Origin: a virus
Reading direction: 5' to 3' (one strand)
Virus record (IMG/VR): IMGVR_UViG_3300031697_000122
Coordinates: 1 to 38,953 of that record
Length of the DNA: 38,953 nt
Position 1 is the first letter of the stretch. The number at the start of each line of letters is the position of its first letter. Both the position numbers and the translations under genes were made by a program. The notes under the pieces are model-generated. The model had not been told where the DNA came from and searched no databases. It saw only the letters and a program-made list of their open reading frames with translations. This document shows, piece after piece, positions 1 to 38,953 of this stretch.

Positions 1-750
1 ACTGCCAATTTCAATTTCTTTATTCATTCCATATGCATGAATATTGAGAAATTTTTCAATCTTTTCAACAGTCATCCGATTGTCAATAATCTTTAATAGG
101 TTTCTAATATATGGAACTCTACAAACTTCAGATTTAACCAAAGATGCAAGTCTTATAATTTCTGGGTGTGCATGATTATTCATTCTCAATGCGAGGAAGT
201 TAATAAGGCTTCTGAAATTAATAGTCCAAATCATTTTGCTTCTGAAATTCTCAACGATTAAATATTTGTAGCAATCTGCTGGAATCCCAATCGACTTAGC
301 CCACTTCATAGTTTGAAGAGAAGTAAAGTCAAGCCCATGCATTCTAGTTAGGAATTCACGCCATATTTCGGAATTTATATTATCTGGCTTTTCTGGTATA
401 ACAAAGTTCTCTACATTTGTTGATATAACTTCTTCGAAGCTTGCTGGTGAAATATTTAAGTCACCGTAGCTAGTTAAAGTATCTAATAATTTGGAACAGG
501 AATATCTAGTAGATTTTACAGTTGGACTAGCCATTCTATGTCTAGCCAATTGCTGTAAAATTGCTCTTGAGAAACCGCTTAATGTAAAGTTCAATGTAAT
601 GTGTTCTGAAACACTTTCATGCTTCCATAAACCAACTACCTTATTCACGATTTCCATTGTAGGGTTATCTATATTATATGGTATCCCAACTGCTTTAACA
701 ATGACCTTAGATGGGGGAAAGTGATTTAATTCAACTTTAATATACTTCAT
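1..750 (-). CDS. thyX: Flavin-dependent thymidylate synthase ThyX (3' end cut by window edge)
   Basis: Makes dTMP from dUMP using FAD, NADPH and methylene-tetrahydrofolate; a cytosolic enzyme common in phages. The frame is open from an ATG to the left edge, showing 250 residues without a stop. The ThyX signature RHR-x7-S is present (RHRMASPTVKS followed by TRY), preceded by the family's H-x-S-V-x-E-H and S-R-A-x-x-Q-L segments. A late R-S-L-x-N-F-x-x-L-R helix followed by P-E-I-I is also typical. GAAGG lies 5 nt before the ATG, directly after the stop of the upstream small gene, so the two are co-transcribed. It takes dUMP produced by the dUTPase encoded in the same arm. The family is usually 210-300 residues, so little should be missing. 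Identity is firm; the C-terminus is not visible. Confidence 0.95.
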   Translation of the reverse strand, partial: MKYIKVELNHFPPSKVIVKAVGIPYNIDNPTMEIVNKVVGLWKHESVSEHITLNFTLSGFSRAILQQLARHRMASPTVKSTRYSCSKLLDTLTSYGDLNISPASFEEVISTNVENFVIPEKPDNINSEIWREFLTRMHGLDFTSLQTMKWAKSIGIPADCYKYLIVENFRSKMIWTINFRSLINFLALRMNNHAHPEIIRLASLVKSEVCRVPYIRNLLKIIDNRMTVEKIEKFLNIHAYGMNKEIEIGS

Positions 751-751
751 T

Positions 752-943
752 TTAACCTTCTATATGACTTTTGAGAGTTGCAATTAATTCTTCGTAGCTT
801 CCACTAAGAGCCTTTGTTCTAACTACTTCAATTTCATCGTTAGCCCATCCCTCTCTTTTTGCCTGACGTTTGAATTTGACTAGAAGTGAATATGCGTTTC
901 CACCATCATGTAAATCTCCTGTAAAATCTTTTAATTTTTTCAT
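752..943 (-). CDS. Small hypothetical protein upstream of thyX
   Basis: A 63-residue charged, soluble protein with no recognised family. It begins MKKLKDFTGDLHDGG and ends in a likely amphipathic helix. Two ATGs are adjacent: GGAGG lies 2 nt before the first and 5 nt before the second, so the second is preferred; choosing the first adds one Met. It is the first gene after a strong promoter with a very short 5' leader, and it ends just before thyX, so it may serve the same nucleotide module or only be a passenger. No function is assigned. Confidence 0.7.
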   Translation of the reverse strand: MKKLKDFTGDLHDGGNAYSLLVKFKRQAKREGWANDEIEVVRTKALSGSYEELIATLKSHIEG

Positions 944-963
944 CATTACCTCCAATTGATTAT

Positions 964-993
964 ATTATATAACAAACCATAACATTATGTCAA
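964..993 (-). promoter_or_regulatory. Sigma-70-type promoter for the small gene and thyX
   Basis: On the minus strand TTGACA (988-993) is separated by 18 nt from TATAAT (964-969). The start of transcription should fall near 957, leaving almost no leader before GGAGG at 949-953. It lies just beyond the terminator of the upstream methyltransferase gene, so thyX is an independent unit. Confidence 0.8.
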
Positions 994-1004
994 CATTTAT
1001 TTAT

Positions 1005-1036
1005 AAAAAAAATGACACCATTACTGATGCCACCTT
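1005..1036 (-). terminator. Rho-independent terminator after the class I methyltransferase gene
   Basis: On the minus strand TGGCATC - AGTAAT - GGTGTCA forms a 7-bp stem with two G-U pairs and a 6-nt loop, flanked by AAGG before and a run of eight T after. It sits 20 nt past the methyltransferase stop and just before the next promoter. Confidence 0.75.
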
Positions 1037-1057
1037 TTACGAAATATCCCAATGGGA

Positions 1058-1681
1058 TTATTTTATACTTAAAACAAAATTTACCCAACCACAATCATTT
1101 GCAAATTTATTCTTAGATATAGCAATTCGATAGTTCTTTGTATGATTGATAAATCCAGCATCTTTGAAAATCTTAGTCCATTTTTCATCAGAAAAGCAAG
1201 ATATGTGTGTTGGGTCGTCACCTTCTCTTGGAACTTCTGGACCTTCTCCAACGGTGCTTATATAAAGGATTGCGCCAGATTTCATAACACGCTTTATTTC
1301 AGCAAGTTCTTCCATGATATCTTCTTCTGGGATATGCTCAATTACTTGACTCATGTGAACGAAATTGAACTTTGAATCATTGAATGGAATTTTATTATTT
1401 TCAATAACAGCCATTCTATCTTTAACCTTGGTGAATTTGGTATTGTCTATATACCACTGAGATACATCACAACCAAACATTTCTAGCCCATTCTTGCGGA
1501 ATAGCTCACAGTAGCTACCAGTAGCACAGCCAACATCAAGAGATATTGAGTCTTTTACAATGATATTCCCAAATACTTCATTGAGGAAATTCATATATTC
1601 CTCATGCCAACCACCAACTGAATTCATATCGAATCCCTTATCATCTTTACAATATTCGTGATACTCTTTTCCATACTTCAT
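1058..1681 (-). CDS. SAM-dependent class I methyltransferase
   Basis: A 207-residue Rossmann-fold methyltransferase of the Methyltransf_11/25 type. SAM-binding motif I is LDVGCATGSY, followed by the acidic strand-2 end (FGCDVS) and a motif IV-like region FNFVHMSQVIEHIP; the substrate is unknown. The start is the ATG with AAGGAAG 8 nt upstream; an in-frame TTG seven codons earlier lies in the previous gene and lacks a ribosome site. The N-terminus (YGKEYHEYCK...GGWHEEY) resembles that of the methyltransferase at 19882-20712 (FGKHYFDTTK...GEWQQAY), so the two look paralogous. It follows a HAD phosphatase with 15 nt separating the coding regions. Small-molecule or sugar methylation is more likely than DNA methylation, since no DNA-MTase motif IV (DPPY/NPPY) is present. 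Confidence 0.85.
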   Translation of the reverse strand: MKYGKEYHEYCKDDKGFDMNSVGGWHEEYMNFLNEVFGNIIVKDSISLDVGCATGSYCELFRKNGLEMFGCDVSQWYIDNTKFTKVKDRMAVIENNKIPFNDSKFNFVHMSQVIEHIPEEDIMEELAEIKRVMKSGAILYISTVGEGPEVPREGDDPTHISCFSDEKWTKIFKDAGFINHTKNYRIAISKNKFANDCGWVNFVLSIK

Positions 1682-1695
1682 TTTAAATACTTCCT

Positions 1696-2004
1696 TTACC
1701 AAACTTCGTTGGTTCTTCTTCTATCCAAATAAATTACACCATCGTCATGTAGGGTTCTTGGAGACTGAACATTGAAAATGATGTTAAATTCTACACCAAG
1801 GCTTTTCAATTCGGCAACTAATGTTTCCTGAGTTCTTTCAATACTCCATTCCTTGCCTTTATCTTGTCCTCCTCGCATTGTAATAAATATCAATGTATCA
1901 CCTTTTCGGCTAAGTTCCAAGATTTTATCCCTAGCACCATCAATCCATTCATTTGTATGATACTCAAAAACAGTTCCATCTATATCAAATATGTGTGTAG
2001 CCAA
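1696..2004 (-). CDS. HAD-superfamily phosphatase
   Basis: A 102-residue small HAD phosphohydrolase without an obvious cap domain. Motif I is FDIDGTVF (nucleophile Asp and acid/base Asp), motif II is FITMRG with the conserved Thr, a Lys lies in AELKSLG (motif III region), and the acidic motif may be HDDG near the end. The start is TTG: AGGAG lies 6 nt upstream and no ATG fits the conserved N-terminal strand. It is followed directly by the class I methyltransferase. The shape fits small nucleotide or sugar-phosphate phosphatases; the substrate is unknown. Its ribosome site lies only 2 nt past the T-tract of a terminator hairpin, so expression may depend on read-through. Confidence 0.8.
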   Translation of the reverse strand: MATHIFDIDGTVFEYHTNEWIDGARDKILELSRKGDTLIFITMRGGQDKGKEWSIERTQETLVAELKSLGVEFNIIFNVQSPRTLHDDGVIYLDRRRTNEVW

Positions 2005-2017
2005 GATTAGCTCCTAT

Positions 2018-2057
2018 AAAAAAAATCCTCCCAAAATAAATGAGAGGATTTTTTTTT
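2018..2057 (-). terminator. Bidirectional intrinsic terminator between a small gene and the HAD gene
   Basis: A 13-bp perfect inverted repeat, A8-TCCTC and GAGGA-T8, with a 13-nt loop, so a T-run follows the stem on either strand. On the minus strand it begins 9 nt after the stop of the 52-residue gene. The ribosome site of the next gene starts 2 nt past the T-run. Confidence 0.85.
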
Positions 2058-2065
2058 GTTTTACA

Positions 2066-2224
2066 TCATTTTGGTGAAAGCATTCGATATACTTTCATTA
2101 CTTTTTCAAGTTCCAGTGTGGCAACTCTAACCTTTCTGTGACCAGATTTGGTATTTGTATCAATACCACTTCCGATAGTTTCAAGTAATTCTTTAATTTT
2201 AGCAATTGCTTCATTTAGTTCCAT
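2066..2224 (-). CDS. Small hypothetical protein (52 aa)
   Basis: Starts MELNEAIAKIKELLETIG and ends YRMLSPK. GGAG lies 8 nt before the ATG, inside GGAGAAGAAGAAATG. The sequence suggests two helices separated by a Gly/Ser/Thr-rich turn with basic residues (SGHRKVRVA). No family is recognised. It is the last gene of the unit that begins with the lysine-rich protein and ends at the strong hairpin terminator. Confidence 0.65.
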   Translation of the reverse strand: MELNEAIAKIKELLETIGSGIDTNTKSGHRKVRVATLELEKVMKVYRMLSPK

Positions 2225-2257
2225 TTCTTCTTCTCCAATGTTTAAATTTTAAATCGT

Positions 2258-2632
2258 TTATGAGTCTAGGTCATCTAGGTCAAGTCCGTCAAGGTCATCT
2301 GATTTAGAAGGAGTTTTTGCTTTGGATTTAATGACCTTAACAGGCTTCTTCTTTTCAGCTTTCTTAACAGGCTTCTTCTTTTCAGCTTTCTTAACAGGGG
2401 GCTTAGAAGCTTTCTTTTCAACCTTATTAACAGGTTTTTCGACAGGTTCAGCTTTCTTAGCATTTTTAATTTCAAGCTCAAGGATTTTAATTCTTGCTGT
2501 CTTCGTTGCGATATTGTTCTTGATTTCCTTCTTCTCTTTTTCGAGCTTAATGATTTCTTGTTTAAGTTCATCATTAGTCATCTTGTCGCAACGAGCTTTA
2601 TATGCTTCAATTTCTTTCTTCTTAGTTTCCAT
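2258..2632 (-). CDS. Lysine-rich coiled-coil protein with histone H1-like tail
   Basis: 124 residues in three parts. Residues 1 to about 60 are a charged coiled coil. Residues about 60-108 are a Lys/Ala/Pro/Val-rich basic tail with two exact copies of KKAEKKKPV, plus a degenerate one (KKASKPPV), resembling H1-like or PAKK tails. The last 12 residues are an acidic D-L-D-rich tip (DDLDGLDLDDLDS). The start is the ATG with GGAGG 8 nt upstream; an ATG five codons earlier overlaps that ribosome site and is rejected. A nucleic-acid-binding role is inferred from composition only. The acidic tip recalls SSB-type protein-docking tails, but no OB fold is evident. It heads its own promoter-driven unit. 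Confidence 0.75.
   Translation of the reverse strand: METKKKEIEAYKARCDKMTNDELKQEIIKLEKEKKEIKNNIATKTARIKILELEIKNAKKAEPVEKPVNKVEKKASKPPVKKAEKKKPVKKAEKKKPVKVIKSKAKTPSKSDDLDGLDLDDLDS
2337..2398. repeat. 27-bp tandem repeat in the lysine-rich gene
   Basis: Two exact 27-bp copies (starting at 2337 and 2364) followed by an 8-bp partial copy at 2391. The repeat encodes the nine-residue KKAEKKKPV units, so copy number can change without breaking the frame. Confidence 0.9.
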
Positions 2633-2679
2633 TATAGAAACCTCCATTTGGTTTAATTCATCACATTTGATGATATTCT

Positions 2680-2708
2680 ATACTATCATATTCAAATCAC
2701 AATGTCAA
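2680..2708 (-). promoter_or_regulatory. Sigma-70-type promoter for the lysine-rich gene
   Basis: On the minus strand TTGACA (2703-2708), 17-nt spacer, TAGTAT (2680-2685). Its -35 box overlaps the last codons of the zinc-ribbon gene. It precedes the lysine-rich gene by about 50 nt. Confidence 0.75.
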
Positions 2709-2905
2709 ATATATTTCTTTATATTTTTTAAAGATATTCTCTCTATTAAATTGCCTAGAACTGCAACTGAACACTCTTTGCATAAATATATATATTCGCC
2801 AGTTTTCAAATCATATGCGTAAACAAGTAAGCTTTTCCCACACCGATTACAAGTATGGGGTTTAAGCGTACCCATGGGTGGAATGTTATTTTCCTGTGCT
2901 TCCAT
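2705..2905 (-). CDS. Zinc-ribbon protein
   Basis: 66 residues with two Cys pairs, CNRCGK and CKEC, about 20 residues apart (CxxC-x20-CxxC). This is a zinc-ribbon or treble-clef knuckle followed by a short basic helix. The preferred ATG has GAGG 6 nt upstream and lies inside the 3' end of the dUTPase gene in another frame; a later ATG (MGTLK) has a poorly spaced AGGA. It may be a DNA/RNA-binding or protein-docking adaptor. It is translationally coupled to dUTPase, which is a context clue and not proof of shared function. Confidence 0.75.
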   Translation of the reverse strand: MEAQENNIPPMGTLKPHTCNRCGKSLLVYAYDLKTGEYIYLCKECSVAVLGNLIERISLKNIKKYI

Positions 2906-3347
2906 AGCCACCCTCACCCCTTTCAGTCTTATCCTTACAGATTGTATCGGACTCGATGATATGAACGTCGTCAGCACCCTCTATAATCATCTGAGCAACT
3001 CTATCGCCAGCACTAACTAAATAATCTACTTTACTGTGATTAATTAGGATTACGCCAATATCTCCCTGATAGTCGGCATCGACAGTTCCTGGAGCATTTA
3101 ATACGGTTACACCAAATTTCAAAGCCAATCCCGAACGAGGTCTGATACCAAGACCTACTTTATCATCTTCTGGTTGCCAACATAATCCAGTTTTAACCAA
3201 AGCCCATTCACCAGCAAGGATTTCAACATCTTCAATTGCGTGAAGGTCATATCCCTTGGCTTTCTTAGAGCCTTTTACTGGTATAACTGCTTTATCGTGA
3301 AGTTTTCTGAAATAAATAATATTTCCTGTTAATACATTTCCTGTCAT
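2886..3347 (-). CDS. dut: dUTP diphosphatase (dUTPase)
   Basis: Hydrolyses dUTP to dUMP and PPi, keeping uracil out of phage DNA and feeding ThyX. All five trimeric-dUTPase motifs are seen in order: AKGYDLHA, RPRSGLALK, GTVDADYQGDIGVILIN, GDRVAQMII and RGEGGYGSTGK (the mobile C-terminal arm with the aromatic residue). At 153 residues it has normal family length. The start chosen is the ATG in an ATGA overlap with the preceding basic protein, implying translational coupling; an ATG eight codons earlier lacks a ribosome site. Identification is secure. Confidence 0.97.
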   Translation of the reverse strand: MTGNVLTGNIIYFRKLHDKAVIPVKGSKKAKGYDLHAIEDVEILAGEWALVKTGLCWQPEDDKVGLGIRPRSGLALKFGVTVLNAPGTVDADYQGDIGVILINHSKVDYLVSAGDRVAQMIIEGADDVHIIESDTICKDKTERGEGGYGSTGK

Positions 3348-3517
3348 TTCTTTCGATTCTCCTTTTCCCATTTACGTTTCTGCTTACGGTTCATTCGACA
3401 CGTATCGGCATTGAATCCACCATCAGGTTTAGCATCTTCCAAAGAAGCCCTTTTCATCTGCTTATTACGCCGACCAGCTTCCTTTGAAAGACCTTTACTA
3501 CTCAAACCCTTACCCAT
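3344..3517 (-). CDS. Small basic hypothetical protein (57 aa)
   Basis: A Lys/Arg-rich protein that starts MGKGLSSKGLSKEAGRRNKQ and ends KRKWEKENRKK. AGGAGG lies 5 nt before the ATG and overlaps the TAG stop of the ribonucleotide reductase gene; its own TGA overlaps the dUTPase ATG. This double coupling argues that the frame is translated. No family is recognised. The composition would suit RNA/DNA or anionic-protein binding. A single Cys sits at about residue 40. Confidence 0.75.
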   Translation of the reverse strand: MGKGLSSKGLSKEAGRRNKQMKRASLEDAKPDGGFNADTCRMNRKQKRKWEKENRKK

Positions 3518-3526
3518 AATAACCTC

Positions 3527-6412
3527 CTACGATATATGGCAATTTCCCCCACCACAACACAGTTCAACTTCTTTGGTATCTTCTTCTTTGGTATCTTCAC
3601 TGAGAATATCAGCCCATTCTATATCTTGCTCAACTGCATATTTTTCATAAGTCGCTTTATCTATTTTGTCATATGGCAAATATAGAAATCCGCTAGTATT
3701 AGTTGCAATCGATTCTGGTAAGAATGATAATCCTATAAATTTATGATTACCAATAAGGATATTTTCAACTTCTTCCCATTCATGTTCACGAACATAAACA
3801 GTACAACTTGGGTTATGGTCACACCAAGAATTCAACACTTCATTGACATATTCAAGTTGTTGTCTGGCGGTCACATCTTCAACAAGAAGTGAATTTTCTG
3901 GACTCTTCATTGCAAACTTAAATACTCTACCATTAACACCTTTAATATCTTCATATGAGATACCATTCTTTGCAAGTGCATCATGTAATGGGCTTTCAGT
4001 TCCGATTAATACTCTACGCATATAATACTTGGAGTATCTTGGATGAATACCACTCGAGCATCCAACTAGTTGAGATACAGTTCCAGATGGTTTAACACAA
4101 GTATTTGCCTTTGGTTTTGATTTAAGCCCAACTACTTTCCAGAATTCTTCTACAGTATTATCAACAACCCGTTTGAGTATTCTTAATCTTGCACCAAAGT
4201 CACCAGTTGTATATGCTTGACAGTCACATAAACCAGTTAATGATACGCCTATAACTGGGTCATTTTCCTGATTGAATGTAACTTCATCTGAAACAAAACC
4301 ATAATCGGTTAATGTCGCTTGTAATAAAGCTAAGATGGTAACGTATCTTACATGAGTCATATCATCCTTGAGAGAGTAATGTGGTCTACATACCTTCTCA
4401 ACTAGGTTACATTGCTTAGTCAATACATTATTAAAAACACATTGATGTAATTTATTTTCAGTTAAGCAATACGATTTATGTTTACCATTTAATTTCACAA
4501 TACTTTTATATATTTGATTTTTTCCCTTTCCAGTAGATTCATTGCGATTGTTGCATATTAAGCGTTTGCATGGGATATTTATAGTTTTTACAATTTGAAC
4601 ATAATATACACCAGATTTTCGTATAAATGTATCATTGTTTGGTGTATTGGCAACACTTCCCCGTTTCGCCATTATATTAAATGATGAATTTATACCAACC
4701 TTTGTTAATAGAAGTTGCAAATCTTTAATATTTTCACAATTTCCATAAATGCGAATACCTTTAGAGGCATTACATCCGTCTGCATCAGCCCACCCAGCAA
4801 TAAATTTTAGTATAGATTTACGATTCCATGAAAATATATCTTTGGGTAGCCCTTGTTCGGTTTTCATACGTTTACATAAATCTACATTAAGTGTATCGAA
4901 ATATATATTTTTGTATTCTGAACCATTTTGATTTTGATATACTTTGTCAACAATCCTTCCATTGAGTCCATTTATAGGTTTATTACTATTTGTAAATATA
5001 TCTGATTTTGGAGTACATGTATTTTTTGTATATAATAAGCTACCATCACCGATAAAGAAACCATATTCATACGCATCATTTATAGAAATGCCTTCATCTT
5101 CCATCATTTTAATATTACTTCTTGGTGAATGTATACTATATTTACTATCTTTGATTAAATCGATTAAATCGATTAAATCGATTTCTTTAAATTCTACATT
5201 AAACCGATTTTTAACCAAAAATTTGTGATTTTTCGTTGCATCTAAATAAGAACCATCTGAAAATGAAACTCTATACAAATCGTCATTATCTCCAGTTTGA
5301 TATGGCTTGACCTTAGACCATTCAACGCCGTTCCAAATTTCAACTTCCTTTCCTATAACATCCTCAATCTTTTCAATTCCATCCTTTGTAATAATTTTTG
5401 TATCCCCCGAAACACAGAAAGCATTAGGTGGAATTATAATCTCTCCACATGGATTTACACCCCATCCCTTTTTACTTACTCTGCCAAGCCCTTTCATCTT
5501 CTCTTCAATGTTCTTGTAGAAGATATATCCTGGTTCTCCATTAACCTTAGTCAGTTTCCAAGCCTTTTTGAATTGCTTTTTGTTTTCAAAATAAACCATT
5601 GAGTTATTTGAATTATATCTCCATGGATATAGAGCTAGATTTTCCTTAGTCTTGCAATAAATCATTTCTTCATCGTTTTCATCGAAGAGACTGATTAAAG
5701 CGGCTCTGCGAACGCCACCCTGAACTGCACAATCGGCAATCATACAACAGATATCATGAACTTGGATTGGTTTGATTTTTGTTTGACCCAATGCGAGTGC
5801 TTCGTTGAACATATCTAATATAAATTCACGCACTTTCAATAATGGTGCTGGCCCTGACGCATAGCCACCAGAAGTTAATAGTGGCGCACCATGTTCACGA
5901 ACATTACTCGTATCAAATGCAACGACATTCCCTTCATATAATTGTTCTATGAAATTATTCAGAGACCAAGCCCAACCACTTCTAGTATCTTCAACGACAT
6001 CTATCTCATTCTTGGTGTACCATGAATCGGGTAATGTAGGTAACTGATTTACGAATTTACTTTGTACAGATATTCCTACACCACATGTGCAGAGTAAGGA
6101 ATATAACAGGTCTGCAAAGGATTTAATAGAATCAATTGCTTGATATTTACAATTAAATGCCATTGCATTTTCAGCATCAACGGCTTTACCAGCGGAGAAA
6201 AATAATCTCATTGAACCAACAATAGACTGTTCGTGCATAAGTTCCCTACACACTTCTATGGCTTTTTCAATTTTATCATTACCAGTAAATCTATTCTTGA
6301 TATAGTCTATGTATCTATCGACCGACTCGGCATATTTCTCCATTCTGCCGTTATGTTTTCCTGCGTAAGTTCTATTGTGAATAATGTTTTGATATACACT
6401 TAAATTTGCCAT
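3527..6412 (-). CDS. nrdJ: Class II adenosylcobalamin-dependent ribonucleoside-triphosphate reductase, intein-containing
   Basis: Reduces ribonucleotides to deoxyribonucleotides with a cobalamin-generated thiyl radical, independent of oxygen. The 961-residue precursor holds a 335-residue intein (residues 333-667), leaving a 626-residue enzyme, somewhat short of the ~740 of Lactobacillus RTPR. Visible motifs are NPCGEI (radical Cys322 and Glu324), the redox partner Cys 11 residues on in the ligated product (F|CNLVE), KPSGTVSQLVG...GIHP and YYMRRV, and a C-terminal CGGGNC pair that relays electrons from thioredoxin or a similar donor. The start ATG has AAAGGA 13 nt upstream, a rather long spacing. 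The gene lies between dNMP kinase and a small basic protein, in the nucleotide supply operon. Activity requires splicing, because the intein separates the active-site cysteines. Host B12 or salvage is implied. Confidence 0.96.
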   Translation of the reverse strand: MANLSVYQNIIHNRTYAGKHNGRMEKYAESVDRYIDYIKNRFTGNDKIEKAIEVCRELMHEQSIVGSMRLFFSAGKAVDAENAMAFNCKYQAIDSIKSFADLLYSLLCTCGVGISVQSKFVNQLPTLPDSWYTKNEIDVVEDTRSGWAWSLNNFIEQLYEGNVVAFDTSNVREHGAPLLTSGGYASGPAPLLKVREFILDMFNEALALGQTKIKPIQVHDICCMIADCAVQGGVRRAALISLFDENDEEMIYCKTKENLALYPWRYNSNNSMVYFENKKQFKKAWKLTKVNGEPGYIFYKNIEEKMKGLGRVSKKGWGVNPCGEIIIPPNAFCVSGDTKIITKDGIEKIEDVIGKEVEIWNGVEWSKVKPYQTGDNDDLYRVSFSDGSYLDATKNHKFLVKNRFNVEFKEIDLIDLIDLIKDSKYSIHSPRSNIKMMEDEGISINDAYEYGFFIGDGSLLYTKNTCTPKSDIFTNSNKPINGLNGRIVDKVYQNQNGSEYKNIYFDTLNVDLCKRMKTEQGLPKDIFSWNRKSILKFIAGWADADGCNASKGIRIYGNCENIKDLQLLLTKVGINSSFNIMAKRGSVANTPNNDTFIRKSGVYYVQIVKTINIPCKRLICNNRNESTGKGKNQIYKSIVKLNGKHKSYCLTENKLHQCVFNNVLTKQCNLVEKVCRPHYSLKDDMTHVRYVTILALLQATLTDYGFVSDEVTFNQENDPVIGVSLTGLCDCQAYTTGDFGARLRILKRVVDNTVEEFWKVVGLKSKPKANTCVKPSGTVSQLVGCSSGIHPRYSKYYMRRVLIGTESPLHDALAKNGISYEDIKGVNGRVFKFAMKSPENSLLVEDVTARQQLEYVNEVLNSWCDHNPSCTVYVREHEWEEVENILIGNHKFIGLSFLPESIATNTSGFLYLPYDKIDKATYEKYAVEQDIEWADILSEDTKEEDTKEVELCCGGGNCHIS
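4412..5416 (-). mobile_element. Intein with LAGLIDADG homing endonuclease in nrdJ
   Basis: 335 residues inserted in frame before the second active-site Cys. Block A is CVSGDTKI (Cys1), block B is ATKNHKFL, and the two LAGLIDADG helices are GFFIGDGS (about intein residue 120) and FIAGWADADG (about 205). The C-terminal block is HQCVFNNVLTKQ|C. The last residue is Gln rather than Asn and the penultimate residue is Lys rather than His; Cys is the +1 nucleophile. Gln-ending inteins are known, for example in an iridovirus RNR. Both endonuclease acidic residues are present, so homing may be active. Confidence 0.93.
5153..5179. repeat. 9-bp tandem triplicate inside the nrdJ intein
   Basis: Three exact copies of GATTAAATC (plus strand), followed by a partial fourth. 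On the coding strand this gives the repeated LID units of an ID-LID-LID-LIKD stretch, between splicing block B and the first LAGLIDADG helix. It probably arose by slippage. Confidence 0.85.
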
Positions 6413-6449
6413 TTAATCTTTAGTATCCTTTAAAAATTTTGGTTGACAC

Positions 6450-6458
6450 AATATAGCA
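6450..6458 (-). promoter_or_regulatory. Possible extended -10 promoter for nrdJ
   Basis: On the minus strand TGCTATATT (TGn plus TATATT) lies about 40 nt before the nrdJ start, in a 75-nt gap inside an otherwise tightly packed operon. No good -35 box is seen, so this is tentative. Confidence 0.3.
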
Positions 6459-6487
6459 CTTTTCAGCCATTTTTAGTATGAATATTT

Positions 6488-7210
6488 TTAATTGTTGTTG
6501 ATTATATTGTTTGGAAATCGCATCTTAACCCACTCATGGATGAGTTTAAATTCTTTTTCTGATAGATGTTCTTCCATCACATGCAATTCTTCGATTGTAC
6601 ATTCTCTACGTTTTGCCCTGACTCTTTCATCAGCAATAATAACATATGGAATGATATCAACATCAAATCCAAGCTTTGTCATTATAACAAATATTTCCAT
6701 TAAGAAACGGAAGTCATCAATGATAATGTAATCTATAGGTGTATCTTTAAACCTTCCAATTATATCAATCATATACTCAGCCCAGATAGTCATTCTGTGA
6801 GGTTGGGCGATATTGGTTCCAACTAACTGATATGCCTTTCGGATGCTTTTAATTTTGTGTTCGTCACTTATATCAACTTCCCATGAATTTCTAACCAACT
6901 TCACAACTCGGTCATAATCATCTTGGGTCTCTTCCGAAACCTTTATATCTCTTCCAACGCCAGAAGCTCCCCTGACAAAATTATATATTGTAGTTTCAAT
7001 CTCACTATCAAATGCGCCCTCTGTAAGTATTTTTGTAACTGGCTTTAAGTTCTTATCAAACCCAAACATAGAATCAACAAACCTCTTTATAGGGTCTGCA
7101 AAAGATAAATTGAGGATTCTTTTCCCAACTTCTTTCAATTTCTTAGTGTGTTGTGACGTGATATAACCTTTACCAGAGCCAATTTGCCCTGCATATAATC
7201 TAATTTCCAT
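6488..7210 (-). CDS. Deoxynucleoside monophosphate kinase
   Basis: 240 residues. Phosphorylates dNMPs with ATP, probably including dTMP made by ThyX. The N-terminal P-loop is GQIGSGKGY (residues 8-16). It is followed by LSFADPIKRFVD and the family's central block (YQLVGTN...PHRMTIWAEYMID), where the Gln/Gly/Thr and Arg residues bind the acceptor nucleotide in phage dNMP kinases of the T4 gp1 type. An IDDFRF segment (about residue 165) fits the Walker B/lid region. GGAG lies 10 nt upstream of the ATG, and the gene overlaps the preceding small gene by 11 nt. Substrate specificity cannot be read from the sequence; a plain thymidylate or adenylate kinase is the alternative. Confidence 0.8.
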   Translation of the reverse strand: MEIRLYAGQIGSGKGYITSQHTKKLKEVGKRILNLSFADPIKRFVDSMFGFDKNLKPVTKILTEGAFDSEIETTIYNFVRGASGVGRDIKVSEETQDDYDRVVKLVRNSWEVDISDEHKIKSIRKAYQLVGTNIAQPHRMTIWAEYMIDIIGRFKDTPIDYIIIDDFRFLMEIFVIMTKLGFDVDIIPYVIIADERVRAKRRECTIEELHVMEEHLSEKEFKLIHEWVKMRFPNNIINNN

Positions 7211-7481
7211 TATCTAATTTCTCCATCTTTTTAGTGATACCAACCCATCCAACAAAATTTTCTAACGATTCAATTGAATTCATTCTATCGAATGTTGAGA
7301 TTGCGTTTTTATCATAATGACTTGGTATAAATTTAATGACATTTGTAAATATATCACCATTTGGTTTTTCTACAGCGATATGATAAAATTGAAGTCCCAT
7401 GTCATCGTTGACGTTTGGTCTATTAATTCCAACTGCATTCTGCGTTATTTCGATATACTTTTTAATTTTTTCTGAAACCAT
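7200..7481 (-). CDS. Hypothetical protein (93 aa)
   Basis: A 93-residue soluble protein, starting MVSEKIKKYIEITQNAVG and containing FYHIAVEKPNGDIFTNVIKF. Its likely helix-plus-sheet content does not match a family I recognise. AAGGA lies 9 nt before the ATG. It follows the DNA methyltransferase by 13 nt and overlaps dNMP kinase by 11 nt, so it belongs to the same transcript. No function is assigned. Confidence 0.7.
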   Translation of the reverse strand: MVSEKIKKYIEITQNAVGINRPNVNDDMGLQFYHIAVEKPNGDIFTNVIKFIPSHYDKNAISTFDRMNSIESLENFVGWVGITKKMEKLDNGN

Positions 7482-7494
7482 ATAATGTTATCCT

Positions 7495-8328
7495 TTACCA
7501 AAGTTTATTTAATTTGCGCTCGATTCCAAGTTCATCGTGATATCGCTGTCCATCCATTCGATATTCAATCAAATCAATATATTCCTGAGCTAGTTCAATC
7601 CCAATATATTTGCGGTCTAATTCTTGTGCCATGCATAAAGTAGTACCAGAACCAGCCATAGGGTCTAATACAACATCACCCTTATTGCTCCAAGTTTTGA
7701 TATGGTCTTTTGCAAGTTCCAATGGAAATGTAGCTGGATGCACCGCAAGGCTTTTATCGCCATAATTGACCACGCCCACGTTATAACGCCAGATATTCCA
7801 GCGGTATCCGAAGTTCTTAATCACTGCACCACGTTTCTTACATGGTTTAACTTTCAAAGAACCATCAGCTTTACGCTCAGTTCCACTTACCTTCATTCCA
7901 GCATGTTTATTTTTTCTATCCTGAATTGCGTTGAATGTCTTAGGTTCACCTTTTGTCAGAATAAACATATATTCAAAACATTGATAGTAACGGTATACTT
8001 CTGGGTAAGGAATTGCATTCTTTTCATATATCATTGTATCGTGTACGTTCATACCAAGAGAATTGAAAAATAAAGCTTGTTTAAAGCTCGTCAGGCTTTC
8101 CCCTTTGGCTTTAGTGGATGAATCGCCGACTATCCACACAAGAGTTCCACCAGGCTTGAGTACGCGATATAGCTCTTTTGCAATTGCTTCAAAGTCGAAT
8201 ACAAATCCTTTATATTCTCTAAGCTTGTCATATGGGGGACTTGTAACAACTAAGTCTATACATTCATCAGGTAATGTAGTTAAGACTTTTGCACAATCTC
8301 CCTTTAATATCTTATTCGTTTCCATCAT
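7495..8328 (-). CDS. DNA (cytosine-N4 or adenine-N6) methyltransferase, beta class
   Basis: 277 residues. Motif IV TSPPY (residues 29-33) comes first, then a target-recognition stretch, then motif I DPMAGSGTT and the FxGxE-like GIELAQEY. This circularly permuted order marks the beta class of amino-methyltransferases. TSPPY is common in N4-cytosine enzymes but also occurs in N6-adenine ones, so the base is left open. No restriction endonuclease gene is nearby, so it is an orphan, probably protecting phage DNA from host restriction. GGAGG lies 7 nt before the first of two ATGs, and the start overlaps the preceding stop (ATGA). Confidence 0.92.
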   Translation of the reverse strand: MMETNKILKGDCAKVLTTLPDECIDLVVTSPPYDKLREYKGFVFDFEAIAKELYRVLKPGGTLVWIVGDSSTKAKGESLTSFKQALFFNSLGMNVHDTMIYEKNAIPYPEVYRYYQCFEYMFILTKGEPKTFNAIQDRKNKHAGMKVSGTERKADGSLKVKPCKKRGAVIKNFGYRWNIWRYNVGVVNYGDKSLAVHPATFPLELAKDHIKTWSNKGDVVLDPMAGSGTTLCMAQELDRKYIGIELAQEYIDLIEYRMDGQRYHDELGIERKLNKLW

Positions 8329-8639
8329 TCACATCCCTCCGTCATTTCGCTATATATATGGCTTAATGCCTTTGTATACGCACTTTCACGTTCATCACAC
8401 ATTTCCATATCTTGTAGAGTTTTTATAGCATCTTCATATGTAACCATGTTATGTATTAGTTCAACAATCAATTGTTTTGCAAATAATTCTTTTTGATTAT
8501 CGTTCATTTCACGCACTGCATCCGTCAGTAAATCTTTTGATTTCTGTAATGCACTTACCTGATTTTCAAGTTTACAAATATCCCTAACCATCCCGATACA
8601 GATTATTACTAATATGGCTCCGATGATGGGAATTGGCAT
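8325..8639 (-). CDS. Small membrane-anchored coiled-coil protein
   Basis: 104 residues. One N-terminal hydrophobic helix (residues 1-17, PIPIIGAILVIICIGMV) is followed by a charged heptad-like region (KLENQVSALQKSKDLL) and a helical tail. It is either a signal anchor or a single-pass membrane protein with a soluble coiled coil. GGAG precedes the ATG, and the start lies within the end of the previous gene. Its TGA overlaps the DNA methyltransferase start. It resembles phage Rz/spanin-like proteins only in having one anchor and a coiled coil; with no lysis gene alongside, that role is not supported. Confidence 0.7.
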   Translation of the reverse strand: MPIPIIGAILVIICIGMVRDICKLENQVSALQKSKDLLTDAVREMNDNQKELFAKQLIVELIHNMVTYEDAIKTLQDMEMCDERESAYTKALSHIYSEMTEGCE

Positions 8640-8830
8640 TCTTCTGCTCCTATTAAATCAACGTCATATACACCATGATTAAATTGCATAGTATATTTTT
8701 TGAGTAGAATTCGCTGTCTATATAGTCCATGTTCATTTGCTAAATATTCTCGCAATTCTTTGAACTTAACACCCGCCTCAACTATAAATCGATAAGAGTT
8801 ACCCCTTATTTGTGTCCAACCTACCTTCAT
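8609..8830 (-). CDS. Hypothetical protein (73 aa)
   Basis: 73 residues beginning MKVGWTQIRGNSYRFIVEAG and ending in a short acidic, Ser-rich tail. AAAGGAT lies 7 nt before the ATG, inside the end of the XRE gene in another frame. An upstream in-frame start would add 12 residues but lacks a ribosome site. It is probably a small alpha/beta protein; no family is recognised. It overlaps both neighbours, so it is part of the same coupled series. Confidence 0.65.
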   Translation of the reverse strand: MKVGWTQIRGNSYRFIVEAGVKFKELREYLANEHGLYRQRILLKKYTMQFNHGVYDVDLIGAEECQFPSSEPY

Positions 8831-9092
8831 AATTTTTATCCTTTTTGAAATGAATATCAAACTCAAGACCCAATGCTTTAGAAAGGTCTAAGATACTTCT
8901 GAGAGAAAGAATGAATGTAGGGCTTAGAACGGCAGATATATTCGCTCTAGTACAACCCATTATCTTTGCTAGGTCACTTTGTGAGATATTATCAAGTTCA
9001 TGTATTCGCTTTCTGAATACATCTTTGATTTTGTCCGAAATTTCTTGCAGTTCTTTTTCAACATGCTTATTTCGTTTTGCTACTTTTGGCAT
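8799..9092 (-). CDS. XRE/Cro-type transcriptional regulator
   Basis: 97 residues. A basic N-terminal helix is followed by a helix-turn-helix of the Cro/CI type: ISQSDLAKIMGCTRANIS (residues about 36-53), then LSLRSILDLSKALGLEFD, the usual trailing helices. GGAG lies 8 nt before the ATG. The start lies inside the end of the HD gene. As the second gene of the left operon it could autoregulate the divergent promoter pair at 9661-9726; no clear operator palindrome was identified there. Alternatively it could be an antitoxin-type HTH, but no toxin partner is recognised next to it. Confidence 0.85.
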   Translation of the reverse strand: MPKVAKRNKHVEKELQEISDKIKDVFRKRIHELDNISQSDLAKIMGCTRANISAVLSPTFILSLRSILDLSKALGLEFDIHFKKDKNYEGRLDTNKG

Positions 9093-9631
9093 ACTTGTAA
9101 CTCCTGTCTTGAAGATAGAAAGTCGGAATTGTAAACTACAAGTTCCAACAGATTATATTTGGTGAGTGGTTTCATGAAACTATCTCCACCAAACGGTCCC
9201 ATATGGTGCATGACACACTGTGAGATATACTTCCAAATGCGTTCATCCAACATACTTTTATTCTTCTGTATCATCTTAACCGCAACGACTGGATGATTTA
9301 TATAATCCCACCAGTTAGGATATTTTTGCATCTTGCCGATATCATGCAGTAATAGAGAAGATAGAACAATATCACCTTTAATATTATTTACTTTCTTTTT
9401 ACCATCACAATCCCATTTATAGGCTTGCATAAATAGATTAGCATACCAACAGGCATATTGAATGTGCCATATAAGCCCGCCCTTGGCTCTCGCTGGAAGT
9501 GGATGATACTTTTTACTAGCTGGTATCTCAGAAAGGAAATCAGGGGCTTCTTTTAAGCACTTGACCGTAAAATCCCTAATAGATTTATTATAAATATTAT
9601 TTATAATACCCTGTAGGTTTGTATAATTCAA
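9080..9631 (-). CDS. HD-domain metal-dependent phosphohydrolase
   Basis: 183 residues from a TTG start chosen because AAGGAG lies exactly 6 nt upstream; an earlier TTG has no ribosome site. The HD signature is seen as WHI (first His), LLLHDIGK (the HD dyad, about residues 96-97), NHP and VMHHMG (later His ligands). The layout GGLIWHI...LLHDIGK recalls the HD domain of YhaM-type exoribonucleases and of phage nucleotide phosphohydrolases. The substrate could be a dNTP/NTP or an oligonucleotide. It is the first gene after a consensus promoter, so probably expressed early and strongly. A DatZ-like dATPase was considered but nothing here supports a base-Z pathway. Confidence 0.8.
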   Translation of the reverse strand: MNYTNLQGIINNIYNKSIRDFTVKCLKEAPDFLSEIPASKKYHPLPARAKGGLIWHIQYACWYANLFMQAYKWDCDGKKKVNNIKGDIVLSSLLLHDIGKMQKYPNWWDYINHPVVAVKMIQKNKSMLDERIWKYISQCVMHHMGPFGGDSFMKPLTKYNLLELVVYNSDFLSSRQELQVCQK

Positions 9632-9660
9632 TTTAAACTCCTTAAATGTGCATTTAATCA

Positions 9661-9689
9661 ATTATAACAATTCATCTATCCATTGTCAA
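9661..9689 (-). promoter_or_regulatory. Consensus sigma-70 promoter of the left (metabolic) operon
   Basis: On the minus strand TTGACA (9684-9689), exactly 17 nt, TATAAT (9661-9666): a perfect match in both boxes and spacing. It fires leftward into the HD gene and the long overlapping gene series beyond. Confidence 0.9.
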
Positions 9690-9696
9690 GATATTC

Positions 9697-9726
9697 TTTA
9701 CATCTATAAAACTATTGTGCTATGAT
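9697..9726 (+). promoter_or_regulatory. Promoter of the right (structural) arm, close to the terminase start
   Basis: TTTACA (9697-9702), 18-nt spacer, TATGAT (9721-9726). Initiation about 7 nt downstream would fall on or next to the terminase ATG at 9733. Its -35 box lies 7 nt from that of the divergent leftward promoter. Confidence 0.65.
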
Positions 9727-9732
9727 TAGACT

Positions 9733-12700
9733 ATGAAAATAAATGAGATAGAAGCGATAAAAATGAAGTTACTCGGCGTCCTAGATGACCCCGAATTCGT
9801 AAATGATTTATTTAGAGAATATAAAGGACGAGAAGGTGAAATTTCTCAGATTATAAATGAATCATTTGAAGAGATTGTTGAGATGTCAAATCCATTTAGA
9901 TATGAAATGGTTAGCCCTGAAACATTCCTAGATGACCCATATTATTGTGGGATAAATCCAGAAAGTGGTGTCGGTGTTTGTGAATCGATATATCCACAAC
10001 TAAGAAAGGATTTCATAAACATACATAGCCCAGATTCAGTTATATCCGAAGTGGTATTAACTGGTTCAATTGGATGGGGAAAATCATTTTTCATGCAACT
10101 TGGAGTATTGTGGCAACTCTACTATCTGGCTTGTCTGAAATATCCCCAGAGATATTACCGATTGGCTCCCAGTACTCCCATAGGTATAATCATTATATCT
10201 GTTACAGAGAGACAAGGTAAAAAGAACATTTTTGCCACTGTTAAAGATATGATACGCATGATACCTTTTTTTCAAGAGAACTTCATGTTTGATGAAAAGA
10301 AAGCAACTGACTCATTAATATTCCCAAATAAGATTGAATTATTTCCAGCATCTTCTTCTCATTCGTCAAATATCGGTCTTCACCTATTTTCTGGCGCAAT
10401 GGATGAAGCAAACTTCTTCAAAAAGATTAAGAATTCTAAGCGTTCTGAAAATGGAACTGGTTTGTTTGATGAAGCGAAAACATTGTATAGAAGCTTGAGA
10501 CGACGACTTGATTCTCGATTTTTGAAAAGGGGTAGACGTCCTGGAATTCTATACTTGGGTTCCTCAAGAGTATATCCAAACGATTTCACAACTGAGCATA
10601 TTGACGAATTAGAATCAGCCATGAGAAAGACAGGAAATAAATCTGCACATATCATGGATTATAACCAGTGGAAAGTAAATCGTGATGCATATTCAAAACA
10701 AGAATTCCGAGTTGAAATTGGTGAACTGAATAGAAGAAGTAGAATTCTGAATGAATTTGAGAAGCCGAAAGGTAAAGTGGTTATCAATGTTCCAATGGAT
10801 TTCTATGACGCATTTGAGAGAGATATTGAGAATGCTATAAGAGATATCGCTGGACTTGGTGTTCATGCTATTCAGCCATTCATCGGTAATAAAGATAAGA
10901 TTATGGAAATGTTTGATGAAGGTCTCCAAAGCATTTTCAGCGTTGAACAAGCAACACTTTCACCGAAATCAGAATTCTTAGTTAGAGAATTCATTCGTAA
11001 GACCTGCACCAATCCAGATGTTCCAAGGTATAGTGGAATGGATATCGGGATAACGAAAGATAGGTTTGGTTTTGCTGTTGGTTATATTGAGGGATATGCC
11101 GATATGAAACGTGAATTATTCAATGACGAAACTCAGAAAATGGAAAGTTATACTGAGAGATTACCAAAAATAGTTGTTGAATTGTTATTGGAAATTGTTC
11201 CAGAGAAAGAATTTGGTGAGGTTGAGATAGCACGAGTCAGGTATCTAATCTTCCAATTGATAAAGAAGCTGTATAGAGTTCGTAGAGCAAGCTGTGATGG
11301 GTTCCAATCAAAGGATATGCAACAACAAATGAAACGAAATGGAATCAATATGGTATATGTTTCCATGGATAGAACGCCAGAGCCATACGAAACATTCAGA
11401 ACAGCATTGTATGAAGGTAGAATTCGTTCCGTATATCATCCAAAACTCGAAATTGAACTCAATGAACTTGAGAGAGATTATAGTAGAAATAAAATTGACC
11501 ATCCACCAACTGGATGTTTCTTGGGTGAAACTAAAATAAAATTACTTAATGGCAAGCATGTAAAAATTAAAGAATTGGTCGGGAAGTCAAATGTTGAGTT
11601 ATATGGTTGTAAATCCGATGGTGAAATAATTCCAACAATTGCTAAAAAGATATGGAAAACTAAAGAAGTTGTAGATTATTTACAAATTACGTTAGATAAT
11701 GGGGAAATTGTAAAATGCACACCAGAACATAAGTTTATGTTGCGTGATGGAACTTATAAAGAAGCTCAATATTTAAGCAATGTAGATTCATTGATGCCTC
11801 TATACTCAAATTATGAGGGGAGTTTTTTAAATGGATATGAAAGATTTCAAAATAATAAAACCAAGAAGCAGGTATTTACACATTCAATGGTTGATAGATA
11901 TTATAATGGTAAGCGAGATTCAGACGATGTAGTGGTTCATCACTATGATATAAACCCAAAGAATAATAGTAGTATAAATCTCAAACGGATGACCAGAGAA
12001 GACCATGCTAGAGTTCACAGTCTATTAAACGAACTCGGAAATAAACCAGAAAATATTGCAAGGCGAGTAAAAACATTAAAACGAAATACTAGAATTCGTG
12101 CTGGTATCGACCCAGATTCAAAATTAGCACCATGGGAAATTCGTTTAAAAGATAGTAAAATGAATCCAGCACAAGTAAGTAAACACTTAACCAAAATTTC
12201 TAGGACATCAAATAGAAGAAAATTGTCAAGGGCGCAAGCAAATAAAGTAAATTCTGGCTATTGGCAAAGCGAAGAGGGTAAACTGCGAAGACAGGAACTA
12301 TCAAAAACGCAATTAAAGGAGGCTCTTGCCAAAAGAATACAGCGAGAAGATGACCGCTGGTTATCCAAATTTGATACATCTTTAGAATATAAAGGTATTG
12401 CTGAAATTTACAAAATTTATGGTGGTGGTAATGTTGCTGTCAAACGTCGACTAAAATCAATTGGTTATATAATCAATATAGGATATAAGCACAATCACAA
12501 GATTGTAAAAATCGAAAAAATCCATTCAAAAACCCCAATCCCAGTTTATGATATAGAAGTTCCAGTGAGTAATAACTTTGCATTATCGGCTGGTATATTC
12601 GTTCACAACTCAAAAGATATGGCTGATGCCGTTGCTTCTATGGTATATAATATGCATGTTGATCCAGTTTATAGCACAAGTGACTTAATGCCGAGTATAA

Positions 12701-12795
12701 TGGGAACTGAGGGCGAAGATGGAGCTACACAACATCATGAATTTAGTGACGACCCAGAAATTGAAGCATTTGAACGAGAAATTCGTGGGATGTAA
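9733..12795 (+). CDS. terL: Terminase large subunit (ATPase/nuclease), intein-containing
   Basis: The packaging motor that cuts concatemeric DNA and pumps it through the portal. The 1020-residue precursor has a 365-residue intein (595-959), leaving 655 residues. The ATPase has Walker A GSIGWGKS (residues 111-118) and a Walker B-like segment ending in D224-E225 (SGAMDEA). The RNase H-like nuclease has its first Asp in SGMDIG (D437) and the last acidic block in SKDMADA, right after the intein. No ribosome binding site precedes the ATG and a promoter sits where its transcript would begin at the ATG, so a leaderless message is likely. No small terminase gene is recognised nearby. The portal follows after 65 nt. 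Confidence 0.95.
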   Translation: MKINEIEAIKMKLLGVLDDPEFVNDLFREYKGREGEISQIINESFEEIVEMSNPFRYEMVSPETFLDDPYYCGINPESGVGVCESIYPQLRKDFINIHSPDSVISEVVLTGSIGWGKSFFMQLGVLWQLYYLACLKYPQRYYRLAPSTPIGIIIISVTERQGKKNIFATVKDMIRMIPFFQENFMFDEKKATDSLIFPNKIELFPASSSHSSNIGLHLFSGAMDEANFFKKIKNSKRSENGTGLFDEAKTLYRSLRRRLDSRFLKRGRRPGILYLGSSRVYPNDFTTEHIDELESAMRKTGNKSAHIMDYNQWKVNRDAYSKQEFRVEIGELNRRSRILNEFEKPKGKVVINVPMDFYDAFERDIENAIRDIAGLGVHAIQPFIGNKDKIMEMFDEGLQSIFSVEQATLSPKSEFLVREFIRKTCTNPDVPRYSGMDIGITKDRFGFAVGYIEGYADMKRELFNDETQKMESYTERLPKIVVELLLEIVPEKEFGEVEIARVRYLIFQLIKKLYRVRRASCDGFQSKDMQQQMKRNGINMVYVSMDRTPEPYETFRTALYEGRIRSVYHPKLEIELNELERDYSRNKIDHPPTGCFLGETKIKLLNGKHVKIKELVGKSNVELYGCKSDGEIIPTIAKKIWKTKEVVDYLQITLDNGEIVKCTPEHKFMLRDGTYKEAQYLSNVDSLMPLYSNYEGSFLNGYERFQNNKTKKQVFTHSMVDRYYNGKRDSDDVVVHHYDINPKNNSSINLKRMTREDHARVHSLLNELGNKPENIARRVKTLKRNTRIRAGIDPDSKLAPWEIRLKDSKMNPAQVSKHLTKISRTSNRRKLSRAQANKVNSGYWQSEEGKLRRQELSKTQLKEALAKRIQREDDRWLSKFDTSLEYKGIAEIYKIYGGGNVAVKRRLKSIGYIINIGYKHNHKIVKIEKIHSKTPIPVYDIEVPVSNNFALSAGIFVHNSKDMADAVASMVYNMHVDPVYSTSDLMPSIMGTEGEDGATQHHEFSDDPEIEAFEREIRGM
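11515..12609 (+). mobile_element. Intein with HNH homing endonuclease in the terminase gene
   Basis: 365 residues. Block A is CFLGETKI (Cys1), block B is CTPEHKFM, and the C-terminal blocks are VYDIEVPVSNNFALSAG and FVHN|S with canonical His-Asn and a Ser +1. The insert carries an HNH motif (VVHHYDINPKNNSS...MTREDHARVH) followed by basic helical regions resembling NUMOD/IENR DNA-binding modules (residues about 250-335). It splits the nuclease block G|SKDMADA, where precise removal restores a conserved terminase site. All splicing residues are intact. Confidence 0.94.
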
Positions 12796-12799
12796 GGAA

Positions 12800-12828
12800 T
12801 TGCAAAGTAGTTAATATTGGTGTATAAT
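12800..12828 (+). promoter_or_regulatory. Promoter for the portal and head genes
   Basis: TTGCAA (12800-12805), 17-nt spacer, TATAAT (12823-12828) in the 65-nt gap between terminase and portal. A perfect -10 box with an acceptable -35. Confidence 0.7.
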
Positions 12829-12860
12829 ATTACCTGAATACGATTAAAGGATGTAATCAT

Positions 12861-14489
12861 ATGAGCATATTAAATAAAATTGCAGGAGTTCTTGGCTACG
12901 AAGAAAAGAAATCCGTTTCAGTAGACGACCCAACGCCACGACCAAGTGACGTTGTATCGGATGAAGATAATTACCCCGAAAGTGCGAAACAGCATGATTA
13001 TTGGGGAACTAAAGTTCAAAAGACATTATATATAGATTCTAGCGATAAACTTCGTTATGAAGAATTTGACAAGATGGATAACGAAATGCCTGAGATTTCT
13101 TCTGCTTTAGATATAAATGCAGATTTCATCATATATCCGAACTCATATGATAAAACAAAAGTATTCAAAGTTAAGAGTACGGATAAAAAAGCTCAAAATA
13201 TTATAGATGAAGTAGATGCAAGAATATCCATGCAAGAACAGCTATATGCTCAAGTTAGAGCTATGTTGAAGTATGGTGATAATGTAGAAGAACTAGTTGT
13301 AGATGTATCAGGAAAACAATTCTTGGGATTTAGAAATATTCCAGTTAGAACTATAGTTCCTGTAATGAATGATGGTTTCCCATCATCAAGCCCATATATG
13401 CTACAACATATTGAAGGTAAAACAATTGCTTCGTTGGATAATGATGAAGTATTTCATTTATCTCTAAACACTGACAGAAAGCGATATTCTGCTCATGGTA
13501 AAGGTGTTTCCATGATAGAGAAAAGTAGATTGTCTTATAGACAGATTCTACTTATGGAAGAAGGAATGATGATTTCCAGACTTTCAAGAGCTAATCAGAA
13601 TTATGCCATGATTGTTGATGTTGGTGAACTACAAGGCGTTGAAGCATTAAACTTCTTGGATAAATATAAATCAAGAGTTATGCGCCGTAAATATATCGAT
13701 AATCAGACAGGTAGATGGAAATGGAAATATAACCCACTTTCAGTTATCGAAGATATCATGGTTCCAACAAGAGCAGGTTCAGGTGGTAACGTAATTCCAT
13801 TGAATAATAACTCTGCAGTTGGTAAAAACATTGAAGATGTAATGTATTATCAGGATAAATTCATTTATTCAACTGGAACACCTAAGCTATTAATCGGTAA
13901 AGAATTAGACATTAATGCTAAGAGTACGTCAGATGTTCAAATGAGTACTTTCCTCAGAAGAATTAGAAGATTTCAAACTATCATTTCCCCACCAATTAAA
14001 TTGCTATATAAGCACATTTTAAAGATTGAGGGAATGAATGTTGACCTAGCATCACTCAATATTGAATGGGCTTCTAACTCAACAATAGACCAAGAGCGAA
14101 TATACATCATTGAGAAACTTAAAGCCGAAGTTGCAAAAATATTAAAGGTTGATTTGAAAGTAGTTGATGATATTTATATTTATACAACTCTAATGGGTAT
14201 GAGCGAAGATGAAGCCAAAGCAATGAAGCTTAGAATGGATGATGTAAGGGAAGATGAAGCTGATAAAGCCCTTGATATGGCAAACTCACTTAACACAATC
14301 AATCCAAATGATAAGGATGAAGAGAAGCCTCCAACAAAGGAAGAATCAATCGCAATCATTAAAGAGAAGTTAACTGAAAGTGAATTTGCTGAATGGGAAA
14401 AGATGAACGAAATCGTTGAGAATAACCCAGTCATCGGCAAAATGATGTTTGAATTGATAGAATTATCTCAGGCGAAAATCGGAGAATAA
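12861..14489 (+). CDS. Portal protein, T4 gp20 type
   Basis: 542 residues; forms the dodecameric ring at the special vertex through which DNA passes. The order and sequence character fit T4 gp20-like portals: an N-terminal region ending in LRYEEFDKMDNEMPEISSAL, a central beta-rich wing (NIPVRTIVPVMNDG), a segment with SYRQILLMEEGMMISRLSRA, and RRKYIDNQTGRWKWKYNP. Further on come GGNVIPLNNN and a DDVMYYQDKF-like stretch (EDVMYYQDKF), then the clip/stem region TGTPKLLIGKELDINAKS. The tail (about 460-542) is acidic and helical. AGGATG precedes the ATG. It lies directly between terminase and the minor head protein, the canonical position. Confidence 0.9.
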   Translation: MSILNKIAGVLGYEEKKSVSVDDPTPRPSDVVSDEDNYPESAKQHDYWGTKVQKTLYIDSSDKLRYEEFDKMDNEMPEISSALDINADFIIYPNSYDKTKVFKVKSTDKKAQNIIDEVDARISMQEQLYAQVRAMLKYGDNVEELVVDVSGKQFLGFRNIPVRTIVPVMNDGFPSSSPYMLQHIEGKTIASLDNDEVFHLSLNTDRKRYSAHGKGVSMIEKSRLSYRQILLMEEGMMISRLSRANQNYAMIVDVGELQGVEALNFLDKYKSRVMRRKYIDNQTGRWKWKYNPLSVIEDIMVPTRAGSGGNVIPLNNNSAVGKNIEDVMYYQDKFIYSTGTPKLLIGKELDINAKSTSDVQMSTFLRRIRRFQTIISPPIKLLYKHILKIEGMNVDLASLNIEWASNSTIDQERIYIIEKLKAEVAKILKVDLKVVDDIYIYTTLMGMSEDEAKAMKLRMDDVREDEADKALDMANSLNTINPNDKDEEKPPTKEESIAIIKEKLTESEFAEWEKMNEIVENNPVIGKMMFELIELSQAKIGE

Positions 14490-14490
14490 T

Positions 14491-15603
14491 GTGGATATCT
14501 TAGATTACATAGAAGCAAAGTTTTCAAAAAATATGCTCAAGAAGAATAAAGGTATTGATATTCCAATCAATACTAATGTGAAAAGTAAAGCTTCTATAAT
14601 CGGTGACTTCTTTCGAACGAAGAAGTCTTATAGAAAAGAACTTGAAAGAAACTTCTCCGCGTTTAAGACAAATACCATCGATAGGGATGAGTTCTTGTCT
14701 TTGCAACGAGAAGCAATTTCAAACAACTTTAAACAGGCATTCTTATTGGGAAAGCAATTTAGTGATGAAGATGCAACCAAATTATCCGAAGATGAAAACC
14801 GTTCGATTGGTTATCAAGTCGGTAAAGAAATGCAATTCATGAATACGTTCTCAAAAGATATCATGAATGGAACTGGTAAGATGGATTATAGTAGAAGACT
14901 TAAAATGTATTCAGATAGTCTAAAGCCAATGTTCATCTTTGGAAAGATTGTATATCTCCCAGAAGATGTTCAAATCTACTGGAAGCTTGGTATAACCGAT
15001 AAACACTGTATAGATTGCCTTACATTCGCAATGAATAGCCCATATGGTAAAAAGGATTTACCAACGGTACCACAGGCAGGGAATACAGCTTGTTTATCAA
15101 ATTGTCTATGTCAGTTAGAATTCAAAATAGAAGATTATGACAATAAGTATGAAAACTTTCTATTAGATAAGTATATGCCTAGTAGAAAAGAGATACCCGA
15201 TGAAATGGAAATTGATAGATTAATTGAGGTCAGTTCTCTATTCTATAGATATCGGGGATTGTATGCGATAACTAACAATGCTACATATCTTGTATATGCT
15301 AAGAAATTTAAGCTGGAATACTCAGATACAATTCATACAAATAATTATGCAGTTTCTTCACGACTTCCAATTGCTAAGTATGTAGCTGAAATCAAGCTAT
15401 TCGCTTCCAATGAGCATTTCGAAGTCGCTGTTGATGGGTTTACCCCGAAGGATTTTCTTTCGGTTTTTGATAACGGTCGGCAATTTTACGGAGAGGTAAT
15501 ATCTTCAAATGGTATGTATGTGAAGGTTAAAGACATATCGGGTAAGGTTGTTGATATTGATATAATGAGTGCGATACTGTTTAAATTGAAGGACAATAAA
15601 TGA
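14491..15603 (+). CDS. Minor head / head morphogenesis protein
   Basis: 370 residues from a GTG start with GGAG 6 nt upstream, 1 nt after the portal stop. The middle resembles the SPP1 gp7/Mu F-like head morphogenesis domain: WKLGITDKHCIDCLTFA, a Gly/Tyr-rich turn, LPTVPQAGNTAC and LSNCLCQLEF, with four Cys that may bind a metal. The C-terminal third (about 220-370) looks beta-rich and may be a separate domain. Such proteins bind the portal and are enclosed in the head. Position between portal and protease supports the call; remote homology is by motif only. Confidence 0.7.
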   Translation: MDILDYIEAKFSKNMLKKNKGIDIPINTNVKSKASIIGDFFRTKKSYRKELERNFSAFKTNTIDRDEFLSLQREAISNNFKQAFLLGKQFSDEDATKLSEDENRSIGYQVGKEMQFMNTFSKDIMNGTGKMDYSRRLKMYSDSLKPMFIFGKIVYLPEDVQIYWKLGITDKHCIDCLTFAMNSPYGKKDLPTVPQAGNTACLSNCLCQLEFKIEDYDNKYENFLLDKYMPSRKEIPDEMEIDRLIEVSSLFYRYRGLYAITNNATYLVYAKKFKLEYSDTIHTNNYAVSSRLPIAKYVAEIKLFASNEHFEVAVDGFTPKDFLSVFDNGRQFYGEVISSNGMYVKVKDISGKVVDIDIMSAILFKLKDNK

Positions 15604-15604
15604 A

Positions 15605-15745
15605 ATGAAAGCAATTAAAATCACGTTAAAGCGTTCAGGGTTTACAAATAAGCAAATAAATGAATGGGAAGTGCATTATAACACTGCTCTTGAGCTTAAA
15701 ATACCATACCCACACTATTACGCATTATTTAAAACAGTTCATTGA
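15605..15745 (+). CDS. Small basic hypothetical protein (46 aa)
   Basis: Reads MKAIKITLKRSGFTNKQINE and ends in PHYYALFKTVH. AAGGA lies 11 nt before the ATG, at the long end of the useful range, and the gene begins 1 nt after the previous stop. Residues 8-30 could form a short helix-turn-helix-like unit (KRSGFTNKQINEWEVHYNTALEL), but it is too short to assign. Its stop codon lies inside the -35 box of the next promoter. Low-to-moderate confidence that it is translated. Confidence 0.45.
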   Translation: MKAIKITLKRSGFTNKQINEWEVHYNTALELKIPYPHYYALFKTVH

Positions 15746-15771
15746 CATTCAGTCCCACATTCATTTATAGT
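15742..15771 (+). promoter_or_regulatory. Promoter for the protease-scaffold-capsid genes
   Basis: TTGACA (15742-15747), 18-nt spacer, TATAGT (15766-15771), ending 9 nt before the AGGAG of the protease gene. It would boost the capsid genes, which are needed in large amounts. Confidence 0.65.
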
Positions 15772-15792
15772 AAATACAACAGGAGTTCGATT

Positions 15793-17058
15793 ATGAATAA
15801 AAAGTTAGTACACGAAATCAATTGGCATGGAACCGACCACAAAGTCGAGACCAAGCAACTTGAAGACGGTACCAAAAAACTGAGTTATATCATTTCTGGT
15901 GCTTTCATGCAAGCAGATACTCCGAACAGAAATAATCGTGTATATCCCAAGGAAGTAGCAAATGAAGCTATTGCCAAATTAAGACCAATGGTGGAAGAAG
16001 GGCGTATAAGAATGCTCGTTGACCATCCTGGCTTTTTTGATGGTGGCCCTTCTTTGTTAAAGTCTGGTGCTATACTTAAAGAGATTACGGATGTTCAGGA
16101 AGATGGGTTTGCATATTATAAAGCTAAGATACTTAACAATGAATCTGCTAAGGTGTTGAAAGACATTTTAGATGAAGGTGGAAAAATTGGTGTTTCTACT
16201 AGAGGGTATGGTTATGGTATCGATAAAGAGGTAGAAGGTCACGAAGGTACTTTTGAAGTAATTAGTGATTTTGAACTTAATTCAGTTGATTTCGTAGACG
16301 ACCCCTCGGTTCTCGACACAGAGAAATACATGCACATCGAATCTAATATAAGGAGTAAACTTACTATGTTTAAAACAGTAGAAGAACTAAGAACTGCTTT
16401 GCCAAACTTGGTTAAACAGCTTGTAGATTCAACTACACTTGAATTGAATACTGAATTCGACAAAAAGATTGAAGAAATGAAAGCTACTCTCGAAGAAAAG
16501 ACTTCTCTCGTAGAAGCTAAAACTGCTCTTCTTGACAGTCTCATTGAAAAAATCAAAGAAATCAGTCCTGACAAATTCAAAGTTGTTGAAGAAAGCGCAA
16601 TCGTTACTGAAAGAGATGCTGAAATTGTTAAGATTACCGCATCATTAACAGAGGCTATTGCTAATCTTGATAGTTCTAAGCTTGAGCTTAAAACAATCCA
16701 AGATGACCACATTAAAGCTGTTAGAGAGGCATACATTGAGCAACTTAAAGCTACTGATGAAGCCTTCTTTAAATTCGAATCATTTGAAAATTGTTTTGAA
16801 AATTGCATAACCAAAGACGAAGTAAAAAGCGTTTATGAAAGCAATTCCAAAATCGTTAAAGAAATGACAGAAAATTCTGGCAAGCCAGCTGATTCTAAGT
16901 CAAAACAAACTGAAGATAGCGCAGAGAAATCTGACAAAGATTCACTTTTGACCGAAGCTCAATTGATTGACTTTAACGGTAGAAATAAAGATAGACGCTC
17001 AATGCGCCTACCTAACATGACAGAAGCCAAATACCTCGAAATGTTTGGTAAAAAATAA
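15793..17058 (+). CDS. Prohead protease fused to scaffold (T4 gp21-like)
   Basis: 421 residues. The N-terminal 190 residues form a herpes/T4-type prohead serine protease: catalytic His in VDHPG (H78), Ser in GVSTRGYG (S135), and the trailing SDFELNSVDFVDDPS strand typical of the family. From about 195 onward the protein is a charged coiled coil (EEMKATLEEKTSLVEAKT...) like a scaffold core, ending in a Lys/Ser/Asp-rich linker and a short helical tip (NMTEAKYLEMFGKK) that may contact capsid protein. AGGAG lies 7 nt before the ATG; an upstream in-frame start overlaps the promoter and is rejected. The protease normally digests the scaffold during maturation. A second ribosome site inside the gene suggests the scaffold is also made alone. 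Confidence 0.88.
   Translation: MNKKLVHEINWHGTDHKVETKQLEDGTKKLSYIISGAFMQADTPNRNNRVYPKEVANEAIAKLRPMVEEGRIRMLVDHPGFFDGGPSLLKSGAILKEITDVQEDGFAYYKAKILNNESAKVLKDILDEGGKIGVSTRGYGYGIDKEVEGHEGTFEVISDFELNSVDFVDDPSVLDTEKYMHIESNIRSKLTMFKTVEELRTALPNLVKQLVDSTTLELNTEFDKKIEEMKATLEEKTSLVEAKTALLDSLIEKIKEISPDKFKVVEESAIVTERDAEIVKITASLTEAIANLDSSKLELKTIQDDHIKAVREAYIEQLKATDEAFFKFESFENCFENCITKDEVKSVYESNSKIVKEMTENSGKPADSKSKQTEDSAEKSDKDSLLTEAQLIDFNGRNKDRRSMRLPNMTEAKYLEMFGKK
16366..17058 (+). CDS. Nested scaffold protein made from an internal start
   Basis: An in-frame ATG at codon 192 of the protease-scaffold gene is preceded by AAGGAG (16350-16355) 10 nt upstream, the same spacing as the major capsid gene uses. The product (230 residues, starting MFKTVEELRTALPNLVK) would be exactly the coiled-coil scaffold without the protease. 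This mirrors lambda C/Nu3 and similar overlapping protease/scaffold genes. It is predicted from sequence and not proven; the shared C-terminus would let both forms co-assemble. Confidence 0.7.
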   Translation: MFKTVEELRTALPNLVKQLVDSTTLELNTEFDKKIEEMKATLEEKTSLVEAKTALLDSLIEKIKEISPDKFKVVEESAIVTERDAEIVKITASLTEAIANLDSSKLELKTIQDDHIKAVREAYIEQLKATDEAFFKFESFENCFENCITKDEVKSVYESNSKIVKEMTENSGKPADSKSKQTEDSAEKSDKDSLLTEAQLIDFNGRNKDRRSMRLPNMTEAKYLEMFGKK

Positions 17059-17075
17059 GAAGGAGACCATTTGTA

Positions 17076-18239
17076 ATGAAAGTAACATTTACAGAACGAA
17101 ATGACATGCTTATGGACAAGTATGGACATCTTCTTGACGAAGCCAAACATTTCAGCGGAAGCCAAATGTTGAACGAGTTAGAAGAGAACAAAATGGCTGT
17201 CTTAATTGACAATGCTGTTCAAGGTGCTTGTAGAAAGTATGGACAAGACTACAATGAATTCACATTGAGAAGTCTTGATGAAGCAACGACAAAGCAAACA
17301 GACACAGGCGATATCGCCTATACTGTGAAGCTTCAACTTGCAATGATTGGTCAAATCTATCCTAATATGATTTCCAGAGAATTCGTTTCTCTACAGCCAA
17401 TCACTCAACCAAACTATAAAATCTTTTATAACGATTTTAAACGTTCGGATGGAACATCACTTTCCTCAGATATTCACGCAAGACGTGAATATGCAAACAA
17501 TGTTGAGTATGACCCAACATCACCAACAGATATCCAGACAGTTGACATGGAAGTTACATCGGAAGATGTTGCGGCCACAACTAAAAAGCTCAAGGGTAAT
17601 GTAACTATAGAAGTTGAACAAGATTTACTTGCATATCATGGTATGAATGCAATGAGCCTTGTGACATCTAATATGGGTGCTGAACTAACTCGTGAGTGGG
17701 ATAGAACAATCATAGCTGATTTATTCTCTCTAGCTTCTGGTGGTACTGCATATTTCAATAAGAAACAACCTGTTGGAATTTCTTACGAAGAGCGCAAATT
17801 CTGGATGGAAACATTCTATGAATCAATCCTCGACGTTGATAACATGATTTTCAAAGCACGTTATCGTAGAACAAACTTCCTAATCGTTTCTGCTGATGAA
17901 GCTACATTCATGGCAAAAATGAAAGGTTTTGAAGCTTCGAACATCGCTTCTGATGCTCAAATAATCAAAACTGGTGGACGTTATTTCGCTGGAACACTCG
18001 CTAATCGTTGGAGAGTATACGTAGACCCATTCATCACAGGCGAAATGCTTGTTGGTTACAATGGTGCTGGTAACTGGTCTGAGACTGGTTATGTTTTCTC
18101 CCCTTACGAAATGGCTTATCTCACTGATGCTTTCACTAATCCTGATACATTAGTTAAGACAAGAGCTATTATGTCAAGAGCGGCCAGAAAATGTGTTATC
18201 CCTGGACTTTATGGTAAGGTTATCATAACTAATTCATAA
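17076..18239 (+). CDS. Major capsid protein, T4 gp23 type
   Basis: 387 residues; the building block of the icosahedral shell. The sequence follows the gp23/HK97-fold layout: an N-terminal helical delta-like region (1-60), QLAMIGQIYPNMISREFVSLQPI, a long loop with FKRSDGTSLS, a P-domain helix region (WDRTIIADLFSLASGG), YRRTNFLIVSADEATFM, RVYVDPFITGEMLVGY and the family's C-terminal end TRAIMSRAARKCVIPGLYGKV. AAGGAG lies 10 nt before the ATG. It follows the protease/scaffold gene and is followed by a strong terminator, consistent with a highly expressed unit. It is shorter than T4 gp23 (521), lacking room for the insertion domain. LxE-type cleavage sites in the N-terminus (LLDE, MLNE) are possible gp21-like targets, not proven. 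Confidence 0.9.
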   Translation: MKVTFTERNDMLMDKYGHLLDEAKHFSGSQMLNELEENKMAVLIDNAVQGACRKYGQDYNEFTLRSLDEATTKQTDTGDIAYTVKLQLAMIGQIYPNMISREFVSLQPITQPNYKIFYNDFKRSDGTSLSSDIHARREYANNVEYDPTSPTDIQTVDMEVTSEDVAATTKKLKGNVTIEVEQDLLAYHGMNAMSLVTSNMGAELTREWDRTIIADLFSLASGGTAYFNKKQPVGISYEERKFWMETFYESILDVDNMIFKARYRRTNFLIVSADEATFMAKMKGFEASNIASDAQIIKTGGRYFAGTLANRWRVYVDPFITGEMLVGYNGAGNWSETGYVFSPYEMAYLTDAFTNPDTLVKTRAIMSRAARKCVIPGLYGKVIITNS

Positions 18240-18253
18240 TCTCTAAATTAAGA

Positions 18254-18287
18254 ACGGTGAGCTTTTAATTAGGCTCATCGTCTTTTA
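18254..18287 (+). terminator. Rho-independent terminator after the major capsid gene
   Basis: Stem ACGGTGAGC / GCTCATCGT (9 bp with one G-U) around a 10-nt loop, followed by CTTTTAT. It starts 14 nt after the capsid stop and separates the head genes from the inserted glycosyltransferase module. Confidence 0.75.
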
Positions 18288-18288
18288 T

Positions 18289-18351
18289 CGTCAGGCGGTT
18301 TGCAAAAATAACCCCGATTATGATAGAATGTTAAATAGTGTTACGGAAACA
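18289..18351 (+). pseudogene. Relic 3' end of a glycosyltransferase gene
   Basis: Reading the frame that ends at the TGA at 18349 gives CKNNPDYDRMLNSVTET-stop, which matches the C-terminus of the intact GT9 protein (CMNKFNYDRILNSVMEK) at 9 of 12 positions around YDR-LNSV. No open frame extends far upstream because the capsid terminator precedes it. It looks like the remains of a duplicated or displaced glycosyltransferase gene. Confidence 0.55.
18300..18329 (+). promoter_or_regulatory. Promoter for the inserted module
   Basis: TTGCAA (18300-18305), 18-nt spacer, TAGAAT (18324-18329), directly after the capsid terminator and 50 nt before the next start codon. The same pair recurs in copy B. 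Confidence 0.65.
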
Positions 18352-18422
18352 TGAAATCAATATTAAAGGATATAAAAAAATGGCTAAGAAGAAAAATTCA
18401 AGTAAGTCAAATAAGAAGAAGA
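18300..18422 (+). repeat. Copy A of a promoter-RBS-leader direct repeat
   Basis: About 120 nt resembling 19801-19922 (copy B) with few gaps. Both copies hold TTGCA, an 18-nt spacer, TAGAAT, TTAAATAGTGTTA, AATATTAAAGGA, the start codon and a Lys-rich leader beginning ATGGYTAAGAA. The copies flank the 18380-19879 segment. Confidence 0.8.
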
Positions 18423-18784
18423 TGGATTCTTCTATATCTGAAATTATTCCAAATAATGAAAATGACCTTGGAATAGAATTTCCAGTAGTTGAAGATACCA
18501 AACCTATTGTAGAACTTGAAGAAGTTGTGGAAGAGGTTAAGCCTGTTGTCGTTGAAGAAGTTGTTGAAGAGGTTAAGCCTGTTGTCGTTGAAGAAGTTGT
18601 TGAAGCAGATGTGCTTGTAAAGGTGAAGTATATCGGTAAATATGGAACGGTGAGCGCACAGATGTTTGATGGAACATTCCAACACTTCATTAGAGGCAAT
18701 ATCCACGACATTCCAGAAAAATATGCACAGCGTCTTCTTAAAGGTAAAGATTATGTTGGTGGTGATCCTGACGAGAACTCATAA
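18380..18784 (+). CDS. Lys/Val/Glu-rich protein with small C-terminal domain
   Basis: 134 residues in three parts: a Lys/Ser/Asn-rich leader (1-15, MAKKKNSSKSNKKKM), an acidic Val/Pro/Glu stretch with two exact 12-residue repeats (EEVKPVVVEEVV; about residues 50-75), and a folded-looking C-terminal domain (VKVKYIGKYGTVSAQMFDG...IPEKYAQRLLKGKDYV). AAGGA lies 9 nt before the ATG. Small proteins just after the capsid gene are often decoration or head-completion proteins; this is a context guess. The leader is homologous to that of the methyltransferase at 19882, which also has a Pro/Val/Glu linker, so the leader-plus-linker may be a shared targeting or tethering module. Confidence 0.7.
   Translation: MAKKKNSSKSNKKKMDSSISEIIPNNENDLGIEFPVVEDTKPIVELEEVVEEVKPVVVEEVVEEVKPVVVEEVVEADVLVKVKYIGKYGTVSAQMFDGTFQHFIRGNIHDIPEKYAQRLLKGKDYVGGDPDENS
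18533..18604 (+). repeat. 36-bp tandem repeat
   Basis: Two exact 36-bp copies starting GAGGTTAAGCCTGTTGTC at 18533 and 18569, coding for the repeated Glu/Val/Lys/Pro linker. An in-frame unit, so copy number can vary. Confidence 0.92.
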
Positions 18785-18789
18785 TATAT

Positions 18790-18803
18790 GGGCTACGTAG
18801 CCC
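18790..18803. promoter_or_regulatory. Perfect 14-bp palindrome before the glycosyltransferase gene
   Basis: GGGCTACGTAGCCC, a perfect dyad with no spacer, GC-rich in an AT-rich gap, 6 nt after one stop codon and 33 nt before the next start. As RNA it would fold with a 4-nt loop but has no T-run, so an operator or a weak mRNA hairpin is more likely than a terminator. Confidence 0.45.
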
Positions 18804-18835
18804 TATATCTATATTAAACTGAATGGAGAAATTAA

Positions 18836-19879
18836 ATGGATTTATATGCAAATATGGGGAAGTGTGTACAGATATTACCAACGTCAAGCTCATTTGAGCC
18901 TCTTGAGGTCTATCCGAACATGATTTTCGATGCAGATACTATTACGATGGATATAAACATCGTACAGAACGTCGTGCCATTCTCATGTGATTCAATCAAA
19001 GAACAGAAGAAGATTGTTTTATGTAGAACATACGCACTGGGTGATGTAATACAATTAATTCCAATTGCCAGACATTTACGTAAGACGTATGGTATGAAGG
19101 TCACTATTGCGACAAGTGCTAGATATACAAGAACCATTAAAACGCTATTTCCAGAATTTACAATAATTCCATATACAAGTCGTAATTTGGTGGAGAGTGA
19201 TATATATGGAATTAAACTTGGATTGGATGGTGTATTAGAAGCCGACCATTCGAATACAAATCCAGAACGGTTAATACACCGAGTTCATATTTATTCAAAA
19301 TTCATATTGGATGAAGAATTAAATGAACTGGATTGGACTTCTCATGTAAAGGAAAGTAGGATACTATTTAAGAAAACGGATGAAGTGATAGGAATTCAGT
19401 TACGTGGTTCTGGTAAAATGAAAACTATGCCAGAGGAATTTGTAAAAAAGATGGTTTTTGAAATCACCAAGACCCATAAAGTAATGTTGATTGACCAAGA
19501 CTCTAAGCGTGGATTTGAAGGGAAGAATATAATTAATGCATGTGGTAGAACCGATATCGTGAAGTTGTATACACATTTGAAGTATTTGAAGTGTTGTTTA
19601 ACTATGGATAGTGGCGTATTGTGGCTTGCTCACATGGCTAGTTGCCCTACAATAACCTTTCTTTCATCCACAAGGAAAGAAGAGAGATTATCATTACATC
19701 CATTATATAAGCAGGGTAAAGCTCTTGTTGTTGATTTGGCGAAAGATGTAGGGTGTAAACCTTGTTTTGAAACTACAAAATATTGTGGTGGCTCAATTAA
19801 TTGCATGAACAAGTTTAATTATGATAGAATATTAAATAGTGTTATGGAAAAAATAAAATTAATATTAAAGGACAATTAA
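18836..19879 (+). CDS. Glycosyltransferase family 9 (heptosyltransferase-like)
   Basis: 347 residues; a GT-B enzyme that would move a sugar from a nucleotide-sugar donor. Family marks are VLCRTYALGDVIQLIPIARHLRK at the start of the first Rossmann domain, then GIQLRGSG at the start of the second, the donor-site segment MDSGVLWLAHMAS followed by CPTITFLSST, and a C-terminal Cys-rich piece (GCKPCFETTKYCGG...NCMN). GGAG lies 7 nt before the ATG. It sits among virion genes, so the acceptor could be capsid or tail protein, or the host surface. The donor sugar cannot be read from the sequence. Its last 27 codons form copy B of a repeat that carries the promoter and RBS of the next gene. Confidence 0.88.
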   Translation: MDLYANMGKCVQILPTSSSFEPLEVYPNMIFDADTITMDINIVQNVVPFSCDSIKEQKKIVLCRTYALGDVIQLIPIARHLRKTYGMKVTIATSARYTRTIKTLFPEFTIIPYTSRNLVESDIYGIKLGLDGVLEADHSNTNPERLIHRVHIYSKFILDEELNELDWTSHVKESRILFKKTDEVIGIQLRGSGKMKTMPEEFVKKMVFEITKTHKVMLIDQDSKRGFEGKNIINACGRTDIVKLYTHLKYLKCCLTMDSGVLWLAHMASCPTITFLSSTRKEERLSLHPLYKQGKALVVDLAKDVGCKPCFETTKYCGGSINCMNKFNYDRILNSVMEKIKLILKDN

Positions 19880-19922
19880 AAATGGTTAAGAAAAATACAG
19901 GTAAGGCAAATAAAGCCCCCAA
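19801..19922 (+). repeat. Copy B of the promoter-RBS-leader direct repeat
   Basis: Counterpart of 18300-18422. Here the same DNA also codes for the C-terminus of the glycosyltransferase (CMNKFNYDRILNSVMEK). The -35-like TTGCAT (19801) and -10-like TAGAAT (19825-19830) keep the 18-nt spacing, and AAAGGA and the Lys-rich start of the next gene are retained. Confidence 0.8.
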
Positions 19923-20712
19923 ATCTCCTAAAGTGTCAAAGGCAACTAAGCCAGAAATTACTACAGCCCCCAAAGTAAATTTGGATGTAACTGTTCCGAT
20001 AGATGAAGATGATGTTTCAGAAATTGGGCCAGAAGTAAAAGCTCCAGTTGTCAAAAAGACAGAAGAGCCAACAGTTAAGAATGGTATCGTTATGCGTATC
20101 AAAGAAAATGCAGTTGCGTTCGGTAAACATTATTTTGATACAACTAAGGAAGCTGGTTGTGATTTATCATTTGCTGGTGAATGGCAACAGGCATATGGTG
20201 GATTAATCGCAAGATTACTAGAAACTGATGGTAAAAAAGTTCTTGATATTGGTGGAGCATTTGGTACAATTTCTCATGCTATCGCTACTATTGGTAAATG
20301 TAAAGTTCTGAATGTTGATATAAGTAAACACGTTGTTGAAAATCAAACATTCAAAGAGGATAAATTGGTTCCAGCTATAGTTGCACCAATTCAGCATATG
20401 AAACAGGTTGATGATGAATCATTTGACGCTGTGCATATTTCTCACGTATTAAACTATGTGCATCCAGAAGACTTAGAACGCTCAATAAAAGAAGTTGCTA
20501 GAGTATTGAAATCTGGTGGAAAGTGTTTCATCATTCATTCTGGTAAGACTTTTAAGAAGGATGCATTCAGTGTTGACCATAAAGAGTTAATCGCATTATG
20601 TGAAGAGTATATCGGTGATGTATTGAAGATTGATACAGCTAAAGTCGATGACAGAGATTATAAATTCTTCGCTAACTATACATGGGATTGTCTTTTAATT
20701 CAAAAGAAATAA
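19882..20712 (+). CDS. Class I methyltransferase with Lys-rich N-terminal leader
   Basis: 276 residues. Residues 1-65 are a low-complexity Lys/Pro/Thr/Val/Glu leader homologous at its start to the protein at 18380. The rest is a SAM-dependent methyltransferase with motif I VLDIGGAFGT, strand-2 acidic end NVDIS, and the motif IV-V region FDAVHISHVLNYVHPEDLERSIKEVARVLKSGG. The catalytic part resembles the 1058-1681 enzyme, including FGKHYFDTTK and GEWQQAY. AAGGA precedes the ATG, within copy B of the repeat. A sugar or protein methyltransferase working with the adjacent GT9 is plausible; the leader could tether it to the virion. Neither is shown by sequence alone. Confidence 0.83.
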   Translation: MVKKNTGKANKAPKSPKVSKATKPEITTAPKVNLDVTVPIDEDDVSEIGPEVKAPVVKKTEEPTVKNGIVMRIKENAVAFGKHYFDTTKEAGCDLSFAGEWQQAYGGLIARLLETDGKKVLDIGGAFGTISHAIATIGKCKVLNVDISKHVVENQTFKEDKLVPAIVAPIQHMKQVDDESFDAVHISHVLNYVHPEDLERSIKEVARVLKSGGKCFIIHSGKTFKKDAFSVDHKELIALCEEYIGDVLKIDTAKVDDRDYKFFANYTWDCLLIQKK

Positions 20713-20722
20713 GGTGTAAATC

Positions 20723-21397
20723 ATGGATATTGCCAAAATAACTACTCAATTTGAAACATTATATGGAATAGACTTAACAGGTGAAAGTGAAGCAATCTTG
20801 CTACAAGATGCAATTAATAAGATTGGTGAATTGTACCCAAAGGTAGAGAAATCTTCTTTGCTTACTGTAGCCGAACAAACTTCATATTCGATAGAACATG
20901 AAAATGTAATTGCTCTCAAGGCTGTTTACTACGATAGACAGAGAAACATTTCTCCGTTTGAAAACTCAAGTTTAATCCCAAATGGGAACGATGTGAAATC
21001 TCTAAGTCGTCAATTTACTGACATCATGGAAGGTGAAACATTTGACAGATTGAATCCAGTTGGTGCGGTGATAAATGATGCTACTGGCTTTGATTTATTG
21101 CCAACGCCAACTCAGGATGATATCGAAGTTCATTACGAATATGCTAGATATAGAACCATTGCCGAAATTCCCGAAATGTTTAAGGATGATTTAACAAAAT
21201 TATTCTTTAATTATCAAGCGAAGAATGCTCAGTTTGTTGCCATGAAAGATAGTGGTGGAAATCAATTCAACTTTGATAGAATGGGGAATATCGGCGTGGG
21301 TTCTGATGGTAAAAAGACACAAAGTGAAAAACTTGACGATGAACTTAAAAGCATCGAAAAGGGCATCCGTAACAAAATTCTAGGACTTCCAGGCTGA
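20723..21397 (+). CDS. Head-tail connector (adaptor-like) protein
   Basis: 224 residues. Starts MDIAKITTQFETLYGIDL and has a mixed helix/strand middle (VIALKAVYYDRQRNISPF, NDATGFDLLPTPTQDDIEVHYEY), then FKDDLTKLFFNYQAKNAQF and a helical tail. The strand with D-I-E-V-H-Y-E-Y followed by a helix with a K-x-F-x-x-Y core resembles phage neck/adaptor proteins that stack below the portal. AAGG lies about 8 nt before the ATG. Its place after the head genes and before tail genes fits; the next gene overlaps its stop. No precise family is claimed. Confidence 0.55.
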   Translation: MDIAKITTQFETLYGIDLTGESEAILLQDAINKIGELYPKVEKSSLLTVAEQTSYSIEHENVIALKAVYYDRQRNISPFENSSLIPNGNDVKSLSRQFTDIMEGETFDRLNPVGAVINDATGFDLLPTPTQDDIEVHYEYARYRTIAEIPEMFKDDLTKLFFNYQAKNAQFVAMKDSGGNQFNFDRMGNIGVGSDGKKTQSEKLDDELKSIEKGIRNKILGLPG

Positions 21398-22029
21398 TGA
21401 TAACAAGAGAATTCATAGATGAAAATGAGAGGATTATAGATACAATCCTTGATACAACATTAACTCTTTTAGATGATGTAGCAAAATTGATAACTAATTT
21501 GAATGATGAACACATGACTGAAAAATTAAAAGCATTTGCAACTGAAATCATTCAAGAAGAGTATGAAATCAATCATTATATAGAAGAAATTATCGATGCT
21601 TGGGTACTCACACTCAAAGAAAGTGATGATGGTGTAATAGGCTTCGATATAGAAAATCATGTAAGTGGTGCAATCGAAACTGAGTGGCATAGTTCAAAAA
21701 CTAGCAATTCATGGTCATATGCACTACAGGATTATTTAAAAGTGATAGATGAAGGTAGGTCATCGTATAGTATACCACAAAGCCCAAAGGGTGAGGTATT
21801 GTCAATCGGTAGTCAGGGCGGTGCTGGTGGCTTCCCATACAATCATCAAAAAGGTTCTAAGCCTATAACAATGCCAGCCAAAGATGGAACTAATGTAAAA
21901 AATAGAATAAAGCATAGAATTCAGGAATATATTGATAGCTTATTTGAAGGAATCCCAGAAATGGTTGGTGAAGTATTTAGTAATGACAGCCTCATTAAAT
22001 CACGAATGGCACAATTCTACCAAGGATAA
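21397..22029 (+). CDS. Putative head-tail joining / neck protein
   Basis: 210 residues; the ATG shares bases with the previous stop (TGATG), so translation is coupled. The N-terminal half is acidic and helical. The middle has WHSSKTSNSWSYALQDYLKV and a Gly/Pro-rich loop (SIPQSPKGEVLSIGSQGGAG), followed by a basic helical C-terminus (VKNRIKHRIQEYIDSLFEG). The location and size match HK97 gp10-type head-tail joining proteins, but no motif proves it. Confidence 0.45.
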   Translation: MITREFIDENERIIDTILDTTLTLLDDVAKLITNLNDEHMTEKLKAFATEIIQEEYEINHYIEEIIDAWVLTLKESDDGVIGFDIENHVSGAIETEWHSSKTSNSWSYALQDYLKVIDEGRSSYSIPQSPKGEVLSIGSQGGAGGFPYNHQKGSKPITMPAKDGTNVKNRIKHRIQEYIDSLFEGIPEMVGEVFSNDSLIKSRMAQFYQG

Positions 22030-22035
22030 AATATA

Positions 22036-22512
22036 ATGGAAGATTCAAAAAAAGAAAAGATTCTCAAACAAATTGAAGTAGTTATCAAGAATATCAAGAC
22101 TACAACCATGGCACATGATAGTACATACTATGCAAATACCGTTGGTTATGTGGATAGACAGTATAACAATATCACATTAGAAGAGGTTAAACAACACCCT
22201 ACGAACTGGGTTGTGATAAATAATCTCGGTGAGAAGCACAAAGCATTAGTTGGTGGTCAGTTTGAAAATAGAATTAATATTCAAATCATTGGCTTTGTTA
22301 GAGTTATTAACAATGGCGAAAACCTTGACACGCTAATGAACTCCTTGCAAAAAGATATAATGCTTGCTATGCTTAATGACGTGGGACTAGGTGGTTTGTG
22401 CAGTTATCTAGTTCCTACTGTGACGAGAACTGTTGATAAGATGATATATCCGTATGGTGGATTTGCAATGCATATTGATTGCGTGTATGTCACCTTCGGA
22501 AAAGACATTTAA
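22036..22512 (+). CDS. Putative tail terminator protein
   Basis: 158 residues. The N-terminal helix is followed by PTNWVVINNLGEKHK, RINIQIIGFVRV, a helix (NLDTLMNSLQKDIMLAML) and strands ending GGFAMHIDCVYVTFGKD. This helix-strand order, with a late strand after a long helix carrying a D-I-x-x-A-M-L pattern, is like gpU-type/gp17-type tail terminator proteins that cap the tube. AAGGA lies 9 nt before the ATG. It is directly before the tail tube gene, the usual place. Confidence 0.5.
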   Translation: MEDSKKEKILKQIEVVIKNIKTTTMAHDSTYYANTVGYVDRQYNNITLEEVKQHPTNWVVINNLGEKHKALVGGQFENRINIQIIGFVRVINNGENLDTLMNSLQKDIMLAMLNDVGLGGLCSYLVPTVTRTVDKMIYPYGGFAMHIDCVYVTFGKDI

Positions 22513-22526
22513 TAAGGAGAAAAATT

Positions 22527-23528
22527 ATGCGAGCTACAGGTTCACAATCTTCCATAAAATTCGTTCAAGAAAAAACATGGAAAGAAGTTGTTGTTAAAGC
22601 TGATATGGCTGAAGTTTATGGTTTAAACGTTCGTTCATGTAATCTTGGTGGAAAGAAAGGTCAATTTCAGTCTGAAACTATCAACCAGTATAGAGCGATT
22701 GTCGGTCTTGGTGATGGTAATAAAGCTGTTGATGGTAATATCGTAACTGATTTCTTACCAGAAGGACTCGAAGTTCCATTAAGACATTTATTGGGTAAAG
22801 GAACTATAGCCACAAGTGGTACTGGCCCTTATACACACACATTAAAAGGTTCTGCTGATTCTATGCAGGGTTTAATGATACAGAAAGCTTTCACGAATGT
22901 TGACGAATATTTTATTTATACAGGTAATCGTATTAATAGCATGGCTATTAACATCATTCAAGAAGGTTTCCATGATGTAACATGGGATATGATTGGTTCT
23001 ACCGAAACTATCTCAGCAACTGACCAAATGCCAGTTAATGCTGACGATGACCCACCAGTTTATCCTACTAAGTCTGGTTTCACTGGTTATGACTGTGTTG
23101 TATCCACTGACCATGCTACACCAGGAACTTTCGTTGCTATAAGTAACGTAACTGATGGTAACATCAACATTAGTAATAGTGTTGAAACTGATGGTTATGT
23201 TCTTGGCTCTGACGAAAGAGCATCTGCTGAACTCGGAATGCGTGAATGTTCTGGTGCTTTCAAAATGTTCTTTAGTGATTCTACATTATATGCTCTATTT
23301 AATAGTGGTATTGAGTGTGGTTTACGCTTCACATTTGACAATGAAACAGACTCCATTACATTTGAATTTCCAAAAGTGAAAATCCAAGGTGACTCACCTG
23401 CGATTGAATCCGCTTCTGGTGTTAATCTCAATCTAACTTTCAAAGCTAGATATGATACAACAACTTCAACGGATGTTACAGTTACTATTGTAAATAGTAC
23501 TGCGACAATTGACGAAGAACCAACATAG
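22527..23528 (+). CDS. Tail tube (major tail) protein
   Basis: 333 residues; builds the tail tube around the tape measure. Beta-rich, Gly/Ser/Thr-rich, with RATGSQSSIKFVQEKTWK at the start and the tail-tube style segments GLEVPLRHLLGKG and NSMAINIIQEGFHDVTWDMIGSTE. Later come NVTDGNINISNSVETDGYVLGS and ERASAELGMRECSGAFKMFF, and a C-terminal beta region (VNLNLTFKARYD...). AAGGAG lies 8 nt before the ATG; an upstream in-frame extension overlaps the terminator gene and is rejected. It precedes the chaperone pair and the tape measure, as expected. Confidence 0.8.
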   Translation: MRATGSQSSIKFVQEKTWKEVVVKADMAEVYGLNVRSCNLGGKKGQFQSETINQYRAIVGLGDGNKAVDGNIVTDFLPEGLEVPLRHLLGKGTIATSGTGPYTHTLKGSADSMQGLMIQKAFTNVDEYFIYTGNRINSMAINIIQEGFHDVTWDMIGSTETISATDQMPVNADDDPPVYPTKSGFTGYDCVVSTDHATPGTFVAISNVTDGNINISNSVETDGYVLGSDERASAELGMRECSGAFKMFFSDSTLYALFNSGIECGLRFTFDNETDSITFEFPKVKIQGDSPAIESASGVNLNLTFKARYDTTTSTDVTVTIVNSTATIDEEPT

Positions 23529-23561
23529 AATCAAATTTAATTATTTGAGACTTGTTTTAAT

Positions 23562-23602
23562 ATAGGTACATGTGTTACTATTTTAGTGGCACCTGTGCCT
23601 AT
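23562..23602 (+). terminator. Strong hairpin between tail tube and chaperone genes
   Basis: ATAGGTACA and TGTGCCTAT (9 bp, one G-U) enclose GTGTTACT / AGTGGCAC (8 bp, two G-U) with a single T/C mismatch and a 5-nt loop: about 17 pairs. Then TTTATATTAAGGGG, a weak T-run merging with the ribosome site of the next gene. A partial terminator or mRNA-stabilising hairpin after the abundant tube message. Confidence 0.65.
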
Positions 23603-23626
23603 TTTATATTAAGGGGAATTTTTATA

Positions 23627-24070
23627 ATGTTAAAAATTGCAAATATTATTGCGAAGACTGTTCCATCTGCTTTTGTTAAGTACGACGAAGACTTTGGTGT
23701 CGAATTCGACTTACTCTTCATTCAAAAAGAAGAATTGAACAAAATCACTGGTCAATTTACAAAGATGAAATTCAATCCAAAGACTCATCAAAAAGATGAA
23801 GTTATTGATTCAGACGGATTGAGAAATCGAATCTGTGAAAAATGTGTTAAGGGTTGGAAAGGTGTTACCCCTCGTTGGTTAGCAACTATGTTCCCAATAG
23901 ACAAAGAAGAAGTTGAAGATATGGAAGAAGAAATTGAATTCTCCCAAGAAAATCTAACAACTATCATAGAAAAAGCTTATGGGCTTGATGGTTGGATTTT
24001 TGAAAACGTAAGAAATGGTGCAAATTTCAATCGTTCTCAAGAACACAAAGATGAACAAATAAAAAACTAA
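23627..24070 (+). CDS. Tail assembly chaperone, short form (gpG-like)
   Basis: 147 residues. Binds tape measure protein and tube subunits during tail assembly and is not part of the final virion in lambda-like systems. It begins MLKIANIIAKTVPSAFVKY and ends RSQEHKDEQIKN. The central FDLLFIQKEELNKITGQF and VKGWKGVTPRWLATMF resemble gpG-type chaperones. AGGGG lies 10 nt before the ATG. The last sense codons form a slippery heptamer directly before TAA, and the -1 frame is open beyond it, making a longer product. Confidence 0.8.
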   Translation: MLKIANIIAKTVPSAFVKYDEDFGVEFDLLFIQKEELNKITGQFTKMKFNPKTHQKDEVIDSDGLRNRICEKCVKGWKGVTPRWLATMFPIDKEEVEDMEEEIEFSQENLTTIIEKAYGLDGWIFENVRNGANFNRSQEHKDEQIKN

Positions 24071-24453
24071 AACTCTTTGCGGAGTGGCAATTTCGAGCCA
24101 ACTCTGCATCATGCGAAGACTGCATGAATCATTACCAGAGGATAAAGAAGTGTGATCCACCTTGTTTTGAAAATGGGATATGTGAATTCGGGAAGCCCGA
24201 TTTATGGGTATCCAATCATTATGCTTGGGAGCTATGGCAGAAATGTTCATCGCAGGTTATAGTGGCTGGAATGGGTGACGTTCTAGGTATAAAATTTGAG
24301 GCAATCGCTTTCATTTTTGACCTTTACGAAATCTATGAACCAGAAGAAAGACAATTTTACTTTGAAAAAATCCTAATTATTGATATAATTAGATTGAAGA
24401 GTAAAAGTTCTGGTGGAACGATTACCAATAATAAGGGTAGAAAATCTAAATAG
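23627..24453 (+). CDS. Tail assembly chaperone, -1 frameshift product (gpGT-like)
   Basis: A fraction of ribosomes should slip back one base on A AAA AAC (24061-24067) and read on from CTA at 24067, adding 128 residues (LKLFAEWQFRANSASCEDC...) to the 147 of the short form, about 275 in all. The extension has four Cys in two groups (C-x-x-C and C-D-P-P-C), followed by helices (SNHYAWELWQKCSSQ) and a basic C-terminus. The only ATG in the extension (24124) has no ribosome site, and the reading frame is open from the heptamer onward. Order, size and the slip site match lambda G/GT. Confidence 0.85.
24061..24107 (+). promoter_or_regulatory. Programmed -1 ribosomal frameshift signal
   Basis: Slippery heptamer A AAA AAC in the correct phase (…ATA AAA AAC TAA). 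Eleven nt downstream, GCGGAGTGGC (24079-24088) pairs with GCCAACTCTGC (24097-24107): ten pairs with one G-U and one bulged A around an 8-nt loop, a suitable pausing stem-loop. Confidence 0.88.
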
Positions 24454-24462
24454 AAACGAATA

Positions 24463-24509
24463 AATGACAATATACCGATTGGAAACGATTTGTATATTGT
24501 CATTTTTTT
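24463..24509 (+). terminator. Rho-independent terminator before the tape measure gene
   Basis: Perfect 12-bp stem AATGACAATATA / TATATTGTCATT with an 18-nt loop and seven T. It starts 10 nt after the chaperone extension stop. The GGAG of the tape measure begins 2 nt past the T-run, and no promoter is seen between them. Confidence 0.85.
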
Positions 24510-24522
24510 ATGGAGCGATACT

Positions 24523-27500
24523 ATGGCTATAAATAATCTGAATAAGTTACTTACAGATATTAACAAGATTCGTGAGAATACTTTAGATTTAAAGAAAGTA
24601 AACGATGAAATGCGTAATACTCTCGAAAAGAACACTAAAGCCACTAATGATTATGGTAAAAGTGTTGATAAAGTCAGTCGCTCCGTTGAAGAGCTTGAGG
24701 CAATTGAAGCAAGGCGTTCAGCAAGAGCAGAAGAGCGAAGAGCCAAACGACAAAAACAAATAGATGATAACGAAAAACAGATAGCCACTATTAAGCGACT
24801 TGAGGGTGCTAATAAGTCAATGGCTGACCAATTGGCTTCACTTTCAAGCAAGATGAATTCGTTTAAAAGTCAAACTGCACAAGTAACTCAAGGTGTAGGT
24901 TCTGGTGCTGTTTCATCCAAAGCCGAAATCACTTCTCTTACAAATGCATTAAAAGGATTTGCAAGCACAATCAAAACTGCTGGAAATGGTTCTACTAATG
25001 CAACTACAAAGATTGTAAATGACGCAAAGAAGATTAAGAGTGGAATGGAGAGTGCTTTCTTCGGTAGCCAAAAAGCCAGAGGTAAAAGCTCTATAGCTAG
25101 TTTCTTCAAAGAACAATTCCAAGGTGTAAGCACAGCAATCACAAAAGAGGTTGCTAATGTTCAGGCAAGTGGTTTTAAGCTCGGTCAGGGCGTTGTTGCA
25201 GGAATATCAACTGGAATATCCAGCGGAGCAGGAAACGCCACCATAGGCAAAGCCCTGGCGAAGCAATTGGGTAAAATTGTTGACCAACAAACACAAGAAG
25301 CATATAAAGCTCTTTCAAAAATCATTAAAGGTTGGGATAACCTATTAGATAGTGATAAAATTGAAAAGATTTCAGAAGTTGCTGGTGATATAAAAGAGAA
25401 GCTTGCAACAATAAAAGATATTAAGTTGATTGATACAACTTCAACATTTGGAACGCCAGATAAAAAGAAATCCACCATGAAAGAGTATGATGGTAGATTG
25501 AAAAATATTAAAAATTTCAATAAAGAAGTTATAAAGTTGGCAGGTTCATTGAATACAGAACTTACCACAAAACAAAAATCAAGCATTAAACAAATAGCAA
25601 GCCTTGAGTCCAGAGCATCCAAGGCTATGCTGAAATCGGTTGCAAATGGTAATCCAGAACAGGGAATGGATAAGGTTAAATTTTTTCAAAAGCAAGCCAA
25701 AGAAATTCAAACCTCCATGAAGCGTTCTGTTTCGGTTATGAACATGAATGTAAAAGCTCAGAAGGATGCCACTAACACAGAAATCGACCAACAAAAAATT
25801 AAGAATACTGTTTGGATGAACTCTTTAAAGAATCGTGAAGATTTTTATAAGAAGAATATTAAAGTTGTTGAAAGTGGCGAAACCCAACTAAGACAAATCC
25901 AGGGCAAATTCACTTCTAAAGAGTTGGCTCCAGGTGGACTTAGCAAAGGTAAGCTGGGATTTACCGCTTCTGGTGCTAGTGAGCAAGAATTGGTTAAGAT
26001 AATGGCACGTATGAATTCAACTATGCGTAAAACCGCTTCTGACCAAACAATAAGCCTTACTGACATGACAAAGAGCTTTAAATCATATACCACAAACTAC
26101 GAAGTTTATAGTATGCGTTTAATCACTATGATGAATGAGCGACAAGCCAGAGAGAAAGCTTCCAGTATTGCCTTTAAAGAAGAACTTAAATCTCGCAAAA
26201 ATGCAGTTAAGAATATTGGTTCTCCTTTAAGCTTTTTAAGTGAAACTGAAAATATCATTAAGGATAATGCAAAGATAGCAAAACAGGATTTTGAAAAGCG
26301 ACTTGTAAATGCGAAAGAATATTATTCTGAGTATATGAAGAATGAAGAAACATTTCAAGAAAATTTGAGACAACTTAGTGGTAAATGGACTGAGAAAGAA
26401 TTATATAGTAAGAAAGAAAGTACTAGAGCCATAAGTGGCGATATTAGCATTGAAGCAGAAGTCAAACAGTTGAAAAAGATGCAAGACCTTCTCAATGATG
26501 CCAGAACCAATGCACAGAAGTCACAAGCAGATATCGCTGGTGGTGGAAATGGGGAAATGTATATAAAACAGGCTATGGAAGCTCAGAAAGCATATGTCAT
26601 CGAAAAAGATGTAATGGAAAAATTGATTTATGGTCGACTTAATGTAAAGCGAAAAGAAGATAAAATCATAAAAGATGCAGAACTTAAAGATAAAGCTAGT
26701 ATGGCTACAAAAATCTCTATTGCAATGAAAGTGAATAAAGCAAAAGAGAAGTTGATGCGTGATGAAAAATCATATCAAACTAAGATGGATAATGATGCAA
26801 TTGCTTCTGCTAAACTTACAAAAAACGCCAAAATAAAATCTGCACAAGAAACTTCAAAAGCTCTTTCTAAATTGGGTGAAAGTATAGGCTTCGGTTATAG
26901 AAACAGAAACCTATTTGAATCGGCTTCCCAGAGTGCCTACGCCATTAGAAGATTTGGACACGATATGGGAATGGGGTTACAGGCTGTCATAAAGAAAATG
27001 ATGGTTCTAACAGCAATGTTTACAGCATTTGCCGTAGCAGTATCCGCTACTGCCGTTGTAGCATCTAAGAAATTCTTAGATTTCGGTGAAAGTATTATAA
27101 AAGCAACTGAAAGTATTAGGGGTTATCGTATCGCTTTATATGGTATGATGCAATCTCAGGCTGGTGTCAACGAATTGATTGCCACAGCTACCAAAGTTAC
27201 CGCCGACTTACCAATTGGTTTCCAACAGGTTCAAGAATCTCTCAAGGGATTAGTTTTAATCGCCCCAGTTAGAGATATGTTGAAAAATGCTGATGATGTA
27301 GAAGCGACAATGGGAAGACTTTATAAAATCGTCATAGGTTTGGCGCAAATTCAACCTGAGTGGGGAGCCAAGGGTGCTATATTCTCTTTGAGAAACGCAT
27401 TGACTGGTGACTTACGCTCATTACAAAGAAGATTTGAGATACCAGTTAGAGCAATTTATTCTGATGAAGGTGTTTCTCTTCAAGATTTACAATATCAACC

Positions 27501-30500
27501 TGAAAAGATGGTTGAGACATTATCTAAATATATCTCTACATTTTATAACTCAGAAACCTTGAGTATGCAGAATGCTCAGTTTGGAGCAGTGTTAGAGAAG
27601 TTGAAAGGTGTATGGGTAAACTTCCTATCATCTATCGGTGAGTCTGGGTTCTACGATATATTTGTAAAACAATTTATTGATGTGAGAAATGTTTTGCAGG
27701 ATTTTGAAAAAACATCTGGCTTCAAAACCCTTGCAAAAAGTATAAGTAACTCAATGTCAACAATCCTTATATCTGTGAAAACAGTTCTTTCATATATTGG
27801 TGGAAACATCATGAAGAATGTATTTGGTATTGATGAAAAGTCAAACAAGGCTGATGTAGTTAGCAAAATGTTTGAAACTACAGCAAAGACAATTAAAGCA
27901 TTGTCGGCGATGATACAAGATGATTCAACCAGAACATACATAAAAGATACTGGTACAGCAATGTATGAGTCAATCATCAATCCAATAAAAGAATTTGCTA
28001 GAATTTCTTATTCCATGTTCAAAGATGTTAAGGCTGGTATTGAATATATATCAAATGCTCTACAGGCAATGGGTAAAGATTCCACTTTTGGTGATGTAGC
28101 CAAAAAAGGATTGTTGTGGACTATGATAATCGGCCCTGGAAACGTAGCAATGATAGGGGCTAGTGCTGGTATATTATTTGCAAACGTTCTTGGAATGTTC
28201 GTAAATACTGTTAAAGTAATGATTGCGTTGATGGGATTCCTCAAAACAACTTGGTTGGGAGTTTGGTTAGCTCCATTTGCTAAGATTGCTCTTGCGTTTG
28301 GCGGAGTTGTTGCCTTGGTGAAAGGACTTCAATTTGCATTAATTAATCCTGAGGAAACGAAAGAAACCATTAGAGATATTGCGGATTTTCTAGTAATTAC
28401 ATTAGGAATTGCCTTCTCGAACATAGCCAAACAAATGGCAAAGTTGGCATTATTAATTGCAAGTAAAATTCCATTTTTGAATAGTTTTTTACCAAAAAGT
28501 GAATATGCTGGTAATACAGGCATATCATACAAACAGGCAGAAATATCCAGACTTGAGGCAGGGCATCGTAATATAAATATTCCTTCTGACGGAGACCCAT
28601 ATGGAATGCCTCGTAATTTGGTAAATCCTAATCAAAAGCAGATTGATAGGCTCAGAGCAGAAATAGAAGCAATACAGAATGACAAGTCACAGATTAGTGA
28701 TATTGATAAAGTGTTAAATGTATCATTGATGACAGAAATGTATGCAGGTTGGTCAACGAATGCGATTGGAAAACAACTGGTAATTAAGGGTGGTTATATT
28801 GAAAAGGGTATTGGCTGGGTATCATCACTTGTCGGCGGTCTAAGTAATTTATTGACAGATACAGATAAAGAGCTTGAAAAATTAGTTGTTCCAATAACTG
28901 ATACAAAAACTGGTAAATCTGTAGTTGCAGATATAAAGAATTTGACAGACTCAACCAAAAATTCTGCAATGCCTATGTTCAAAGCGATACAAGAACTTAA
29001 TGGGATTGGTGTACAAATCACATCAGCATTCCGTAAAGGTGATAGTGGAACTCATGGTAAAGGATATTCAATAGATTCACAAATCCTTTCAAATGGTGGA
29101 GTTGCTGATGGTAGTACTGGATTAGGCTATAATGCATATAAACAATCCATATCCAAAATGGTAGAGCATGGCGGTATTAAAAAAATCATAATGGAATCTG
29201 CTAATGGTAAGAAGATGAATGAAACGATAGCAGAAAAATTGAACAAGGAATTTAAAGATACTGATATATCTTATAAACAAGTTGCAGGACAGAAAAATCC
29301 TGTAATGCATACTGAATTTATTCAAAAAGGTGTAGATGCAATCAAAACTGACATCGGGGCAGTTGCACAAAATTTATATAAGAATTTTACAAATACTTTA
29401 AATAATACTGAGATTGATGTATTCAGCGGTATCAATGAAGTTGCTGGTTCAGAACCAGGAAAACAATTAATACATGCACTTGATGGTATGCATGGAGCAA
29501 CTAATAAGTTATCAAAAGGTATAAAACTTAGAGCTTCTAGTATGGTTGGTATGGTCACAGCCACATTCGAACAATTTAAAAAAGATAACGGACAAATGTT
29601 CGGCCCTTCTGCGTTAAAGGAAATGGAAGCATCTTTCAATAAATATGAAGAAAGTAAACGGGCAATTCTTAACAAAATTGACATGAAGAGTGAATTGTCT
29701 AATGAAGGTGTCAAAATTGCATACGAAGAATTTCTAAAAAATATGTTTATGTTTGGTGGAGAAGAATATAGTGAAAAAGATAAATTCGCAAACTTCGCAA
29801 TCCAAAAATCAAAGATGAAAACTGCTTCGATGGGTGTTGGTGTAAGTCAATACTCTGATGTAAATTCGGTATTACCTATGATGGGTATGCTTGGAATGAT
29901 GACAGCCTCTCAAAACTCTGCTAGAACTTCTCAAAGCGTAGTATATGATGGTGCTGATATATCCAAACAGAACTTACTTTCATTACAATTGATGGAAAAT
30001 GTAAGTGCTACCTTATTACAAACTCAAATATTGAAAAAAGAATTCGAATTCTTATCTGTTCCAGCGGATATATTGGCAAGTAATTGGCAGACTGAATTCA
30101 ATGATAAGGCATTGGTTGAAAGCGTGAGAATGGCACATATCTTAAATGCAGATTTCACAGCAAATAAAGAAACTATGGATAGAGCATTTAAAAACGTTCA
30201 GAAGTTGCGACTAGAGGGCATGGGCTTAGACGATGCCATTGATGCAACTAAAAAGAATTATGTTAATGATAAAGATGTTGATAGGGTTCATGAAATCCTT
30301 GAATCAACAAGAGAAAGATTCCATTATATTCAAAAAGAATATGGGGTATTGGCTAAGACTAGAAAGTTGGATGCAAAGAAATTAACAGATTTGAAAAAAT
30401 ATAATGCGGTTCAACTTCTTGCAAATAAATCAAAGTATTTGGGTAGCAAAAATAAAGCTGTTAGAACTGGCTATTCTCAAGAATTCAGCGGTTTAGTTGC

Positions 30501-33500
30501 CGAAGGTGAAATTACAGATGCAAACGTAATCGTACAATCATCTATAGAAAATGCAGTTGCTGAATGGGATAATTTTGGAACAATCATCGAAACTTCTACA
30601 AAAGAAACTGTTAATAATATGAGTAGTGCTTTTGAAACTGGTTTCTTCGATATCATGACAGGTAAAATCAAAGGTCTTGGTGAAATGTTTAGTAGTATCG
30701 GTCAATCAATCATTGGTAGTATTGCAAAAATCATTTCTAAGATGCTTGCAATGTCGGCTACGAAGATGATATTCGGCATAGATATGAATGGTTCATCGGG
30801 TGGTTCTGCTGGTGGCTTGTTGGGTGGTCTATTCAGTATGTTTACTGGTGGCTCATCTGGTGGAGGCTTTGGAAGTTCAGCTATAGGAGCATTGAGTGGC
30901 TTATTAGACCCAGGAAATTCTACAACTCGTGGTGGTGGAATTGGTGCAATGTTGGCTAATGTAGTTGGAGCTTCTTCTGGTGCTGGCGGAGGCTTATTAA
31001 GTGGTATCCTAACAACTGGTGGAACCGCTGGTGCTGGTCTAATGGCCGGTGGAGCAGGAGCAGGAATACTTTCAAGCCTTATCGGTAGCACAGTTTCTAG
31101 CACATTGGCAAGTAAGGGCGTTATGGCCGCAATCAACGCAGGAGCAAGTCATGGAGCGATTGCGGCAAGTGCATTAAAGTTCTTAGCAAATCCAGCAACT
31201 TTAATAGCTGGTGGGGTGGCCGCATTTATAACACAGCCAGGACGATGGTTAGGTGGTTCTGTAGATAAAACTCAACCAGCTAGAGCCGCACAAGCGTCTT
31301 GGAATGATCAACGAAGTGAAATGATGAATAGACGAACTATAGATACATTGGATTATTACATGGGCGATACTGCATCTATTGAGGGCGCACAAATGGGTGG
31401 AATTGGACTTACAACTTGGAAGTCTGGTGCTAAATATGGTTATGATATGTGGAATGGCCCTTCCGAAACTCATGCATCTGCCGACCCAAGCGCATATCTA
31501 GCGAGTCTTGAAGGTTATTACAAGTTACTTATGTTGGCTGGCGAAAGTCATTATGAAAATGTAAAGAAGCTTAATAAACAGGGTGAAACTAACCAATTTA
31601 AATCATTACAAATGCAACTTGCATTCGACAGCAAAAAAATGACTATAATACAAGCTGAATATGCTAGATTTGCTTCTCCGAAATACACTGGTGCAGATAA
31701 GCGTGATAAGATGGATGAATGGAGAGATGCAGAACTAGAAGCAGAATACGCAAATTGGCAATTACAGGAAGAAGTTCTCAAGATGGAGAAAGAAACCGCT
31801 TATGCCAAAATGAATTATGAAACTTGGGTTGCTAGTATGGGGCAAAATCAAGTGGCAATCGCTACAACTGCAATATCTATAGAGAAAGAAAGAATGGCGA
31901 AGTTGGATGCAAATTCTTTGGAATGGTATGAAGCTAAAATGAGCTTAATGCAGAATGAAATTTCTCTTGCAAATACTTTAAAGGCAAATGCAAATGAAGC
32001 AAAGAATACATTAGCAAATACATTCCTATCCCTAGCTAAGATGGGTCAAACTGGAATGGTTAGTACTGGAATGGGATTGGCAAGAATGCCTAGATTATTA
32101 AATCCAAATGCTGATGGGCGTTATGGCGTTATGGCTCCAGTTAAAAAGAATGTAGATTTGATAAAAGGTCTTAAAGACGGAAATCTTGATATGTCACAAG
32201 TTGCTCATATAGTCGGTGCAAAGAAAACTGGAATGGGTGGTAGTGGTATATTTGACACACATATAAATCGTGAAAATGTTTGGGAAAGATCACAGAATTG
32301 GTTTGGTGGAGCATCTTCTAGTAATATTCAAAAGCGAATTGAGCAAATTCAATCCAGTGGTGGAAAGAACGTTGTTTATAATCGTGGGAAGATTGAATGG
32401 GATACCGAAGTTGAAAGATTGGTACAAACTTGGGATATGACAATTGAAGATGCTATCACTGAGCTAACTGAAGATATGAATAGATATATTGGTGATTATT
32501 CATTGACATTGGAAACTACACAAATTGGCGAAAGTACAAGAAATTTATTGAATAATATCGATAGCTCAATTGGCGATAAATTTGATATATTGACACAGAC
32601 ATACAGAAACCTTGAAATAGGTCGTGCATCTGGTTTCATTGATAATAATGAATTCATTACTGCTATGAAGGAAACTGATAGAGATATGGCTTCTTTCGTC
32701 AATGGATTGGCAGGAAACATCAATCAGGTTATCAAAAGCGGTTATATAAGCTTAAATGATGGGTATATTGCCAATTTCAATGCTAGTGTTGCTAGTGGAA
32801 ATACTGGTGATATTGAAAATTCATTTGATGCAATCATAAAGGCTGGAAATAAAGGCAGAACTAAAGAAGGAATGCTTGATTATTTCAAAGGTGATGACGA
32901 TTTCTCCAATATGAATAGTGTATTGGCTGGTGACGACATGAAGGATATTCGTGAAATCATGGACTTGAGCCAAACCAAAGAAAAATATAATGCATTTGTT
33001 GGATATAAAGACTTTGAATATTGGCAACGAAAGGCTGGTTCTGGTACGGGAGAAAGTTGGGGAGAAAGTTGGGAACTTAAAACTATTTCATATCCACAAT
33101 ATGAAGAAAGAACACGCCTAGTAGACCCAATAAATGACCTTAGTAATACATATGACAGTCCTTGGGAATTATATTATGAAACTAAGAAAGCAACTATAAT
33201 GAACAAGTTGAATAGTGCAGAAGATGAAAGTGCTGAATGGTTTGATGCACAATCAGAATTCTTTGCTCTAATGACTGAAAATATGGAACATGCCAAGGAA
33301 AAGGCTGAGAAGTTACAAGATGATTTGAATGGTATGTTTGGCAAAATCGAAGAAACTATGCGAATGCGAATTGCAGAAGAGAAAGAAACTGCTAAGGGTG
33401 ATGTATATTACTTTGATGTTGGCGAAACAAGAGATTCAAAAGTTATGCTTGACAAAATGCTTGAAGCGGTTAAGACTAATGACCCAGATGCTCAAAAATT

Positions 33501-33540
33501 AATTGATGCATTTAGAAAGAAAATGATGGGGATTAAATAA
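24523..33540 (+). CDS. Tail tape measure protein with M15-like peptidase domain
   Basis: 3005 residues; sets tail length and is ejected into the cell during infection. GGAG lies 7 nt before the ATG. Residues 1-800 are mainly charged coiled coil. Next come a hydrophobic segment (about 825-852, VLTAMFTAFAVAVSATAVV), a TMP core (GVNELIATATKVTADLPIGF) and a second hydrophobic block (about 1195-1270). A peptidase-like domain follows at about 1490-1600 with GTHGKGYSID (H1511, D1518) and MHTEF (H1596), the ligand pattern of M15 zinc DD-peptidases. A Gly-rich membrane-like region lies at about 2090-2240, followed by further coiled coil. At roughly 1.5 angstrom per residue the tail would be some 400-450 nm, less if the enzyme domain does not count. 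It is flanked by chaperone and distal tail genes, as usual. Confidence 0.95.
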   Translation: MAINNLNKLLTDINKIRENTLDLKKVNDEMRNTLEKNTKATNDYGKSVDKVSRSVEELEAIEARRSARAEERRAKRQKQIDDNEKQIATIKRLEGANKSMADQLASLSSKMNSFKSQTAQVTQGVGSGAVSSKAEITSLTNALKGFASTIKTAGNGSTNATTKIVNDAKKIKSGMESAFFGSQKARGKSSIASFFKEQFQGVSTAITKEVANVQASGFKLGQGVVAGISTGISSGAGNATIGKALAKQLGKIVDQQTQEAYKALSKIIKGWDNLLDSDKIEKISEVAGDIKEKLATIKDIKLIDTTSTFGTPDKKKSTMKEYDGRLKNIKNFNKEVIKLAGSLNTELTTKQKSSIKQIASLESRASKAMLKSVANGNPEQGMDKVKFFQKQAKEIQTSMKRSVSVMNMNVKAQKDATNTEIDQQKIKNTVWMNSLKNREDFYKKNIKVVESGETQLRQIQGKFTSKELAPGGLSKGKLGFTASGASEQELVKIMARMNSTMRKTASDQTISLTDMTKSFKSYTTNYEVYSMRLITMMNERQAREKASSIAFKEELKSRKNAVKNIGSPLSFLSETENIIKDNAKIAKQDFEKRLVNAKEYYSEYMKNEETFQENLRQLSGKWTEKELYSKKESTRAISGDISIEAEVKQLKKMQDLLNDARTNAQKSQADIAGGGNGEMYIKQAMEAQKAYVIEKDVMEKLIYGRLNVKRKEDKIIKDAELKDKASMATKISIAMKVNKAKEKLMRDEKSYQTKMDNDAIASAKLTKNAKIKSAQETSKALSKLGESIGFGYRNRNLFESASQSAYAIRRFGHDMGMGLQAVIKKMMVLTAMFTAFAVAVSATAVVASKKFLDFGESIIKATESIRGYRIALYGMMQSQAGVNELIATATKVTADLPIGFQQVQESLKGLVLIAPVRDMLKNADDVEATMGRLYKIVIGLAQIQPEWGAKGAIFSLRNALTGDLRSLQRRFEIPVRAIYSDEGVSLQDLQYQPEKMVETLSKYISTFYNSETLSMQNAQFGAVLEKLKGVWVNFLSSIGESGFYDIFVKQFIDVRNVLQDFEKTSGFKTLAKSISNSMSTILISVKTVLSYIGGNIMKNVFGIDEKSNKADVVSKMFETTAKTIKALSAMIQDDSTRTYIKDTGTAMYESIINPIKEFARISYSMFKDVKAGIEYISNALQAMGKDSTFGDVAKKGLLWTMIIGPGNVAMIGASAGILFANVLGMFVNTVKVMIALMGFLKTTWLGVWLAPFAKIALAFGGVVALVKGLQFALINPEETKETIRDIADFLVITLGIAFSNIAKQMAKLALLIASKIPFLNSFLPKSEYAGNTGISYKQAEISRLEAGHRNINIPSDGDPYGMPRNLVNPNQKQIDRLRAEIEAIQNDKSQISDIDKVLNVSLMTEMYAGWSTNAIGKQLVIKGGYIEKGIGWVSSLVGGLSNLLTDTDKELEKLVVPITDTKTGKSVVADIKNLTDSTKNSAMPMFKAIQELNGIGVQITSAFRKGDSGTHGKGYSIDSQILSNGGVADGSTGLGYNAYKQSISKMVEHGGIKKIIMESANGKKMNETIAEKLNKEFKDTDISYKQVAGQKNPVMHTEFIQKGVDAIKTDIGAVAQNLYKNFTNTLNNTEIDVFSGINEVAGSEPGKQLIHALDGMHGATNKLSKGIKLRASSMVGMVTATFEQFKKDNGQMFGPSALKEMEASFNKYEESKRAILNKIDMKSELSNEGVKIAYEEFLKNMFMFGGEEYSEKDKFANFAIQKSKMKTASMGVGVSQYSDVNSVLPMMGMLGMMTASQNSARTSQSVVYDGADISKQNLLSLQLMENVSATLLQTQILKKEFEFLSVPADILASNWQTEFNDKALVESVRMAHILNADFTANKETMDRAFKNVQKLRLEGMGLDDAIDATKKNYVNDKDVDRVHEILESTRERFHYIQKEYGVLAKTRKLDAKKLTDLKKYNAVQLLANKSKYLGSKNKAVRTGYSQEFSGLVAEGEITDANVIVQSSIENAVAEWDNFGTIIETSTKETVNNMSSAFETGFFDIMTGKIKGLGEMFSSIGQSIIGSIAKIISKMLAMSATKMIFGIDMNGSSGGSAGGLLGGLFSMFTGGSSGGGFGSSAIGALSGLLDPGNSTTRGGGIGAMLANVVGASSGAGGGLLSGILTTGGTAGAGLMAGGAGAGILSSLIGSTVSSTLASKGVMAAINAGASHGAIAASALKFLANPATLIAGGVAAFITQPGRWLGGSVDKTQPARAAQASWNDQRSEMMNRRTIDTLDYYMGDTASIEGAQMGGIGLTTWKSGAKYGYDMWNGPSETHASADPSAYLASLEGYYKLLMLAGESHYENVKKLNKQGETNQFKSLQMQLAFDSKKMTIIQAEYARFASPKYTGADKRDKMDEWRDAELEAEYANWQLQEEVLKMEKETAYAKMNYETWVASMGQNQVAIATTAISIEKERMAKLDANSLEWYEAKMSLMQNEISLANTLKANANEAKNTLANTFLSLAKMGQTGMVSTGMGLARMPRLLNPNADGRYGVMAPVKKNVDLIKGLKDGNLDMSQVAHIVGAKKTGMGGSGIFDTHINRENVWERSQNWFGGASSSNIQKRIEQIQSSGGKNVVYNRGKIEWDTEVERLVQTWDMTIEDAITELTEDMNRYIGDYSLTLETTQIGESTRNLLNNIDSSIGDKFDILTQTYRNLEIGRASGFIDNNEFITAMKETDRDMASFVNGLAGNINQVIKSGYISLNDGYIANFNASVASGNTGDIENSFDAIIKAGNKGRTKEGMLDYFKGDDDFSNMNSVLAGDDMKDIREIMDLSQTKEKYNAFVGYKDFEYWQRKAGSGTGESWGESWELKTISYPQYEERTRLVDPINDLSNTYDSPWELYYETKKATIMNKLNSAEDESAEWFDAQSEFFALMTENMEHAKEKAEKLQDDLNGMFGKIEETMRMRIAEEKETAKGDVYYFDVGETRDSKVMLDKMLEAVKTNDPDAQKLIDAFRKKMMGIK

Positions 33541-33542
33541 TT

Positions 33543-34283
33543 ATGAAGCAGATGACAAACTATAAACCTGTTAGTGGCGATTCAACTGGAATTACTGTAT
33601 CCTCGGAACATGCAACTTTCTCAAAAGCTAACTTAAAAGAATTATACCCTAGTCTGTGCTGGAAAAGTACAGTAATAACAGAAAATATCATCCAATACGA
33701 CTTGGGTGGTAGTATGACACATAATGCATTATTCTTAAATCGATTTAATTTCGCAGAATTCTATGTAGAAACGTGGAATGGTAGCGCATGGGTGGTTCAA
33801 GAACACGTTCAAAACCAAACAACCGATGAATTGCATGATGAGGATTATATGCACTATCTGGTGGATGTTACAGGAACATATCAATTAATTCGGGTTAGAA
33901 TTCCTGCACAAACTCCATTATTCGAACAAACGTATTTTAAAATAGGAAATATGCTAGTTGGTGATATGGTTCAGATATGGAGTCCTAAAAGTGGATTTGC
34001 GGTCAAAGAAGACCCAAGTCGTATCTTTACAAAGTTTAAGAGTGGGTTTACTTCCTCAAAGAAAATTGGCAAGACCAAAAGAATTTTTACAGCTTCGTTT
34101 GATAAATTCTCCAAAATAGAATATAATAAAATCGTGAAGACGTATGAGCCATTTGTTATATATCAAGAATTTGAAAATGATAAAACTCAGGTCTACTTAG
34201 TTCAGAAAGTTACAGGCTATAATAAAAATTATCATATGGCTACAACTGTGAATATGCCATTTAATTTTGAGGAAATTGTTTGA
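33543..34283 (+). CDS. Distal tail protein-like
   Basis: 246 residues. The N-terminal half reads like a galactose-binding/jelly-roll domain (HATFSKANLKELYPSLCW, GGSMTHNALFLNRFNFAEF, VDVTGTYQLIRVRIPAQ). The C-terminal half has EDPSRIFTKFKSGFTSSKKIG and strands ending MPFNFEEIV. GGGG lies 11 nt before the ATG, which follows the tape measure stop by 2 nt. Position between tape measure and the tail-tip protein is that of Dit, the ring linking tube to tip. The sequence supports a beta-rich tail protein; Dit identity is by position. Confidence 0.55.
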   Translation: MKQMTNYKPVSGDSTGITVSSEHATFSKANLKELYPSLCWKSTVITENIIQYDLGGSMTHNALFLNRFNFAEFYVETWNGSAWVVQEHVQNQTTDELHDEDYMHYLVDVTGTYQLIRVRIPAQTPLFEQTYFKIGNMLVGDMVQIWSPKSGFAVKEDPSRIFTKFKSGFTSSKKIGKTKRIFTASFDKFSKIEYNKIVKTYEPFVIYQEFENDKTQVYLVQKVTGYNKNYHMATTVNMPFNFEEIV

Positions 34284-34284
34284 T

Positions 34285-37200
34285 ATGTTAAGAGTTCATG
34301 CACTGATTGGAGCAAATAACCTTTATTTGTCAGGCGAACCATTGGATTATGACGACAAATTTTGGCAACCACGTATTATAAATGAGTTTGAAATAAATAG
34401 AGAATTTGAATTCTCTAGTAAAAATAATAATAAAATTACGTCACTTTCATTAAGTCTTGATAATTCAGATGGTTATTTTGATACATATGAAACTACTCTA
34501 GGTCTATTAAATCAGAAGTTTACATTCTATTTTAATGAGGGTGATGATAAAGTAAAAACATTTACTGGTAAGGTTAATAAGGTCAGTTCATACGGTGAAA
34601 AGATTTCTCTTGAGGTTCTTCAAACTGGTTATGAATACCTTGATATGCCTATGCCAGATGCTCAAATAGCATACGATTTCTATTCTACAAATGGCTTAAA
34701 TCACAGTTGGAATGCTGTACCTGTACCGATAGGAACTGTAAATCGAATGCCCTTGGCTTGGGTGAACTTAGCTTATTCAGAATTCATCATAGGTTCTGGG
34801 CCAATTTTTAAAGTTCGTAAATTATATTTTGATAAAGTTGAAGTATATAATGTAGATAGCGGTGTCAATGGTTATCAACCTAGCCCAGATTATGCTAAGG
34901 TGAAATTCAGAATATTTCATGGTGCTGGAACCAGTGGTGCGCCTGAAACTGTAGATGGTCACGTTAGTAGATATCCTGGATTTGCATACATCGAAGTCTA
35001 TAAAGATGTTGGTGGAGACCCTGCTGACCCACTTACACCTGATGGTGATACTGCTCAAATATATGCAGATGTTGATGGTTTAAGAAATGCTGGAAACACT
35101 GACGCAGAGCGTAACCCTGCACAAATCCTATATAATTTATATACAAAGAACTCTACAGAATGGGAAGGATATGGACTTGGTGTAACTCCAGATGATGACA
35201 TAATTGATTTCAATGATGCTATTGACGAATGTACTGCTCAGGGATTTAAAATTGATGGTGTTCTTGATAAAACAACTGAATTTAGAGAATGGCAAAAAGA
35301 AATTTGCAAATGTTGTCGTGGTGCAGTAGTTGAAGAAGAAGGTAAAATCAAAATGTATATTGATACAGTGAAGATACCTGCAACTACACTATTCGATGAA
35401 AGTGGTGACTCTGGTTATGTTTGTGATGTTTCAACATGGAGCGAACCAGATTTAGAAAGCCAAATTAACAGAATGAAGTTGAGCTATTCTTGGAATTTTG
35501 AACTTCAAAACTATAATAAGAAACCTGCTATCAATGGCGAGTCTTCTATAACCGACCCATACTTAGTGAATGAAACTCATGCATTGCGTATAGGTAAGTG
35601 GAATACAGAAGAGCTTAATTTTAAATTGATTAAGGATGATGCTACGGCGCACAAATTAGCGCAATACTATCTGAATAAACAAGTGTTGCAATTGAAGACC
35701 GCCACACTCACCACAATCGAAGATATACCTAATTTAGATGCTAAGGATAACATCAGTGTAACTTGTAGTAGATATGGATGGGTAGCAAAAGAATTTATAA
35801 TCACTAAGATTAGTAGAGCGCAAGGCAAGACTACAATGTCTATACGTGAATATGCTAGTGGTGTTTACACGTTTGTAAATCCAGGAACTGGCGTTGAAGA
35901 AACTGGAAACACTTATTCAGTTTATAACATTCCAGAAAAACCAGTTATGACCTCTTTAAATTTGGTTAATGAAACACTGGCAGATGGAACAAATCAAACT
36001 AAGGTTAATGTGAATTTCACAAGACCTGCAACAAATGTGGTAATGACTGCGCTGTATTATAAGCTGTCAAGCGAAGCTGAAAGCGAATTCAGAGCTTTGG
36101 ATATTACGGTTGATACTTCTCAAATACAAACAATTTGGAAAGGAATTGAATCGGGTAGCTATAATTTTAGACTCGTTTCAATCAGCCCAGTTGGAATATA
36201 TTCAGGTATATCGATTGAAAGTGGTGATACTCATTATTATGGACAACCTGGTTCTGAGACTACATTGGTCGTAGTTGGTGATGCTGGTATTCCTGGACAA
36301 CCAAACATTTCAAGCCCAGTTCCAACTAAGGGTGGAGCTAGTATCTATATAGAAATTGCTGGTGGTTTACCAGACGATTTCTCACATTTTAAAATATTTA
36401 GACAATTCTCAGGATATCCAAAAGCTGAGATTTCTAATAATCAATCAGGACAACTATTTGTAGATAATGATAACTTAAATCAATATCTTGCTCGACAATA
36501 TTCGGCAATTGCTTATGATAAAACTGGAAATGCTAGTCCTGAAAGCAATTTAAGTCTTAGTATTACCCCATTACAAATTGGTAATAATGATATTACTGAG
36601 GGTGAACAAATTATAGCCAAAGATTTTAGAACAGCATTGAATGTTGAGATAGGAACTCCAGGAGTTGCTTTTAATTCGTTTGGTCTCAATGCATACAATA
36701 ATACCGCAAATACATTCAGCATCGATGCAAATACTGGTAACGTCACAATGACAGGAACTATTACCGCAACTGATGGTTTAATTGGTGGCTTCACAATTGA
36801 TGAAACAGAAGGTTTATATGCTGGAACTGGTGCTACTAGAGTTCAAATGAAAGCTGGTGCTGGTTTTTGGGCTGGTGCTACTGCTCAAGCTTCTGCTCCA
36901 TTTTCAGTTAGCCAAGCTGGTGCTTTAAAGGCTACAGATGGTTTAATCGGTGGTTGGTGTATGGATTCATATAAATTATGGTCTGGAACAGCATTGGGGG
37001 CAGTTGGAAATCATATAATGTTATCTAACTCAAATCAAGGTTCTGGTTATGCTTATAATCAAACTAGGATTTTAAGTGGATTATCTTACACATGGCATGA
37101 GAGTAGTAATGCTGGTCATATTGTATTTGGTCAGATAGCAACTGCTGGTGGCTCTGCATTAAAAACAGATTTCTACGGAATACAAATGATGCGTTGGAGT

Positions 37201-38953
37201 GGTGAAGAATACTTTGCATTATCAACTAGAATTGGGACAGGTGTTAATGAACAATATAACCGTATTGGTGGTTGGTGTTTCACAAATAACTGTTTATGTA
37301 GTGGTGGAATAGGTATAAATAGTTCTGGTTCTATAGCTGGTAATTATTCTGCTCATGTTAGTGGTTGGTGTATTAGTGGAACTGGAAATGCAGAATTTAA
37401 CGATGTTACAGTTAGAGGAACTGTATATGCTACTTCGGGTAGTTTTACTGGTTCTATATATGCTAATGTTGGTGGAACGATAGCTGGTTGGAACTTAAAT
37501 TCTACTCAATTATATTCTGCTTCATGTTGCTTAATTCTTTGTTCAAATGGTAGTATTTCATCTCAATTTACATCTGGAAACAAAGGCTGGCAGATAGATT
37601 GTAGTGGTGGTGCTGAATTTAACGATATCACCGCTAGAGGCGCAATTAGAACGGCGGTATTTATCAAAGATGAAATATCTGTAATTGGTGGTAGAACGCT
37701 GATTAGACCTGCAACAACAATTAGTTATGAGAATTGTTTAGGCACCTCTACTACATGGTTATATTCAGAAGATACATCTCAATTTGCCGTTAATGATATA
37801 GTTAGAGTGAAAGACGAAGATAACGATTACTGGGGGATTGTATATTCATGCACAGCGACATACATTGGAGTTGTTAGACAAAGTGGAGATTATGGTTGGA
37901 CTCCAACAAAAGGACAAGCAATAGTGAATTATGGTTGCAATGTATGCTGTGGCGGTATTCTCCTAGATGGTCAATGCCCATATATTGATATTTATACTCA
38001 TTCTGGCAACCCTTGGACTTACACTGATAGCAGAGTTAGACTTGGAAATTTAAAAGGTTGGGGTGGTTTCTCAACTGATACTTATGGTATTGGTATAGGA
38101 AGTAGCACTGGACACTGTCTAAGCTATGATGATATTAGTGGCACTCTTAATATAAAAGGTGCAATCAATATTCAAGCTGGTTCAAGTATAGCTGGAACGG
38201 CTATCGGAACAATGGCAACTAGAGATAGTGTTCTAGCTTCAGATATGTTAGGTACTGGTGGTACTGGTGGTGCAATAAATGATGACCCTAACTTTACGGA
38301 TTCATCCGCTTGGATGAGTCGTGGGGGTGGTCAGTATGTGTTCACAACGGTTACTGATGGTAAGGTTGGAAACAATTTATTACGTTCTGCTACAGGTACT
38401 AGTTCATTCCCATTTACAGCTAGATACTATCCAATTGACCTTAATAAAACTTATAGAATACGTGCATGGGTTAGAAGAAGTGCTACATCAGATGGTATAT
38501 TGTATATGTCATGGCAAAAATACGATGCAAACGGTACAAAATTGGATGCAAACGAAGGTTGTTATGTAGTTGGTGGTGTAACACCTAGTACATCATGGAC
38601 AGAGTATTCTGTGGTGGTTGGTTACGGTACTTCAACATTAGCACAATCAAATGCAAAAACTATGAAAATTGGATTTCTATTAAATTATGGTGCATCTTCT
38701 GGGTATATGGAAGTACAGGACTTCCGAATAGAAGAAGTGTTGCCAGGTTCTCTTGTTCGTGGAATGGACAATTTATCTAATTTAACCACATCAGTAATAC
38801 CAACAACTGCAATCGCCCCAAGTGGTGCAGGTCTATATCTTGGTTCCAATTTTTTAGGATATTATGATAGTTCGAATTGGAAAACTTACATGGATAACTC
38901 AGGTAACTTTCATTTGGGTGGTTCAAGTCCAACAACAGGTCTATCATGGGATG
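34285..38953 (+). CDS. Tail-tip / receptor-binding protein (3' end cut by window edge)
   Basis: At least 1556 residues, open to the right edge from an ATG 2 nt after the previous stop. Residues 1-540 form a hub-like region (FEINREFEFSSKNNNKITSL, ISLEVLQTGYEYLD). At about 546-660 and 671-760 lie two fibronectin-III-like domains (IPEKPVMTSLNLVN, GQPNISSPVP). From about 790 to 1130 is a fiber with repeated IGGW/IAGW-type units (DGLIGGF, DGLIGGW, YNRIGGW, TIAGWNL). About 1330-1490 resembles a carbohydrate-binding beta-sandwich (NDDPNFTDSSAW...LNKTYRIRAWVRR). The fiber part is unusually Cys-rich (CCLILC, CNVCCGG). It probably binds the host surface and determines host range. The extreme C-terminus, where binding tips often lie, is outside the window. 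Confidence 0.85.
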   Translation, partial: MLRVHALIGANNLYLSGEPLDYDDKFWQPRIINEFEINREFEFSSKNNNKITSLSLSLDNSDGYFDTYETTLGLLNQKFTFYFNEGDDKVKTFTGKVNKVSSYGEKISLEVLQTGYEYLDMPMPDAQIAYDFYSTNGLNHSWNAVPVPIGTVNRMPLAWVNLAYSEFIIGSGPIFKVRKLYFDKVEVYNVDSGVNGYQPSPDYAKVKFRIFHGAGTSGAPETVDGHVSRYPGFAYIEVYKDVGGDPADPLTPDGDTAQIYADVDGLRNAGNTDAERNPAQILYNLYTKNSTEWEGYGLGVTPDDDIIDFNDAIDECTAQGFKIDGVLDKTTEFREWQKEICKCCRGAVVEEEGKIKMYIDTVKIPATTLFDESGDSGYVCDVSTWSEPDLESQINRMKLSYSWNFELQNYNKKPAINGESSITDPYLVNETHALRIGKWNTEELNFKLIKDDATAHKLAQYYLNKQVLQLKTATLTTIEDIPNLDAKDNISVTCSRYGWVAKEFIITKISRAQGKTTMSIREYASGVYTFVNPGTGVEETGNTYSVYNIPEKPVMTSLNLVNETLADGTNQTKVNVNFTRPATNVVMTALYYKLSSEAESEFRALDITVDTSQIQTIWKGIESGSYNFRLVSISPVGIYSGISIESGDTHYYGQPGSETTLVVVGDAGIPGQPNISSPVPTKGGASIYIEIAGGLPDDFSHFKIFRQFSGYPKAEISNNQSGQLFVDNDNLNQYLARQYSAIAYDKTGNASPESNLSLSITPLQIGNNDITEGEQIIAKDFRTALNVEIGTPGVAFNSFGLNAYNNTANTFSIDANTGNVTMTGTITATDGLIGGFTIDETEGLYAGTGATRVQMKAGAGFWAGATAQASAPFSVSQAGALKATDGLIGGWCMDSYKLWSGTALGAVGNHIMLSNSNQGSGYAYNQTRILSGLSYTWHESSNAGHIVFGQIATAGGSALKTDFYGIQMMRWSGEEYFALSTRIGTGVNEQYNRIGGWCFTNNCLCSGGIGINSSGSIAGNYSAHVSGWCISGTGNAEFNDVTVRGTVYATSGSFTGSIYANVGGTIAGWNLNSTQLYSASCCLILCSNGSISSQFTSGNKGWQIDCSGGAEFNDITARGAIRTAVFIKDEISVIGGRTLIRPATTISYENCLGTSTTWLYSEDTSQFAVNDIVRVKDEDNDYWGIVYSCTATYIGVVRQSGDYGWTPTKGQAIVNYGCNVCCGGILLDGQCPYIDIYTHSGNPWTYTDSRVRLGNLKGWGGFSTDTYGIGIGSSTGHCLSYDDISGTLNIKGAINIQAGSSIAGTAIGTMATRDSVLASDMLGTGGTGGAINDDPNFTDSSAWMSRGGGQYVFTTVTDGKVGNNLLRSATGTSSFPFTARYYPIDLNKTYRIRAWVRRSATSDGILYMSWQKYDANGTKLDANEGCYVVGGVTPSTSWTEYSVVVGYGTSTLAQSNAKTMKIGFLLNYGASSGYMEVQDFRIEEVLPGSLVRGMDNLSNLTTSVIPTTAIAPSGAGLYLGSNFLGYYDSSNWKTYMDNSGNFHLGGSSPTTGLSWD
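36769..37500 (+). repeat. Degenerate IGGW-type repeats in the tail fiber
   Basis: Units built on ACxGATGGTTTAATyGGTGG and coding for [D]GLIGG[WF]-x-[IM] recur at about 36775 and 36937, with weaker copies (RIGGWCF, TIAGWNL) up to 37500. This pattern is typical of modular siphovirus tail fibers, where units repeat along a trimeric shaft. Confidence 0.65.

Follow-up and report, generated by a model that had tools for sequence, protein, structure and literature searches.

A conserved A_AAA_AAC heptamer flush with a tail chaperone stop codon points to G/GT-type frameshifting in uncultured phages

The virus studied here very probably carries a −1 programmed frameshift cassette of the G/GT type that serves long-tailed phages, as judged from its sequence and that of its relatives. 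We analysed one strand of viral environmental DNA (IMG/VR record IMGVR_UViG_3300031697_000122, positions 1–38,953; hereafter the window) and describe the anatomy and conservation of the candidate shift site, the lack of an independent start for the downstream frame, the purifying selection acting on that frame, and the homology and synteny of the genes involved. The −1 extension additionally contains four invariant cysteines, a possible zinc site.

A two-frame chaperone locus

Genes G and T overlap, in that order. A tail-tube gene precedes them and a tape-measure-sized open reading frame (ORF) follows, taken as the tape measure from its length and place. The features considered below are:

22527–23528, plus strand: tail tube protein gene (Phage_tube_2; Pfam PF18906, E = 5e-33), the equivalent of lambda V
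23627–24070, plus strand: gene G, encoding a tail assembly chaperone of 147 aa in the zero frame (PHROG 313 match and relatives)
24061–24067, plus strand: slippery heptamer A_AAA_AAC, invariant in all clade relatives
24067–24453, plus strand: T extension, DUF1799-type, in the −1 frame and apparently reached only by a shift (profile matches and relatives' starts)
24068–24070, plus strand: stop codon of the zero frame, directly abutting the heptamer; a TAA throughout the clade and a TGA in phages MACPNOA1 and IMEAB3
24078–24108, plus strand: predicted stimulatory stem-loop of 11 pairs with one bulged A (folding and synonymous recodings)
24109–24127, plus strand: second predicted hairpin, directly adjacent to the first stem (folding)
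24112–24183, plus strand: part of T with four invariant cysteines, C17, C20, C34 and C40 of the extension (alignment)
24523–33540, plus strand: very long ORF (roughly 3,000 aa) occupying the tape-measure place, corresponding to lambda H (position and length)

Gene G begins with an ATG at 23627, with a Shine–Dalgarno-like AAGGGG 10 nt upstream. Its product matches the PHROG 313 profile 'Tail assembly chaperone' (E = 1.7e-6) and has a homologue in Vibrio phage D51 (26% identity). A fold search of the PDB with a structural model of G gave no significant match; the XkdN-like YqbN (3klu) ranked second at E = 1.4, which is no evidence for that fold. The AlphaFold model of T was too poor for a fold search (pLDDT 52), PDB sequence searches with G and T profiles found no matches, and a nucleotide search using the G/T cassette gave matches at chance level only. 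Profile searches of PHROG and Pfam with the N-terminal 1159 aa of the long ORF likewise gave no meaningful family match.

The T extension matches PHROG 680 (E = 3e-5) and Pfam DUF1799 (PF08809; E = 0.0017), the latter at 19.0 bits for the window and 16–23 bits for its clade relatives, against a cut-off of 26. A sequence from an Acidobacteria MAG, L017, gives a 98%-probability alignment with the T profile and itself passes the DUF1799 cut-off with 34.7 bits, and the chain of sequence similarity from the window through L017 to DUF1799 appears firm.

Elsewhere in the window, the portal (12861–14489) and major capsid (17076–18239) genes are T4-like (Portal_T4, E = 1e-27; Gp23, E = 3e-41). A T4-type head thus accompanies an apparent siphovirus tail (tube, G, GT and long tape measure), and no sheath gene was seen. 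By eye, the translations of a ribonucleotide reductase-like ORF (3527–6412, minus strand) and a terminase-like ORF (9733–12795, plus strand) each show an apparent intein-like insertion.

The slip site and its conservation

The 3′ end of gene G reads ATA AAA AAC TAA, so that A_AAA_AAC comprises the last two sense codons and the A before them. The sequence-only reading had placed the heptamer in the right phase, with the zero-frame stop directly after it and the −1 frame open to 24453; all of this holds, the heptamer lying in the phase of the G frame at 24061–24067 and the TAA at 24068–24070. Translated from 24064, the −1 frame encodes 129 aa beginning KLKLFAEW. This arrangement is unique in the window. 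Across 28 window genes we scanned for X_XXY_YYZ heptamers phased to the gene frame (Y = A or T; Z not G) and found 33, 32 of which meet a −1 stop within 47 codons; the heptamer at 24061–24067 alone gives access to a long −1 frame, of 130 codons, and alone touches its gene's stop.

Searches of IMG/VR and genome contigs with G and T recovered near-identical copies (L002–L005) and five diverged lineages (L006, L009, L010, L015 and L034); L016, whose junction is identical to that of L009, was counted with it as one lineage. Across the four diverged lineages aligned, identity to the window is 45–58% in G and 48–60% in the T extension. Comparison of the site in relatives, which the sequence-only reading had suggested, found TAAAAAACTAA at the G/T junction identical in all five diverged lineages. 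A tblastn search of isolate phages with T gave no match, and no DUF1799 turned up among some 300 genomes surveyed from the phylum to which the Bacteroidetes-MAG relative belongs. Window positions 22022–24534 are 99.8% identical to IMGVR_UViG_3300005917_000022, falling to only 78–85% before 21863; comparison with L002 and L005 places a mosaic border at 21863–22022.

The two-frame layout is repeated in these five independent lineages and in the isolate phages Loki, IMEAB3 and MACPNOA1, which excludes an assembly error and leaves a sequencing indel, or the decay of a single fused gene, with a practically negligible probability, prone as A-runs are to single-base errors.

The downstream frame lacks a start of its own

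In the window, the −1 frame extends only two codons 5′ of the heptamer; there and in L006, L009 and L010 it opens 1–9 codons 5′ of the heptamer without a start codon, and in L034 it opens 28 codons 5′. The first ATG, GTG or TTG of the T frame is at codon 21 in the window, 35 in L006 and 46 in L009; L010 has no such codon among its first 60, and in L034 none precedes codon 66. The residues are nevertheless conserved from the slip site on (KLxxFAEWxF..N...CxxC in the alignment). Between the window and L006, the T frame has a pS of about 1.0 (saturated) and a pN of 0.24, a pattern that is inverted in both other frames. Purifying selection thus acts on the −1 frame from the slip site onward, and a protein that is conserved but has no separate start must be reached by a shift at the heptamer or immediately 5′ of it.

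These observations bear directly on the possibility that G and T are separate proteins, with T made from an internal ATG at 24124 or by ribosomes that re-initiate once past the G stop. That ATG is present in frame, but it has no Shine–Dalgarno-like sequence upstream (GCATCATGCGAAGACTGC-ATG) and is not conserved, the first T-frame start of relatives lying 35 to 66 codons in or being absent; moreover, the codons 5′ of it are conserved as protein. We therefore reject an independent start at 24124 and consider separate translation very unlikely. The G/GT-type fusion proposed in the sequence-only reading is supported by gene identity, synteny, heptamer conservation and the lack of a usable T start in relatives.

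A variable predicted RNA structure downstream

The predicted stem at 24078–24108 starts after a spacer of 10–11 nt from the heptamer, with its loop at 24089–24096 and the bulged A at 24100. It corresponds, minus its outer U–A pair, to the ten-pair stem noted earlier 11 nt downstream of the heptamer. A stretch of 63 nt folds with a minimum free energy of −24.6 kcal/mol, which a comparison with dinucleotide shuffles places at z = −4.4. When a 60-nt T-frame stretch was compared with 1,000 synonymous recodings (z = −4.5), none was as stable, so the structure in the window is not a by-product of amino-acid sequence or codon usage. No Rfam family matched in the window.

Among relatives, the recoding test was significant in L021 and marginal in L006 and MACPNOA1 (L011), and downstream folding was no better than that of synonymous recodings in L009, L010, L015 and L017. 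A clear 9-bp stem is predicted in L034, with no shuffles behind this one. The arm GCGGAGU pairs with ACUCUGC in the window and with AUUCCGC in L006; in L034, the partner of GCGGAG is a CUCCGC several bases closer. The constant element is the heptamer. The stem, a variable helper, is strong in the window and weaker or indistinct in some relatives.

The stem also bears on transcriptional slippage, by which the polymerase could slip on the A-run and yield a fused mRNA. A-runs permit such slippage, which has been reported on longer runs of A8 or more (PMC3711429), but here the run has only six A and ends in an invariant C, a feature of ribosomal heptamers. The significant stem in the window argues further against it, as does T_TTT_TTC at the equivalent place in Pseudomonas phages (compare PMC4378225), and we regard transcriptional slippage as very unlikely. 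Ribosomal −1 frameshifting accordingly remains our preferred reading.

Comparison with known shift sites

Phage lambda has the gene order V-G-T-H, which the window matches, and its slippery heptamer is G_GGA_AAG. Like lambda, the window combines the order tail tube–G–T–tape measure with a −1 shift and a fusion chaperone (PMC5009743); unlike lambda, it has a different heptamer and a shift site flush with the stop. The comparison with lambda covers gene order and the type of shift.

AAAAAAC directly 5′ of a chaperone stop has been published for the Acinetobacter phages Loki and IMEAB3 (PMC5313236). We checked both sites in sequence: the heptamer is flush with TAA in Loki (gp12/gp13; LN890663), as in the window, and with TGA in IMEAB3 (KF811200). 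In both, as in the window, the −1 frame T follows right after the heptamer, between the major tail protein and the tape measure, and Loki has a stem 8 nt downstream. Unlike that of the window, however, their T is Phage_TAC_18, not DUF1799, and has no Cys cluster. The earlier expectation that gene finders would miss the fusion is fair for most relatives, but Loki's record annotates the join.

Microcystis phage MACPNOA1 (ARB07005/ARB07006; KY697807) has AAAAAAC flush with TGA, a DUF1799-like T only 23% identical to that of the window, and a strong stem 3–5 nt downstream; the frameshift is unannotated in its record. Its ARB07004 (L011:2962–3951), labelled 'site-specific recombinase XerD', is a homologue of the tail tube by tblastn (E = 3e-11) and position, and the label is probably a misannotation.

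In the Acidobacteria MAG phylum of L017 (L017/L020 and L021–L026), A_AAA_AAC opens the DUF1799 frame in four of six distinct sequences (L017 and L021–L023) and G_GGA_AAA opens it in L024–L026 (L024 and L025 among the six). Prophage-like elements of this phylum therefore likely use G/GT shifts too. The T frames of these sequences lack the four-Cys insert. In Vibrio phage D51 (L007:3992–4790), of which D254 and D260 are near-identical matches, the annotated downstream tail chaperone is offset by +1 (or −2) relative to G; the G/T junction has no phased −1 heptamer and the shift type seems different there.

A four-cysteine insert in T

The four cysteines sit 3′ of the slip site, ahead of the DUF1799 domain. 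They are invariant in five aligned clade members, spaced CxxC-x13-C-x5 or x8-C, and L034 has all four, spaced as in the window. Such a cluster is absent from the T extensions of L017, L021–L023, Loki and the Pseudomonas and Salmonella phages L012–L014. The two Cys clusters that the sequence-only reading had called unusual for the family are thus real, clade-invariant and absent elsewhere in a small sample, with the exception of MACPNOA1, whose T has a differently spaced cluster (CxxC-x5-CxxC). We tentatively suggest that the module could be a zinc site carried only by the rare GT, perhaps docking the tail tube or tape measure; literature on tail chaperones was searched for zinc and yielded no report.

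Proposed mechanism and implications

From these sequence features we infer the slippage itself, its rate and the roles of the products in assembly. Most ribosomes would terminate at 24068 and release G. In a minority, the tRNA-Lys and tRNA-Asn paired to A_AAA_AAC would re-pair one base back on AAA_AAA, aided by the downstream stem, and these ribosomes would read through the −1 frame to make GT. Chaperone genes of HK97-like phages gave 6–7% in reporter tests (PMC3711429), and A_AAA_AAC is among the g-t shift sites listed for halovirus HCTV-2 (PMC5009743). In E. coli it is less shifty than A_AAA_AAG (PMC5009743), which may not reflect the host of this phage. On the lambda model, the tape measure would receive a coat of G and of the G moiety of GT, the T moiety would recruit tail-tube subunits, and both proteins would be absent from the virion.

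Wide conservation of the G/GT shift across long-tailed phages has been described (Xu et al. 2004, cited in PMC5009743) and AAAAAAC before the stop is already published, so the window's site adds to a known family, of which it is a real but ordinary member whose only unusual touch is the four conserved cysteines. To that family it contributes a well-supported, conserved A_AAA_AAC flush with the stop, in uncultured phages with T4-like head genes. It also corrects a gene call, in that T belongs in the annotation as an extension fused to G, and the four-Cys insert, confined to the frameshifted form, offers a small testable lead.
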